Below, one piece after another: positions 1-64,000 of a stretch of 64,000 nucleotides of DNA. The notes below the pieces were generated by a model that did no database searches, was not told where the DNA came from, and saw only the letters and a list, made by a program, of their open reading frames with translations. A program made the translations under genes and the position numbers. The DNA lies in the NCBI GenBank assembly GCA_027064085.1, contig JAMOQH010000188.1, positions 7,349-71,348 on the forward strand, in the 5' to 3' direction. Origin of the DNA: a bacterium (GTDB taxonomy: Bacteria; UBP6; JAFGXH01). Position 1 is the first letter of the stretch. The number at the start of each line of letters is the position of its first letter.

Positions 1-3000
1 AACTCTATTGGCTGTTAATTCAATGTTGTTAAGCCATGGGTTTAAATCTATTGCACCTGAAGAAGAAAGTTTCTCTATTAGTGCTGCTGTATCACTTGGG
101 GTTGATTTATTAAGTACTTTTTGTAATTTTGAATATTCTTTACCAACTTGTATGCTTGGAACAAATACAGATAAAATTACTTTAAAAAATTCATGAATAC
201 CAATGCCTACACTGTCTGAAATATCTACAAGATAAAATTCTGATAGTAGATAAAATAGATGCCTTCCTAAATAGAATGATGTTTCAATATCATCTCTATC
301 TGCAATCATGTCATTGCCAAGAACAATTACTGATTTAGGCTTAGTGTTTTCAATTCTGATACCTTTAAAGCTAGCTGATTTATAAAAATCATAATTTGGT
401 AATCCAATGGAATTCATAACATTTGCTGCAACTTTATAAACTCTACTTTCTTTTGACATTAAATCTCTTTTTGCATCAATATCAGCGATATGTTTTACTT
501 TTTTCTTTCTATAAAAATTAGCAATAATACCTGAAACTCTAGAAAATACTTCATTGATTGCAATTTGGGTATTAGCAGGATAAACATATTTTTCTAAAGT
601 TGCACGGCTTAATGTTTGATTAATTTTTATTTGCATAATTGGTTTATATGAATTATAAAAATTTGCCTCATCTTCGGTTGCTTTATTGGAATATGATAAT
701 AGAGCAGAATAACAAAATGCTCTATCATATTTCTTCTTTTCGCTATACAGTCTAACAAGAGAGTGTAGTGAGTCAAAATTTATTTCTGATTTTAGATTAT
801 TAAGATGTAAGTCAATTGCTCTATCATAATATTCTGGTAATCTTTCACATAAGTCAATTAATTTTTGTTTAACTTCACTATTATTAGAGTCTAAATTAAT
901 TAATTTTTCATATACATTAATTGCTTTTGCATAATTTTGTAATTGATTAGTATATAGTACTGATAGTTTTTCATAAATATATTTAGATAAATCAATATCG
1001 GTAGGTGATAATTTAGAGAGAATATTAATATATATCTTTTCTAAATCAGCAAATGCAGAAACATTGGTTAATAATTTTTCTATTGCCGTAATAACTTTTG
1101 AGTTTTTAAAGTTAAATTCTAAAATTTTTACTAAATATTTTAAAGAATTCTTTGTATCATTAATTTTATTATAATATAAATCTGCTAAACGATAATAAAT
1201 TACTTCTTTTTCTTCATTTTGGTCAATAAAATTTAACTTATCCTCTAGAGTTACTATGAAATTTTTAAAATCACCCAGTGCTTCATATATTTCTAACATG
1301 TGATTTAAAATAGTTAGGTTTTTTAAATTTTCCTGAATTAGAAATTCAAAATGAGAAATGGCTTTTTTATTATTTTTCAATTCATTTTTATATATTAATG
1401 CAATTTCATAATGGATTTTTAATTTTTCATCATAGTCGTTAATTTTCTTTAATATTTTATTATAATATTCAATTACCTTAGGCCACTGAGATGCCCTTTT
1501 ATAGGAGTCAACAGCAAATTTTAAAGCATCAATATTATATTCATCAATAATCAAAGCTTTGTTGAAATATTTTTCACCCTTTTCAAACTCTTTTAAATCA
1601 GAGTATGAAACACCTAACTTAACATACATATCACCAAGAGTATTAACTTCAATATCATCAAAATAATGAACAAGTCTTTGTTTTGCAACAGAAATTACCG
1701 TTTCGGATTTTCTGTTTTGAACAGAAACCTTATATAGTAATTCCAAATTCTCTTTAAATAATTTATTTAAATTAAATGCTTGTAAAGAATATTCATATAC
1801 TAACTCTGCTTCTATATTCAAAAAGTTTTTAGCCATTGCTCTTCTAAAGTAGTGTAATTCTCTGTTTTCTCTATCACCTTCTAAAATAATTTCAAAATGA
1901 GTATCATACAATTTGTTTAGGTTATCGAAATCTTCTGCAATAAAATATAAGTTACTTAAACTCATAATAGCTTCTGGATTAGTTTGCAAGTTTAAACTTT
2001 CTTCAAATGCATATATCGCAGAAGACGGGTCATCTAATTTTTCAACATATAATTTACCAATTTCATTGTTTAACTCAATTAGCTTAGTTTGATCTTCAAT
2101 TAATTCCTTAAGATTTTCTAAATATGAAATAGTTGATTCATAATCTTCTAAAGTAAAAGAAATTTCCTTTAATTTTATAGCAGCGTTAATAAAATCATAT
2201 TTATTGTTTAGTGCTAATTCAAATGCAGATTTTGCATCTTCTAGTGAGTTAAGTTGAGTTTCTTGTATTAAACCTATTTTATAAAATGCTTCTGCTGCTT
2301 GCTCTGTATCTTCAGTAGAATTTGCAACATCAGATAATAAATTAATAATTTCGCCCCAATCTTCTTTTGCCTCAAATATTTCAAATAATCCCTTTGTTGC
2401 TTCTTTACTAGCAGGGTTTTCTTGAAGAGCTAAATCAAAAAATTCCTTTGCTGTATCAAAATCTTGATATTCTTTTACATAAATATTTGCCAATGAATTA
2501 AAATAATTTACTCTTCTTATTTCATCATTCTCAAAATCAATTAATTTCCTGTATAATTCAACGAGGTCTTCCCAATTGTTATTGGTGTTAAATATTCGAA
2601 TTAAATTATCTGCAGCTTCAATATTTTCAGGCTCATATTCATTTATAACATTAAAATACATTGAAATAGCATCGTCTATTTTATCTTGTTTTTCTAATAA
2701 ATTAGAAAGTTTTAGCATTGATACTATTTTAAAATTACTATCATTATTAATTAAGAAATTTAATAGAATTGACAACTCTTCCCAGTTTTCTTGTTTTCTA
2801 TAGCTGTTTTCTAAAACATTAAAAGCATCTTCATTATTGATATCTAGTTTGATAATTTCATTATAAGATTTTAATACTAATTGTTTATCAAACTCATTCG
2901 CAAAATCAATTACCTGTAACCACAAACTTATTTTTTCTTCATAATCATCAATGTGCTTGATCTTTTTCTGATAAACATTAACAAGTTTAGGATAATTTTC

Positions 3001-6000
3001 AGTATCATTATAGATTCTATCTAGATTTTCTAAAGCATCAATCTCATCATCATATAAATTTACTAACTCTTCAAGAACCTCAGATGCTTTCTCAATATTT
3101 TCTAAGTTTTCCTCATAATTAGATGATAGTTTATAATAGTATTCTTTAATAGTGGAGTCATCTTCTTCTAAATCTATTATTCTTTCCAGAATATTAGATA
3201 GTTCACTCCAGTTTCCTTCCTGTGAATATAGGGATTCTAGATTAAATAGTATTTCTTTATTTTTAGGCTCTAAGTTTAATAATAATTTATATCTTTTTAT
3301 TGAGTTTTCAATATCTCCTAGTTCATCTCTATAAACGCTAGCAATATTTTTTATTAGAGAATTTTTTAAACTATCGTCAGTTAAAATATTTAATATTTTA
3401 TCTGCAGTATCGATATATAAGTTCCAAAGTCCTGACTGTTCACCTAAACTATTAAATATTTCTAATAATTCGGCATTATTTATAAACAATGCTAATGTTT
3501 TAGCAATATATTCAAAAGCTTTTTCATAATCGGCAATATTTTCTATTAAAATATTAATAATCTTTATATAGGTAGGATAATTATCATCTAAAAGAAGTAT
3601 TTTTAATTCAAGCAAAGGAATGATTTGCTCCCAGTCATCAAGTCCTTCATATAAACCAATAAGACTTTCAATTACTTCTAAATTTTTATCATCTAGTTCA
3701 ATGATTGCCTTGTATGCCTCAATTGCTCTTTCTGAGTCTCCTATCTTATCAAGAGAAATATCTGCAATTCTCTTGTATAGAGCGAGTTTTTCATCTAATT
3801 CATTAACGGTAGAAAGTTTATCATCTAATATAATAATTAGTTCATCATACATTTCTTGTGATTCATATATTCCAATTAAACGATTTAAAGTAGCGTTTCT
3901 TTTAGGAAAGAATTCTAAATCTCTACTTGCGATTTGAACAACTTCATCATAGCTTTCATATTCTATTAGTTTATTTTCAAATAAATCAAAGTTTTCAAGT
4001 AGTAAATCCTTAATGTTTAAATTTAATTCTTTGATATATTTAAGAATTAAGGAGTCATTATAAGATGAGTTAAAATCATCATAACCTTGTTCTAATGTTG
4101 AAATTAAAACTCTCATAATATCAAAAAATTCATCAATTAGAGCATTTTCTAAGAAAATATTTTTTAATTCTAGTAAAGCAGCAAGGTATTGAGGTTCTAT
4201 TTCTAAAATTGCTTGAAATTTCTCAATTGCTTTATTGTAATTATTTAACTTTTCTTTATTATTATACAGTTCTGCCAAAGTATTAAAATAGGAAATTCTT
4301 TCATTATCTTCTAAATCTAAACCATATTCTAAAATATAGTTTTCATAATTTTCAGCTAATTTTTCTATGTTGTTATTAGTGGAGTATAATTCTATTAAGT
4401 TTAAGTATGCTTCTTTTTTTTCAAGATTAATATCTAAAATATTATTCCAAACTTCTTCAGCTTCATCCCACTTACCTTCTTCTTTATATATTCTTCCTAG
4501 TTTTAATAAAACATCAACTCTATCATCTTCTTCTAGTTCTGTATTTAGAATTAGCTTGTAAATTTCTACTAATGCATCTTTTCTTCCTTCATTTAAAACT
4601 TCAAGCATCTTTAAAACATCAATATTATTTGGCGAAATTTCAATAATTTTATTAAGAGTTAAAATAGTTGATTCTTTATCATTTAATTCGTATTCTTGAA
4701 TTGTTGCAAGTTTTTGTAAAATATCTATTTTCTCTTCATCAACTTTAGACAGAACAGATAGTTTGTTGTAAATACCCTCTAAAGCCTTAAAATCTCCATT
4801 ATTTTGATAAATAATTTCCAACTTTTGTAGAACATCAATATTTTCAGAATAAAGAGTATATTTCAAGAAATGTTCTTTAGCCTTTTCTAGATTATCCATA
4901 TATTCAAAGTACAACTCACCAAGTTTTAGGTGTAATTTATCACTTAGTGTTTCATCTTTAATACTTTCAATATTTAATTCAATAAAAGATATAAAGTCTT
5001 CATAATTTGAAAGAGTATCTGTTAAGTCAATCAGCTTGTAACCTAAATCTGAATCAAAATCAAGCACAAATGCTTTCTTATAGAAATCATATGCTTCTTC
5101 AAAATTACTTAAATACTCTTCATTTACTTTTGAGATATTAATATATAAATCTTTTTTATTTTCAGGTGTTTTAATAAAATCAACTTTCTTTTTTAGAATG
5201 CTTACATATCTATCCCAATCTTCTAATTTTAGAAAACTATCCTTTAGGGTTTCTAAGATACTATTTTTGATATCATTGTTACTTTCATCTAATTCATCAA
5301 AAATAATTTCTAATTCATCAAGAGCTAGACCATTATTGTAGTCAATTTCTATTATTTTTTGATATGTTTTTACAGCCATTGACATATCATTAAGCATTTC
5401 TTTGTATATTTCTGAAATTCTATTGTATAATTCAATTTTTTCTTGAGGATTTTCGACTATTTCTGTTTGTTCTGTTAATAATTCAACTAATTGCTGGAAA
5501 AGTCCTAATTCACTTAAATATATAGCTAGCTTTTCATAATATTCTAGATTATTTGGTTCTAGGTCTTTTAAATCATATAGTGCACTAATTACCACATTTT
5601 TATCTTCAATAAAATCTTCAGAAATATTTGATTTTTTAGTTAATAATAATAATTTTAGTTCATAGGGTAATTTCTCATCTTTTGTTTCAAGAGTATCTGA
5701 TTCATTAATCTCGTTAGTTTCATTGATTTCAGAATCAGAAACTTCACTGTTTTCTAGATTATCTTCTTCTGAAGTAATTTCTAGTTGATTTGTTGATAAT
5801 ATTTTATCAATTGATTTAATAAAGTCACTATAAGATTCTGTAATATCAAGTAAGCCTTCAATGTTAACAATCATTTCTTCATTACTTGGATTTTCTTCAA
5901 AGTATTTTAGAGCATAGACTAAGGATTTATCAAAAATATTTAAGTTTTCCTTGTAAATATTGCTTAGTTTACTATATATTTCTAGTTTTAGAGCCTTTTC

Positions 6001-9000
6001 AATATCTTGTTCTAATACTAGGTTATATAATTCAGCTAGCTCTTCCCATTTAGAGATTGTCTCATAAGTTGTTTCTAAGGTTTCATAAATGCTTAAGATT
6101 AAACTTTCTTCATTTAAAAATGCTTCTAGATACAATAGTGCATCTTCATTATAAGGATTTAAACTTAGTAATAAAGTTAAGGATTCTATAGATTTATCTA
6201 AGTCTTTTAAGTTTTCTTTTGAATTTTTAGCTCTATTTAATAAAGCGATTTCTTTATCATCTTCTATAACATTTTCTATTTCTAGCTTATAAAGGGCGTC
6301 TAACTCTTCAAATTTATTAAGTTTTTTGTAAATGTCTATTAATTTATTATAGTTTTCTGCCTCTTGTTGTTCGTTTTCAATCATGATTTTTATAAATTCA
6401 ATACTTGCTTCTAAGTCATTTAAAATATCAACATAAACACTTATTATTTTTAATAGAAATTCTTTTTTACTATAATATTCATCTTCGAATTCAACTGCAA
6501 GTTTGTATAATTCAATAAGTTTATTCCAGTCCTCATTATTTTGATATATAGTTTCTAATGTTTCAAACATATCTATGGAATGATTTAGTTGATAGATTTT
6601 CATATAGGTTTCGGATGCAGAGTTAATATCTTTTATAAAGTCTTGCTCTATTGTTGCTGCTTCATTTAAAAGGGTTACTCTATCATCTAGATTTTCTTTG
6701 GATTCTGCTTTAAAGAGATATAAGTCTCTAATGATAAGATAATCTTCTTTTTTTTGATAAGTATCTAAAAGTTTTTCAAATAATTCGTCATTGCTTGGTT
6801 TATTTTTAAATGCTTTTAAGAAGTATAAATTAGCCTTTTCTGTATCATTGTTATTTTGATATATTGTAGCAATTTCATTATAAATTAAGTAATCTCCACC
6901 TTTTTCTTGAGATATTTTATCTAACTTTTCAAGAAGTAAAACTTCTTCATCAAGCTCAAATGATAATATTTCTTCTAAAACATTTTCATTTTCATTTTCT
7001 GTTCCATATCTAAGCATCTTAAATAATGTATTGTAAATATTTTCCTTTTCAGCTAAATATTCGTTGTATATATTATAAATTAACTCATAATATGTCCTCT
7101 TTTCTTTATCTGTTTCAGAGAGTTCAATGATTAGGTTATAGATTTTTATTAAATCATTCCATAATTTTCTATTTGTAAAAAACTGAACAATTGTTTCTAA
7201 GTTACTAAAAAGTAATTCTTTTTTATTTAACAATAGCTGAAAAATAATTCCTCTTAATTCTGCTCGTGAAGAATCAGACAGTGTATCATGCACATCTATG
7301 TAGTGTTCTAATGTTTTTTGAGTGTCATTTTCTATATTTGAATAAATTTCTCCCAATTCAGAGATTATTCCTACAATATAATCATCATTTGTTTTTAGCA
7401 TATCTTCCATAGTCAGAAGAATTTTTATAATTTCATCATAATTTTCTAGTTTTCTATAAAACAATTTTTTAGTTTCATATGCTTCAATAATTGTTTCGTC
7501 TATATCTATAACTGAATCTAATAATTGAATTGCTTCTTCAAGTTTATTAAAATAAAGTCCTTCTACTTTTGCTAAAGCTACTTTATTTAATAATTTTTCA
7601 TTATCTGGTAATAATTTATGTTTTTTTAGTAAGATATCGTGTAGCATTTCATAGTTTTCTGATTCCAAATATATCTTTTCAAGAGAATTTAATATTTCTA
7701 GATTATCACCATCTTCATCTAGTATGACATTGTAAAAACTTTGAGCCGTATCATGTTCTTTCATATAGATATCGTATATCTTTCCTAGTCTTGCAAGAAT
7801 ATTTATTCTTACCATTTTATCGTCTACTTCATCTTTATATTGTCTTAGAATAGATATTAAATCAGAAAAATCATCAAGTTTATAAGATAATTCTTCTAAT
7901 GAATTTAATATTTCATTATTGCTCAAGTCTTTTATATATAATTCTTTTTTGTATTGGTATGCTAATTGATATTCTTCAAAAACATCTGAAAGCAAAGTTG
8001 AAAGTTTTAGTTTATATACAGCATGATCTGTTTCAGATAAATTAAAGTCGTTTAAAACCTTTTCTAATAATATTCTTATGGAGTTATAATCTTCTAATTT
8101 ATTATGGTATTTTAGCAATAAGTTTAATAATGGTAAATATTTTTTATCAAAAAGAATTTCCTCAAGATGAATTAATTTTTCTTTAGTAACATTTAATTCA
8201 AATGCTAAATCAAAAAATTCTACGAATTTTTCTAAATTTTCTAAATTATTTAAATAAGCTTTAGCTATTTCAGTATATAGTATTTCAAGTTCATCATTTT
8301 CAACCAATTTTGTTTTACTAACCGCAACATCTACCCATTCTTGATATCTATTTTCAGAAAGATAGAAAAACATTAACATATTAATCGCTGTTAAATTTTT
8401 ATCATCAATATCTAAAATCATTTTTAAATATAATACGGCTTTTTCTGTTTCTTTGTTTTTATTAAAAGAAATGCTTGCCATTTCCTTTAATAAATCAATT
8501 TTTTTATCTCCGGAGAGGAAGTCTAATTTTTTACTATAGATAACTACAAGATTCTCATAGTCATCAAGTAGTGCAAGAAGGTCTATTAAGTTATCAATAT
8601 ATTTTAGCTGTGGTTTTAAGTTTATTAATTCAAAATATAGAGTTCGGCTATCTTCATATCTGTCTAATTCTGTATAAACAGCTATTGCTCTATTATATAA
8701 TTCCTCAATAATATTTTCATCATCAATTTCTTTAATTAAATCTATTAAAGTATTTACAAAAAGTTCTCTATTGTTTCCATCTATAGATAATTCATTTAAA
8801 TTGTCTATAATAAACATATCTTTTGTTAATAAAAATTTTTCTTTTTCGTTTTGAAAAGCATCTTCATATCTTTCTTGCTCCATATAAAGATTTGTTAGCT
8901 CATCAAAAATTTCAATTTTTTCATTTTCTGTATTCACAAGAGCAATTTTTTCTTTTATTATAGGAAAAATTAAATCCAATTTATCTATTTCTCTATATAT

Positions 9001-11436
9001 TTGTTGGATTTTATCTAAAATTTCAATACTATCATGATAATAATTATTGTACTCAATTAAAGCGTATAGTAATTTTTCATTACTTTCTAGGTAGTTTTCT
9101 GAAATTGATATAGCCTTAAGTGCATATTCTTTTCTTTTATCACCATCTAGTTTGTTAATTATTTCTAATACAATCTCATAGTAAAAGTTAAAATCATTAA
9201 TGATTTCAAAAAGAGAATCAATTTCTTCAAATCTTAATGATTCAAAATATAAATCAACTAGGCGCTTTAAAATATCTTTATTATCTTGATTTAATTGAAT
9301 AAATTCTAAGTAATAATTAATTGCATTTTCAAAAGTTTCGGGGGTGTCATATATCTTTGCAAGGCTTAAAATAATATCAGAGTTTTTATCTAACTCATAA
9401 AGCTTTAATAATGCCTCTAATTGTTTTTCTGTATTATTATCGTTTTTAGAGTTTTTTAGTATGTTTTTATATGCAAAAATATTGTTTTCATCTATTTCTA
9501 ATATTTTATTAATTATAAAATCAATTCTTGTTTTATCATTTTTTAAATTATCAATTGTAAAGTGATAAAGTTCTTTTAACATTTCAACTTTACTGTCATC
9601 GCTTTGACTTAATTCAATCTCTTTTAGTGTTAGGTCATATAATTTATCATATTTTTTAGAATTTTGATATATTTCCTTTAGTCTTTCTAAGGCATCACCG
9701 TTTTCTACATCAATATCTAAAACTTTTTCATAATAAAGAGCGGCTTCCAAGGATTTTCTTAGGTTTTTAATGTATACATCTGCTATTTGAAAATAAATCT
9801 CTATCCTTTCAAAATCATCAACGGCTTCTGCTTTTTGTATTAAAACTTTGATGTATTCATTCCAACGATTTTTTGAATAATTGAAGTCTAATAAGAAATT
9901 AAGTGCTGTTATATTTTTAGGGTCATATGTTAGTAGTTTTTTATAAAGATTAGTTGTATCTTGTTTTAATTGAGTTGCTGTTAAATCAATTATTTCTTCT
10001 TGTACAAAGATTATTTCCTCAAGGTTTTCTTCTAGGTTTTTTTCAAGATAAGAAATATAATCTTTAAGTAAACTGAGTAGTGCTCTCCACTTTGAACTAT
10101 CTTTATAAATTCTTTTTAATGCTTCAATTGCATCTTTATCGTTTGGTTTAATCTTTAATATAGACTTGTAGGAATCCGTAACCTTAAACATATTATTTGC
10201 TACTTCAGCCACTTCAGCCATTTCTCTATAGACTTCAATAATATCTTCTTCGTTTTCTAGTGCTTTAATTTTTTTGGTTAATATTTCAAAAACTTTTCTA
10301 TTATTTCCTTTGTGTTTATAGAATTCTAAATAAATATAATCATACTTAAAGTTTTTAGAATCTAGGCCTTCTGATTTTTTTGCATAGAATTCAGCTTTAT
10401 CTAGATTATCGGTATACTCGTAAATAAACTCGACTAAAAAGTTAGTTAAATATAGTTGATATTCCTTGTTATTTACTTTCTTTAAAATGCTTTCAATTAA
10501 TTCAATTAATTCTTCATGCTTAGCGTTTTCAACCGAATAATTGACAGCAGACTCTAAGATATCTTTATTGTCTGGAGTTAATGATAACAATGCTTTATAT
10601 ATAGAAAATCCTTTCTTTTTTACAACTCTATTATCTATAAATAATACATCAAGTAATTTCATATAATCTTTTTTATTTTCTTCATCAGGGGTTTCTTGAA
10701 GCTTATCTAGGATAAAATCCACAATAGGATCAATATTATTATTATCAATAAAAATTCTTTTTATAAGAAGAGAAATTTCTTCATTTTTAGGGTTTAATTC
10801 AATTGATTTAATTAGAAATTCTTGTGCTTTTAGCATATCGCTAGAATGATTCAAGTGAATTTCTGCAATATTTAGAAAATACATTGACTTTATTGAGTTA
10901 TCATCAGTTGAATTTAATTTAGATTCAAAATTTTCAATCATTTTTTCCCAATTGTTTTTAGCCATTAGGATTTCATCAATATTTTCTTCCAGATTTTCAT
11001 TGTCTGGATTTAACTCTAGTGATTTATTATAAAATTTTAATGCAACAGATGGCTGTAAAAGCATTTCATTATAGAAATCTCCTAGCTCTAAGTAAAGTTT
11101 TGCTTTACTATCATTATTGTCTAGTATCATTGAATAGTATTCAGTAAGCTGGATTAATTCTTTATATTTTCCATGGGTTTCATAATGAGATTTTAATAAG
11201 TTAAAAAACTCTTCACTTTCATAATGTTCGAATAGTTTAATCAAACTTGCTTCATATAACTCTTGACTAACACTAGGTTGTAATTTTATTAATTCTGAAA
11301 GTAAAGGATATTTTTTATCCAAGCTTATTATATCTCTTTTTAATAATAAATTATAGAGAGTAATTATATCTTTGGGTAATGCTTTTTCTACAAACTCTTG
11401 AATAGATAAATTTTCTTCTAATAATCTTTTAATCAT
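1..11436 (-). CDS. Giant TPR-repeat protein, 3' end outside the window
   Basis: The frame is open from the ATG at 11436 to the left edge without a stop, giving 3812 visible codons. Almost all of it is degenerate TPR-like helical pairs about 34-40 residues apart (recurring A..Y.k.L.l.p.n), probably near a hundred units. An acidic low-complexity linker rich in E, N, S and T, around residues 1878-1920, splits the solenoid in two. The last roughly 200 visible residues are not TPR: they form a compact domain (PKSVIVLGNDMI, then GRHLFYLLSEF) that resembles the C-terminus of the second giant TPR protein (19147-24111). No signal peptide is seen, so a cytoplasmic scaffold is likely. The start overlaps nothing; GGAGAG lies in the end of the upstream lipoprotein gene, whose stop is two bases away, so translation is probably coupled. 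Similar giant TPR proteins are known in myxobacteria; function is unknown. Confidence 0.9.
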   Translation of the reverse strand, partial: MIKRLLEENLSIQEFVEKALPKDIITLYNLLLKRDIISLDKKYPLLSELIKLQPSVSQELYEASLIKLFEHYESEEFFNLLKSHYETHGKYKELIQLTEYYSMILDNNDSKAKLYLELGDFYNEMLLQPSVALKFYNKSLELNPDNENLEENIDEILMAKNNWEKMIENFESKLNSTDDNSIKSMYFLNIAEIHLNHSSDMLKAQEFLIKSIELNPKNEEISLLIKRIFIDNNNIDPIVDFILDKLQETPDEENKKDYMKLLDVLFIDNRVVKKKGFSIYKALLSLTPDNKDILESAVNYSVENAKHEELIELIESILKKVNNKEYQLYLTNFLVEFIYEYTDNLDKAEFYAKKSEGLDSKNFKYDYIYLEFYKHKGNNRKVFEILTKKIKALENEEDIIEVYREMAEVAEVANNMFKVTDSYKSILKIKPNDKDAIEALKRIYKDSSKWRALLSLLKDYISYLEKNLEENLEEIIFVQEEIIDLTATQLKQDTTNLYKKLLTYDPKNITALNFLLDFNYSKNRWNEYIKVLIQKAEAVDDFERIEIYFQIADVYIKNLRKSLEAALYYEKVLDIDVENGDALERLKEIYQNSKKYDKLYDLTLKEIELSQSDDSKVEMLKELYHFTIDNLKNDKTRIDFIINKILEIDENNIFAYKNILKNSKNDNNTEKQLEALLKLYELDKNSDIILSLAKIYDTPETFENAINYYLEFIQLNQDNKDILKRLVDLYFESLRFEEIDSLFEIINDFNFYYEIVLEIINKLDGDKRKEYALKAISISENYLESNEKLLYALIEYNNYYHDSIEILDKIQQIYREIDKLDLIFPIIKEKIALVNTENEKIEIFDELTNLYMEQERYEDAFQNEKEKFLLTKDMFIIDNLNELSIDGNNRELFVNTLIDLIKEIDDENIIEELYNRAIAVYTELDRYEDSRTLYFELINLKPQLKYIDNLIDLLALLDDYENLVVIYSKKLDFLSGDKKIDLLKEMASISFNKNKETEKAVLYLKMILDIDDKNLTAINMLMFFYLSENRYQEWVDVAVSKTKLVENDELEILYTEIAKAYLNNLENLEKFVEFFDLAFELNVTKEKLIHLEEILFDKKYLPLLNLLLKYHNKLEDYNSIRILLEKVLNDFNLSETDHAVYKLKLSTLLSDVFEEYQLAYQYKKELYIKDLSNNEILNSLEELSYKLDDFSDLISILRQYKDEVDDKMVRINILARLGKIYDIYMKEHDTAQSFYNVILDEDGDNLEILNSLEKIYLESENYEMLHDILLKKHKLLPDNEKLLNKVALAKVEGLYFNKLEEAIQLLDSVIDIDETIIEAYETKKLFYRKLENYDEIIKILLTMEDMLKTNDDYIVGIISELGEIYSNIENDTQKTLEHYIDVHDTLSDSSRAELRGIIFQLLLNKKELLFSNLETIVQFFTNRKLWNDLIKIYNLIIELSETDKEKRTYYELIYNIYNEYLAEKENIYNTLFKMLRYGTENENENVLEEILSFELDEEVLLLEKLDKISQEKGGDYLIYNEIATIYQNNNDTEKANLYFLKAFKNKPSNDELFEKLLDTYQKKEDYLIIRDLYLFKAESKENLDDRVTLLNEAATIEQDFIKDINSASETYMKIYQLNHSIDMFETLETIYQNNEDWNKLIELYKLAVEFEDEYYSKKEFLLKIISVYVDILNDLEASIEFIKIMIENEQQEAENYNKLIDIYKKLNKFEELDALYKLEIENVIEDDKEIALLNRAKNSKENLKDLDKSIESLTLLLSLNPYNEDALLYLEAFLNEESLILSIYETLETTYETISKWEELAELYNLVLEQDIEKALKLEIYSKLSNIYKENLNIFDKSLVYALKYFEENPSNEEMIVNIEGLLDITESYSDFIKSIDKILSTNQLEITSEEDNLENSEVSDSEINETNEINESDTLETKDEKLPYELKLLLLTKKSNISEDFIEDKNVVISALYDLKDLEPNNLEYYEKLAIYLSELGLFQQLVELLTEQTEIVENPQEKIELYNRISEIYKEMLNDMSMAVKTYQKIIEIDYNNGLALDELEIIFDELDESNNDIKNSILETLKDSFLKLEDWDRYVSILKKKVDFIKTPENKKDLYINISKVNEEYLSNFEEAYDFYKKAFVLDFDSDLGYKLIDLTDTLSNYEDFISFIELNIESIKDETLSDKLHLKLGELYFEYMDNLEKAKEHFLKYTLYSENIDVLQKLEIIYQNNGDFKALEGIYNKLSVLSKVDEEKIDILQKLATIQEYELNDKESTILTLNKIIEISPNNIDVLKMLEVLNEGRKDALVEIYKLILNTELEEDDRVDVLLKLGRIYKEEGKWDEAEEVWNNILDINLEKKEAYLNLIELYSTNNNIEKLAENYENYILEYGLDLEDNERISYFNTLAELYNNKEKLNNYNKAIEKFQAILEIEPQYLAALLELKNIFLENALIDEFFDIMRVLISTLEQGYDDFNSSYNDSLILKYIKELNLNIKDLLLENFDLFENKLIEYESYDEVVQIASRDLEFFPKRNATLNRLIGIYESQEMYDELIIILDDKLSTVNELDEKLALYKRIADISLDKIGDSERAIEAYKAIIELDDKNLEVIESLIGLYEGLDDWEQIIPLLELKILLLDDNYPTYIKIINILIENIADYEKAFEYIAKTLALFINNAELLEIFNSLGEQSGLWNLYIDTADKILNILTDDSLKNSLIKNIASVYRDELGDIENSIKRYKLLLNLEPKNKEILFNLESLYSQEGNWSELSNILERIIDLEEDDSTIKEYYYKLSSNYEENLENIEKASEVLEELVNLYDDEIDALENLDRIYNDTENYPKLVNVYQKKIKHIDDYEEKISLWLQVIDFANEFDKQLVLKSYNEIIKLDINNEDAFNVLENSYRKQENWEELSILLNFLINNDSNFKIVSMLKLSNLLEKQDKIDDAISMYFNVINEYEPENIEAADNLIRIFNTNNNWEDLVELYRKLIDFENDEIRRVNYFNSLANIYVKEYQDFDTAKEFFDLALQENPASKEATKGLFEIFEAKEDWGEIINLLSDVANSTEDTEQAAEAFYKIGLIQETQLNSLEDAKSAFELALNNKYDFINAAIKLKEISFTLEDYESTISYLENLKELIEDQTKLIELNNEIGKLYVEKLDDPSSAIYAFEESLNLQTNPEAIMSLSNLYFIAEDFDNLNKLYDTHFEIILEGDRENRELHYFRRAMAKNFLNIEAELVYEYSLQAFNLNKLFKENLELLYKVSVQNRKSETVISVAKQRLVHYFDDIEVNTLGDMYVKLGVSYSDLKEFEKGEKYFNKALIIDEYNIDALKFAVDSYKRASQWPKVIEYYNKILKKINDYDEKLKIHYEIALIYKNELKNNKKAISHFEFLIQENLKNLTILNHMLEIYEALGDFKNFIVTLEDKLNFIDQNEEKEVIYYRLADLYYNKINDTKNSLKYLVKILEFNFKNSKVITAIEKLLTNVSAFADLEKIYINILSKLSPTDIDLSKYIYEKLSVLYTNQLQNYAKAINVYEKLINLDSNNSEVKQKLIDLCERLPEYYDRAIDLHLNNLKSEINFDSLHSLVRLYSEKKKYDRAFCYSALLSYSNKATEDEANFYNSYKPIMQIKINQTLSRATLEKYVYPANTQIAINEVFSRVSGIIANFYRKKKVKHIADIDAKRDLMSKESRVYKVAANVMNSIGLPNYDFYKSASFKGIRIENTKPKSVIVLGNDMIADRDDIETSFYLGRHLFYLLSEFYLVDISDSVGIGIHEFFKVILSVFVPSIQVGKEYSKLQKVLNKSTPSDTAALIEKLSSSGAIDLNPWLNNIELTANRV

Positions 11437-11438
11437 AA

Positions 11439-12548
11439 TTACTCTCCTTTACCTTTATTTTCTTCATCAAGTTTTTTTTGCTCTTCTCTTTGTATTAATT
11501 CATCTAACTGTGAAACTTTTTTTCTTACATCAACAGATTCTTGCCCTTTAGGATTATTTTTTAAAAATTTAGTTAAAACATCTCTTGCATCAACATATTC
11601 TCCAACAATTAAGTGAGACATTCCTAAATAATATAATATTTCTCTTTTAGTAGCTGCTTGTATTGTTTGAGAGGCTTTTGATGAAGGGTTTGTCAATGCA
11701 TCGTTTAAATATTTTTTAGCTTTTACAATAATAGCATTTCTTTGAGCTTCATTATAATCAAGTTTTTTTTGTAAATCTTTTAGAGTTTGTTCTTTAGCTT
11801 TTTTTAATCTTTTTTTAGCTCGTCCTCTTTTTTCTTTAATTTCCTCATTAATTGATTCTATTTTATTTCTTGTTTTAAGCATTTCCACATGGTAGCGATT
11901 AGCTATTCTAAAAAGAGTTGCTCCGAGTTTTGCTATTACAAATGAGTTTTTAGTAAGTTTAGCCGCATCTGTTAATATTTGTTCAGCTTCTTTTAATTTA
12001 TCAACAGCTAGTAATGAATCTCCAAGTAGACCATAAGTGTTACTTAGTAGTTTCTCATTGCTTAATGGAACCATTTTTGCTGCTTTTTTAAGCCATTTAA
12101 TTGCATTTTCATAGTTTTGTTTCTTGTGATATGAATCACCGAGGTAGTAGTATATTTCTGGGTTTTTAGGTGAAATGGATAGAGGTTCTAGTACCTTTAT
12201 TGCTGCTTCGTACTGTTTTTCTCTAATAAAAACATAGGCTAAGTCTATACTAGCCTCTTCGTTTTTAGGTTTTATCTTTACTGCCTTTGATAGATAAATA
12301 ATAGCATCTTTAAAGTGTTCTGTTTTTTTATATAAGCCTCCAAAAGCATAGTTAGCCTTAAAATGATTGGGGTCTTTCTTTAATGCTGCTTTAAATCTTA
12401 TGCCAGCTTCTGTGTATTGTCCCGAGTTCATAAACCTGATACCTTCTTCAACATAAGTATCTGGATTAGTACTAATCATGGATGATAATTTGTCGCAACC
12501 AAATGTTACGAATAACGATAAAAATATTATAAACAGAATCTGCTTCAT
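11439..12548 (-). CDS. TPR-repeat lipoprotein
   Basis: I place the start at the ATG at 12548 (MKQILFIIFLSLFVTFGCDK), because GGGGG lies just upstream and the protein then begins with a lipoprotein signal peptide ending at a lipobox FGC. An in-frame upstream ATG would add 29 residues with no role. The mature protein has about five TPR units in its first half (YVEEGIRFMNSGQYTEAGIRFKAAL style), then a Lys/Glu-rich coiled-coil stretch around residues 230-280, another TPR-like pair and a charged tail. It is probably anchored to a membrane facing the periplasm and may act as a protein-assembly scaffold, but no partner is identifiable. It is the first gene of the pair with the giant TPR protein (two-base gap). 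Confidence 0.85.
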   Translation of the reverse strand: MKQILFIIFLSLFVTFGCDKLSSMISTNPDTYVEEGIRFMNSGQYTEAGIRFKAALKKDPNHFKANYAFGGLYKKTEHFKDAIIYLSKAVKIKPKNEEASIDLAYVFIREKQYEAAIKVLEPLSISPKNPEIYYYLGDSYHKKQNYENAIKWLKKAAKMVPLSNEKLLSNTYGLLGDSLLAVDKLKEAEQILTDAAKLTKNSFVIAKLGATLFRIANRYHVEMLKTRNKIESINEEIKEKRGRAKKRLKKAKEQTLKDLQKKLDYNEAQRNAIIVKAKKYLNDALTNPSSKASQTIQAATKREILYYLGMSHLIVGEYVDARDVLTKFLKNNPKGQESVDVRKKVSQLDELIQREEQKKLDEENKGKGE

Positions 12549-12679
12549 TAAGCCCCCTAAATTTAACTCAATAATGATAATATATCTAGGTTTAAAAAAC
12601 AAATATTTTTGAATTTTATGTAACAAATTACACAATTTTTTTTACTTCAACTAAAACTTTGTTTTATTTTCCGTATTTC

Positions 12680-12703
12680 GGCTTATCTTTTAAAAGATAA
12701 GCC
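12680..12703. repeat. Perfect 24-base palindrome between lipoprotein genes
   Basis: A perfect dyad with arms GGCTTATCTTTT / AAAAGATAAGCC lies 65 bases beyond the stop of the EGF protein gene and 131 bases upstream of the TPR lipoprotein start. It could fold as a hairpin, but neither side is followed by a clean T-run, so it is either a weak terminator or a protein-binding site for control of the TPR operon. The sequence alone does not decide. Confidence 0.5.
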
Positions 12704-12768
12704 TTGAAAAAAGTAACTTTTTATAAATAAAAATTTCTTTTTTTTTGATTACATAGATAAGAATAATA

Positions 12769-15700
12769 TTAATATGTAAATCTGCTTATAAAAACATCTC
12801 TTAATCCAAGAGATGTTTTATTATTTACATTAGTGGTGGGGTCAAAATCAGCAGTACCTTCAAATTCTCCTAAAATGTAAATCTCTCCATTATTACCAAC
12901 TGAAATACATTTTCCCTGATCATTTAAGTCTCCACCAAAAACTTCTACATTTTCTACACTTAAATCTGTGTCTAATATAGTAAAAAATACATCATTTTTA
13001 TTGCTATCACTACTAGAATTAGTAATTGTAGTTCCTTGGATATTTAGGCTGCCACTTATGTCTCCAATTAGATAAAGCCTGTTGTTGTAAACAAAACTAT
13101 CCTTAATCATAGACGATGAATTTGTTGCAAGAAAGACTTCTTTATCTAAAATCATACCATCATCATCAAGTCTAGCAATATAAATGCCTAATTGTTCTCC
13201 AGCATTTACTATATCTTGATTAGAGCTTGTATCAAAGTCGATATTACCTTGTAAAGTACCAATAATATAAGCATTATTATTTATGGTTTCTAGTCTTATT
13301 CCTTTTGAAACATCTACTGCTTCTTGAGGTTCTAGCACTTTTACCCAAATGAATTGATTGTTTTTGGAAAGTTTTAGTATAAAGGCTTCGGATTTATTAT
13401 TTGTAGAAATCATTCCTTGACTATCATCAGTTTCGTCAAAATCAATGTTATCGCCATATAGATAGCCTGTGACGAGGATATTATCATTTAAAACAACAAT
13501 ATCTAGAGCCCTATTATACATATCTGCTACGCCGAAAACTTTAGCCCAAATATAGGAGCCATCAATGATATTAAATTTAGAAATAAATCCATCTTGCCTT
13601 CCTTTTATGGTAAAATTTCCTATATCTGAAGATTTGTCAAAATCTACATTAATTGCAGTATGGGTATTTCCATATAAATATCCTGTTAAATAAATAGATG
13701 TATTATCTAGCTTAATTGATGTAACTGTTTCTGTTTCTTGACTTGCAATAGTTTGAATCCAGTTAAATTCACCATCTTTTGTAATTTTTAAAATAAAAAT
13801 ATCTCTACTACCGTCACTTCTTCTTAAAGACACTAAGCTTCCAGCATCAAAGTCAACTGAAGATGAAAAATATCCTGTAATATAGAGGTTGTCATAATTG
13901 TCTACAGCAATAGCACTTGCTCCATCTAAGCTAGATGCACCAATATGATAAGTCCAGGCATAAGAACTATCTGCATTTATTCTTGTTATGAAAATATCTT
14001 CTTCTCCTGAACTAATTTTTTCATCTGTATTGCTACTAGGGTCAAAATCAACAGCTCCTTTAAATGAACCAACTAAGTATAAATTCCCATTTGAATCTAT
14101 TGCTGAATCATTTACAATTTGTTCATTATCTCCCGATATTAAATCCGTATAGTTATACCCTTGTTCATAACCACATACAGCAAAACCGGAAGTATCACTG
14201 CATGAATTCAATATCTGTCCTGCGTCATTACAACTAATACTAGAACAATCAGGCAAACATGTTCCGTCTCTGTCATTATCCTGATAACTTGCATCACATT
14301 GGCAAACTAACTCTCCTGTACTGTCATTGCAGGCACTTGAGTTTGTTAAACAACTAGAATCACATGATTTTTTACAAGTAAGGTCATTATTGTTATCTTG
14401 ATAACCAGCATCACAGTTGCAACTTATGTTATTTAATCCCAACGCAACACATTCTCCATGTTTACCACAATCTATATCTTCACATGGAGTAACACATTTA
14501 TTAGAGTTTGGACTAACAAAATATCCATCATTACAAGAACAAACTATTTCACCACTTGCATCATTACAAGAGCCTTCTTTACCACAAGTACTTAATTCAG
14601 GAGCAAGAGGGTCTATGTGACATTTTTCTTTACAACTACCGTTATGATCATTATCCTGATATCCATACTCACAAATACAATTAATTACACCTGTGTCGTC
14701 AGTACATGTACCATTTCCACCACATGCTATACCATTAACTTCAGTTGATGCACAATTAGGTAAACAGACTTCATCATTATCCTTATCTTGATACCCCTCT
14801 TCACAAATACAATTTATTTTTCCTAATGTATCATCACAAGTAGCATGCTCACAACTTGTTTCAGAACAAGCTGGTTCACAAGTTTGATTATTATCATTAT
14901 CTTGATAGTTTGCATTGCATTCCCATTCACAATCTGCAGGTATTTCCCAGCCATTTGCTTCTGTCCAATGAATATCAAATTCAACATTTACTTGATGAGC
15001 ATTACTTGGGGGAGTTATTGGGTTGCAAGAAACTCTTTTTTCATTTATTTTACACAAATTATTTTCGAAATGATAATTATTATTACATAAACATTCAGTA
15101 TTATCATCATTGGGTTTGGAATGTTCTATTATAGAGCAATCAAGTACACAAATATTATTGTCCTCTATAAAACCAGTATCACATACACATTTTGCTTCAT
15201 TGTTTTCAACTATACAATGAGCATTGTTATTGCACTCATAATTCAAACACTTAAAATCATCATTCTGAACACACCTACCATTATCCTTATGATATCCGTT
15301 ATTACAATCACATGCATTATTGTCTTTGTTAACATGGGAATTGTCAATATCTGAACAATCAAACATACAGATGTTTTCAGCATTTAAGGTATAATTACTA
15401 TCACAAACACAGATAGCTTTATTATCTTCTACAGTACAGTGAGAGTTATTAATACATGTTTTGTCATTACAAGGGTTTGTTTCTCCATCTTTAATGCAGT
15501 TTAGTTCTTCATTGTGATAACCGGTATCACAAACACAGGTAGCTTTATCACTTTTCACTAAACATTTTCCTTTACTTGAACAAGTAATATCTTTACACAA
15601 TTCATCTGTTTTGCATTCGCAAGATAGCCAAGCGTTGTCTTTGCATAATTTTTTACCATCACTACCGTCATCACATGTGCAAGATTGATGTTCACCGTAA

Positions 15701-15801
15701 TTACAAATTATTTCATCTGTATTTTCGGATCTATCACATGAAATTAAAATAAAAGAAAAAAGTACCAATATAAATAACTTAGATATTGATTTATGATACA
15801 C
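12769..15801 (-). CDS. EGF-repeat / beta-propeller lipoprotein
   Basis: The start is a GTG at 15801 with a strong AGGAGGT upstream. The N-terminus is a lipoprotein signal peptide ending LISC (lipobox Cys about residue 22). Residues about 30-540 contain many EGF-like, cysteine-rich modules (repeated C.C..GY.....C patterns, with NGTCTDDTGV and DNDHNGSC variants). Residues about 540-1010 are a repeated propeller of the SBBP type, with recurring units such as VDFDPSS, ITRINADSSYAWT and DNYDNLYITGYF. Such proteins are common on the surface of Myxococcota and relatives and are thought to act in adhesion or binding. It appears to be transcribed alone: dapA upstream ends at a terminator at 15863-15885. 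Substrate unknown. Confidence 0.9.
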   Translation of the reverse strand: MYHKSISKLFILVLFSFILISCDRSENTDEIICNYGEHQSCTCDDGSDGKKLCKDNAWLSCECKTDELCKDITCSSKGKCLVKSDKATCVCDTGYHNEELNCIKDGETNPCNDKTCINNSHCTVEDNKAICVCDSNYTLNAENICMFDCSDIDNSHVNKDNNACDCNNGYHKDNGRCVQNDDFKCLNYECNNNAHCIVENNEAKCVCDTGFIEDNNICVLDCSIIEHSKPNDDNTECLCNNNYHFENNLCKINEKRVSCNPITPPSNAHQVNVEFDIHWTEANGWEIPADCEWECNANYQDNDNNQTCEPACSETSCEHATCDDTLGKINCICEEGYQDKDNDEVCLPNCASTEVNGIACGGNGTCTDDTGVINCICEYGYQDNDHNGSCKEKCHIDPLAPELSTCGKEGSCNDASGEIVCSCNDGYFVSPNSNKCVTPCEDIDCGKHGECVALGLNNISCNCDAGYQDNNNDLTCKKSCDSSCLTNSSACNDSTGELVCQCDASYQDNDRDGTCLPDCSSISCNDAGQILNSCSDTSGFAVCGYEQGYNYTDLISGDNEQIVNDSAIDSNGNLYLVGSFKGAVDFDPSSNTDEKISSGEEDIFITRINADSSYAWTYHIGASSLDGASAIAVDNYDNLYITGYFSSSVDFDAGSLVSLRRSDGSRDIFILKITKDGEFNWIQTIASQETETVTSIKLDNTSIYLTGYLYGNTHTAINVDFDKSSDIGNFTIKGRQDGFISKFNIIDGSYIWAKVFGVADMYNRALDIVVLNDNILVTGYLYGDNIDFDETDDSQGMISTNNKSEAFILKLSKNNQFIWVKVLEPQEAVDVSKGIRLETINNNAYIIGTLQGNIDFDTSSNQDIVNAGEQLGIYIARLDDDGMILDKEVFLATNSSSMIKDSFVYNNRLYLIGDISGSLNIQGTTITNSSSDSNKNDVFFTILDTDLSVENVEVFGGDLNDQGKCISVGNNGEIYILGEFEGTADFDPTTNVNNKTSLGLRDVFISRFTY

Positions 15802-15862
15802 GAAGACCTCCTACTAATAATATATTATATTCTAATATATATTTATAAAATTTACAAATAAT

Positions 15863-15885
15863 AAAAAAAAGAAACAGCTTTGCTG
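15863..15885 (-). terminator. Rho-independent terminator after dapA
   Basis: On the minus strand, CAGC-AAA-GCTG forms a short hairpin followed by TTTCTTTTTTTT. It sits 58 bases past the dapA stop and ends the five-gene operon that begins with the giant TPR gene at 24111. Confidence 0.6.
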
Positions 15886-15942
15886 ATTACTTTTTTGCTT
15901 GTAATAGATTTTTTATAAAAAGCTATGAAAAGCCATATAACC

Positions 15943-16812
15943 TTAGAATAAACCAACCCTTCTTAAAGTCATTCTTAGCATTCTTCTGTTTAATTCATTC
16001 ATTTTAGTTAATGGAAGTCTAAATTCTTCTGCAATTTTATTAAGTTCAACAAGAGCCGTTTTGACAGGAATTGGATTCGTTTCTAAAAACATTGCTTTTG
16101 TCAATTCTATCATAATCTTATTTAATTCTATTGCTTTTTCATTTTCGTTATTCTTAAAGGTTTCATACAAGTCTACAACTAATTTTGGGGCAACATTACT
16201 AACAACAGAGATACAGCCATTGCCTCCAATTGCTAAAAAGGATAAAAATGAACCATCATCACCTGATAAAAGGGATATATTAGGTAAAGCTGTTCTTATT
16301 TCAGCTCCAAATAGCATATTACCCGTTGCTTCTTTAATAGATACAACTCTTTCTAGTTTAGATAGTTTTATTATGGTTTCTAGTGATAAAGAAACTGCCG
16401 TTCTTCCTGGTACATTATATAGTATGATTGGAATATTACTATTGTCATGTATTTCCTTATAATGATAATATAGCCCATCTTGAGTAGGTTTGTTATAGTA
16501 GGGAGTAACTAATAGAACTCCATCAATACCTATATTCTCAAAATATTTAGTTTCTTCAATAACATGTTTTGTTGAATTGGAGCCTGTTCCTAATATTATT
16601 TTAAAGTTTTCATCTTTAAATTCTAAGGCTATTTCAATTAAAATCTTTTTTTCTTCAATTGATAAGTTTGGAGATTCTCCAGTTGTTCCTGAAATTGCAA
16701 TTCCTGAAATGCCACTATCTTTTTGTTCTTTTACAAGTTTTTTAAATGCAACTCTATCTATTTTGTTTTCTAAAAAAGGTGTAACTATTGCGGTAAAAAT
16801 TCCTTTAAACAT
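15943..16812 (-). CDS. dapA: 4-hydroxy-tetrahydrodipicolinate synthase
   Basis: DapA condenses pyruvate with aspartate semialdehyde at the first committed step of lysine and diaminopimelate synthesis, in the cytoplasm. The 289-residue length is normal for the family. The TIM-barrel motifs are intact: GTTGESPNLS with the Thr-Thr pair at 43-44, YYNKPTQDGLYYHY near 105-118, YNVPGRT with Tyr132 and Arg137, and the Schiff-base Lys160 in SIKEATGN. It is the last gene of the minus-strand operon, 12 bases after the MlaD gene. The neighbours (TPR, DUF192, MCE) do not belong to lysine synthesis, so the grouping may only reflect shared transcription. Confidence 0.95.
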   Translation of the reverse strand: MFKGIFTAIVTPFLENKIDRVAFKKLVKEQKDSGISGIAISGTTGESPNLSIEEKKILIEIALEFKDENFKIILGTGSNSTKHVIEETKYFENIGIDGVLLVTPYYNKPTQDGLYYHYKEIHDNSNIPIILYNVPGRTAVSLSLETIIKLSKLERVVSIKEATGNMLFGAEIRTALPNISLLSGDDGSFLSFLAIGGNGCISVVSNVAPKLVVDLYETFKNNENEKAIELNKIMIELTKAMFLETNPIPVKTALVELNKIAEEFRLPLTKMNELNRRMLRMTLRRVGLF

Positions 16813-16824
16813 TAAAAACTCCTA

Positions 16825-18345
16825 TTATTTTTTCATACTTCCAGCAGAAGAGGAAAGTGAACCAAATGTTAAAACAGATTTAAGGTCATCATCTGTAAAT
16901 GTTGCTCCAACACCTAAATAAAAATCTCGCCTATCATCTAAAAGATAAACTGAACCAAAGTTTATAAACCAAGAATCAAAAGGGTAATACCTAAATCCTA
17001 CTTTAAAATTTGGAGCGGTATCATTACTAAACTCATTAATTCTGGCATTTAAAATAATACTATTTTTCAATAATGAAAAATCAATACTTGCTCCTCCCGT
17101 GCTATTAAATATACCATATTTAATAGTCATGAAGTATAGCCTATAAGCCATAAATGCGGTAAATGATATGGTATTCTCCTCATATATTCTTTCTTTAAAA
17201 CTTGGTTGGTTTTCTGAGGCTTCTCCCCAATAGTATATTTTATTACTAGTAAGTACTTTATATGGGGCAGCCGTCACACCTAAGTAGTAATACTTATTGG
17301 GACGAGGTTTAATTCTTAAACCAACTTCATGATTTCCAGCAGAACTATTAAATAGATATTCTGAATGAGCATCGATAATTAAATCAACACTAGATGCTTT
17401 ACTCATTAAATCACTTGCTTCATCTGTGATATATTCAATATTATTATTAATCTTTTCTGATTTAAGTAGTTTTCCAACACTTCCTTTTCCTTCTTCAACA
17501 CTTTTAACAATACGCTCTAGTGAAGCTGATACTTTTTCAAGATTTTTAATAGTACTATTTATATCTTTTGCTGGAGTATTATTCAAAATATTATTGGCAG
17601 ACCCTAGTAATGTTTTCATTTGCTCTCTGTTTTCTCCAATAATATCTTTTACAAGCTCTATTGATTTAGATGTATCGGATAGCATTTTATCAATTTTTCT
17701 ATCATATTTTGATGGTATCATTTTAACAACATTAGTAAATTCCTTTACATTATTCATTATTTGGTCAATATTATTATTATTTTTAGCAAGTAATTTATCG
17801 ATTTTAATAGTAATTGCTTCTAATTTTGCAACAGTATTTTTTATTGAATTTGATGTAGCCTGATTTGAAATCATTTCTTTTAGTGAAGTTGTCATTTCTT
17901 TTATATCAGATGCAATTCCATCAAATTTATTCATCATTCCGCCCATTGATGATGTTTCTCTAACAAATTTAATTTCATCACCGTTTACTAAATCAGGTGG
18001 ACGAATACCTGTTGTAAATTCTATGTAACTATCTCCAAGAATTGATGAATTCTTTTTTAAAGCAACTGCATCGGATTTAAGAATAGTTCCTTTTTTTAAA
18101 ATTACTTGAACTTTGGCTTTATTTCCAGCTAAAGAAATATTATTGATTTCTCCTACATTTATACCTGCAATAGTTACTCTTGATTTAGATGTTAAGCCTG
18201 TTGCATCTCTTAAAAAAAAATATACTAAATAGTTTCCATCTTCTTTTTTTAGTTTACTTCTTACATTAACAGAAAAAAACATAAATGAAACTAGGGCTAC
18301 AATTAGTAATAAGCCTACTTTAAAAGGCGAAAATAGATTATTCAT
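16825..18345 (-). CDS. MCE/MlaD-family protein with beta-rich C-terminus
   Basis: One N-terminal transmembrane anchor (about residues 8-25) is followed by an MCE domain (about 35-130, with GLTSKSRVTIAGINVG and LGDSYIEFTTG). MCE domains are the periplasmic lipid-binding part of Mla-type phospholipid transporters. Residues 140-320 form a long helical region with coiled-coil character. Residues about 340-500 are beta-rich (VGLRIKPRPNKYYYLGV, VGFRYYPF) and look like the barrel-like tail seen in deltaproteobacterial MlaD proteins. No MlaE permease or MlaF ATPase gene is in the window. The ATG at 18345 overlaps the DUF192 gene by eight bases, which indicates translational coupling. Confidence 0.85.
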   Translation of the reverse strand: MNNLFSPFKVGLLLIVALVSFMFFSVNVRSKLKKEDGNYLVYFFLRDATGLTSKSRVTIAGINVGEINNISLAGNKAKVQVILKKGTILKSDAVALKKNSSILGDSYIEFTTGIRPPDLVNGDEIKFVRETSSMGGMMNKFDGIASDIKEMTTSLKEMISNQATSNSIKNTVAKLEAITIKIDKLLAKNNNNIDQIMNNVKEFTNVVKMIPSKYDRKIDKMLSDTSKSIELVKDIIGENREQMKTLLGSANNILNNTPAKDINSTIKNLEKVSASLERIVKSVEEGKGSVGKLLKSEKINNNIEYITDEASDLMSKASSVDLIIDAHSEYLFNSSAGNHEVGLRIKPRPNKYYYLGVTAAPYKVLTSNKIYYWGEASENQPSFKERIYEENTISFTAFMAYRLYFMTIKYGIFNSTGGASIDFSLLKNSIILNARINEFSNDTAPNFKVGFRYYPFDSWFINFGSVYLLDDRRDFYLGVGATFTDDDLKSVLTFGSLSSSAGSMKK

Positions 18346-18757
18346 TAGGACTCTCTATAAAGATAAGCTTATCTCCTATTTCTATATTTAAATTAATTAA
18401 TGTTTTAGATCTTAACTCTACAACAAGACTACAGCTTTTATATATTTTACTTATTCTTCGGCGTTTCATTGATACTATTTTATCAATAATAATGTTGTTT
18501 TTATCTAAAAAGAGAACATCTATTTCATATTTCATAAAAAACATATGAATAGAGTTCGTTTTTGTTAATATCAATCCTTCATCTTTCTCTAATGGGGAAG
18601 ATAACATTAAGCCCTTGAACCTTTTAAAGAAAGTGTCTGCAACATAACAATGGCATAAAACAATATCCTTTCCGTCTATTTTTACTAAGTTTTTTTTATA
18701 ATTTTTGATTATGACTAACTCCCATTCCAAAAATAGATACAGATATTTTTTTGCCAA
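18338..18757 (-). CDS. DUF192 family protein
   Basis: Residues from about 25 onwards match DUF192 (PF02643): the segment FFKRFKGLMLSSPLEKDEGL, then MFFMKYEIDVLFLD and the closing IGDKL. The family's function is unsettled. Most members carry a signal peptide; none is evident here. The start is uncertain. Positions 18757 and 18730 are both TTG, neither has a clear ribosome-binding site, and both lie inside the end of the upstream gene, so the coordinates are the longest reading. It overlaps both neighbours, consistent with a coupled operon. Confidence 0.7.
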   Translation of the reverse strand: MAKKYLYLFLEWELVIIKNYKKNLVKIDGKDIVLCHCYVADTFFKRFKGLMLSSPLEKDEGLILTKTNSIHMFFMKYEIDVLFLDKNNIIIDKIVSMKRRRISKIYKSCSLVVELRSKTLINLNIEIGDKLIFIESPNE

Positions 18758-19112
18758 ATATTTTATTTACTTCTTCTAATCTTTTTATTACCTTATCTTC
18801 ATTTTTGATAATTATTCTTGAAGAGTTATTTGGCCTAATTCCTATTTTAAGAAATTCTGCAGAAAATGCATTATAGTTATTGTTTCCTTCAATTTCATAT
18901 ATATGTAAATAATAAATATTATTAACAATTATATCTAGATTTTTAATTGTATCTTCACTAATATTACTTATTACAATATAATTTTGAAGATTATCTGACA
19001 TTCCCTTTGATAGCTTTATTCCTAGCCCAATATCGGGTTTATATGAATATAAATTATATCCTGAAGTTGCTATCAACAAAATATAAACTAAAATTAAAAT
19101 TACTTTACTCAT
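18696..19112 (-). CDS. Small membrane-anchored protein of unknown function
   Basis: I choose the ATG at 19112 with GAGG just upstream; a GTG two codons earlier is part of the ribosome-binding site. The 138-residue product starts with a hydrophobic segment (MSKVILILVYILLIATSGYN), either a signal anchor or an uncleaved signal peptide. The rest is probably extracytoplasmic and beta-rich, with a Y/N/I composition and no recognised motif. It is 34 bases after the giant TPR gene and overlaps the DUF192 gene. I do not recognise the family. Confidence 0.7.
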   Translation of the reverse strand: MSKVILILVYILLIATSGYNLYSYKPDIGLGIKLSKGMSDNLQNYIVISNISEDTIKNLDIIVNNIYYLHIYEIEGNNNYNAFSAEFLKIGIRPNNSSRIIIKNEDKVIKRLEEVNKIFGKKISVSIFGMGVSHNQKL

Positions 19113-19146
19113 TAACACCTCTTAATTACATAATATATATTATATT

Positions 19147-22100
19147 TTATTTTTTATCAATTTTTTTATTAATTAGTTTAACTTTAAGTGAATTTAATAA
19201 TGCAAAATAATTATCTTCTAATAAATACTTAAATATCTCTTCCAATTCTGGAATCCGAGATAACTGCTCAATTATCTCATCAGAATCCATTATTAGATTA
19301 TTAAGATTGTTAAATTTTAGGATTGCTCTAAGTAATATGTTGACATCTTCTACAATAACTGCTCCTAAATTTAATGATGTTTTATATGAGGCGCCTATAA
19401 ATTGCTTAAAATCAAAATCATTCCAATTAATAAAAGAGATAGTGTTTTTAAGGGAGTATAATTTTTTTCTAATAGTTCTTGATGTTCCTTTTGAAAATAA
19501 TTTATGGTAATCATCTAAGCTATTATCATTAAATATTTTTTTCTCAGAAGTATAGTTAATAATCATTTTCATAAATTTTATTAAACTGTCTACTGAATGA
19601 TAGTTCAATAAGAAATTCATTGATTTTATTCTATCTAACTGAAGAACAATAAAATATGTTAATTGGGATTGATCCATATTTAACATAGAGTTGGGAAGAA
19701 TAAGTGCTAAATTATCTGGATAAATAAAATTAAATTCTTTGTTTTCTAATTTATTAATATATAAATCAATTCCTGTGATTTCTAATCTTTCCTTAATTTC
19801 TGTAAATGTTTTCCATATCTTATAGTTAGATTTTTGGGTAATTTTTTCAATATTTTTATAGTCTGAAATTGTTTTTTTGGTTAATTTGCTTAATCCATGA
19901 ATTGCTGTATATAGAATTTCTCTTAAAGCAAGGTTATCTTTATTAGACTTAATAAAGATAAAATTATTATCACGATAAAGGTTATCTTTTTTAGGGTATT
20001 CTAGCTTTAAGCTTTGATAAATATTATTAGCATTTTTATTTTCTAGTTTTATAGAATGTATAATTGATGCCATTATATATACTGGAATTTCCTTTTCTAA
20101 TGACTTGTATATATAAAATAAATCATTTACTAAAAAAATATTATTCATATCCTTTTTGATGATTTCCGGATAATAAGTTAATACTTCTTTTATATATTTA
20201 TCATCAGATGAAAAGATTTTTCTTAATTTATTAAGTGCAGCTAAGTTTCCATTTAAATTAATTGCAAGTTTGTATTGATTAATTGCAGTATCAACTTTAT
20301 TTAAATTTAAATTTAAATCACCAAGCCTTTTGTAAATAGACGATTTAATATTTTTATCATTAAATGTATCAATATTTTCTTCGAGTATAGAGATTGCACT
20401 TAAGTAATCAGAGCTATCAATAAAAAATTTAGAGTAATAATTTAATAATTCTATTGATTTGGTTACCTGAAGCCAATGTAAGATTTTTTCCTGCCATCTT
20501 TCTTGATCTATACTTTTTTTAGATAATTCTAGGTATTCCAACATATAGTTAATTTTATTGTCGCTATCATAACTAATTAATGAGAGCAATAATTCTAAAA
20601 CTTGTTGTTTGTTTTTATTTCTCTTATAGATAGGTAAAAGACTATCCATTTCTTCAAACGACAATCGTTTTCTTTCTAGAAGCATGTCAGAGATTGACAT
20701 AAGTTTATCAATCTGTTTCTCTATTAAATATGATTTAAATAGAAAATATAATACTTTTTGATAATTATCAACTCCGATATTTTTACTCGCAAGTTGTTCA
20801 CCTAATTTAATGATTTCTTTATAATTTTGCTCTCTAAAATAAAAATTAATTAATTTCATTTTTGCTTTAATATTATTAGGATTTAATTGAATTATCTTAT
20901 TTAGAACAACAATGGATTCTTTTATGTTATTAGGATTTACCAAGAGTATAATTTCAGATTTTTTTATCAACAAACTTTCTTTATAGCTTAAATCATTAAC
21001 GGTAGTAACCTTATTGTCTATTATTTTTAATATTTTTTCATATTTATGGTTTATTAAGTATAAATCATATAACTTATTAAAAGCTCTATCATCAGAAGGA
21101 GAGTCTTTGAGTATTTTTAATAATAAGTTTTCTGCATCATCATACTTATTAAATTTTTCAATTAAAATAACGCTATTCTTATATAACATCTCATTTTTGA
21201 CTTCAGGTAATAATTTATCATAATTTTCATTTTTTAACATTTTAATAATACCGTCAGTATTACCAGTTAGGTTATATAATCTGTTCTTACCTTGTAACGC
21301 TAAGAAGTGATTTTGTTCAAGATCAATAACCTTTTGATAGTATAAAAGAGCTTTTTCATAATCTTTTTTATAATATTCATAAACTAATGCAAGATGATAA
21401 TTTAAATCTATTTCCTCTCTTTTATTTTTAATGTTCCCTAATCTAATTGAAATTAAAGTTATTAAATCATTCCAAAGTGCATTTTTATACAATATATTGA
21501 AAAGCTTGTAGAAAACATGCGAACGAGTATTGTTATTAAATAGTAGAATATATTCTTTTATTGGAAAATAGTTTATTTCATCATTATTCTCTGTAAATGA
21601 AATAATATATTGTAAAAATGCATATAACTCTTCGCCTTTTAATAATTCTATGTAATCATCTTTAATCAATATAACATTTTCAAATTTATTGTTATCAAAA
21701 TACAATCTAATTAAAAAATCGTAATACTTTTTCTCTTTTTTTATGGACAATGCTTTTTTTAAATATTTTTCGGAATAAGCAAAATTATTTAAATATAGGT
21801 AATATAGCTGAGCAATATAAAAATTATTTTCAGAGTTTTTTCGCTCACCATAATCCATTATAAGTGTTATAAGTTTTTTAATCTCTTTGGATTTTAAATA
21901 AAGGCTTTTTAATTCTTCAAAAGCGATTTTATTATCAGGATTATATTTTAGAGCTTCTTGGTATTTTTCAATAGCATCTTTAGGTGAATTCTCAGTATAA
22001 TATTCTGCAATTTTACAACTATAGTCTGATTTTAAATTATTAGATGTTGAATTGTCTATTTTCTCCCTTAACAAATCTATTAATTTATTATTTAATTTTA

Positions 22101-24111
22101 AACTATTATATATGTACTCTAATTCAGAAAAGACTTCAAAATTATTAATATCGTATTCTAGAGCTAATTCATAAAACTCCATTGCTTTTTCTAGATTATT
22201 TAGCTCTATTCTATAAATAGTTGCAATTCCCTTTAATAATATGGATTTTTTTTGATTTGAGGAGATAAATTCTATTTCGTTTAAGTTTAGTTCTATTAGT
22301 TCTTCCCAATTTTTAGATTCTTTATAGATGGCACTTAATTTCTGTAAAGCAGGAATATAGTTAGGCGAAATATCTAAAACCATTTTTAAATATGGAATAG
22401 AGTTGTTTTTATTTTTTAGGTTATTCACAAAAATATCTGAGATATTCATTAATAAATTTATTTTATCATATTGATCAACAATATGATTGAGTTTAAAGTC
22501 ATATAGATTAACTAAATCATCCCAAAAGCTACTTCTTTTATAGAGTTCTTCTAAGTAATTTACTACTTCCATATTATAGCCGTTATCATCTATAATAGTT
22601 TTAAATATTTTTATTGATTTACCAAAATCTTGTAATCTTTTAAAATATAACTTTCCTATCTCTATCTTTAAAGATAATACTTTATCTGGATCAACAGAAT
22701 CTTTTATCACAACATTTAATACATCAATAACCTTATTCCATTGTTTGTTTGCACGATAAAGTTTAAGTATTGATCTTGTTGCTGGGTAATATGAATCGTC
22801 AGTATTTCTTGATTTTAAATAATAAGTTTCAGCTAGTTTATAGTCTTTATTTTTTAGATATATTTCAGCAATTTTAAAATATAAAATTGCATTTAAATTA
22901 TCATCATTGCTAATAAGTATTTCTTTAAGATGATAATTTACAAGATCGTTTATATTATTTTCTAAATATGCGATTTTACTTAATGCTCGAATTGTGGAGA
23001 GATTATTGTTTAATAACTCTAATGATTTAGAATAATATTTTTTAGCATTTTTTATGTCATTTAATTTTGTTAGAAAGATATCTCCAACCTTATAGAATAA
23101 ATTAGATCTTTCCTTATCTGTTTCAAGTAGGCTAAATTTTTTCTTTTGTATTTCAATTAATTTTTCCCAATTATAATTTTCGGCATAGTGACTTTCTAAT
23201 TCACATAAAAGTAAGAAATTATCTTTAATATTTTGATAGTTTCCAATAAGAATTCTATTTGCTTCTGATTTATTTTTAAGAATATCTTTGTATGTTCTAT
23301 AAAGGATGTACAGATTATTAGCATTAAACTCTTTATTTTGATCAATTTCTGCTCTTAATTTTTTAGCAATAGCACTCCAGTTAATATTATAGCTAGGTAT
23401 ATTTAATTTTTTATTAAGTAAAAATAACTGTTCAATATAATAAGAAATATTTTCTTTAGATTTATATCTTCCTTGAAGAACGAGGGTAATTATATCTATT
23501 AGAATAGCTTCTTTAAAATCATTTGTTTTTGCATGGCTAAGTAAATCTTCTATTAAATTACCATATTCATTAAATTTATTGTTTTTAAATAATAAAGACT
23601 TTAGTTTTCTTACAACAAAAAATTGTTCGTCATCATTGCTATTTAAATAATCAAGCAATGTTTTTTTGGAAAGTTCAAAATCATTTTTATAATTATTTAT
23701 AATTTCACTTTTTAAAATAATTAAATATAATTTTTCATTTTTGTCTTCAATATAACTTAATTCTGTATTTATTATATCTAAAACAAAATCCCAATTTTGC
23801 TTAGATATAAAAATTTCTCTTACGGCTTTTAAATTTGGTAAATAACTATTATCAGCTTCATAAGATTTTTGAAAATTTACTATAGCTGATCTTGTATCCC
23901 CAACTTGATCTCTCCAAATCAATCCTATTTCATAGAATAAGGTAGCCTTTTCTTTATTAGATGTTAAGAACTTTATCTTTTTTTCAATATCTCTTATATG
24001 TATTAAGAGCTTTTTTTGTATGTTTTCATCCGGAATAGAACTTTTAGGCTTACTCTTTCTTGTACTTTGTAATAAATTATTTAAATTATCATGAGAAATC
24101 TCGAATTTCAT
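19147..24111 (-). CDS. Second giant TPR-repeat protein (1654 aa)
   Basis: The product is a long TPR/HAT-like helical solenoid covering about residues 1-1350, with clear units such as ANLFYKVGDIFLTKLNDIKNA-type pairs repeating every 35-40 residues. The last roughly 230 residues differ: DNLALILPNSMLNMDQSQLT, then TYFIVLQLDRIKSMNFLL. They parallel the C-terminal domain of the 1-11436 protein in spacing and hydrophobic pattern. The alignment position where an M48-like peptidase would have HExxH lacks it, so any relation to peptidases would be to an inactive fold; that link is my inference. No signal peptide. First gene of the operon TPR - small anchored protein - DUF192 - MlaD - dapA. Confidence 0.9.
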   Translation of the reverse strand: MKFEISHDNLNNLLQSTRKSKPKSSIPDENIQKKLLIHIRDIEKKIKFLTSNKEKATLFYEIGLIWRDQVGDTRSAIVNFQKSYEADNSYLPNLKAVREIFISKQNWDFVLDIINTELSYIEDKNEKLYLIILKSEIINNYKNDFELSKKTLLDYLNSNDDEQFFVVRKLKSLLFKNNKFNEYGNLIEDLLSHAKTNDFKEAILIDIITLVLQGRYKSKENISYYIEQLFLLNKKLNIPSYNINWSAIAKKLRAEIDQNKEFNANNLYILYRTYKDILKNKSEANRILIGNYQNIKDNFLLLCELESHYAENYNWEKLIEIQKKKFSLLETDKERSNLFYKVGDIFLTKLNDIKNAKKYYSKSLELLNNNLSTIRALSKIAYLENNINDLVNYHLKEILISNDDNLNAILYFKIAEIYLKNKDYKLAETYYLKSRNTDDSYYPATRSILKLYRANKQWNKVIDVLNVVIKDSVDPDKVLSLKIEIGKLYFKRLQDFGKSIKIFKTIIDDNGYNMEVVNYLEELYKRSSFWDDLVNLYDFKLNHIVDQYDKINLLMNISDIFVNNLKNKNNSIPYLKMVLDISPNYIPALQKLSAIYKESKNWEELIELNLNEIEFISSNQKKSILLKGIATIYRIELNNLEKAMEFYELALEYDINNFEVFSELEYIYNSLKLNNKLIDLLREKIDNSTSNNLKSDYSCKIAEYYTENSPKDAIEKYQEALKYNPDNKIAFEELKSLYLKSKEIKKLITLIMDYGERKNSENNFYIAQLYYLYLNNFAYSEKYLKKALSIKKEKKYYDFLIRLYFDNNKFENVILIKDDYIELLKGEELYAFLQYIISFTENNDEINYFPIKEYILLFNNNTRSHVFYKLFNILYKNALWNDLITLISIRLGNIKNKREEIDLNYHLALVYEYYKKDYEKALLYYQKVIDLEQNHFLALQGKNRLYNLTGNTDGIIKMLKNENYDKLLPEVKNEMLYKNSVILIEKFNKYDDAENLLLKILKDSPSDDRAFNKLYDLYLINHKYEKILKIIDNKVTTVNDLSYKESLLIKKSEIILLVNPNNIKESIVVLNKIIQLNPNNIKAKMKLINFYFREQNYKEIIKLGEQLASKNIGVDNYQKVLYFLFKSYLIEKQIDKLMSISDMLLERKRLSFEEMDSLLPIYKRNKNKQQVLELLLSLISYDSDNKINYMLEYLELSKKSIDQERWQEKILHWLQVTKSIELLNYYSKFFIDSSDYLSAISILEENIDTFNDKNIKSSIYKRLGDLNLNLNKVDTAINQYKLAINLNGNLAALNKLRKIFSSDDKYIKEVLTYYPEIIKKDMNNIFLVNDLFYIYKSLEKEIPVYIMASIIHSIKLENKNANNIYQSLKLEYPKKDNLYRDNNFIFIKSNKDNLALREILYTAIHGLSKLTKKTISDYKNIEKITQKSNYKIWKTFTEIKERLEITGIDLYINKLENKEFNFIYPDNLALILPNSMLNMDQSQLTYFIVLQLDRIKSMNFLLNYHSVDSLIKFMKMIINYTSEKKIFNDNSLDDYHKLFSKGTSRTIRKKLYSLKNTISFINWNDFDFKQFIGASYKTSLNLGAVIVEDVNILLRAILKFNNLNNLIMDSDEIIEQLSRIPELEEIFKYLLEDNYFALLNSLKVKLINKKIDKK

Positions 24112-24191
24112 TTTTATACCTAAAAAATAACAACTAACTCATATTACAAAATAATCACCAATTTGTCATCTTTTTTTTTATTTTAAATGAT

Positions 24192-24214
24192 TTTTTTTAA
24201 CTTAGTTAAAAAAA
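24192..24214. terminator. A/T-only inverted repeat after the pilin gene
   Basis: Seven T plus AA pairs with TT plus seven A around CTTAG, forming a possible bidirectional hairpin with T-runs on either strand. It lies between the pilin stop and the giant TPR start. The stem has no G-C pairs, so its strength as a terminator is doubtful. Confidence 0.35.
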
Positions 24215-24313
24215 GAATAATTAGCTCTGTACGACAAATTTACTACAGATATTTTAAGTTAAATTATAAAAAGATTTATTGCAAATAATTATGCATAGAA
24301 AGTAATTAACGAA

Positions 24314-24589
24314 TTATTGCCATCCGTTATCAGTAGCTTCTGTGTTTTTAGCAAAACTATTAAGGTCTTTGTGAGATGCTTTGTTGCCTTGGTCATCAGC
24401 AATATGTCTTGTTGCTGATTCATTACCACTTAAAGCAGAAGCAGAAGCACCAAACATATCTCTGATATTATCACCAAATAATGTTACAACACCAATTGCA
24501 GCAACTGCAATAAGAGCAACGATAATAATATACTCAGTCATACCCTGTCCAGCTTCATTTCTTAATGTTCTTGTTAATTCCTTTTTCAT
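24314..24589 (-). CDS. Flp/type IVb pilin-like protein
   Basis: The 91-residue product has a short basic leader, then the prepilin-peptidase motif and hydrophobic helix EAGQGMTEYIIIVALIAVA (residues about 12-32), with the Glu five positions after the expected cleavage Gly. This is the hallmark of Flp pilins assembled by Tad machinery. After GDNIRDMFG a polar tail of about 40 residues (SATRHIADDQGNKASHKD) extends beyond the usual Flp length of 50-60. GGAGGAATC precedes the ATG and a TATAAT-like box lies on the minus strand at 24620-24625, so it may be transcribed alone at high level. No other tad genes are in the window. Confidence 0.85.
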   Translation of the reverse strand: MKKELTRTLRNEAGQGMTEYIIIVALIAVAAIGVVTLFGDNIRDMFGASASALSGNESATRHIADDQGNKASHKDLNSFAKNTEATDNGWQ

Positions 24590-24668
24590 GATTCCTCCAA
24601 AATAAATATCATACTTTATATTATATGATAAAAAGTAAAAATTAATCGGACATATTACCTATATTTAA

Positions 24669-26576
24669 TTATTTTTTTATTTTTAAGTACTTTAAGTAAT
24701 TCTTTTTAAATTCATTAAAACTTTTTTGAAGTTTTTTCTTTTTGTATTTATCACTCATAACTGTATCATCAAAATTCATGTATTTTTTAATTTTGAAAGA
24801 TTTTATATTCATTATGTTATTAGATTCTGATTCAATTAAAATTTTTCCATATTTATTAACTAAAGCAATGGTATCTTTCAAACCCATAAATTTAAATGAT
24901 ACCACCAGAAAATAACGATTTTTTCTCATGTTTCTACTAAACAAAGAAATTCCATCAAAATAATTCTTTATATCCTCAGATGTTATATTTGTAATATAAT
25001 CAAGTAATGTAATTAAAATATCAAGATGAGAGGAAATTTTTACCTTAATATTATTTTTTAAACCTGGAATATAAAAGAGAAAGGGTATATTTATTAACTC
25101 TTTGGTATATGTAGGTTTAATATGCCCAAAAAAACCATTTTCCCAGAATTGTTCTCCATGGTCACCAATAAATATAATTATGGTGTTCTTTTTATCATCA
25201 TTACTAAGAGTATTTATGATTTCTTTAAAAAAATAATCAGTATAAAAAACACTGTTTTTATATCTGTTAATTAATTTTCCTCTATAAGCTTTGTTCATTT
25301 TACTTGCATGATAAGTAATGTCCTTTCTATGTAAATATGGTTTATATTTTACCATCTTTTTAGTAAAGTGGTATGAATAATGTGTTGCTTTAAAAAAAAT
25401 CATTGTTAAAAAAGGATTTTTTTTATTTCTTTTTTTATATGATTCCTTAAAATAAGTTAACATTAATTCATCATGCTTAAATCTTTTATATTTCTTAAAA
25501 GCAGTAGTCGCCTCTCTTATTCTTGAATAAGACGGTGTTAAATATGATGCTGTAAGAAAAGAGGTATCATATCCAAGCTTATTAAATATTTCTATTGGTA
25601 TAGATTTCTTATAATTTTCAGAACTAAATAAAGCTTTATAGTGGTATGCTGAAATTGAATACCAGAGAGAAATTATAGCAGTTAAGGTAAAATGTCCACC
25701 AGGAGAATGATGTTCTGATTTAATAAATCCATTGTGAGATTCAATAAAATTAAACACATTGGGCATATTTTCTTTATTAAAAACATCTTTTCTAAAAGAT
25801 TCAGCAATAATAATTAATACATTCTTTTTATTTTTTATTTTTATTTTACTAATATCAAAACCATCTCCGTAATTCGTTTCAAATTTGGTGTCAATATTTG
25901 AATTATCAAGATAACTCCACATAGGAATAACAGCGAACTCCCCATAAAGATTAATCCAAAAATACATAACACTAAAAAATGAAAGAAACACAAGTATTAT
26001 CAAAAATAAATAAATTTTTTTCAAAATAGCAGAAATATTTATTTTTTGGGAAATATAGACAATAACATAAAATAAAATAATGATAAGCAAAATATGTAGA
26101 ATAGGTATTATTAAATATTCTAAAAACTGCTTGGCACTAAGCGACACATCATTATCAAGGTCTTTTTTATTAATAGCCCTCATTACAATGTCATTATAAA
26201 GATGCACTCCCATTAATTTATAAATTTGTAAATCACTGTAAATAAAAATATAAAATACAGATTCTATAAATATCGTAAATCCAAATAATAACTTTTTTTT
26301 ATATATAGTAAAGTTTCCAAATAAAGTAAAAATTAAAAATGCTGTAAAATTAACCAATAAAAACAACACTCCCAAAAATGATAGTGCAAATATTCCATAA
26401 ATAAAATACACACTCCAAACATAGTTATCATCTTTAAAGGTCATGAAAATATTAGAATAACTTGATAAATATAAAATTAAACCACTATAAGTAAAGAAAA
26501 TTGTTAACTTTGCTAAATTATCATTATTTTTAATATAATTATTGATATTTTTTGATAAGCCTTCAATTAGTTTCAT
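24669..26576 (-). CDS. YejM/PbgA-like inner-membrane sulfatase-fold protein
   Basis: Five hydrophobic segments fill the first roughly 210 residues, followed by an extracytoplasmic sulfatase/alkaline-phosphatase-fold domain. Seen motifs are VLIIIAESFRKDVF at its start, HSPGGHFTLTAI, GYDTSFLTASYLTPSYSRI, and the metal-site IFIGDHGEQFWENGFFGH. The layout and the GGHFTLTA segment resemble YejM/PbgA and, more distantly, lipoteichoic acid synthases, whose catalytic Thr may match a Thr here. Likely role: modification or sensing of lipids or lipopolysaccharide at the inner membrane (inference). The ATG overlaps the hutU stop (ATGA), so the two are translationally coupled. A paralogue lies at 28718-30616. 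Confidence 0.8.
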   Translation of the reverse strand: MKLIEGLSKNINNYIKNNDNLAKLTIFFTYSGLILYLSSYSNIFMTFKDDNYVWSVYFIYGIFALSFLGVLFLLVNFTAFLIFTLFGNFTIYKKKLLFGFTIFIESVFYIFIYSDLQIYKLMGVHLYNDIVMRAINKKDLDNDVSLSAKQFLEYLIIPILHILLIIILFYVIVYISQKINISAILKKIYLFLIILVFLSFFSVMYFWINLYGEFAVIPMWSYLDNSNIDTKFETNYGDGFDISKIKIKNKKNVLIIIAESFRKDVFNKENMPNVFNFIESHNGFIKSEHHSPGGHFTLTAIISLWYSISAYHYKALFSSENYKKSIPIEIFNKLGYDTSFLTASYLTPSYSRIREATTAFKKYKRFKHDELMLTYFKESYKKRNKKNPFLTMIFFKATHYSYHFTKKMVKYKPYLHRKDITYHASKMNKAYRGKLINRYKNSVFYTDYFFKEIINTLSNDDKKNTIIIFIGDHGEQFWENGFFGHIKPTYTKELINIPFLFYIPGLKNNIKVKISSHLDILITLLDYITNITSEDIKNYFDGISLFSRNMRKNRYFLVVSFKFMGLKDTIALVNKYGKILIESESNNIMNIKSFKIKKYMNFDDTVMSDKYKKKKLQKSFNEFKKNYLKYLKIKK

Positions 26577-28582
26577 TTTAACCTTTTATTGATTAAACTA
26601 TCTAGTATTTTATCGCTTGTAAGATATGGTGTTGTTACTTTATATTTATCATTATAATCATTATTAAATTTTTTTACAGTATCAAGAGCATTTTGGTTTC
26701 TAGCCCATGACCTTCTTGATACTCCAACCATTACATCCCAGAAGAACGCTTGTTTTAATATTTCATCAACTCTATCACTTCCATCTAAAACCATTCCAAA
26801 ACCTGTGTTGCTGACTTTACCTATTCCAACACCTCCACCATTATGTAGTGTAACCATGGTCATGCCCCTAGTTGCATTACCGGCAAAGCATTGAACAGAC
26901 ATATCAGCAGTGATGTTAGAACCATCTTTAATATTTGATGTTTCTCTAAATGGGCTATCTGTTCCGCCCGTATCATGATGATCTCTTCCAAGCATAATTG
27001 GGCCAACTTCTTTATTTCTCACCATTTTATTAAATTTCAATGCAATATTTAACCTGCCTTCTGCATCTTGATATAAAATTCTTGCTTTTGTTCCAACAAC
27101 TAATTTATTTTTCATTGCATCTTTAATCCACACATAGTTATCTCTATCCTGATACCTTCTTTCAGGATTGATTATTTCCATGGCTGCTTTATCTGTTTTA
27201 ATTAAATCACTTTCTTTACCACTTAAGCAAACCCATCTAAAAGGACCATAACCAAAATCAAATAGTTCAGGCCCTAAAATATCTTCTACATAAGATGGAA
27301 AAATAAATCCATCGTAAGTATTATCAGGTTTTTTAGATATCTCCTTGACGCCTGCATCATAAACAGCTTTCATAAAGCTGTTTCCATAATCAAAAAAATA
27401 TGTTCCTCGTGAAACCAGTTTTTTTATTAAATTAAAATGTTTTCTTAAAGACTTGTCAACTTCGACTTTAAATTTATCTCTATTACTATATAAAAGCTCT
27501 GTTCTTTCTTCAAAATTAAGAGTATTAGGGCAATATCCACCTTCATAAACAGCATGACAGGAAGTTTGGTCTGATAAAAGGTCTATTTTAATATTGTTTT
27601 CAATTGCATATTCTAATAAAGTTATAACATTTCCATGATAGGCAATTGATGTAGAATTTCCAGTATTTAAGCTTTGTTGTGCTAAATTAAAAGCTTCTTT
27701 TGGAGATAAAGCAATTTTACTAACCCAGCCCTGATTATATCTTGTCTCAATCCTTGAATAATCTACTTCTGCAATAATTCCAACTCCATTCGCTATTTCT
27801 ACAGCTTTTCCTTGTGCTCCACTCATTCCTCCAAGGCCACTAGTTACAAATAATTTCCCTTTCAAATCACCATCATTTGCAATTCCTAAATTTAATCTTC
27901 CCGCAATAAGTAGAGTATTATAGGTTCCGTGAACGATTCCTTGTGGTCCGATATACATCCATCCACCTGCTGTCATTTGACCATAATTTGTTACTCCTAA
28001 TGCTGCTAATCTATTGAAATTTTCTAAATCATCAAATTCACCAATTAATAGCCCATTAGTCATAATTACACGAGATGCATTTTTATTTGATTTAAATAAA
28101 CCTAATGGATGTCCACTCATCATAACTAAGGTTTGGTCTTCTTGTAATTCTTCAAGATATTGTTTTGTGAGCCTATATTGCATCCAGTTTTGAAAAACTT
28201 GTCCTGTTTCTCCATAGGTTACTAGTTCATAAGGATATAATGCTGTTTCAAAATCAAGATTGTTTTCTATCATAACCTGTATTGCTTTTCCTTCTAATAT
28301 TTTACCCTTATATTCGTTTATAGCTTTTCCATAAATTCTACCTTTAGGTCTAAATCTATAACCGTAAATTCTACCCATAGTTAATAATTCTTCTAAAAAC
28401 TCAGTCGCTAAGTTTTCATGAAATTCTTCGGGAATATATCTAAGAGCATTTTTTAAAGCTAATTTAATTTCTTTTTTAGTTAAATTTAATTCACGCTTAG
28501 GGGCCCTTCTAATTCCTTTTTGAAATTTAGGATAATCAGGTAGTCCGTTTTCCAGATTTAATGTTTTATAAATATTATTCAT
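26573..28582 (-). CDS. hutU: Urocanate hydratase (long form)
   Basis: Urocanase converts urocanate to imidazolonepropionate in histidine breakdown, using bound NAD. The product is 669 residues, matching the long form seen in several anaerobic lineages rather than the common form of about 550. Conserved blocks are present: VMMSGHPLGLF, MTAGGWMYIGPQG, TSGLGGMSGAQGKA (NAD-binding), and the C-terminal LGRDHHDTGGTDSPFRETS and FAGNATRGMTMVTLHNGGGV. AAGGAG precedes the ATG. No hutH, hutI or hutG is in the window, so the rest of the pathway must be elsewhere. The gene is first in a coupled pair with the YejM-like gene, an odd partner. Confidence 0.95.
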   Translation of the reverse strand: MNNIYKTLNLENGLPDYPKFQKGIRRAPKRELNLTKKEIKLALKNALRYIPEEFHENLATEFLEELLTMGRIYGYRFRPKGRIYGKAINEYKGKILEGKAIQVMIENNLDFETALYPYELVTYGETGQVFQNWMQYRLTKQYLEELQEDQTLVMMSGHPLGLFKSNKNASRVIMTNGLLIGEFDDLENFNRLAALGVTNYGQMTAGGWMYIGPQGIVHGTYNTLLIAGRLNLGIANDGDLKGKLFVTSGLGGMSGAQGKAVEIANGVGIIAEVDYSRIETRYNQGWVSKIALSPKEAFNLAQQSLNTGNSTSIAYHGNVITLLEYAIENNIKIDLLSDQTSCHAVYEGGYCPNTLNFEERTELLYSNRDKFKVEVDKSLRKHFNLIKKLVSRGTYFFDYGNSFMKAVYDAGVKEISKKPDNTYDGFIFPSYVEDILGPELFDFGYGPFRWVCLSGKESDLIKTDKAAMEIINPERRYQDRDNYVWIKDAMKNKLVVGTKARILYQDAEGRLNIALKFNKMVRNKEVGPIMLGRDHHDTGGTDSPFRETSNIKDGSNITADMSVQCFAGNATRGMTMVTLHNGGGVGIGKVSNTGFGMVLDGSDRVDEILKQAFFWDVMVGVSRRSWARNQNALDTVKKFNNDYNDKYKVTTPYLTSDKILDSLINKRLK

Positions 28583-28666
28583 ATCGATCTCCTTAAACCA
28601 TTAGCTTATAAGATAGTTAATTTTTATTATTAAATCAAATATATTTTACAAAGTTTTTAAATAAAG

Positions 28667-28696
28667 TTGAAAACAGAGGCTATAAAATTATAGAAT
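28667..28696 (+). promoter_or_regulatory. Candidate promoter of the second sulfatase gene
   Basis: TTGAAA at 28667-28672 and, after 18 bases, TAGAAT at 28691-28696 (or TATAGA after 16 bases). It lies in the 135-base divergent gap between hutU and the plus-strand sulfatase. Confidence 0.45.
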
Positions 28697-28717
28697 AATG
28701 TTTTTAATGGTTCAAGT

Positions 28718-30616
28718 ATGGGTTATGTTAAGAGGAAGTTTACAAAGTTAACTTATGACAACAAAGATTTATTATATTTTATTTTATTTTTCTTTCTTTT
28801 ACAAAACTTATTTTTTGTGATTAATTATTCTGATTTAAATTTTACATTAGGAGTAGAAACATCATCTTTTTTTTCTTTTTTTGTATTTTTCTCCACTAGT
28901 TTATCTATTAATTTAATTTATTTTATATTTTTATCTATCATATTAACAATATTGGGAAATTTTAGAAAACTTAGTGTATTTATAATACTTTTTTTAGAGC
29001 TAGTTTACTCGATTTTTATATATTATGATATTAAGATATATAAAATTTTAGGAGTACACTTATATAATAACTCTGTATTAGCATTTTTGAATAAAAAATC
29101 CTTAAAAAATGATATACTAATGAAATCAGATTTACTAGATTTCAAAACAATATTATATTTTTCAATAATAATGATTTTAACAATGATTTTAACAATGATT
29201 TTGTTTCATTTAAGTAAAAAAGCCTCTAAGTTTTTTAACTTTTTGTTTATTATTAAGCAAATTATTGCATTTTCTTTGTTGCTTGTGGTGTTTTCTTTAT
29301 ATGCAAATCTAAGAGGATATCCTATCATTTCAGTGCTACCATTTTATGATCTTTTTGAAAATGATATAAATCTTGAATGGATAACTCCAAATTATCCAAA
29401 TAAAATAACAGAAAAATTTAATTTAAAGAATAAGCCTAATATCGTATTATTGTTATCAGAATCAACAAGAAGTACTATGTTTACTAAAGAATTAATGCCT
29501 AATATTACTAGTTTTGTAGATAATAATAGTAATTGTATTACTTCTAAGCATAATTTTTCAGGAGCACATACTACATTTCCATCTTTATTTTCTATTTTGT
29601 TTGGCATATATGGTTATAATAATTTATTTTTTAATAATCAAGTAACAGAAACAGAGCCTATAACATTAAAATTTTTAAAAGAAAATGGTTATCAAACTAT
29701 AATGTTAACGGCTTCATCATTTGAAGCATCTTACGGAATTAAAAAATTAATGAAGTTTTTTGATATATATAAATTTTTTAAGTATGAAAAAAATGGTAAA
29801 GTTGACATAAATATGATTAATTGGTTTGAAAATTATTATCAAGAAAACCTAAAAAATAAAGAAAAGCCTTTTTTTGTAATAATTTTTATGAGAAGTCCGC
29901 ATTATGCTTATGATTATCCCAAAAAATTTGAAAAATACAAGCCTACAATAAGTTTAGATGACAAAAATATAGCTTTTGATAGTAAGTATATGAGTAAAAA
30001 ATATAAAAAACAATTATTTAATAGATATAAAAATAGTATCTTATTTATAGATGATTTATTTAAAAAGATTACTGTGATACTAAAACCAGAATTAGATAAG
30101 AATAATTTAATTTTATTTTATACAGGAGACCATGGTGAGGAATTTTGGGAACATGGTAAATTTGGACATTTTAATACATCTTTTGTTAAAGAAAAAGTTG
30201 AAACGCCACTTTTATTTTGTTTACCGGAAATTGATAAAAAAAACTTCTTTCTTACATCAAGTATAGATTTTTTTCCAACAGTTATTGATTATTTAACAAA
30301 TCAAAAGATTAAGGATATAAAAAAATATTTTGATGGTGTTTCACTTTTAGATGAAGTTAAATCAAATAACCGTTCTATAATTATTTCAACACATTCCATT
30401 GCCGGGACAAACAGCAAAATGGCATTAGTAAATAAATATGGTAAGCTTAATATAAAATATAGCTCTAAAAAAATATCTAAAGTTGCAAAATTTAGATATT
30501 ATAACTTTCTTGATTTTAATGATAAAATAATTAAAGATAAAAAAAGAGTTAGGAAGTTATTAAATGACTTGAAGATATTTGAGTATGAATATACAAGGTT
30601 TATAAAATTTAAATAG
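28718..30616 (+). CDS. Second YejM/PbgA-like sulfatase-fold membrane protein
   Basis: This is a paralogue of the 24669-26576 protein with the same length class (632 residues) and layout: about five membrane spans in residues 20-205, then the sulfatase fold. Shared motifs include KILGVHLYNNSVLAFLNKK in the membrane part, IVLLLSESTRSTMF, FSGAHTTFPSLFSILFG and FYTGDHGEEFWEHGKFGHF. The conserved Asp-His-Gly metal motif suggests an active or formerly active hydrolase/transferase. It probably acts on envelope lipids (inference). The ribosome-binding site is weak. The acyltransferase gene follows by 10 bases, supporting a two-gene envelope-modification unit. Confidence 0.8.
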   Translation: MGYVKRKFTKLTYDNKDLLYFILFFFLLQNLFFVINYSDLNFTLGVETSSFFSFFVFFSTSLSINLIYFIFLSIILTILGNFRKLSVFIILFLELVYSIFIYYDIKIYKILGVHLYNNSVLAFLNKKSLKNDILMKSDLLDFKTILYFSIIMILTMILTMILFHLSKKASKFFNFLFIIKQIIAFSLLLVVFSLYANLRGYPIISVLPFYDLFENDINLEWITPNYPNKITEKFNLKNKPNIVLLLSESTRSTMFTKELMPNITSFVDNNSNCITSKHNFSGAHTTFPSLFSILFGIYGYNNLFFNNQVTETEPITLKFLKENGYQTIMLTASSFEASYGIKKLMKFFDIYKFFKYEKNGKVDINMINWFENYYQENLKNKEKPFFVIIFMRSPHYAYDYPKKFEKYKPTISLDDKNIAFDSKYMSKKYKKQLFNRYKNSILFIDDLFKKITVILKPELDKNNLILFYTGDHGEEFWEHGKFGHFNTSFVKEKVETPLLFCLPEIDKKNFFLTSSIDFFPTVIDYLTNQKIKDIKKYFDGVSLLDEVKSNNRSIIISTHSIAGTNSKMALVNKYGKLNIKYSSKKISKVAKFRYYNFLDFNDKIIKDKKRVRKLLNDLKIFEYEYTRFIKFK

Positions 30617-30626
30617 AGATTATTTA

Positions 30627-31775
30627 ATGAAATGGAAGGCAATAAGTAAATCTGATACAATCATTTATAAGGGGATTGGAATTTTAATGATTGTTGTACA
30701 TAATTTCATGCATATATTTCCAAATATAAAGCAAAATGAGGACTTTTTCTGGCCAGGAAGATTTTATAATTATTTAAAATATATGTGGGCTCAACCACAA
30801 AATTCAATAGAATATAGCTTTTCTTTTTTTGGACATTTTGGAGTACAAATTTTTATTTTTTTAAGTGCTTATGGATTAACTAAAAAATATAAAAATACTA
30901 AAATAGAATATTCTGTTTTTATAAAAAATAGAGTTCTTAAGATTTATCCAATATTTTTATGGGCAATTTTATTTGCATATATAATAGTTGGGACATATTT
31001 TGGTGGACTTACAGGTTCTGTTGTATTATTTTTAAACACCGCAGATGCTGTTTTATTAAAGATACTTTTGCTCTCAAATTTTATACCTGGTTATACTTTT
31101 TTACCTATTGGACCATGGTGGTTTATTCCATTTATATTTCAATTTTATTTTATATTTCCATTTTTGTTTTATTGGTATAAAAGAAAAGGAAATTCAATAT
31201 TAATTATTCTTTCACTAATTACAATAGGGTTTTCTTTTATCACACACACACATGTTGGAGGAGTTTCTTTTTATCAAAATATAATTGGACATTTCCCTGA
31301 GTTTGCCTTTGCAATATATATTGCAAATAATGATGAAAAAGGAATTAATTTTCCTAATTGGATAATATTTACTAGTGTTTTTATATTTATTCTTGGAAAT
31401 TTTTATGAGTTTTTTTGGTATTTTAATCATTTAACAGTTATAATTATTTTTTTATCAGTATTAAATCTACTAAAAGATAAAATATATAAACTAAAACTAG
31501 TAAGTAATTTTCTTTATTTTGTTGGAAGTATCTCAATGGCTTTATTTTTGGTCAATGGATTTTTAAGAGCACCTTTTGTAACATGGGCTATGGAAATAAA
31601 TAATCCATTAATAACTATACTTTTATCTTTACTTTCATTAATTATTGCTATCTTGGTTTCAATATTATTAACAAAAACAGAGAGTTATATGAGGAATAAA
31701 GTGGGTAAAAAAACTTTTATATTTGTATTTATAGTTATTTTATTAGCATCAATAAAGAAGTACTTAAATGTTTGA
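30627..31775 (+). CDS. Acyltransferase 3 family membrane protein
   Basis: The 382-residue polytopic protein has about ten hydrophobic segments. Acyltransferase_3 (PF01757) features are the N-terminal MIVVHNFMHIF with the conserved His, then FGVQIFIFLSAYGLTKKY and FIKNRVLKIYPIFLWA. Such enzymes O-acylate sugars of cell-surface polysaccharides or lipopolysaccharide at the inner membrane. It is 10 bases downstream of the YejM-like gene, so both probably act on the same envelope glycolipid. Acceptor and acyl group cannot be told. Confidence 0.85.
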   Translation: MKWKAISKSDTIIYKGIGILMIVVHNFMHIFPNIKQNEDFFWPGRFYNYLKYMWAQPQNSIEYSFSFFGHFGVQIFIFLSAYGLTKKYKNTKIEYSVFIKNRVLKIYPIFLWAILFAYIIVGTYFGGLTGSVVLFLNTADAVLLKILLLSNFIPGYTFLPIGPWWFIPFIFQFYFIFPFLFYWYKRKGNSILIILSLITIGFSFITHTHVGGVSFYQNIIGHFPEFAFAIYIANNDEKGINFPNWIIFTSVFIFILGNFYEFFWYFNHLTVIIIFLSVLNLLKDKIYKLKLVSNFLYFVGSISMALFLVNGFLRAPFVTWAMEINNPLITILLSLLSLIIAILVSILLTKTESYMRNKVGKKTFIFVFIVILLASIKKYLNV

Positions 31776-31901
31776 GAATGTAAATATCTTATTTTAGTAT
31801 AAGCGTGGCTAATCTTTTTTTTTGCGCATAATAAGAAAAAATAATAAATTACTTGCAAAATAATAATTAAAGGAGTAAGTCTTTTATTTTAAGGAGTCAT
31901 T

Positions 31902-34157
31902 ATGATTACCAAAGAAGACGCTCTTAATTATCATTCTAAAGGAAGAAAGGGAAAAATTGAAGTTGTTTCAACAAAACCATTTCACACGGCAAAAGATTTA
32001 GCAATGGCTTATACCCCTGGAGTCGCGATTCCTTGTTTGGAAATAGAAAAAAACCCAGAAGATGCTTATAAATATACTGCAAAAGGTAATTTAGTTGCGG
32101 TTATCTCCAATGGTACTGCTGTTTTAGGCCTTGGTAATATTGGAGCATTAGCAGGAAAACCAGTAATGGAAGGAAAAGGTGTTTTATTTAAAAAATTTGC
32201 AGATGTTGATGTTTTTGATATAGAAGTAAAGCAAACAGATCCTGATAAATTTTGTGAAGTTGTAGAAGCTCTTGAACCTACATTTGGGGCAATAAATTTA
32301 GAGGATATAAAGGCTCCTGAATGTTTTTTAATTGAAGAAAGATTAAAAAAAACTATGAATATTCCAGTAATGCATGATGATCAGCATGGAACTGCAATTA
32401 TTACAGGAGCAGCATTAATTAATGCTCTTGAAATTGTTAAAAAAGATATCAAAGATATAAAATTATTTGTAAGTGGAGCAGGGGCAGCCGCATGTGCTTG
32501 TACTAAAATGTATGTTCAACTTGGTGTAAACATAGATAATATTATAATGGCTGATATTAATGGTATTTTAACAAAAGATAGAACTGATTTGTCTATAGTA
32601 AATAAACAATTTGCTACAGATAAAAATATAAAAACCTTAGAAGAAGGAATAAAAGATGCAGATGTTTTTTTAGGACTTTCCGCAGGAGGAGTATTAAAGC
32701 CATATATGCTTAAGTCTATGGCAAAAGACCCTATAGTGTTTGCAATGGCTAATCCAAATCCCGAAATAACCTATAATGATGCAATTAATACAAGAGATGA
32801 TGTTATTATTGCAACAGGAAGAAGCGATTATCCTAATCAGGTTAATAATGTTTTAGGTTTTCCTTTTATTTTTAGAGGAGCTTTAGATGTTAGAGCAACG
32901 AGTATTACTGAAGGAATGAAAATTGCTGCTGTAAAAGCTATTGCAAACTTGGCAAAAGAAGATGTTCCAGATGATGTTATTGAAGCTTATGGTGGAAAAC
33001 ATTTTAAATTTGGAAGAGAATATTTTATTCCTAAACCATTTGACCATAGAGTTTTATTATGGGTTGCTCCTGCTATTGCACAAGCTGCAATGGATGAAGG
33101 TGTTGCACAATTACATATTGACATTGATAAATACAAAGAAGAATTAGAGAGAAAGATATCTCCGGAAAAAGGGATAATGCGTTATATGATGAATAAAGCT
33201 AAAAATAATCCTAAAAAAATAGTATTTCCTGAAGCTAGAAATATAAAAGTATTAAGAGCCGTTCAACAAATAGTAGAAGAGGGTATTGCTGTTCCCATAT
33301 TACTTGGTAATAAGGCTAAAATAAATAAACTTGCTGAAGAAAATGAGGTTAGGTTAGATGGAGTTGAAATAATAGATTATCTCCATTCAAAAATTTACGA
33401 TAAATACTCAAACTTACTCTATGAACTAAGACAAAGACATGGTTACACTGAAGATGAAGCATATCATGCTCTTAAAAATCCAAATTACTTTGCAATGATG
33501 ATGCTTAAAAATCATGATGTCGATGGAGTTATAACTGGACAAACTACAAGATATTCTGTTGCAATTAAGCCTGCACTAGAGGTAATTAAAACTAAAGAAC
33601 ATATTAATAAAGTTTCTGGAATGCATTTAGTTGTATCAAAAGATAAAATTAAATTTTTTACAGATACAACCGTTAATGTTAAACCTAATTCTGAAGATTT
33701 AGCAGATATTGCAATTTTAACAGCAGATACAGTAAAAAATAGTTTTGGTATTACTCCAAGAGTTGCGATGTTATCATTTTCAAATTTTGGCTCAATTAGA
33801 GCAGGGTCCATGAATAGGGCAAAAACTGCAGCTAAAATAGTAAAAGAATTAAGGCCTGACATTATGATAGATGGAGAAATGCAGGTAAATGTAGCTCTTT
33901 CTACAGAATTACTACAAAATAATTATAAATTCTCCTCTTTAAAAGAAGAAGCTAATATCTTAGTGTTTCCTAACTTATCAAGTGGAAATATTGCATATAA
34001 AATGATGGATACTCTAGGAAATGCTCAAGTAGTTGGACCTATCTTACTAGGAATGAATCAAGCTGTTAATGTCTTAGAGCAAAATAGTACAGTGGAATCA
34101 ATTTTAAACCTTACTGCAATTACAGCCGTCCAAGCTCAAGGTGATTTATTAAATTAA
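31902..34157 (+). CDS. maeB: Malic enzyme, MaeB type (copy 1)
   Basis: The enzyme oxidatively decarboxylates malate to pyruvate with NAD(P). At 751 residues it has the three parts of MaeB: N-terminal malic domain (about 1-165, [20 protein letters not shown]), Rossmann domain (about 165-410, SGAGAAACAC then MADINGIL) and a C-terminal phosphotransacetylase-like domain (about 425-750, [22 protein letters not shown]), which in the family is regulatory. AAGGAG precedes the ATG. A second copy of the same length follows after 207 bases. The residues after the second Rossmann strand differ from E. coli MaeB (MADINGIL against a DSKGVI type), so cofactor use could differ between copies. Confidence 0.95.
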   Translation: MITKEDALNYHSKGRKGKIEVVSTKPFHTAKDLAMAYTPGVAIPCLEIEKNPEDAYKYTAKGNLVAVISNGTAVLGLGNIGALAGKPVMEGKGVLFKKFADVDVFDIEVKQTDPDKFCEVVEALEPTFGAINLEDIKAPECFLIEERLKKTMNIPVMHDDQHGTAIITGAALINALEIVKKDIKDIKLFVSGAGAAACACTKMYVQLGVNIDNIIMADINGILTKDRTDLSIVNKQFATDKNIKTLEEGIKDADVFLGLSAGGVLKPYMLKSMAKDPIVFAMANPNPEITYNDAINTRDDVIIATGRSDYPNQVNNVLGFPFIFRGALDVRATSITEGMKIAAVKAIANLAKEDVPDDVIEAYGGKHFKFGREYFIPKPFDHRVLLWVAPAIAQAAMDEGVAQLHIDIDKYKEELERKISPEKGIMRYMMNKAKNNPKKIVFPEARNIKVLRAVQQIVEEGIAVPILLGNKAKINKLAEENEVRLDGVEIIDYLHSKIYDKYSNLLYELRQRHGYTEDEAYHALKNPNYFAMMMLKNHDVDGVITGQTTRYSVAIKPALEVIKTKEHINKVSGMHLVVSKDKIKFFTDTTVNVKPNSEDLADIAILTADTVKNSFGITPRVAMLSFSNFGSIRAGSMNRAKTAAKIVKELRPDIMIDGEMQVNVALSTELLQNNYKFSSLKEEANILVFPNLSSGNIAYKMMDTLGNAQVVGPILLGMNQAVNVLEQNSTVESILNLTAITAVQAQGDLLN

Positions 34158-34177
34158 GGGGTTATAATCTCCTACTT

Positions 34178-34195
34178 CCACTATTGTGGTTTTTT
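34178..34195 (+). terminator. Short hairpin with T-run between the malic enzymes
   Basis: CCAC-TATT-GTGG followed by six T, 21 bases after the stop of the first malic enzyme. The four-pair stem is short, but the T-run is clean. It suggests the two copies are transcribed separately. Confidence 0.45.
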
Positions 34196-34364
34196 ATAGT
34201 CTAAAAAATTAAAATAATATTTATTTATTTGATGTGATACAAGAGAAAAAATAATAAAAATGATATAATTATAAAAAATACTTATAATTTCTTTACAACT
34301 ATAATTTTTAAATGCTAAAAATACATTGTTTTATTTTTTAATTTATTGTTTAGGAGTTTAGTTT

Positions 34365-36620
34365 ATGATTACAAAAGAAGAAGCATTAGAATATCACTCG
34401 AGAGGTAGAAAAGGAAAAATTGAAGTTATTGCAACAAAACCATGTGATACAGCAGAGCAATTATCACTAGCTTATAGCCCTGGTGTTGCAATTCCATGTT
34501 TGGAAATTGAAAAGAACCCTGATGATATTTATAAATATACAGCAAAAGGTAATTTAGTTGGAGTAATCTCAAATGGTACTGCAGTTTTAGGCCTTGGAAA
34601 TATTGGGGCAGGAGCAGGAAAACCTGTTATGGAAGGTAAGGGTGTTTTATTTAAAACTTTCGCAGATATTGATGTTTTTGATATTGAAGTTAATGAATTG
34701 GATGTTGATAAATTTTGTGAAACTGTTGAAAGATTAGAGCCAACATTTGGAGGAATAAATTTAGAGGATATTAAGGCTCCTGAATGTTTCTTAATAGAAG
34801 AAAGGCTTAAAAAAACAATGAATATACCGGTATTTCATGATGACCAGCATGGAACAGCAATTATAAGTGCAGCTGCTCTTATTAATGCATCTGAAATAGT
34901 AAAAAAAGATTTAAAAGATTTAAAAGTTGTTTTTAATGGGGCAGGGGCAAGTGCTATGGCTTGTGCAAAACTTCAAATGAGAATGGGAGTTGACCCTAAA
35001 AATGTTATTATGTGTGACTCAAAAGGGGTAATATATGAAGGTAGAATAGAAGGAATGAATGAATTTAAGGAGTTTTTTAAAGTTAAAACTGATGCAAGAA
35101 CTCTTGAAGATGCAATAAAAGGAGCTGATGTTTTTATGGGGCTTAGCAAAGGTAATGTTTTATCAAAGGAAATGGTTAAAACTATGGCTAAAGACCCTAT
35201 TATCTTTGCTATGGCAAATCCAGACCCCGAAATTACTTATCCTGATGCAAAAGATGCAAGGGAAGATGTTATTATGGCAACGGGAAGAAGTGATTATCCT
35301 AATCAGGTTAATAATGTTTTGGGTTTTCCTTTTATTTTCAGAGGTGCTTTAGATGTTAGAGCAACAAGTATTACAGAAGGAATGAAAGTTGCAGCGGCGA
35401 AAGCCTTAGCAAAACTTGCAAAAGAAGATGTACCAGATGATGTGATTGAAGCTTATGGTGGAAAATCTTTTAAATTTGGTAGAGAATACATTATACCTAA
35501 GCCATTTGATAGAAGAGTTTTGTTATGGGTTGCACCAGCTATTGCACAAGCAGCTATGGATGAAGGAGTTGCACAAAATAATATTGATATAAATAAATAT
35601 AAAGAAGAATTAGAAAAGAAAATTTCACCTGAAAAGGGAATAATGCGTTACATTATGAATAAGGCAAAAAATAATCCTAGAAAAATTGTTTTTCCTGAAG
35701 GTGAAAATTTAAAAATATTAAGAGCAGTACAACAAATTGTTGAAGAAAGTGTTGCTTTTCCGGTGTTGCTTGGTAATAAGGCAAAAATAATTAAACTTGC
35801 TGAAGAAAACGAGGTTAAATTAGATGGAGTTGAAATAATAGATTATCTACATTCAGATAAATTTGATGTTTATGGAAATTCACTCTTTAAATTAAGACAA
35901 AGAAATGGATATACTAGAGCTGAAGCGTATCATAAATTAAGAACTCCTAATTACTTCGCAATGATGATGCTTACCCATGGTGATGTTGACGGTGTTATTA
36001 CAGGTCAAACAGTAAGATATCCCGTAGCAATCAAACCAGCTCTTGAAATAATAAAAATGAAGGACGGAATTAATAAAGTTTCAGGAATGCATATGGTTGT
36101 TTTAAAAGATAAAATAAAATTTTTTACCGATACAACAGTTAATATTATGCCTGACGCTGAAGATTTAGCTGATATTGCAATTTTAACAGCAGATACAGTT
36201 AAAAATAGTTTCGGAATAATCCCAAGAGTTGCAATGCTTTCATTTTCAAACTTTGGTTCAATGCGAGCCAACTCAATGAACAGAGCAAAAAATGCCACAA
36301 GAATTGTCAAACAAAAAAGACCTGATATAATGATAGATGGTGAAATGCAAGCAAATATAGCTTTATCTCAGGAACTTTTAGATGGAGAATATAGTTTTTC
36401 ATCTTTAAAAGAAGAAGCCAATATTTTAGTGTTTCCTAATTTATCAAGTGGTAATATTGCATATAAAATGATGGACACATTCGGACAAGCTCAAGTTGTA
36501 GGTCCGATGTTACTTGGAATGAGAAAAGCTGTTAATGTTTTGGAACAAAACTCAAATGTTGAATCAATTTTAAACCTTACTGCAATAACTGTTGTACAAG
36601 CACAGGGTGGATTGAGCTAG
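34365..36620 (+). CDS. maeB: Malic enzyme, MaeB type (copy 2)
   Basis: The second 751-residue malic enzyme has the same three-part layout and extensive near-identity in the malic and PTA-like domains. The Rossmann part is more divergent: [10 protein letters not shown] and MCDSKGVI, which is close to the classical NADP-dependent MaeB form. Copy 1 differs there. GGAG precedes the ATG. It is the second of a tandem duplicate and ends convergently with the 36617-37858 gene, both stops sharing a CTAG. Its C-terminal domain should not make acetyl phosphate, since in this family it serves regulation. Confidence 0.95.
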
Positions 36621-37858
36621 TATTTCTTTCCCCTTACAAGATTAATAATAGTAAAACTAACAGTAGAACTCATCATAAGCCCAGAAATTAATAAAGTTAA
36701 AGAATTATCATAATAAAAACCTATTTCTATCGTAATTATGGAGCTTACTCCAATAAATAATTGTATAAAAGCTAATTTTAATTGCTTGTTTGATAGCATC
36801 TTTTTAAAACCTTCTTGTAGCTCTTGTGTTGAATTGTTTTTTTGTATTGTTGGGTAAATAGCATAAATCATACCTATAAATGAAAGAGTTATCCATCCTA
36901 AAAGAGCTGCATGAGTATGAGACTTATATATCCACATATTTATATCTGCTAATCTTGAGCCATATTCTCTACCTTGTAAGTAGTAAATATTCATAACTCC
37001 AAAAACTCCTGTTAAGAGCAGTAAGCTTACTCCTGAAATTAAGAATAAAAATGTTGGATGTTTAAATTTTTCTTTATAAAATTTAATTAAAAACTTTAGT
37101 ATAATTAAAAATATAATTAAAACTCCAAGTATTAAAATATTGCTAGAAATCATCATACCTAAATATAAATCCATTAATATTAGTACTAAGAATAATAATA
37201 CTCCTCCAACAAAAGTATAAAACCAATAATCAAAGAACTTTTTCACTATTCCTTTTTTATTATTTTGTATACTATATGAATAAATAAAACCCATAGTTGA
37301 AATTGATAAAGGAAATGACGAACCTAAAAAGTATGTTGACTCAGTAATAAAGAATGGTATTAGTGATAAATCAGGAAATTGTTCCTTTAAACCTAAAACA
37401 AATAACCCTAATGCAGCATTTAGTAAAAATATTACATCAAAAATATAATATCTAGCTGAAATATCTTTCCAAATTTCAGAAATACTCAATACTTTAAATA
37501 TTTCATATAGTGCATGAGAAGAAGAGGCCATTAGCATTAAAGCAACAACTATTTTAAGTACATTAATTTTAAATACGATAGCAAAAGTTATTAACACTAA
37601 TGAAATTAAGATATTTATAATGTATAAAATTTTAGTTTTAGTGTTTATTTTAAGTTGTGGATAAATTGAATTTGTTAAATAACGATTTAATATTAGTATG
37701 GATAAATTTCCAAAACCAATAAAAAAAATGTATGGGTGTAATAAAAGCAGAATCTTGCTATTCAAATAGCTTCCCAAAGCTCCTAGGGTTATTGCAGTAG
37801 AGGCAATATAAACTGCTAGTATTACATAAATTTTAAATAATTTTTTTTCAGTTATCAA
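36617..37858 (-). CDS. Polytopic membrane protein, possibly heme-copper-oxidase-like
   Basis: The 413-residue protein has about twelve hydrophobic spans and short loops. Histidines in or near membrane spans occur at [22 protein letters not shown] and [16 protein letters not shown], the last followed by GMIYAIYP. This H.H...LGW....G..Y...P pattern recalls cytochrome oxidase subunit I-like and NnrS-like membrane heme proteins, but I cannot name a family with confidence. It may bind heme. Monocistronic, convergent with the second malic enzyme and divergent from the metalloprotease. Confidence 0.7.
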
Positions 37859-38023
37859 AACTCCTCCTATTTAACTACCTGAATATAACAAAAAAAATGA
37901 ATAAATTAAACCAAATAATCAAGGCATAATAAAATCTAATATTATTTCGGAGTAAATATAATTTTATCAAACTTGAATATTTTTATAGTAAATGATAGTC
38001 TAATTTATATTTTGAGGTTCGAT

Positions 38024-39286
38024 ATGTATAAAATAACTCTATTTTTACTAGTATTTGTTAATATTAATGCGTTTTCAAAAGAAATTACCCAAAAAGATAA
38101 GGAATTAATCTTTAAAAAAGCTGATGATATTATGTTAAAAATAGCCACTTACGGCCAGAGAAAGCCAAATTTAACGGTAAAAAAGGCTTTAACTTCTAAG
38201 CAGGGTGTAAAATTATATCTAGATGTTGAATTAAAAAAACAATATAAAGGAAATCAGTTTTTAGCAGAAGAACAGGTTTTAAAACTTATGGGACTCATAA
38301 ATCATGATATTGATTATGAAAAAGCAATAAAAAATGTTTTATCCAAAGAAGTAGCAGGATATTACAACCCTAAAAATAATACTATGTATATAGCAGATTG
38401 GCTCCCTTTGTCTCAACAGGAAATTGTGCTTGCACATGAATTATTTCATGCTGTTCAAAGGCAAAATTATCCAGCTATGGAAAAAATGATGGATGAAGAT
38501 AATTCAAATTCAGATTCCAAACTTGCAATATCATCTATATTAGAAGGTGAAGCTACTGCTATTATGTTGGATTATGAAGGTGTTATAAAAAGAAAATCAA
38601 ATATGTCATTTGATAAAATTCCTGCACTTGAATTCTTTTTTAATATGTCTATGGCAATGAACCCAAGTCAGTCTTTTAAAAAATACTCAAAATATCCTCA
38701 GATTATGATGGGAATAATGATATTTCCATATATTAAAGGTTTAATTTTTCTAAAGTATTTTAAGCAACATGGAGGCTGGAAAGCAATTGATAATGTTTAC
38801 AAAAGACTCCCTCTCTCTACAGAACAAATTATACATGTAGATAAATATCTTGCAAATGAGAAGCCAATTATTATAACGCTAGATAATAAGGAAAATATTT
38901 TAAGTGGGTGCAAATATATTGATAAATCAATGTTTGGAGAGGCTTTCTTGTATACAATTTTTAAAAATGATATGCTCAATAAAACTAATATAGAAGATGC
39001 AGAAGGTTGGAATGGTGATAAAATTTTTATTTATAAATGTGATAATCAGTATTCTGCAGTTTTTATTTCAGAATGGGATACCCCAAAGGATGCCAAAGAA
39101 TTTTTTAGAGCAATTAAGTATTTCTTTAAAGATTCTACTAGTGGCAAATTAATAAAAAATCAAAAAAGAATGTTTAAAATCAAAAAAGCAAAAAATAAGT
39201 ACTATGTTGCTAAAATAAAGAATAAAAAAGTTGTTGTATTTTTAAATATCAATAAGGAGCTTCTTAAAAAATTACCAAATTTCTGA
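38024..39286 (+). CDS. Secreted zinc metalloprotease-like protein (HELFHAVQ)
   Basis: I place the start at the ATG at 38024, with GAGG ahead and a signal peptide directly following (MYKITLFLLVFVNINAFS); an upstream ATG adds 17 residues without reason. The sequence has AHELFHAVQRQ around residues 130-140 in the mature numbering and, about 35 residues on, ILEGEATAIML, giving the HExxH plus Glu zinc site of gluzincins. Similar HELTHALQ proteins are frequent in Myxococcota. It is probably periplasmic or outer-membrane associated. The Lys-rich C-terminal part (about 370-420) is predicted beta-rich and of unknown role. Confidence 0.8.
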   Translation: MYKITLFLLVFVNINAFSKEITQKDKELIFKKADDIMLKIATYGQRKPNLTVKKALTSKQGVKLYLDVELKKQYKGNQFLAEEQVLKLMGLINHDIDYEKAIKNVLSKEVAGYYNPKNNTMYIADWLPLSQQEIVLAHELFHAVQRQNYPAMEKMMDEDNSNSDSKLAISSILEGEATAIMLDYEGVIKRKSNMSFDKIPALEFFFNMSMAMNPSQSFKKYSKYPQIMMGIMIFPYIKGLIFLKYFKQHGGWKAIDNVYKRLPLSTEQIIHVDKYLANEKPIIITLDNKENILSGCKYIDKSMFGEAFLYTIFKNDMLNKTNIEDAEGWNGDKIFIYKCDNQYSAVFISEWDTPKDAKEFFRAIKYFFKDSTSGKLIKNQKRMFKIKKAKNKYYVAKIKNKKVVVFLNINKELLKKLPNF

Positions 39287-39302
39287 AATTACTGAGTAGT
39301 GC

Positions 39303-39331
39303 TTGACATATAGTAATATATATAATAATGT
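39303..39331 (+). promoter_or_regulatory. Candidate promoter of the hybrid kinase gene
   Basis: TTGACA at 39303-39308 and, after 17 bases, TAATGT at 39326-39331, in the gap between the metalloprotease and the kinase. The exact -10 is ambiguous among several TATAAT-like overlaps. Confidence 0.45.
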
Positions 39332-39362
39332 TGAATATAAATAGCTTTTAAATAGAGGGACT

Positions 39363-41228
39363 ATGGATGTTGATAATATTTATTTAGACTTTTTTCGTAA
39401 AACTAGCAATGCTGTTCTTATTGTGAAGAATGATTCTGTTTATTATGCAAATCCGCCCCTACTTGAATTATTTGAATACACTGATGATGAAATTAGAGCT
39501 TTACATCCATCAGATTTGTCGCCTCTGCGTCAAGAAAATGGAAGATACTCTATTGTTGAATCAGATAGGATGATTTCAATCGCAATAAATGAAGGAAATA
39601 ATATCTTTGAATGGAAACATAAGAAAAAAGATGGAACTATATTTCGGACAGAAATAATTCTTACTTCTATAGTAGAGGATGGTGATATTTATATTTTTGC
39701 TTTTATAAAAGATATAAGTAAGAGAAAGATTTATCAAAAAGAATTAAAAATGATTTTGGATGAACAAAATTTTTTAATCAGTAATATTGCTGATTTTATC
39801 TATAAAATAAATAAAAAAGGAGATATTACTTATGTTTCCAAATCAGTTATAAATTTAACCGGTTATACATCTGAAAATTGGAAAAAAAATAGTAATAGTT
39901 ATTTAACAGATGCAAAGAGTAATGAAGTAATTAAATATAATAGAAAAAAAATCTTAAAAAATAAAATAAAAAATAAAAAATTTAATATAGAGATCTTAAA
40001 TAAAAACGGTAATAAATTAATCCTTGAATTAGTAGAGTCATATTATAATAATAATTCTAAAGAAGAAATTATTGGAGTTGCTAAAGATATTACAGAAAGA
40101 TATCAAAATGAAATGATTCTTTTAAAAAGTCAAAAAATGGAGTTAATATCAAGTCTCTCTTCTGGTCTAGTACACGAGATAAATAATAGTCTTTCTATTA
40201 TATTAGGTAATACGGAACTATTAAATAAAAAACTGATAAAAGAAAAAGAATTGGTAATGGAGAATATCTCTAATATTAAAACAGCAACCCAAAAGGCTAA
40301 TGAAACATTAAATCATCTGCTTACAATTTCAAATAAGCAAACTAACTCTTTTAAGAAAATAGATTTAAATGAATTAATTATGGATGTTTTCTCGATACTT
40401 AGAAATAGTTTTGTTAAATCCGTAGATTTAAATTTAAGAATAATAGAACAAGAAGCTATCGTAAATGGAGATTTATCACAGTTACAGCATATGTTACTAA
40501 ATATTTTGATAAACTCCTATCAGGCTATTTTAAATAAAGGAAGTTTTCATGGGAGTATTAATTTAGAAATGAGTAAAACTCAAAAAGAAAACACAAACTA
40601 CTGGAAGATAGAAATAACAGATAATGGAGTAGGTATCCCTCCTAATATCATACCTTTGATTTTTGATTCATTTTTTTCAACTAAAGAAAATAGTAATGAT
40701 TTAGGCTTAGGGCTAACTTCAAGCAAAAATATACTAGAGACCCATAATGGATTTCTTGAAGTAGAATCAGAAGAAAACAAGGGTACAACCGTTAAAATCT
40801 TCATTCCTGTTGATAATTCTATTGTTCAGGAACAGGGTGAAACCAAAGAAGAACATACTGAAAACAAAACAATTTTAATAGTAGATGATGAACCACTTGT
40901 TTTGACAACAGCAAAAGCAATACTTGAAGAATTTGGACATACTGTATTAGCGTCACTAAGTGGAGATGAAGGAATTTATTTATATAAGAAGAATATTAAT
41001 GATATTGCCTTAGTTATTCTAGATATGGACATGCCTAATAAATCAGGAAAAGATGTTTTTTATGATTTAAAAAAAATAAATAATGATGTTAAAGTTATAA
41101 TATCATCAGGATATGAGAATGATGAAAGAATAAGAGATGTTCTTAAGAATGGTGCTAAAGAATTTATAGCCAAACCTTATGGAATATCAAGTTTTATTAG
41201 TAAAATAAATAATGTTTTGGCCAACTAA
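39363..41228 (+). CDS. PAS-PAS hybrid histidine kinase with receiver domain
   Basis: The 621-residue protein has two PAS domains (about 8-122 and 130-248), a HisKA dimerisation/phosphoacceptor region with His271 (GLVHEINNSLSIILGN), an HATPase domain (about 375-485, with DNGVGIP and GLGLTSSK) and a C-terminal receiver domain (about 498-621) with IVDDEP at its acidic pocket and phosphoacceptor Asp554 in VILDMDMP, plus the conserved Lys in AKPYG. No membrane span is seen, so it is a soluble sensor kinase. GAGGG precedes the ATG. No response-regulator transcription factor is next to it; the adjacent minus-strand gene begins its stop at the very next base. Confidence 0.95.
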   Translation: MDVDNIYLDFFRKTSNAVLIVKNDSVYYANPPLLELFEYTDDEIRALHPSDLSPLRQENGRYSIVESDRMISIAINEGNNIFEWKHKKKDGTIFRTEIILTSIVEDGDIYIFAFIKDISKRKIYQKELKMILDEQNFLISNIADFIYKINKKGDITYVSKSVINLTGYTSENWKKNSNSYLTDAKSNEVIKYNRKKILKNKIKNKKFNIEILNKNGNKLILELVESYYNNNSKEEIIGVAKDITERYQNEMILLKSQKMELISSLSSGLVHEINNSLSIILGNTELLNKKLIKEKELVMENISNIKTATQKANETLNHLLTISNKQTNSFKKIDLNELIMDVFSILRNSFVKSVDLNLRIIEQEAIVNGDLSQLQHMLLNILINSYQAILNKGSFHGSINLEMSKTQKENTNYWKIEITDNGVGIPPNIIPLIFDSFFSTKENSNDLGLGLTSSKNILETHNGFLEVESEENKGTTVKIFIPVDNSIVQEQGETKEEHTENKTILIVDDEPLVLTTAKAILEEFGHTVLASLSGDEGIYLYKKNINDIALVILDMDMPNKSGKDVFYDLKKINNDVKVIISSGYENDERIRDVLKNGAKEFIAKPYGISSFISKINNVLAN

Positions 41229-41561
41229 TTATTTTTTAGTGCACTCATATACAATTGTTGTTTCAGGAATAAAAGAGCCCCAAAATGTAAAAATTGTTAA
41301 CATTGCATCTGTAAATGTTGTTGTTACTTCTATTTTAACTGGTTTATTTACATCCGTAAGAAGAGATGATGTTAATACCTTCTTTTCTCCAAGATTCGCC
41401 AAGCCCCAAAAATAATACCAATCTCTTCTTTCTGCTGTTTTTACACATTTCATATCTGAAGTTGCAAGAATTACTGGTTTATCTGGAGCTGCTACAATTT
41501 TTTGAGAACTACAAGAAGAAAATATAAAAATAGACATTATTAAAATTAAAATATATTTCAT
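41229..41561 (-). CDS. Bor/Iss-like lipoprotein (copy 2 of tandem)
   Basis: I start at the ATG at 41561, preceded by GAGG at good spacing and encoding MKYILILIMSIFIFSSCSS, a lipoprotein signal ending in SSC. An earlier ATG at 41573 overlaps the upstream stop (ATGA). The mature part (about 90 residues) has DWYYFWGLANLGE, KIEVTTTFTDAML and TTIVYEC, which resembles Bor/Iss-type lipoproteins (PF06291) in layout: an aromatic-rich start, a strand pair, and a final Cys. It is a paralogue of the gene just upstream. Its stop abuts the kinase stop on the other strand. Confidence 0.7.
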   Translation of the reverse strand: MKYILILIMSIFIFSSCSSQKIVAAPDKPVILATSDMKCVKTAERRDWYYFWGLANLGEKKVLTSSLLTDVNKPVKIEVTTTFTDAMLTIFTFWGSFIPETTIVYECTKK

Positions 41562-41569
41562 TATAAACC

Positions 41570-41899
41570 TCATTTAGTAGTATTGCATTTATAGACATTG
41601 CTTGTTCTAATACTATAAAGACCAAGTAATGATATCACAGAAACAAATCCATCAACAAATGTAACTTCTGTTTCAACTCTAACGGTGTCACCATTTTTAT
41701 ATAATGTTTCAGGTCCTTCTCCAATTTGAAGTAATCCCCAAAAAAGATAGTGACTTTTCTTATAATCAACATATTTACAACCATCTGTATTTTCTGTTAA
41801 GTAAACTTTTGTATTTGGTTTAGCAACGATAGTTTGTTTAACACAAGAAGTGGCAAATGTAATTATTAACATAATAATTATTCCATGAATTAATTTCAT
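41570..41899 (-). CDS. Bor/Iss-like lipoprotein (copy 1 of tandem)
   Basis: GGAGG precedes the ATG at 41899. The lipoprotein signal (MKLIHGIIIMLIITFATSC) is followed by a mature region with SHYLFWGLLQIGEG, VRVETEVTFVDGFVSVIS and SNVYKC, parallel to the second copy's FWGL, VTTTF and VYEC. The pair probably arose by tandem duplication. Known Bor and Iss proteins confer serum resistance; whether that applies here is not known. Confidence 0.7.
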   Translation of the reverse strand: MKLIHGIIIMLIITFATSCVKQTIVAKPNTKVYLTENTDGCKYVDYKKSHYLFWGLLQIGEGPETLYKNGDTVRVETEVTFVDGFVSVISLLGLYSIRTSNVYKCNTTK

Positions 41900-42010
41900 A
41901 TAACCTCCAACATAATAAATTTACTCTAACACTTTAAAATATATAATGTCAAAAATTTTGTTTTTTTTGCTTAAGATAACTTGAATTAATAAAAAAATGG
42001 ATAAAAAAAC

Positions 42011-42038
42011 TTGACTTGACTTTTTATTTATGTATAAT
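42011..42038 (+). promoter_or_regulatory. Promoter of rplM-rpsI
   Basis: TTGACT at 42011-42016, 16 bases, then a perfect TATAAT at 42033-42038. It lies 31 bases before the rplM start codon, consistent with strong ribosomal-protein expression. Confidence 0.75.
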
Positions 42039-42069
42039 CACTAGGCTTATAGAGTTTTGGGAGTACAAA

Positions 42070-42507
42070 ATGAAAACCTTCTATGCTAAAAACGAAAATA
42101 TAGAAAGAAAATGGTATGTGGTAGACTTAAAAGATAGAACTTTAGGTCATGTTTCAGTTGAAATTGCAAATATATTAAGAGGTAAGAATAAGCCTACTTA
42201 TACACCTGGTGTTGATACTGGTGATTTTGTTATTGTGATTAATGCTGATAAAATTAAATTAAGTGGTAATAAATGGAATAATAAGAAATATTACTTCCAT
42301 TCAAAATATGTTGGACATATGAAAACATTTACTGCTACAGAGTTAATTAACAGAAGACCTGAGCTAATGGTAAGAAAAGCTATTACAGGAATGTTGCCTA
42401 AGAATAAATTATCAAGAAAGGTTTTAAAGAAACTTAAAATTTATGCTTCAGAAACTCATCCACATGTAGCTCAAAACCCAGAAGTTCTTGAGTTAAATAC
42501 AAAATAA
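42070..42507 (+). CDS. rplM: 50S ribosomal protein L13
   Basis: I take the ATG at 42070 (MKTFYAKNENIERKWYVVD), preceded by GGGAG; an upstream in-frame ATG lies within the promoter and is not credible. The 145-residue product has normal length and motifs (LGHVSVEIANILRGKNKPTY, the ILR..NKP loop, and GMLPKNKLSRK at the C-terminal side). It is an early-assembly protein of the large ribosomal subunit. It is followed after 11 bases by rpsI, the common bacterial pairing. Confidence 0.97.
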   Translation: MKTFYAKNENIERKWYVVDLKDRTLGHVSVEIANILRGKNKPTYTPGVDTGDFVIVINADKIKLSGNKWNNKKYYFHSKYVGHMKTFTATELINRRPELMVRKAITGMLPKNKLSRKVLKKLKIYASETHPHVAQNPEVLELNTK

Positions 42508-42518
42508 GGGAGTAGATA

Positions 42519-42908
42519 ATGTCTGAAAGATTGTTCACTACAGGAAAAAGAAAGTCTTCAATAGCTCGTATTATCATGACTAAAGGTAAGGGAGACATCG
42601 AAGTTAATGGAAGGAAATTGACTGATTATTTTACAAGAGATACTTCAATTCTTATTTTGAAGCAACCACTTGTGTTAACGAATCATGAAAATAGTTTTGA
42701 TATTAAAGTTAATGTTCAAGGTGGTGGTTTGACTGGTCAAGCTGATGCGATTAAACATGCAATAACAAAAGCTTTACTTGCATATGATAAAGAATTAAGG
42801 GCTACTCTTAAAGATGCTGGCTTTATTACTCGTGATGCTAGAATTAAAGAAAGAAAGAAACCAGGGCAACCAAAAGCTCGTAAAAAATTCCAATTTTCAA
42901 AGCGTTAA
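42519..42908 (+). CDS. rpsI: 30S ribosomal protein S9
   Basis: The 129-residue product has the S9 signature (TGKRKSSIARI at the start, GGGLTGQADAIKHAI in the middle) and the basic C-terminal tail KFQFSKR that reaches toward the P-site tRNA. GGGAG precedes the ATG. It completes the rplM-rpsI operon. Confidence 0.97.
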   Translation: MSERLFTTGKRKSSIARIIMTKGKGDIEVNGRKLTDYFTRDTSILILKQPLVLTNHENSFDIKVNVQGGGLTGQADAIKHAITKALLAYDKELRATLKDAGFITRDARIKERKKPGQPKARKKFQFSKR

Positions 42909-43129
42909 GATTTACTTCTTACACTCTGTTCAAAATTTGGGTTTCCTTAAAGCCTATTAATTATAGCTTTTATGCTATGTCTATATGTGGTTAAAGAAAC
43001 TATATTTTTAGTTATTGTAAAACCTAGTGTCTAGTATCTTCAATAAATTTATGTTTTGATTGTTATCAATACAATAATAGTTGTTTATTTTGTCTTTTTG
43101 GTCACATAAGATTTTTAAAAGAAAATTTT

Positions 43130-43158
43130 TTGACATATAATCATTTATAGGTTATCTT
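43130..43158 (+). promoter_or_regulatory. Promoter of the cyclase-CHAT gene
   Basis: A perfect TTGACA at 43130-43135, a 17-base spacer and TATCTT at 43153-43158, 21 bases ahead of the start codon, with GAGG in between. The 271-base gap after rpsI shows no gene. Confidence 0.65.
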
Positions 43159-43179
43159 TGTTTATCTATTGAGGTAAAT

Positions 43180-45678
43180 ATGAGTGATATAGGGAAAATG
43201 CTAAGTGAAATTGATAATCTTAAGAATAAACTAGATAAGAAATACTCTAAGAAGATAACTATAATGTTTACTGATATTAAAGACTCTACTGTATATTTTG
43301 AAAAACATGGAGATATGAGTGGGCGAATGATGGTTGAAAAACATAACACACTACTATTTCCTATTGTAAGTAAATATGGTGGAGTTGTAATTAAAACAAT
43401 TGGTGATGCGATTATGGCTAAATATGATTTTGCCGTAAATGGAGTTAAGGCTGCAATTGAAATGCAAAGAACTCTTAAAGAGTACAATAAAACTGCAAGA
43501 GATAAAATTAGAATTAGGATTGGTTTACATACAGGCAAGGCAATTGTTGAAGAAAATGATGTATTTGGTGATTCTGTTAACTTAGCTGCTAGAATTGAAG
43601 CTGGAACAAAAGCTGAATTTATAACAATTTCTAAAAATACATTAGAAGAAATTTCTGCATATAAAAACATTAAAGTTATACCATTAGGTGTTGTTAAATA
43701 CAAAGGAAAAGAAGAAGAGATTGAAACTTATTCTGTTTTATGGGATAGTTCAATTTTAGAAAAAAGAGTTAGAGGTGAAAATACCTGGTTACACGATAGC
43801 CTACTGATAAAAGTAACTCTTGAAAGCAATAAAATTAAAGTAAGATACAGATACTATTTAAATGAAAATAAAAAAGAAGAAATTTTTGAAAATATTGATA
43901 AAAGATTAATGTCTAAATTTTTAGAATATTTAGAACAACTTCGTTCATCAACACTACAAAAAAATTCTACAAAATTTGATTTTGAAAATTTTAAAAAGGA
44001 AAGTCAAAAAATATATAAAGAATTATTTTCAAGTAGTATTAATGAAATTTTTAATAAATCAGACTTGAAATATTTAGTTATAGATACAGATAGAAATTTT
44101 TCTTTTTTGCCTTTTGGTCTTTTACATGATGGAACAAATTTTTTAGGGTTAAAATATCCAATTTTTAGGCTAATAGACCATTTCAATAAAGTAGATGCTC
44201 AATATACATATTTTACATTTTTAGATTATACTCTTGATGAAGAGATAGAACAAGAGCATGAGTTTTCAATTATAAATAGCATATTTAAAGAAAATAATCT
44301 TGAATTATATGCTCCTAAAAAAGAATATGCTAAATTAGATGATTTAATAAAAACATTAAATAGTATAGGGAAAAAATCAACTCATTTGCATTTTGCTTTT
44401 CATAATTTATTTTCAATAAATTTTGATGATATAAAATTTAAGAATACCTCAATACAGTATAGAGATATAATAAAATCAAACTATAAATTAAGGTATATAA
44501 TTGCAAATTCATGCAAAACAATACCAATTTTAACAAAGTTCATAGGTAAAGATAATAATTTCTTATCATTTTTAAATGATGCAAATATAAAAATATATTT
44601 AGGTAATTTTTTTAATATTTATGATGAAGTTGGATTATATTTTAGTGAAATATTTTATAGTTATATGCTTAAAGGCTATAGTTATCCAGAAGCCTTGTTT
44701 AAGTCTAAACTAAAATTAAGAGATAAATATGGTGAAAAAAGTTTAATATGGGCATCTTATGCTATTTTTGCAGATTCTGTTGAAACAGTTCTTGAAGCTA
44801 TGATTGAAAATATAATAAATGAGGCTAGAGAAACAGTCACTGAGTTAAAAGAGCCTGAAAAAATTCATAATAAAGAAAAAATCAGGGGGGGGGCTGAAGT
44901 AGTTATTGACTCTTCTGTTTCTCTAAATACGAGCAAGAGTATTAACAGATATTTATTTCTAGTAATTTTCCTGATTTTAATTTCTATAGTAGGTCTTTAT
45001 ATATTAAAACATAATGAAGGTGGTGGTGTAGGTGGAAAATTACCCATTACTATGGATAAAAAAGAAATAAATAAAGAATCTGATAAAGTAATTAGAGCTG
45101 AGCCACACAATAGTGTGGTTCAGAAAAACGGAGATAATAAAAATAATGAAAATAAGCTTCTAATGTATAAAGGAGTGCAACAAAGTGATGTTGTTAAGGA
45201 TAATAATGTTGCAATAAAAAAGAATAATAATATAGCTGTAGATAAATCTTTAAATCGTTTGGTGGTTTTGTATTTTGATAATAATTCAAATAATAAGAAA
45301 CTAAATCCTTTGAGAAAAGCTTTGGCAGATATGCTTATTGCTGATATTAGTGATATAAAAAATGTAAATGTTGTGGACAGGGAAAAACTTGAAGATATAA
45401 TAAGAGAGTTAAATTTATCAAAAACCAAGTATATAAAGCGTTCATCGGCCCTTAAAATAGGAAGAATGCTTAGTGCTAAATATATTATGGTTGGTTCTTT
45501 TATAGACCCTCCAATAGAAGGATTACCATTGAGGATAGATGCTAAGATAATTGATGTTGAAACAAGTGAAATAAAATGGGCAAAGGGTGTTACGGGTGAT
45601 AAAAGGAAACTATATAAAATGAAAGATAAATTGATGGAAAAATTTAGAAAAAGTAAATTTTTAAAGGGGTTAAAATAA
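43180..45678 (+). CDS. Class III nucleotide cyclase - CHAT - TM - FlgO/CsgG-like fusion
   Basis: The 832-residue protein joins four parts. Residues about 25-190 are a class III cyclase with metal Asp32 (FTDIKDS) and Asp76 (TIGDAIMA), substrate-type Lys72 and Asp127, and Asn134/Arg138 (GDSVNLAARIE); all catalytic positions are kept, favouring adenylate cyclase. Residues about 200-535 form a CHAT (caspase-like) domain with His408 (LHFAFHN) and Cys445 (IANSCKT), ending in the typical YSYMLKGYSYPEALFKSK and WASYAIF. A single span at about 590-609 follows. Residues about 695-830 (VVLYFDNNS, VDREKLEDII, RMLSAKYIMVGSF, LRIDAKIIDVETSEI) match FlgO/CsgG-type domains. Topology should place cyclase and CHAT in the cytoplasm and the C-terminus outside. 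Nine G at 44885-44893 lie between CHAT and the span. Function is not known; signalling or immunity is inference. Confidence 0.85.
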   Translation: MSDIGKMLSEIDNLKNKLDKKYSKKITIMFTDIKDSTVYFEKHGDMSGRMMVEKHNTLLFPIVSKYGGVVIKTIGDAIMAKYDFAVNGVKAAIEMQRTLKEYNKTARDKIRIRIGLHTGKAIVEENDVFGDSVNLAARIEAGTKAEFITISKNTLEEISAYKNIKVIPLGVVKYKGKEEEIETYSVLWDSSILEKRVRGENTWLHDSLLIKVTLESNKIKVRYRYYLNENKKEEIFENIDKRLMSKFLEYLEQLRSSTLQKNSTKFDFENFKKESQKIYKELFSSSINEIFNKSDLKYLVIDTDRNFSFLPFGLLHDGTNFLGLKYPIFRLIDHFNKVDAQYTYFTFLDYTLDEEIEQEHEFSIINSIFKENNLELYAPKKEYAKLDDLIKTLNSIGKKSTHLHFAFHNLFSINFDDIKFKNTSIQYRDIIKSNYKLRYIIANSCKTIPILTKFIGKDNNFLSFLNDANIKIYLGNFFNIYDEVGLYFSEIFYSYMLKGYSYPEALFKSKLKLRDKYGEKSLIWASYAIFADSVETVLEAMIENIINEARETVTELKEPEKIHNKEKIRGGAEVVIDSSVSLNTSKSINRYLFLVIFLILISIVGLYILKHNEGGGVGGKLPITMDKKEINKESDKVIRAEPHNSVVQKNGDNKNNENKLLMYKGVQQSDVVKDNNVAIKKNNNIAVDKSLNRLVVLYFDNNSNNKKLNPLRKALADMLIADISDIKNVNVVDREKLEDIIRELNLSKTKYIKRSSALKIGRMLSAKYIMVGSFIDPPIEGLPLRIDAKIIDVETSEIKWAKGVTGDKRKLYKMKDKLMEKFRKSKFLKGLK
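44885..44893 (+). repeat. Nine-G homopolymer inside the cyclase-CHAT gene
   Basis: A run of nine G encodes part of Arg569-Gly-Gly571, between the CHAT domain and the membrane span. Gain or loss of one G would cut off the membrane span and C-terminal domain. Such runs are very rare in this AT-rich window and are typical of phase-variable loci. Confidence 0.8.
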
Positions 45679-45793
45679 AACCTAACTAAAATTAATCGGG
45701 TTCAATAATTAGTAGCGAAAAGCAGAGTATTTTAATTGATTTTATGTATAAAAAGTAAAATATTATGAACTTTTTTATTTAAAAACTGTTCAA

Positions 45794-45822
45794 TTGAGTT
45801 TTATTTTAAATAATGCTATAAT
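45794..45822 (+). promoter_or_regulatory. Extended -10 promoter of the tcmP cassette
   Basis: TTGAGT at 45794-45799, 17 bases, then TGC directly before TATAAT at 45817-45822. The expected transcript has a leader of about 95 bases that contains a GGAGG with no ATG at usual spacing, then a weak GGGA just before the tcmP start. Confidence 0.7.
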
Positions 45823-45922
45823 TTTATGCTAATTTTGGAGGAATTAAAAAATAGAGTTTGATATGTACTCCGTTTTTTAGGCAGATTAAATAGGATACAC
45901 ATCATAGTAAACTGGGATTATA

Positions 45923-47044
45923 ATGGCAAAAGATATAAACAAAAAACAATTCGATGAAACAACAAAGCTAAAACTAGATATATTCGGAGAATGTTTTGAA
46001 GAATGGCTACCAGTTTTTATTCATGATAGATACACTTCAGATATTTATATTTTTGACTTTTTTGCAGGAAGTGGTAAAGATATTGAAGATAACTTAGGAA
46101 GTCCTTTGATACTTCTAGATAAAGCTAAAGGAAACAAACTCCAATATTGTTCAAATACAAAAAAAGAAATAAATTTCATATTTAATGAAGCTAAACCTAG
46201 AAAAAGTAAAAAACTTGAAGAAAATGTAATAAATTATATTGAAGAATGTAAAAGTAAAAATAATTGTGAGACATGTTCATATAATTATGAAATTAAAAAC
46301 TTTGAATTTAAAGATATTTTAAATGATGCAAATATAAAATCTATTTTAAAAAATAAAGAATTTGGAAAATTTGTTATTTTAGACCAATATGGTTTTAAAG
46401 AGGTAGATGATGATATATTTAGGCAATTAATATCTTTTCCTAAAGCTGATTTTATATTTTTTATTACATCTTCATCTATAAATAGATTTAAAAAACATCC
46501 AAATATTATAAAATATATAGATACATCAAAAATTGAATTTGATGACCCTAAAGAAATACATAGAGCTGTAACAAAATATTTTAGAGACTTGATTCCTAAA
46601 GGTAAGGAGTATTATCTTCATAATTTTTCTATTAAGAAAGAAAATAGTGGTAATTATTATGGATTAATATTTGGTTCTAATCATACTTTAGGAATGGAAA
46701 AATTTCTAAAAGTTTGCTGGAAACATGATAAGCTTTCAGGTGAAGCAAACTATAATATTGATGATAACTTTGAAAAGGGGACTTTATTTTATGAAAAACA
46801 AAATATAAAAAAAGATCTTATAAGTAAAGAAATAGAAAATGAAATTTTATCAGGAAGTATAACTAGTAATATTGATGGTTTAAAGTATGCTATGCTAAAA
46901 GGTTGTGAACCAAAATTATTTACAGAAGTTGTTAAAAAACTTGAAAAAAACAATAAAATAGAAAGGCTTGGAGATAAAAACTATAGTTCTACAAATATAC
47001 ATAGAGTAAAAAAATATAAAATAGGGATAAAAGATGAAACATAA
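45923..47044 (+). CDS. tcmP: Three-Cys-motif partner protein
   Basis: TcmP proteins are found beside DUF5131 three-Cys-motif proteins, and here that gene follows with an 11-base overlap. The 373-residue product shows a methyltransferase-like Rossmann start (IFDFFAGSGKD, about residues 42-54), a CNTKK/NNCETC cysteine pair region at about 75-120, and VILDQYGFKEVD (about 152), followed by FIFFITSSS. The C-terminal third is winged-helix-like (KLFTEVVKKLEKNNKIERLG). The nucleic-acid or protein target is not established. The unit has its own promoter and sits between unrelated chromosomal genes, which suggests a mobile accessory or defence-type cassette. Confidence 0.85.
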   Translation: MAKDINKKQFDETTKLKLDIFGECFEEWLPVFIHDRYTSDIYIFDFFAGSGKDIEDNLGSPLILLDKAKGNKLQYCSNTKKEINFIFNEAKPRKSKKLEENVINYIEECKSKNNCETCSYNYEIKNFEFKDILNDANIKSILKNKEFGKFVILDQYGFKEVDDDIFRQLISFPKADFIFFITSSSINRFKKHPNIIKYIDTSKIEFDDPKEIHRAVTKYFRDLIPKGKEYYLHNFSIKKENSGNYYGLIFGSNHTLGMEKFLKVCWKHDKLSGEANYNIDDNFEKGTLFYEKQNIKKDLISKEIENEILSGSITSNIDGLKYAMLKGCEPKLFTEVVKKLEKNNKIERLGDKNYSSTNIHRVKKYKIGIKDET

Positions 47045-47783
47045 AATAGAATGGACAGAAAAAACATGGAATCCTTCAGCAGGTTGTACTAAAATGAGCT
47101 CTGGTTGTGAAAATTGTTATGCAGAGGTAATGGCGAATAGATTACAAGCTATGAGTGTAAAGGGGTATGAAAATGGCTTTGAATTCAATATTGTTCCTGA
47201 TAGATTAAATGACCCTTTAAAAAGAAAAAAACCAACTGTTTATTTCGTTAATTCAATGAGTGATATATTTCATAAAGAAATGCCTCTTGATTATTTAAAT
47301 AAAATTTTTGATATTATTGAAAAAACTCCTCAACATACATATCAAATTTTAACTAAAAGAGCAGATAGAATGTTTGAGTATTTTGAAAATAAAAAAATAG
47401 CAAAAAATATATGGCTTGGTGTTACTGTTGAAAATAAAAAGGATGGAATACCAAGAATAGATAAATTAAGAAATCTTAAAGCTAGTGTATTATTTCTCTC
47501 TGTTGAACCATTACTTGAAGATTTAGGTAAGATAAACTTAAAAAATATTAACTGGGTTATTGTTGGTGGAGAGAGCGGGCATAAAGCTAGGCCAATGGAC
47601 GAAACTTGGGTATTAAATATTAAAGAACAATGTAAAGCTAGTAATGTTGCATTTTTCTTTAAACAATGGGGAACTTGGGGAGCTGATAAAGTAAAAAGAA
47701 ACAAAAAAGATAATGGAAAAGTATTAAAAGGTAAGATTTGGCAAGAATATCCTGAATTTATAAAAAAACAATATACAATATAA
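47034..47783 (+). CDS. DUF5131 / phage Gp37-Gp68-like three-Cys protein
   Basis: The start ATG lies inside tcmP (11-base overlap). The 249-residue protein has the motif NPSAGCTKMSSGCENCYAE (about residues 12-30), a CX6CX2C cluster plausibly binding an iron-sulfur cluster as in radical-SAM-like enzymes, then VYFVNSMSDIFHKEMP, YQILTKRADRM, IWLGVTVEN, LSVEPLLEDLG and WVIVGGESGHKARPM, and the end motif FFFKQWGTWG. These all match PF07505, first named from phage proteins. Function is not settled; it is the constant partner of TcmP. Confidence 0.9.
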   Translation: MKHKIEWTEKTWNPSAGCTKMSSGCENCYAEVMANRLQAMSVKGYENGFEFNIVPDRLNDPLKRKKPTVYFVNSMSDIFHKEMPLDYLNKIFDIIEKTPQHTYQILTKRADRMFEYFENKKIAKNIWLGVTVENKKDGIPRIDKLRNLKASVLFLSVEPLLEDLGKINLKNINWVIVGGESGHKARPMDETWVLNIKEQCKASNVAFFFKQWGTWGADKVKRNKKDNGKVLKGKIWQEYPEFIKKQYTI

Positions 47784-47792
47784 GGATTAATC

Positions 47793-47876
47793 ATGAGTGA
47801 AATAAGAGCAGGTTTAATTGAGTCTAAATTAAAAATATATGTTTTTTTGGGGGGGGGAGAAAATGATACAAAATAA
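47793..47876 (+). other. Short ORF that runs through the nine-G tract
   Basis: The frame MSEIRAGLIESKLKIYVFLG starts with AAGGA upstream, directly after the DUF5131 stop, and ends 27 codons later in the overlap with the HNH-like gene. Removal of one G from the nine would fuse it in frame to the HNH-like protein. It may be the real N-terminus of that protein in a phase-variable state, or a leader that does nothing. Confidence 0.35.
47849..47857 (+). repeat. Nine-G homopolymer ahead of the HNH-like gene
   Basis: Nine G follow seven T (47842-47848), immediately ahead of the ATG at 47863. The run also serves as an unusual Shine-Dalgarno sequence (GGGGGAG), so its length could alter either translation or reading frame. 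Confidence 0.75.
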
Positions 47877-48312
47877 AAAAACAAAAAAATATCAATTGAA
47901 TCTATCAATGTCAGCTTTAATAGATCAAGAAAAATATGAAAAATGGCTTAAAAATAAGGCAAGAACTCATTTAAAGCGTGACAAAAAACGAGGAAACATA
48001 AGTTCAACATATGAGTCATATAGAGTTGCAATACATGAAGCTGTTATTAATTCAAATGGTAAAGACGCTTATACTGGTGAAAATTTAGATTGGTCTTTGA
48101 TAAATGAATATAATAATAAGGATTCTAAAAAATATGGAAGAGATTATAAAAAGAGGTTTGCTCTATTACCAACTATTGATCATGTTGGAGATGGAAAGGG
48201 GAAAGCTAATTTTAAGATTTGTTCTTGGCGGACAAATGATGCGAAAAATGATTTATCCTATGAAATATTTTTAGAATTATGTAATAAAATTGTAAATTAT
48301 TCAAAGAATTAA
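47863..48312 (+). CDS. HNH-nuclease-like protein of the tcmP cassette
   Basis: The ATG at 47863 follows the G-run acting as ribosome-binding site; a longer reading from 47839 would start inside the T/G tract. The 149-residue protein is Lys-rich in its N-terminal half (KARTHLKRDKKRG), then shows an HNH-like pattern: DAYTGENLDW (about 74-83), LLPTIDHVGDGKGKANF (about 103-119), and WRTNDAKNDLSYEIFLELC. The DH, N and N-x3-KNDL elements fit a His-Asn-His fold without the zinc Cys pairs. It is probably a nuclease, but that is inferred from motif pattern only. Confidence 0.65.
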   Translation: MIQNKKTKKYQLNLSMSALIDQEKYEKWLKNKARTHLKRDKKRGNISSTYESYRVAIHEAVINSNGKDAYTGENLDWSLINEYNNKDSKKYGRDYKKRFALLPTIDHVGDGKGKANFKICSWRTNDAKNDLSYEIFLELCNKIVNYSKN

Positions 48313-48376
48313 AGTAATTAAGAGGAGAATATTAAATGAAGCATTATTTGAAAATGATGAACTAAGTATTCTGTAT

Positions 48377-48408
48377 AAAAACTATATAATAAAAGTTATA
48401 TAGTTTTT
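48377..48408 (+). terminator. Perfect 13-pair hairpin between cassette and aroC
   Basis: AAAAACTATATAA and TTATATAGTTTTT pair perfectly around the six-base loop TAAAAG, with the T-run inside the 3' arm. It ends 12 bases before the aroC GGAGG, so it could terminate the tcmP cassette or act as an attenuator. No other promoter is evident between it and aroC. Confidence 0.6.
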
Positions 48409-48429
48409 AATTAAGAAAAGGAGGTTAAA

Positions 48430-49730
48430 ATAAAACCTAATACTTTCGGAAACAGATTTAAAATAACAACTTTTGGAGAAAGCCATTCTGTTGCAATGGG
48501 TGTTTTAATAGAAGGTATTAAGCCTAATGTTAAAATAAGTATTAGTGATATTCAAAATTTACTTGATAAAAGGAAGCCAAAGGGAAAATTAACAACTAAA
48601 AGAAAAGAAAATGATGAGCTTGTAATTTTATCAGGTGTTTTTGAAGGAAAAACACTTGGAAGTCCTATTGTTGCTATTGTTTATAATAAAGATGCTAAAT
48701 CAAAGGATTATACCGATATTAAAGATGTGTTTAGGCCGTCTCATGCTGATTTTACATTTTTTAAAAAGTATGGAATAAGAGATTATCGTGGTGGTGGTAG
48801 AAGTAGTGGCCGTGAAACTGTGAGTAGGGTAATAGCAGGAGCTGTGGCAATTTCATTTTTAAGTGACAAGTACAATATAGAAATAATCTCAAAAATAACT
48901 CAAATTGGTCCTTTTAAAACTGATAAATGGGACAAAACTAGTGATAATCTTCCATTTGCCGATGAAACTCAACTTAAAGATATTGAAAAATATATTAATT
49001 CACTCCATGGGGATAGCATTGGAGCAATCATAGAATCCCGAATTGAAAATTTACCACTAGGCATAGGGGAACCCGTTTTTGAAAAATTAGAAGCGAATAT
49101 TGCAAAAGCAGTTTTAAGTATTGGTGCAACCAAGGGGATAGAATTTGGAGATGGTTTTGATTTTGCAAATAAAAAGGGAAGTGAAGTAAATGACCAGATG
49201 GATAAAAGAGGTTTTTATCAAATCATTCAGGTGGAATACTGGGAGGAATATCAAATGGAGAAACGGTTGTATTTAGAACAGTGATAAAACCTACTCCATC
49301 AATATCGAAAGAACAAAAAACAGTTAATGAAAATAATCAAGAAGTAAAAATAAAGATAAATGGACGACATGACCCTTGTATTGCAATAAGGGTAATACCC
49401 GTAATAAACAGTATGGTTGCATTAAGTTTACTAGATTTAATAGGTGATAGCCGTTTAGTAGAACCAAAAGAGAAACTTGAAGTATTAAGAGATGATATCT
49501 CGGAAATAGATAAAAATATTTTTTTATTGCTTGATGAACGATTTAATATAGTAAAAAAAATTATAAAATATAAGAAAAAGAAAAATATAGCTATAGAAAA
49601 TAAAAATATAGAACAAAATTTAATAAATAAAATACAAAAATTAGAACTAAAAAATTTAACAAATGACTTCATTAAAAAATTATATAATAAAATTTTTAAT
49701 GAATCTAAAAGGATACAGAAAGATGATTAA
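48430..49730 (+). pseudogene. aroC: Chorismate synthase - chorismate mutase fusion, frameshifted, ATA start
   Basis: Chorismate synthase makes chorismate from EPSP in the shikimate pathway. The frame opens with KPNTFGNRFKITTFGESHS, but the codon where Met belongs is ATA (48430), with a good AGGAGG ahead and no NTG codon between the preceding stop and it. The next ATG (48496) would remove the GESH motif. Internal motifs are intact (RPSHADFTFFKKYG, DYRGGGRSSGRET, GSEVNDQM). At about 49219-49222 the frame breaks: NHSGGILGGISNGE continues in the minus-one frame, giving a premature TGA at 49282-49284. The second frame runs on through NGRHDPC..AIRVIPV and then LEVLRDDISEIDKNIFLLLD to ESKRIQ, an AroQ-type chorismate mutase domain of about 85 residues. 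Either the gene is recently broken, the sequence has an indel error, or frameshifting occurs. Confidence 0.85.
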
Positions 49731-50718
49731 AATACATATATTACTAATTTTAAGTTCTTTTTTTATGTTTTCATGTGATAAAACAATGAAAAAAGAAGAG
49801 AATAAAGAAATAATACCAGATAGAATACTAAAAAAATGTATAAAAAAGAATTTTAAAGGTAAATTAACAAAAAATAATTTACTTAAAGTAAAAAAATTTT
49901 CATGTACAGGAAAAGATGGATTAATAAAAAATTTTAAGGGAATTAAGTTATTAAAAAATGTCGAATATTTTAATATGAATAGCCAAAATTTAGTTGATTT
50001 GGATTTAGTTGAAAATATGGTTAAAATTAATAATTTAAACTTATCATATAACCATATTGTTGATATTTCAAAAATTAAAAAATTGCTCAAAATTAAAAAA
50101 TTGAATTTAAAATATAATGAAATAAAAGATATTACTGCGTTTATCCATTTAAAGAATTTAGGGTATTTAAATATTGAATATAATATGATTAAAGATATTA
50201 GTCCACTAAGCAAAATGATAAATCTAACTAAAGTAGACTTAGAATATAATAGAATTAAAGAAATTCCTGATTTTAGTAATTTAAAAAAGTTATCGTGGCT
50301 TGATTTAACTACTAATGAGTTAAAAAAATTAGATAATTTAAAAACACTAGTAAATATTACATCTTTATACTTATCCGAAAACAAATTAAATAATATTCCT
50401 GATTTATCAGATTTGGCAAAACTTAAAACCCTAAATGTTCAATTTAATAATTTAAAAAATCTAGAATTTATAAAAAATAATATAAATCTAGAGCATTTAG
50501 ATTTAGAAGCTAATAAATTTAAAGATATTTCATATTTAAGTAATTTTAAAAAACTTACATGGCTTGATTTGGATGATAATAATGTAGAAGAAATTACTCC
50601 TTTATTGAGTTTAGAAAAGCTAAAGAAGTTGTATGTTAAAAATAACTGTATTAAAGATTTTAAAAATTTAAAAATAAGGTATATAAAAGGAAAAAAAGAA
50701 CAGAAAGACTGTGAATAA
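49723..50718 (+). CDS. Leucine-rich-repeat lipoprotein
   Basis: I start at the ATG at 49723 (MIKIHILLILSSFFMFSCDK, lipobox FSC), preceded by AAAGG, overlapping the end of the aroC-aroQ frame by eight bases. After a short polar part the protein carries about nine repeats of the internalin type (LxxLxxLxLxxNxIxDIxxL), for example LGYLNIEYNMIKDISPL and LSWLDLTTNELKKLDNL. It is a surface or periplasmic lipoprotein likely to bind proteins. Lys-rich as the rest of this genome. Overlap with aroC suggests co-transcription. Confidence 0.85.
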   Translation: MIKIHILLILSSFFMFSCDKTMKKEENKEIIPDRILKKCIKKNFKGKLTKNNLLKVKKFSCTGKDGLIKNFKGIKLLKNVEYFNMNSQNLVDLDLVENMVKINNLNLSYNHIVDISKIKKLLKIKKLNLKYNEIKDITAFIHLKNLGYLNIEYNMIKDISPLSKMINLTKVDLEYNRIKEIPDFSNLKKLSWLDLTTNELKKLDNLKTLVNITSLYLSENKLNNIPDLSDLAKLKTLNVQFNNLKNLEFIKNNINLEHLDLEANKFKDISYLSNFKKLTWLDLDDNNVEEITPLLSLEKLKKLYVKNNCIKDFKNLKIRYIKGKKEQKDCE

Positions 50719-50805
50719 TGATTTTGTTTATACTGTTTTCTTTAAAATATTTGATTTAAGGGTTTATATATCTTATTATCTTTATCAAGTTGTTAGGAGT
50801 TAAGT

Positions 50806-53301
50806 ATGAAGAAATATAAAGTAAAAATTAAAGATTTAAGAAACTCATTTGATGAAAAAAATTTAAAGTTTAAAAATACATCTGAAATTGAACCACCTAT
50901 AAGACCTTTTGGGCAACACAGAGCTATTGAAGCATTAAATTTTGGTTTGTCGGTTAAAAATAAAGCTTTTAATATTTATGTTACTGGCCCAACAGGAACA
51001 GGGAAAACATCAATTATTAAAAAAGTATTAAAAGAATTTGTTAAAGATAAAGAGGCAAGTAATGATATTTTATTTTTAAACTGTTTTGAAGACCCTTCAA
51101 AGCCTATTTCTATTGTTTTACCAAGGGGCGAAGGGCGTAAATTTAAGAAAGATATGGAAACTTTTATTAATGATATAAAAATTGAAGTTCCAAAAGCAAT
51201 GAATAGTCCCCTTATAAATGAAAAGAAAATGAAAATAGTGGATAAATATCAAAAATTGGAATCCTCTATTTATCAGGAAATATCTACCTTTACTAAAGAA
51301 GTAGGATTTGCTCTTGAAAAAACGCAAGCAGGTATTGTTGCTAAGCCGGTCAATAGCGATGGTTCATTTATGACAGAAGAACAATTTACTGCACTTACTG
51401 AAGATGAAAAAAATGAAATTGGAGAGCGTCAAGCTAAAATTCAAAGTAAAATGGATGCTGCTGCTCAGCAAGAAACTAAAAATGAAAAAAACTTTAAAGA
51501 AGATATGTCTAAATTTGAAGATGCTGTTGTTGTTTCTGTAGTGAGTCCAATAATTGCATCAATTAAAAAGAACTATAAAAATAAAAAATTAACAAAGTAT
51601 TTTAAAAATTTAAAAGAAAATTTAGCAAAACATAAACAAGTATTTTTATTTAAAGAAAAAGATGCCTCTAATGAGAAAGCACAAGCTTATTTAGAATATG
51701 TTTTTGCCCAATATAATGTTAATTTGTTTATTGATAGTTCAGAAACGACAAATGCCCCTATTGTTTTTGAAAGAAATCCAACATTTAATAATTTATTTGG
51801 TTGGATAGAACACGAAGAGAAGAATGGATATTTATCTACAAATTTTACTAAAATAAAACCTGGTTCTATCCATAAAGCAAATGGAGGTTATTTAGTTATT
51901 CAAGTACTTGATTTACTAAAAAATCAATTGGCTTATGATGAATTAAAGAGAACTTTAAGGAATAAAACATCAAAAGTTGGAGAGAATCCATTTGCAATGT
52001 ATTCTCTTAAACCATTAAAAAAGCTTGAGCCAGAAGATATAGACTTAGATATTAAAGTTATTTTAATTGGTTCAAGTCAGTATTTTGCTATGCTTAATAG
52101 ATATGATGAAGAATTTTCTAGATTATTTAAGGTGAAATCTGATTTTGACCATTTTGTTTGTAAAAATGAAGAAAACTTAGATCAATTTTTCAAGTTTTTA
52201 AAAATGAAAACAGAAGAAAAAGAAATTATGTCCTTAAATAAAGGTGCTGTAGCAGAGTTAATAGATTATAGTACTAAATTGGCAGGTCAACATAATAGAT
52301 TAACCTCTCGTTTAAGCAAGCTTGAAGATATACTTTATGAAGCTAATTATATTGCTAAAACTAAGAATAAGCGTGTTATTTCAAGGGAAAATATTGAAGA
52401 AACTATTAAAAATAGAGATTTTCGTAATGGTAAATTTAAGCAATTAATTCATGATTCAATACATGAAGGAACTACTTTAATTAATATTAAAGGGGAGTCT
52501 GTTGGTGAAATTAATGGTTTAGCTGTTTATTCAATAGATGATTTTTCTTTTGGTATTGCAAGTAAGATAACTGCAAGATCTTATGCAGGAAAGCGGGGGG
52601 TTATAAATATAGAAAGAGATGCTAAATTGAGTGGTAAAATTCATGATAAAGGAATAGGAGTTTTATCCGGGTATCTATCTGGTTTATTTAGGGATATTAC
52701 TCCATTGAGTTTGTCTGTATCTATTTCATTTGAACAAAATTATGGTGGAGTAGATGGTGATAGTGCTTCCTCTACTGAAACTTATGCTATTTTATCTTCA
52801 TTATCTGGTTATCCTATTAAACAAAGTATTGCCGTTACTGGTTCAGTAAATCAAATGGGATTTATTCAACCGATTGGGGGGGTGAATAATAAAATAGAAG
52901 GATTTTTTGCAATTTGTCAACATGGGGGATTAACAGGAGAGCAGGGCGTTATCATTCCTATTCAAAATGTTAAAAACCTGATGTTAAGTAAAGAAGTTGT
53001 GGAAGCTGTTAAAAATGATGAGTTTCATATTTATGCTGTTTCAAGAATAGAAGAAGGAATAGAGATTTTAACTGGTAAGAAATTTGGTAAAGAGCTTAAA
53101 GATGGTGGATATACTAAAAACTCAATTCTGGATAAGGCTTATAAAACTCTCATGAAATTTGTAATTCAATCTTCAGATCAAGTAAAAACAGCAAAAAAAG
53201 CACTTGGTATTAAAGATGATGAAGAAAAAGAAGGGGATAAAAAAGAAAAAGTTGAAAAAAAACCTAAAAAAGAAAAGAAGCCCAAAAAATCCAAGAAATA
53301 A
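50806..53301 (+). CDS. Lon-family ATP-dependent protease (LonH/YcbZ-like)
   Basis: The 831-residue protein carries an AAA+ module with Walker A GPTGTGKT (61-68), an inserted helical region (about 140-280), GGYLVIQVLDLLKNQLAYDEL near 363-385 in the second half of the ATPase, and a C-terminal Lon protease domain with catalytic Ser653 (DGDSASS) and Lys696 (GGVNNKIEGFF). The 43-residue Ser-Lys spacing matches E. coli Lon. It lacks the LonA N-terminal substrate domain, so it belongs to the non-LonA type near YcbZ/LonH. A Lys/Glu-rich tail of about 25 residues closes it. It probably degrades misfolded proteins in the cytoplasm. Confidence 0.92.
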   Translation: MKKYKVKIKDLRNSFDEKNLKFKNTSEIEPPIRPFGQHRAIEALNFGLSVKNKAFNIYVTGPTGTGKTSIIKKVLKEFVKDKEASNDILFLNCFEDPSKPISIVLPRGEGRKFKKDMETFINDIKIEVPKAMNSPLINEKKMKIVDKYQKLESSIYQEISTFTKEVGFALEKTQAGIVAKPVNSDGSFMTEEQFTALTEDEKNEIGERQAKIQSKMDAAAQQETKNEKNFKEDMSKFEDAVVVSVVSPIIASIKKNYKNKKLTKYFKNLKENLAKHKQVFLFKEKDASNEKAQAYLEYVFAQYNVNLFIDSSETTNAPIVFERNPTFNNLFGWIEHEEKNGYLSTNFTKIKPGSIHKANGGYLVIQVLDLLKNQLAYDELKRTLRNKTSKVGENPFAMYSLKPLKKLEPEDIDLDIKVILIGSSQYFAMLNRYDEEFSRLFKVKSDFDHFVCKNEENLDQFFKFLKMKTEEKEIMSLNKGAVAELIDYSTKLAGQHNRLTSRLSKLEDILYEANYIAKTKNKRVISRENIEETIKNRDFRNGKFKQLIHDSIHEGTTLINIKGESVGEINGLAVYSIDDFSFGIASKITARSYAGKRGVINIERDAKLSGKIHDKGIGVLSGYLSGLFRDITPLSLSVSISFEQNYGGVDGDSASSTETYAILSSLSGYPIKQSIAVTGSVNQMGFIQPIGGVNNKIEGFFAICQHGGLTGEQGVIIPIQNVKNLMLSKEVVEAVKNDEFHIYAVSRIEEGIEILTGKKFGKELKDGGYTKNSILDKAYKTLMKFVIQSSDQVKTAKKALGIKDDEEKEGDKKEKVEKKPKKEKKPKKSKK

Positions 53302-53384
53302 TAAAATGTAGGAATAAGTTGATAACTTGTCTTGTAGAATTATTATTGTGAGGGATAGATTATTTGAATTAAGAGAGAATAGAT

Positions 53385-53984
53385 ATGAATAAAGTAGGTT
53401 TAATCGCAAATAACGAAGTGTTATTTAATAAAATAGTTAAGAAAATTGGAGAAGAAAATAAAAAACATATAGAAATAGAATTTTTAGATGATAATTTACT
53501 CCAAATTGAATCAGTATTGAAAAAAATAAGCTTATTAAATGATAAAAAAGTAGATTTCATAGCAATAGATAATATTGATTCCTTTTTGGAATTTGAAGAT
53601 TTGCAAAGTAAAAGTCCCTTGCTAATATTGCACCCTATAGATACATTAGTTTTAAAACTAGGTGGAGAGTTAAATCAATTTCCATTATGGATATTAGAAA
53701 ATAAATTAGCGAAAAGATTATTAGATTTACATGGATTTTCATATCAAGTTGCTGATAAACAAACAAAAGAAAATTTGTTAAAACTAAAAAATAAAAACTT
53801 AACAAAAGAGCAGATAGAAAATATAATCAAAAAAGAAGTTCAACGATACAAGCCTTATGGTGTGGATTCTATTGTTTTTACTCATGATTATAATACCTTA
53901 GGCATTAAACAAGTTGAAGAGCTAGATCTATACAAGATAGAAGACTCTTATGTAAGAGAAATTATTAATTTATTAAATAAATAG
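53385..53984 (+). CDS. Hypothetical protein, 199 aa, possible racemase-like fold
   Basis: An alternating beta/alpha pattern (MNKVGLIANNEVLFNKIV, VDFIAIDNIDSF, GVDSIVFTHDYNTLG) with two halves recalls the Asp/Glu racemase superfamily, in which each half supplies a Cys. Both Cys are missing here, so it is not an active racemase by that logic. I cannot name the family. It sits between the Lon-type protease and malQ (10 bases to malQ) and may be co-transcribed with malQ. Confidence 0.6.
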   Translation: MNKVGLIANNEVLFNKIVKKIGEENKKHIEIEFLDDNLLQIESVLKKISLLNDKKVDFIAIDNIDSFLEFEDLQSKSPLLILHPIDTLVLKLGGELNQFPLWILENKLAKRLLDLHGFSYQVADKQTKENLLKLKNKNLTKEQIENIIKKEVQRYKPYGVDSIVFTHDYNTLGIKQVEELDLYKIEDSYVREIINLLNK

Positions 53985-53994
53985 AGAGGAAGTG

Positions 53995-55485
53995 ATGAAA
54001 ACTAGAGATGCTGGAGTCCTTTTACATATCTCATCTTTACCTGGGAAGTGGTTTATTGGTGATATGGGAAGCGATGCATATGAATTCATAGATTTTTTGA
54101 ATGAAAGTGGTTTAAAATATTGGCAGATTTTACCAACAGGTATTGTTGGAGCAGGAAATTCACCTTATCAATCAATTTCTGCGTTTGCCGGGAATCCTTT
54201 ATTTATTAATATTCCCAAATTAGTAGAAATGGGTTTTTTACTAGAAAGTGACATAAGTAATGTCAAACTTAAAAAAACGGATAAATCTGATTTTCAAAAA
54301 GCTGAAGAATTAAAGCAGCCTTTTCTAAAAAAAGCATTTGAAAATTTTAAAAATATGGATGAAAGTAACAAATGGGATTGCTATCGATTTTGTGATAGTC
54401 AATCATATTGGATAGATGATTATGCTATCTTTAAGGCATTAAAAGATAAGTTTGATGGTAAACCATGGTATGAGTGGGAAGAAAATTTAAAGAATTATAA
54501 CTATGATGAAATTGAAAATAAGCGAGCAGAGCTAGGAGAAGAGGTTTATTTAAATAAATTTATTCAATACTTATATTTTAAGCAGATAAAAGAGTTGAAA
54601 GATTATGCAAACAAAAAATCGGTTAAGTTAATTGGTGATATTCCTATATTTGTTTCTTATGATAGTGCAGATGTTTGGAGCAAATCATATTTATTCCATC
54701 TAGATGAAAATAAAGAAAGAACTGTTGTTGCGGGGGTTCCTCCTGATTATTTTTCAGAAACAGGTCAATTATGGGGAAATCCTCTTTATAATTGGAGCTC
54801 TATGAAATCTGATGACTATTTATGGTGGAGATTTAGGTTTGAGTCATTAATGTTACAAACAGACCTAATAAGGCTTGACCACTTTAGAGGTTTTGAAGCT
54901 TATTGGGAGGTTCCTGCTAGCGAAGAAACGGCAATAAATGGAAGATGGGTTGAAGGCCCCTCTTTTAATTTTTTTGAAATCTTGCAAAAATATTTTAATA
55001 AACTGCCTATAATTGCCGAAGATTTAGGGGTTATAACAGATGAAGTAGAAAACTTAAGAGATAGTTTCGGGTTTCCTGGAATGAAAATTTTACAATTTGC
55101 CTTTGGTGATAGCCCTCGAAATCCATTTTTATTACATAATCATACATATAATAGTATTGTCTATACCGGAACACATGATAACTCAACCACTTTGGGCTGG
55201 TATAAAGATGCTAAGAAGAATAATAAAAAAATAATAAGTGATTTAAAAAATTATTGTATTTTAGATGAGAAAGATCCTGCTTGGTCTATTATAGAAACAG
55301 TGCTTTCTTCTGTTGCTAAAACCGCAATAATACCAATGCAGGATTTTTTAAACTTAGATGATAATTCAAGAATGAATACCCCTGGAACACCAACTGGAAA
55401 TTGGCTTTGGAAAATGGATAAACAAGCTGATAAAACTTTATCAAATAAAATATATAAATCTTTAGTTAAGTTTAATAGAATATAA
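53995..55485 (+). CDS. malQ: 4-alpha-glucanotransferase (amylomaltase)
   Basis: MalQ transfers alpha-1,4-glucan segments during maltodextrin and glycogen turnover in the cytoplasm. The start is the ATG at 53995 with GAGGA ahead (a GTG directly before it is too close). The 496-residue length is normal for bacterial GH77. Motifs: DAGVLLHISSLPG, GNSPYQSISAFAGNP, the nucleophile Asp in LIRLDHFRGFEAYWE, the acid/base Glu in IAEDLGVIT, and the third carboxylate in YTGTHDNSTTLGWY. The stop is only two bases from the convergent stop of the 151-residue gene. Confidence 0.95.
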   Translation: MKTRDAGVLLHISSLPGKWFIGDMGSDAYEFIDFLNESGLKYWQILPTGIVGAGNSPYQSISAFAGNPLFINIPKLVEMGFLLESDISNVKLKKTDKSDFQKAEELKQPFLKKAFENFKNMDESNKWDCYRFCDSQSYWIDDYAIFKALKDKFDGKPWYEWEENLKNYNYDEIENKRAELGEEVYLNKFIQYLYFKQIKELKDYANKKSVKLIGDIPIFVSYDSADVWSKSYLFHLDENKERTVVAGVPPDYFSETGQLWGNPLYNWSSMKSDDYLWWRFRFESLMLQTDLIRLDHFRGFEAYWEVPASEETAINGRWVEGPSFNFFEILQKYFNKLPIIAEDLGVITDEVENLRDSFGFPGMKILQFAFGDSPRNPFLLHNHTYNSIVYTGTHDNSTTLGWYKDAKKNNKKIISDLKNYCILDEKDPAWSIIETVLSSVAKTAIIPMQDFLNLDDNSRMNTPGTPTGNWLWKMDKQADKTLSNKIYKSLVKFNRI

Positions 55486-55487
55486 AA

Positions 55488-55943
55488 TTATTCTGGTAAT
55501 ATAACACCTAAAGAAACAACTCTTTTGGCAAGTTTACCAGTATGTTTTATTAAAAAATATGGATTTAGTCCTTCTGATTCTAATATTTCCCAAAATTCAA
55601 GCAAAAGCTCATCTCTTATTATTTCTTTTGATAAATAATAAGATTTTTCGGTAAAGTCATTTATTACTAGTAGTTGGAATAAATCTATTGCTTCATATCC
55701 AGGATACTCTTGTGAATATAGTCCTTCTGCAGGATGTGTTACTTCTGGAATATCTAAAAGTTCATAGTTTCCTATTCGGCCCTGATTAACTTTTTCTATT
55801 AAAATAGACTCAAATCCTTCAATTAAGTTATCAATTATCTCTTGGAATTTTATTTTGGAGTCATTGTAATACCTTTTCTTAGTTTCTTCTTGTTCTTCAA
55901 GGTAATTGGCTCTTTCTTGTTGTAAATCTTGAAATAAACTCAT
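55488..55943 (-). CDS. Hypothetical protein, 151 aa
   Basis: An acidic, mostly helical product: MSLFQDLQQERANYLEEQEE, then a middle with EVTHPAEGLYSQEYPGYEAID and a helical C-terminus (LLLEFWEILESEGLNPYFLI). No signal peptide or membrane span is seen. It is the last gene of the minus-strand purA operon, three bases after the DUF2330 gene. I do not recognise the family. Confidence 0.7.
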   Translation of the reverse strand: MSLFQDLQQERANYLEEQEETKKRYYNDSKIKFQEIIDNLIEGFESILIEKVNQGRIGNYELLDIPEVTHPAEGLYSQEYPGYEAIDLFQLLVINDFTEKSYYLSKEIIRDELLLEFWEILESEGLNPYFLIKHTGKLAKRVVSLGVILPE

Positions 55944-55946
55944 ATA

Positions 55947-56900
55947 TTATTTATTTTCCAATAAGAAATCTGTTGATGCATCCCATGATGATATTTTATT
56001 TTTATCATTTAGGGTGCCATAAACATGGAATAATCTTAGATTATTGTTTTCCATATCTTTAAATATTTCATTTTTAGCAGAAATTTTATCATAAAAATCA
56101 ACAATAGAATCACCTAATTCTGTGATAATTGTGAGTCTATTGGATTGAGATAATTCATTATCTACTTGCTCAATTGTTTTTAATCCATAATTTTTAACAT
56201 CTTTTAATTCTAAATCAAAACTTGATAAAACATAAATATCTGTTTTTAATTTTGGACTATCTTTAAATATTCTTAATGGAAATGCAGCACTATCTGCTTC
56301 AAGTGATAAATATATAGGTTGAACACTACCTTTTTTAGCAATAAAACCTTTTTTAGTAACATATTTTACTACAACAAAAGACCACGACCTATCAATATAA
56401 TATTTATAGTCATTAAATGATAATTCATTATATCCATTTTTTTTGAGGTATTCGTTAACCTCATCAAAAGCTTTTTTGCCTAATTGAGCCGGTTTAAAAA
56501 CATTTTGAACAACAACTTTAAATCTATTGTTAATTCTTCTCATTTTTCTAGGTAATTTTTTCTTTTTTTTCACATTTGGCATTTTTTCAGGTAATGTAGA
56601 ATTGTACAAGTCTTTAAAAATGGTGTTTTTTTGTGTTTTCCAGGATGTTATTGTATTAGGAACAGGTAAAACAAACATAAACTCATCAGTTCTTTTTTTA
56701 GCTTTTTTAGATTTATTGTTTTTCTTTATTTTTAAATTATAATCAAAACCTACTACAAGTTCCATATTTCCAACAATATATAATTGAAATACTTTTAAGT
56801 CTTTTGTCTTAAAATCATATTCAAAATTACTTTTTAATAATGCTTTTCCAAAAATACTTGTGGTAAACATCAAAAGCATTGATAAAATAAAAAATTTCAT
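55947..56900 (-). CDS. DUF2330 family secreted protein
   Basis: The ATG at 56900 follows AGGAGG and opens a signal peptide (MKFFILSMLLMFTTSIFGKA); an upstream start would add 11 residues. The rest matches DUF2330 (PF10092): FMFVLPVPNTITSW, the segment KKAFDEVNEYLKKNGY, then DRSWSFVVVKYVTKKG and AAFPLRIFKDSP. These proteins are frequent in Myxococcota and have no established function. It probably acts in the periplasm or at the outer membrane. Lys-rich insertion near residue 110. It follows the FG-GAP gene in the purA operon. Confidence 0.85.
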   Translation of the reverse strand: MKFFILSMLLMFTTSIFGKALLKSNFEYDFKTKDLKVFQLYIVGNMELVVGFDYNLKIKKNNKSKKAKKRTDEFMFVLPVPNTITSWKTQKNTIFKDLYNSTLPEKMPNVKKKKKLPRKMRRINNRFKVVVQNVFKPAQLGKKAFDEVNEYLKKNGYNELSFNDYKYYIDRSWSFVVVKYVTKKGFIAKKGSVQPIYLSLEADSAAFPLRIFKDSPKLKTDIYVLSSFDLELKDVKNYGLKTIEQVDNELSQSNRLTIITELGDSIVDFYDKISAKNEIFKDMENNNLRLFHVYGTLNDKNKISSWDASTDFLLENK

Positions 56901-56966
56901 TTTTCCTCCTATTATTAAAAAATTAAAACTCAATATAATGACTGTGTTAAAATAATTCTATTCATA

Positions 56967-59186
56967 TTATTCTTGATAATAAATAAGTATTTTATCATGA
57001 ACAAATAAAATTATATCATCTTTTTCATCATTATTCATATCTTCTATGTATATTTCCTTAGGTTCTTCAACACTAACATTATTTCGCCCTCTATATGAAA
57101 TAGCATCAAAAACTTTAAACTTCATAATTGAATCTAGAGTATTTTTTTGTATTTTTAAAAAATTAATATTATGGTCTATTCCATCAATAGAAATTAATTT
57201 TTTACCATTGAAATTACCAACAGCAAGCATAGTTGAAATTGATTTAGTTTTATGTAATCTATAAGAAATTATATTTTTTAATTTATATCCTAAATTTTTA
57301 TTGTCATATATAAAAATGGAATTTCTTCCTAAAATTACAAATTCTTTATTTTTATCATTATCAACATTCACAGATAATATATCATTTACTTCAACTCCTT
57401 TAATTAAAATTTCTTTTTTTATTTTTAAGGTTTTATTATTTAGTAAGTATAGTCTAGAGTTGCTCTTATCAAAAAAAACTATATCTTTTTGAGTGGTAAA
57501 AATATTAGAGCTTATTGGAATTGTTAAGTCAGAATTTGTAGTACTTCCATTAATTTGTGATATTATCTTTAATCCTTGTTTTTTATTATAAACAAAAGAC
57601 CTTATTATTCCTTTATTCGTAACGATCACTTCATTTTTACCATCTTTATTTAAGTCTTTTACTTCTATTTGATTTTTATTGATGGATGTTAAAAATGATG
57701 ATATATTCTTTACTTTAATTGTTAATGGTTCTAGTAAATATCCTTTACTGATAAATATTTTAGCTCCTAGATAAGGAATAGAGAAAATTATATCTTCTTT
57801 ATTATCATTATTTATATCTGAAATTATAAAATCATCAAATGAAGCAGGTGAGTTGTTTATTTTTCTTGAATATATTTTAATTACTTTAAGATTTTTATCT
57901 ATTTTTATTTTTTCTAAATAAAATTCACCATTTTTATTGCTAATCCAATAAAGATTATTTTTATATTTACTAACTCCCTCAATCTTATCTTTATTTATGA
58001 TAAAATCAGGGTATTTCTTTTTTAAATTATAAACAAGCAAAGAGCTTTCTTTTTGAGAAAATGCGATTATTTTATTTTTTTTATTTATTTTATAAGAAAT
58101 TAACTTAGAAATATCTTTTAATATAGGGTATTCTTTATAGTTTTTGAAACCAAGAGAACTTCCCTTGAAGAACATAATTGATGCTAACATTGAATCTGAA
58201 ACAACTAAATCTTTTTGCTTATCATTATCAAAATCGTTAAATAGAATATTTTTATTACTACTTAAGGCTTCTGGGTTTAATGAATAAATTGATGGTTTAA
58301 TATTTTCTTTCTTTTTGATTTTAGATATTTCATCAATAAAAATAATATGGGCACCACTTCTTGATGAAAGAAATTGAGCTTTTTTATTTTTTAAAATATT
58401 TTTAGTTGTTAGAAAATGAAAATTTGGATAATCAATTATATTATCAGGACCAATAGTATGATTTTTTAATTGAAACTTAACTCTGATTTGATTAATACCT
58501 CCAGATGTGACAAATAGTATATCATTAAGTTTATCTCCATTTAAATCATTTACTTCAATTCCAAGAGGAGTTTTTGAACTATAAGAATATTTTACAGGCA
58601 TATCTAATTTATTTTTATTATTTTGATAAAATATATATAAATATTTTTTACCAAGTAAAATTAAGTCATTTTTTTTATCACTATTAATATCTTTAGCAAC
58701 TAATGCATATTCTGAGTTTAAATAATCAGAAATTTTGAAGTATTGACCATCAATAAACTTTCTTTTAGTTTTTTGATATTTTATAAATAATTCACCTGTA
58801 GATGTTAAATAAATTAAATCTTTTAGTTTATTTAACCCTATATTTGCAACAGCCATAGAAGTAATAGTTTTTTCTGTTATAAATGGAAAGTTTTTATACT
58901 TAAAATTAAAAGAAAGTTTGTTAACATCTAATTCTTCTCGGTCTTTATAAAATTCTTTTTTAGACTTTTGTATTTCATTATTTTTTTGCTGGTAGTATAT
59001 TGCAATAGATGCATCATTATTGTCAACAAAAATGATATCTTTTAGTTTGTCATTGTCTAAATCTATAAGTTTGAGTGAATGTAAATTTTTTTTAACTTTG
59101 TATATTTCAAAATTTTTAAAACCAATTTTATTATTATTTCCATATATTAAAGTTGATAATAATAAAAGCAATATTAGTTTATACAT
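56967..59186 (-). CDS. FG-GAP/VCBS-repeat secreted protein
   Basis: A signal peptide (MYKLILLLLLSTLIYG) precedes repeated propeller blades with calcium-type loops, for example DLDNDKLKDIIFVD, DINSDKKNDLILLG, DLNGDKLNDILFVT, DFDNDKQKDLVVSD and DLNKDGKNEVIVTN, about eight in 739 residues. The pattern D.n.D...D is the FG-GAP/VCBS hallmark of integrin-like beta-propellers. It is likely exported and binds ligand or polymer. It starts 12 bases after purA, an unlikely functional partner, so the operon may be only a transcriptional unit. Confidence 0.9.
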   Translation of the reverse strand: MYKLILLLLLSTLIYGNNNKIGFKNFEIYKVKKNLHSLKLIDLDNDKLKDIIFVDNNDASIAIYYQQKNNEIQKSKKEFYKDREELDVNKLSFNFKYKNFPFITEKTITSMAVANIGLNKLKDLIYLTSTGELFIKYQKTKRKFIDGQYFKISDYLNSEYALVAKDINSDKKNDLILLGKKYLYIFYQNNKNKLDMPVKYSYSSKTPLGIEVNDLNGDKLNDILFVTSGGINQIRVKFQLKNHTIGPDNIIDYPNFHFLTTKNILKNKKAQFLSSRSGAHIIFIDEISKIKKKENIKPSIYSLNPEALSSNKNILFNDFDNDKQKDLVVSDSMLASIMFFKGSSLGFKNYKEYPILKDISKLISYKINKKNKIIAFSQKESSLLVYNLKKKYPDFIINKDKIEGVSKYKNNLYWISNKNGEFYLEKIKIDKNLKVIKIYSRKINNSPASFDDFIISDINNDNKEDIIFSIPYLGAKIFISKGYLLEPLTIKVKNISSFLTSINKNQIEVKDLNKDGKNEVIVTNKGIIRSFVYNKKQGLKIISQINGSTTNSDLTIPISSNIFTTQKDIVFFDKSNSRLYLLNNKTLKIKKEILIKGVEVNDILSVNVDNDKNKEFVILGRNSIFIYDNKNLGYKLKNIISYRLHKTKSISTMLAVGNFNGKKLISIDGIDHNINFLKIQKNTLDSIMKFKVFDAISYRGRNNVSVEEPKEIYIEDMNNDEKDDIILFVHDKILIYYQE

Positions 59187-59197
59187 ATTTTAACTCT

Positions 59198-60517
<1,320 letters not shown>

Positions 60518-60519
60518 CT

Positions 60520-60528
60520 AATATAGCA
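60520..60528 (-). promoter_or_regulatory. Extended -10 element upstream of purA
   Basis: On the minus strand TGC directly precedes TATATT, 27 bases ahead of the purA start. The -35 region (GTGCAT) is poor, as expected for an extended -10 promoter. The remaining 190 bases up to 60722 show no gene. Confidence 0.4.
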
Positions 60529-60721
60529 TAAACCAATTAATAATGCACGATTTTTGTAAATAAAAAGTAGAGATATCTTAAAACTTTGATGAAAATATAA
60601 TTTTAAAATCTTTAAAATTATATTATGAGTTAAATATTTGGAAAATATCAATATTTAATTGATTTAAATTTATGATATATTTTTATAAATTATGTAAGAG
60701 TAATCAAAAGTAAGTAGTAAG

Positions 60722-60970
60722 TTATTGTTGACTATCAAGCACATCATCTTCTATATATTCTCCATCACTATCTTTCCTTGTTTGAAAAACAATTGAACCT
60801 AAAAAATATTCGGCTTTACCATTTTGATTTCTTGCAAGAGTTATATCATCTAACAAGTCAGAAATTTGGTCTTTTTCCCAAACATAAGGTCTTTGATAAT
60901 TCGGTATTTTATACCACCTTTCAAAAATTTGCTTAATTAATAACTTTTCACTTTCAATTTGGTTTGTCAT
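60722..60970 (-). pseudogene. 5' remnant of a DUF262 (GmrSD-like) gene
   Basis: The 82-residue frame starts with a good AAAGGA and encodes the N-terminal part of DUF262: WYKIPNYQRPYVWEKDQI and YFLGSIVFQ. It ends at DDVLDSQQ, where the family has DGQQRLTTL. The next codons are a stop in place of Arg and then LTT, so the stop arose by point mutation inside the motif and the rest was lost or decayed. Full-length DUF262 proteins belong to type IV restriction. It is the cassette just beyond attC 60991-61125. Confidence 0.8.
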
Positions 60971-60990
60971 ATTATTTCCTTTTTAATTGG

Positions 60991-61125
60991 TGCCAACGGT
61001 TGGGCTATGCGTAGTGCGGGATTTTGAAATACCACACTTTCAATTTGCTACCAACTATGGTTAAATCTCTAACTTTCATATTTACAACTAATTGCGGCAT
61101 GCACTATATTTTTTGTTAGGTGTTG
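60991..61125 (-). repeat. attC-like recombination site 1
   Basis: The site begins TGCCAACGG and ends TGTTAGGTGTTG. Its inner arms (GCTATGCGTAGTGCGG and GCGGCATGCACTATA) can pair imperfectly around a loop of about 70 bases. This is the architecture of integron attC sites. It lies 22 bases after the ThsB-like stop and 20 bases before the DUF262 remnant start. Confidence 0.7.
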
Positions 61126-61147
61126 TATTTTTTATTACAGTAAAGTT

Positions 61148-61609
61148 TTAACAATAAAAATATATTCCCGTTTTACATTTTGAGGGTACCATTAAATCAG
61201 GTTCTTTTAATGCACGTTCAATTAGAACTTTATCCATTGGAATATGCAATGTAGGAACATTATTCATTGAGTCCCTAAATATTGGTAAATTATCCCAAAG
61301 GTTTTCAATAGATTTTTTTATTGATTTACTTGTTTCTGTACAATTTGAAATATCACTTTTGTTTTTGTATTCAGTATAAATTACAATGACAGGTAATCCT
61401 TTTGTGTTTATTCCATAATCAATTTCTTCTCTTAATGCTCTTGAACTTTTTGTAATTGAACTCAAAAACAAAATTATGTTTTTAGATGCCCTTAGTCTTT
61501 CTCTTAATCTTGGTTTTAAAGTAAATTCCCAATCACTTCCATCTCTAACATTATAATTTTTCATATGAGAATCAACAAATGGAAAAGAAGAGTCTTTACC
61601 TTTCCACAT
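61148..61609 (-). CDS. thsB: ThsB-like TIR protein of a type II Thoeris cassette
   Basis: The frame resembles ThsB-type TIR (DUF1863) proteins: FPFVDSHMKNYNVRDGSDWE, then LRERLRASKNIILFLSS, ALREEIDYGI and LPVIVIYTEY. In type II Thoeris the TIR protein makes a His-ADPR signal on infection. The first ATG in frame (61609) lies inside the domain, since homologous sequence continues upstream without any NTG codon (TNLGANIAKDFVYYN, to about 61663) almost to the ThsA stop. So the start is either a non-standard codon after the AAAGGAG at 61664-61670, or the N-terminus has been lost. The catalytic region of TIR is probably affected if it begins at 61609. Confidence 0.75.
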   Translation of the reverse strand: MWKGKDSSFPFVDSHMKNYNVRDGSDWEFTLKPRLRERLRASKNIILFLSSITKSSRALREEIDYGINTKGLPVIVIYTEYKNKSDISNCTETSKSIKKSIENLWDNLPIFRDSMNNVPTLHIPMDKVLIERALKEPDLMVPSKCKTGIYFYC

Positions 61610-61668
61610 TCTTAGTGTATTGTAATATACAAAGTCTTTTGCTATGTTAGCACCTAAATTAGTCTCCT

Positions 61669-62496
61669 TTAAAATTTTGATTTTATTTCGAATAAATTTA
61701 TTTCATTTTTTACACTTTCGTGCAATACAATATTTATCTTGGTATTATAAGCATTATCTAAATTTGATAATTTTAGAGAGTTAAGTATTTGCTCTAAATA
61801 ATCTTGAAGTGATAAATCATTACCAATTCTTGAAATTCCCGAACCCAATAATGGAATGCTAACATCTCTTTGCGCATAAATTCGATTTATTTCTTTCCAT
61901 AAATTATCCAAACATAAGAGATATTCTCCTTTTGAAAGATATGCTCTGTTTTGATTGTCAAAGTGAGTAAATGCAGTTAAGAGATACTTATTTTCAACTT
62001 CTATTGTGGTTCCTAACTCATATTTCTTTTTTTTGCCTAATACTCTTGTATTATTAAGAGTATATGTTTTCCCATTTAAAGCACTTGATATTTGATTATC
62101 AAGATTACTAACTTCTGGATAATACTTTTTAATAAATTTTCCATTTAATGTATTTTCTGCTATTAAGACATTATCTACTATTGTGTCAAAATATTCGTTA
62201 AAAGGGATTAATTTTAAATCATTTGAATCAAATAGGTCTCCATAAAATATATTCACTCTTAACCCTTTGATGTTTAACTCGATAGATGTTAAGCGATTTG
62301 CTTTATACCATAGATATAGAAATACCAAAATCAATATTATTAGAAATACAATGCCTGCCTTTAATTTGTAATCATTGTTAATAGTAATAAAGATTGTCAA
62401 AAAACTTGTTAATATTCCAATCATCCCCAACACAGATAGGTAATTTTTCCATAATTTTCTATTTGTAAATTTTACTTTCATAAATTCAGATTTCAT
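61669..62496 (-). CDS. thsA: ThsA-like TM-macro effector of a type II Thoeris cassette
   Basis: The protein has two N-terminal membrane spans (about 22-40 and 47-64) and a macro domain from about residue 80: VNIFYGDLF, NEYFDTIVDN, LNGKFIKKYY, YELGTTIE and IPLLGSGISR. This TM-TM-macro layout matches ThsA of type II Thoeris, where the macro domain senses an ADPR-type signal and the membrane part executes toxicity. I place the start at 62496 (MKSEFMKVKF); a GTG at 62511 lies inside the attC core and an ATG at 62481 is also possible. It precedes the ThsB-like frame, with an AAAGGAG directly after its stop. Confidence 0.8.
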   Translation of the reverse strand: MKSEFMKVKFTNRKLWKNYLSVLGMIGILTSFLTIFITINNDYKLKAGIVFLIILILVFLYLWYKANRLTSIELNIKGLRVNIFYGDLFDSNDLKLIPFNEYFDTIVDNVLIAENTLNGKFIKKYYPEVSNLDNQISSALNGKTYTLNNTRVLGKKKKYELGTTIEVENKYLLTAFTHFDNQNRAYLSKGEYLLCLDNLWKEINRIYAQRDVSIPLLGSGISRIGNDLSLQDYLEQILNSLKLSNLDNAYNTKINIVLHESVKNEINLFEIKSKF

Positions 62497-62508
62497 TTCT
62501 TTATATAA

Positions 62509-62645
62509 CACCTAACGGTCGAGGCTATGAAGCGTGGCGGATTTTAAAACAATTAATATTCAATCTACTACAATGTTCATTAAATGTCCATAAGTTCAAT
62601 TTTACTACCGCACCCGCCATGCTTTATGAGCCTTTGTTAGCAGCT
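62509..62645 (-). repeat. attC-like recombination site 2
   Basis: Outer ends CACCTAACGG (62509-) and TTTGTTAGCAGC (-62645). The inner arms GGCTATGAAGCGTGGCGG (62523-62540) and CCGCCATGCTTTATGAGCC (62615-62633) pair along their whole length apart from one extra C and two G-T type differences. A single extra base in one arm is the mark that gives attC its strand choice. The loop holds about 75 bases. Confidence 0.8.
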
Positions 62646-62670
62646 TTTATTCTTCATTTTTTATTTCTTT

Positions 62671-63546
62671 TTAAACTGGTATTCCTTTTGATTTACGAAC
62701 CAAATCTTTAATGAAATCTCTATTTTTTTTCAGGTCGTTTAAAGTTAGCTTTATTCTATACTTTCCGTATCTCTTGTTGTAACCCATTAGGTCTATACCT
62801 TTACTTTCAATTTCGTTTTCAAGTTCTTCTGATTTTTCAAGACGAATTTCCATTCGTGTAAAGATCTTTTTTGCTCTAAACAATATGAAGTTATCAGCTC
62901 TTCCATTTTGAGCAAGCCCAATATAAAACTTATTATATTTTAGTTGGTATCCAGGAATTACTTCTGTTATCAATTCAAGAGCTTCGTCAACAATTTTAAC
63001 TGTTTTAGGCGTTCCTTTTTTTGTTTCCCAATAATTTCGGTCTGTCACTTCACTTATTTCTTCATCTTCATCAACAAGTCCAAGTGTCATTTCGTCAAGA
63101 ACTTTATTAAAAGTCAAAAAATAATCATCACCATTTTTATATGCCGTCAATTGAATGGCAATTAGTGGAATATTCCCATTAAACAGTCCAATAACATTCA
63201 AAAATCGGCTGGTTATTTCTTCAGCTATTATCACTGCACAATGTTCATATTGAGGATACCTTTTTCTTTCGATATCCCAATATTCAATTGTCCGTATTAT
63301 ATGACTTTCATCTGTCTTGCCTAACTGGATTTCAACTTCATATCTTTTATTGATTTCAGAGTCTTGAAGTAAAACATCTAATCTACCTGCTCTAATTTGC
63401 TTACGCTCTTTATCTTTAAGAATAAGGTCACCAAGTCCAATAATTTCGGGGTTTTCTGCAATTATATCTTGCAACCAACTTTCAGTTAAAATTGGGTGAT
63501 CCTTTAAGTTTACTTTCTCTGGTTGTATAAGATTTATTTTATTCAT
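62671..63546 (-). CDS. PD-(D/E)XK nuclease-like protein
   Basis: AGGAGG precedes the ATG. The 291-residue protein has an N-terminal segment ILTESWLQDIIAENPEIIGLG and a nuclease-like core: GRLDVLLQD, then YEVEIQLGKTDESHIIRTIE, giving the D...ExE-like acids of PD-(D/E)XK enzymes, followed by CAVIIAEEITSRF and IPLIAIQL. The C-terminal part carries ADNFILFRAKK and a tail. Function is unknown; such proteins often occur in defence regions and integron cassettes. It lies between attC-like site 2 and the remnant site 3. Confidence 0.7.
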   Translation of the reverse strand: MNKINLIQPEKVNLKDHPILTESWLQDIIAENPEIIGLGDLILKDKERKQIRAGRLDVLLQDSEINKRYEVEIQLGKTDESHIIRTIEYWDIERKRYPQYEHCAVIIAEEITSRFLNVIGLFNGNIPLIAIQLTAYKNGDDYFLTFNKVLDEMTLGLVDEDEEISEVTDRNYWETKKGTPKTVKIVDEALELITEVIPGYQLKYNKFYIGLAQNGRADNFILFRAKKIFTRMEIRLEKSEELENEIESKGIDLMGYNKRYGKYRIKLTLNDLKKNRDFIKDLVRKSKGIPV

Positions 63547-63571
63547 TGTCGGTTTCCTCCTTTAAATTGCT

Positions 63572-63635
63572 GCTAACGAATGTATAACCCCAATTGTGTT
63601 TATATCACTCATTTGGCTGTGCAAGCACAATTGTG
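63572..63635 (-). repeat. Degenerate attC-like remnant 3
   Basis: Begins GCTAACGAA and contains CAATTGTG and GCACAATTG, which can pair. The second GTTAG-type end is not seen. Position (26 bases ahead of the nuclease start) matches the spacing at the other two sites, so it is probably a decayed attC or its left half. Confidence 0.4.
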
Positions 63636-63722
63636 TATATATTTCTTTTATCATAAACACCTTACCTCAAATATTTAGCAGTATATAACTTATTTAAAAA
63701 AAAATCAATAATTTTTTGATAC

Positions 63723-64000
63723 TTAATAGATTTCAAATAAAAACTTGTGAATTATAAAATAACAAGTGTAGAAATCAAAAATACCGACTTAGAAAAGAAA
63801 CACATAGAAGATAAGTTTTCTCGTTTAGATGTAAAGGCTATTACTAGTAATAATGAAGTGGTAAATATAGAAATACAACTCAAAGATGAAAAAAACATGA
63901 TAAAACGGTCTTTATATTATTTGAGTAGAATGTACACTAATCAATTAAGCGAAGGAGAAAACTATAGAGAGTTACCTAGAACAGTAGCAATAAATATATT
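63723..64000 (+). pseudogene. Rpn-family nuclease/transposase remnant, runs off right edge
   Basis: From 63747 (GTG) the frame reads NYKITSVEIKNTDLE, KFSRLDVKAITSNNEVVNIE, IKRSLYYLSRMYTNQL and YRELPRTVAINI to the window end, the core of Rpn/PD-(D/E)XK transposase-type proteins (PF12784). The usual N-terminal 50-60 residues are missing. Ahead of it LIDF can still be read at 63723-63734, then a TAA at 63738, so the gene has lost its start and has a stop. No SD is visible. Confidence 0.75.

Follow-up and report, generated by a model that had tools for sequence, protein, structure and literature searches.

CHAT proteases are widespread in bacteria, yet what they cleave and what triggers them has been established for very few, of which Craspase (type III-E) is the best studied. 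Therein, the TPR-CHAT protein Csx29 (H615/C658) cleaves Csx30, an inhibitor that binds the ECF-type sigma factor CASP-sigma (PMC10028731). In Gemmata massiliana, a nucleotide cyclase-FGS-TRADD-N-caspase protein has been described and proposed to act in apoptosis or immunity (PMC8195603). All the domains considered below are already known singly, and there are precedents both for a cyclase and a caspase on one chain, in a different architecture (PMC8195603), and for the release of a sigma factor under CHAT control in CRISPR (PMC10028731). In the open-access literature searched, a CHAT domain, a sigma factor and the term ECF come together in the Craspase paper alone (PMC10028731), and neither the cyclase-CHAT-TM-CsgG family nor its sigma/anti-sigma operons are described there.

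The locus reported here lies in a stretch of 64,000 nucleotides, which is referred to as the window. It encodes, on a single chain, a cyclase, a CHAT domain, a single membrane span and a CsgG/LpoB-like domain. With Craspase it shares the CHAT His-Cys protease domain and, through its relatives, a genetic association with an ECF-type sigma factor and a probable inhibitor of that factor; unlike in Craspase, CHAT is here anchored in the membrane, shares its chain with a cyclase and a CsgG-like domain and is tied to envelope genes, and an envelope input is proposed instead of an RNA input. No Cas7-11, CRISPR array or Csx30 was found among the ORFs of window positions 36000-53000 or among those read around the relatives. 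The G. massiliana protein likewise carries a nucleotide cyclase and a caspase-fold protease on one chain, but with other linker domains, a C-terminal caspase and no reported CsgG/LpoB domain. The closest named CHAT sequence, a stand-alone protein of Leptospira interrogans plasmid pLiSL25, is also encoded beside a sigma-factor gene, but is devoid of cyclase and CsgG domains. As for the individual parts, the N-terminal domain has the fold and catalytic residues of Ma1120/Rv1900c-type class III adenylate cyclases, which lack any CHAT or CsgG fusion, whereas the C-terminal part resembles the LpoB/CsgG/FlgO envelope lipoproteins in its alpha/beta domain, to which the Pfam families CsgG and LpoB match, with a membrane span in place of their lipid anchor tethering it to cytoplasmic enzymes.

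Domain layout of the 832-residue protein

The features of the locus, in window coordinates, are the following:

43180..45678, + strand: whole gene (ATG start) of the cyclase-CHAT-TM-CsgG/LpoB-like protein, 832 aa; ORF, with orthologs of identical order in genomes G001 and G002
43240..43737, + strand: class III nucleotide cyclase domain, about aa 21-186; PF00211, Ma1120 fold match, catalytic residues
43792..44799, + strand: CHAT domain and its N-terminal part, aa 205-540; PF12770 with the region alone, local profile, reciprocal Leptospira match
44401..44403, + strand: His408 codon, CHAT catalytic His position; alignments, invariant wherever rows cover the site
44512..44514, + strand: Cys445 codon, CHAT catalytic Cys position; alignments, invariant wherever rows cover the site
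44885..44893, + strand: nine-G tract, lying in frame after the CHAT domain and before the membrane span; slippage by 1 or 2 bases would truncate the protein to 571-574 aa
44947..45009, + strand: membrane span, aa 590-610; hydropathy scan
45247..45624, + strand: CsgG/LpoB-like domain, aa 690-815, predicted periplasmic; PF03783, PF13036
45923-48312, directly downstream of the cyclase-CHAT gene: TcmP and DUF5131 pair plus a third ORF; PADLOC candidate defence system PDC-M30A/B

An earlier, sequence-only reading of this DNA had proposed the four-part single-chain fusion, and the Pfam matches, the hydropathy scan and the orthologs that keep the domain order bear it out. In a Pfam scan of the full-length protein, the class III cyclase family (PF00211) was matched at aa 21-185 (E 2.2e-21, 76.7 bits against a cut-off of 21.9), and the modelled domain fits the Ma1120 adenylyl cyclase fold with a TM-score of about 0.92 on the target (E 7e-16). 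The residues that had been read as evidence of an intact cyclase (Asp32, Asp76, Asn134 and Arg138) are indeed present and, together with K72 and D127, are invariant across nine aligned cyclase-bearing family members. In class III cyclases, these residues correspond to the metal Asp pair (D32/D76), the adenine-type pair (K72/D127) and the transition-state pair (N134/R138). Judged from K72/D127 only, the product would be cAMP and not cGMP.

The same full-length scan returned no match to the CHAT family (PF12770) at E<=1, and a plain PF12770 search across the own genome was equally empty, which indicates that this CHAT is too diverged for such a search. When aa 186-545 were scanned alone, PF12770 was matched at E 6.7e-6 with 26.2 bits, above the curated cut-off of 24; the assignment is confirmed by the reciprocal Leptospira match given below. 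Three independent results show that the domain is real. Firstly, a local profile, for which 30 CHAT domains were taken from other genomes, aligns with aa 276-328 and then 358-529, in order, and places His408 on the conserved His column and Cys445 on the conserved Cys column. Secondly, a tblastn search of the window protein against plasmids gave the L. interrogans plasmid region as top record (aa 276-529, E 7e-9); besides this one Leptospira CHAT, the search returned rhizobial cyclases. Thirdly, when the Leptospira CHAT protein was used as query against 386 genomes, its sole match in the own genome was this gene (E 1.2e-12). The proposed His408-Cys445 dyad was thereby upheld as to family positions, both residues lying in the CHAT catalytic columns; moreover, His404, Ala406, His408, Asn443 and Cys445 are nearly invariant in a 21-row CHAT alignment. 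In an AlphaFold2 model based on 21 sequences, the cyclase and a portion of the CHAT N-terminus are resolved, but the CHAT core, where contact between His408 and Cys445 would be seen, has a pLDDT of 27-45; an earlier full-protein structure model from 4 sequences had a pLDDT of 32.

The hydropathy scan detected a single membrane span at about aa 590-610 (hydropathy 2.9), the only such span in the protein. Beyond it, Pfam matched both CsgG (PF03783; E 2.3e-9, 37.3 bits against a cut-off of 20.8) and LpoB (PF13036; E 8.7e-6, 26.1 bits against 22.3) at aa 693-801, while FlgO itself reached E 0.02 in the ortholog; of the FlgO/CsgG-like C-terminus suggested earlier, the CsgG-like character is supported. 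The lipoprotein anchor found in CsgG and LpoB is absent, the domain following the membrane span within the same chain, and the C-terminal part is related to CsgG and LpoB at the level of the domain, the protein being neither of the two. Based on the span, the cyclase and CHAT would be cytoplasmic and the CsgG/LpoB-like domain would lie outside the inner membrane, which supports the layout put forward before, with the two enzymatic parts on one side of a single span and the C-terminal domain on the other.

Relatives and their sigma/anti-sigma operons

The other two genomes of this taxonomic family encode orthologs with identical domain order: that of G001 is complete, with 46% identity, and that of G002 is split across two contigs. 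This excludes chance and misassembly, and the gene is neither a singleton nor a chimera. A profile from the two-row CHAT alignment returned just these two orthologs from the genome contigs; the wider family was found by the search with the Leptospira protein, followed by a family profile. The cyclase-CHAT-TM-(TPR)-CsgG-like order occurs in G344 and G067 (one phylum), in G214, and in G291, G386 and G387 (one phylum), the last two adding two cyclase-fused copies to the four scanned with Pfam; G212 and G394 hold contig-end fragments. Pfam detected CHAT (4e-42 to 2e-36) and cyclase (1e-19 to 2e-24) in the proteins of G344, G291, G214 and G067, and CsgG (1e-10 to 5e-7) in three of them, the CsgG-like region of G291 being seen only with the local profile. 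According to phylum-limited searches, the architecture is present in at least four phyla, i.e., that of the window and three others in the sample. As to the earlier remark that no description of this order of domains was known, none was found in the open-access literature searched and the family is apparently undescribed, but the protein is not unique.

CHAT-TM-CsgG proteins without cyclase are common in the phylum of G291, with up to four per genome; the family core is thus CHAT-TM-CsgG, and the cyclase is an N-terminal part gained or lost. In the family tree, where the window protein clusters with the G067 and G344 proteins that carry the cyclase (support 81/99), the presence and absence of the cyclase require three changes, and a single origin of the fusion is compatible with the tree. 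CHAT matches were obtained in 106 of the 386 genomes sampled; no cyclase was encoded near the 30 strongest CHAT loci of this domain-wide sample in the stretch examined, which indicates that the fusion belongs to one CHAT subfamily. No relatives were found in viral contigs.

We then turned to the genes that accompany the relatives. In five loci (L149, L150, L151, L157 and L158, from genomes G344, G067, G214, G389 and G388), the CHAT gene comes directly after a sigma gene and a zf-HC2 anti-sigma-like gene, all on the same strand. The sigma gene, of about 205 aa, is of the ECF type (Sigma70_r2/r4 in G214, Sigma70_r4 in G388), and the anti-sigma-like gene encodes about 240 aa; scans in 3 of the 5 loci showed zf-HC2, and no membrane span was detected in these proteins. 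Downstream of the CHAT gene, several loci encode a protein that resembles a lipoprotein (about 700 aa, TPR and CsgG domains) and a FadL-type outer-membrane protein. In addition, coordinate comparison showed that further CHAT genes of G291, G386 and G387 have such a sigma gene at a distance of 0.9-2 kb. On plasmid pLiSL25 (NZ_CP092665; L107 1957-4981), an unlisted 403-aa CHAT gene follows a sigma gene and a 242-aa hypothetical gene, an arrangement that mirrors the logic of the relatives, with no cyclase; this sigma gene was matched weakly, and the C-terminal part of the 242-aa protein is weakly like the relatives' anti-sigma-like proteins (12 bits). The gene order sigma, zf-HC2 and (cyclase-)CHAT-TM-CsgG is apparently undescribed.

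The position of the relatives beside a sigma gene and its likely inhibitor suggests that the family probably converts envelope signals into changes in gene expression. By analogy with Craspase, the natural CHAT substrate of the relatives is most likely the neighbouring zf-HC2 anti-sigma-like protein, which CHAT would probably cleave upon an envelope signal, freeing the ECF-type sigma factor. The route would then run from the outer-membrane protein and lipoprotein to the CsgG-like domain of the receptor, and on through CHAT and the anti-sigma protein to sigma. Extending this to the window protein, we propose, with confidence that is evenly balanced, a single-span envelope signalling receptor, a diverged member of the (adenylate cyclase)-CHAT-TM-(TPR)-CsgG/LpoB family with cAMP and proteolytic outputs. 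Its CsgG/LpoB-like domain, outside the inner membrane, would read some envelope state, and the signal would pass the single span to control two cytoplasmic outputs on the one chain, namely the cyclase, forming cAMP, and CHAT, acting by limited proteolysis. The data establish the domains, their order, their conservation and the operon context of the relatives; the topology, the cyclase product, the protease activity, the substrate and the direction of signalling are those that we infer, and an envelope sensor coupled both to the production of a signal and to proteolysis, as first suggested from the sequence, is plausible. Against the receptor reading speak the CHAT divergence described below and two features of gene context: no sigma or zf-HC2 genes lie beside the window gene or its orthologs, and no sigma gene adjoins the cyclase-fused copies of G291, G386 and G387.

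These neighbourhoods also bear on the link to cell death or immunity drawn in the sequence-only reading. An anti-phage device, in which phage-induced envelope damage would trigger the cyclase and a caspase-like domain and thereby kill the cell, is in keeping with the caspase-like nature of CHAT, with the occurrence of cyclases in Pycsar defence (PycC matches were weak and generic, at 29 bits) and with the TcmP/DUF5131 pair among the next three genes. However, this pair is not found beside the orthologs, the CHAT region had no match in phage records, PycC matches of this kind are expected from any class III cyclase, and a cyclic-nucleotide effector gene, as in Pycsar, was absent among the scanned neighbours. 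Moreover, the closest relatives, although distant, adjoin sigma, anti-sigma-like, lipoprotein and outer-membrane protein (porin) genes, a setting that points to envelope-to-transcription signalling. We therefore consider the defence role quite improbable, and the proposed link was not borne out.

It is the relatives, more than the window copy, that hold the strongest interest. A CHAT protein tied to the envelope and encoded beside a sigma factor and its likely inhibitor provides a direct, testable substrate prediction. If true, sigma release by CHAT cleavage would be a general principle outside CRISPR, and the added cyclase would make for one receptor with both proteolytic and second-messenger outputs.

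Divergence of CHAT in the window lineage

Alignments indicate that the window protein is a strongly diverged member of the family. Out of 66 positions that do not vary among the other family members, its CHAT domain keeps 25, and those kept jointly by the window protein and its ortholog amount to 18 of 66, dyad included. Between these two proteins, identity is 70% in the cyclase and 52% in the CsgG domain, as compared to 38% in CHAT, the least conserved of the three. The motif around the His reads H-Y/F-A-G-H-A in the relatives and H-F-A/G-F-H-N in the window's family, the window protein having Phe and Asn near His408 where relatives carry Gly and Ala, and residues around Cys445 have been lost. 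Given such divergence, CHAT activity in this lineage is uncertain.

It is possible, although the less favoured view, that CHAT has decayed here into a non-catalytic module for scaffolding or dimerisation, so that the protein would in effect be an envelope-controlled adenylate cyclase only. The fast divergence of the domain fits this view, as do the 48 of 66 family-invariant positions not common to window protein and ortholog and the absence of the sigma/anti-sigma operon, which the window copy has lost. Furthermore, the cyclase paralog nearest to it within the own genome (51% identity in the cyclase region) keeps the cyclase and a membrane span, followed by an NlpC/P60-like domain in place of CHAT-CsgG. 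Nevertheless, His404, His408, Asn443 and Cys445 are present in all three genomes of the window's family despite the divergence, and we estimate the chance survival of both dyad residues at about 7% (18/66 squared). We retain the receptor with both outputs as the preferred reading; for the window protein, a cyclase under envelope control whose CHAT is reduced or retargeted is nearly as likely. With the operon lost, the cyclase most constrained and CHAT the least, the cAMP output may dominate in this lineage.

The aforementioned paralog (L034, G000:C32) has an ECF-type sigma gene 1.3 kb away (coordinates 1964-3958 and 83-676 for the paralog and the nearby sigma gene), and no gene of the own genome matched the operon sigma of the relatives better. 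The top-scoring matches of this genome to that sigma were generic ECF factors (E 6e-11) and were rejected as partners.

The nine-G tract and the surroundings of the gene

Slippage at the nine-G tract would leave a soluble cyclase-CHAT protein, a speculative possibility. It is somewhat more probable that the tract is an ordinary coding accident devoid of regulatory meaning, with the membrane-bound form as the only one: it is absent from the orthologs (L031-L033), and other G9 tracts, with the same AGG GGG GGG GCN encoding RGGA, are found in housekeeping-type genes (L050 and L055). Single-base errors are likewise possible, as indicated by the assembly frameshift in the nearby chorismate synthase gene. 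On the other hand, the genome of 3.65 Mb has 13 sites with runs of at least 8 G, several-fold above the extrapolation from run lengths in the window, the longest of which (12 and 10 G) are in ORFs resembling surface or secreted proteins (L058 and L063). Moreover, GGG accounts for only 8.5% of the Gly codons, and both other frames stop within 3 codons of the tract, which is true for 6% of codons. A second nine-G run was noticed at 47849-47857, within 3 kb of the first, in a genome of 25% GC; being just 5' of the ATG at 47863, it could be a ribosome-binding site.

The most far-reaching reading would be a hitherto undescribed trans-envelope system of several deep phyla, in which an outer-membrane protein and a CsgG lipoprotein signal to a membrane-anchored receptor whose CHAT cuts a soluble zf-HC2 anti-sigma protein to free an ECF-type sigma factor, while the cyclase makes cAMP; in the window, the receptor would stand alone, its nine-G tract switching between a membrane-bound and a soluble form. 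As a whole, we regard this combination as tentative and rather unlikely.

Regarding its surroundings, the gene sits between rpsI upstream and the TcmP/DUF5131 pair downstream, the third ORF of the latter stretch having no family match. The putative rplM (L13), which precedes rpsI, and the putative rpsI (S9) itself were named from their sequence. The G001 ortholog has an amylase-like gene downstream, whereas that of G002 has a transglutaminase-like gene upstream and a pyruvate kinase gene downstream, and no conserved neighbour was found across the three genomes compared (the own one, G001 and G002). The chorismate synthase gene (window 48496-49730) is broken by a frameshift near 49200-49240, which may reflect either an error in the sequence or a true lesion, and the latter half of the gene carries a fused chorismate mutase domain. 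Finally, window positions 41229-41899 (- strand) hold two adjacent small lipoprotein-like genes, relatives of lambda Bor (PF06291), the first matching above the cut-off and the second slightly under it.
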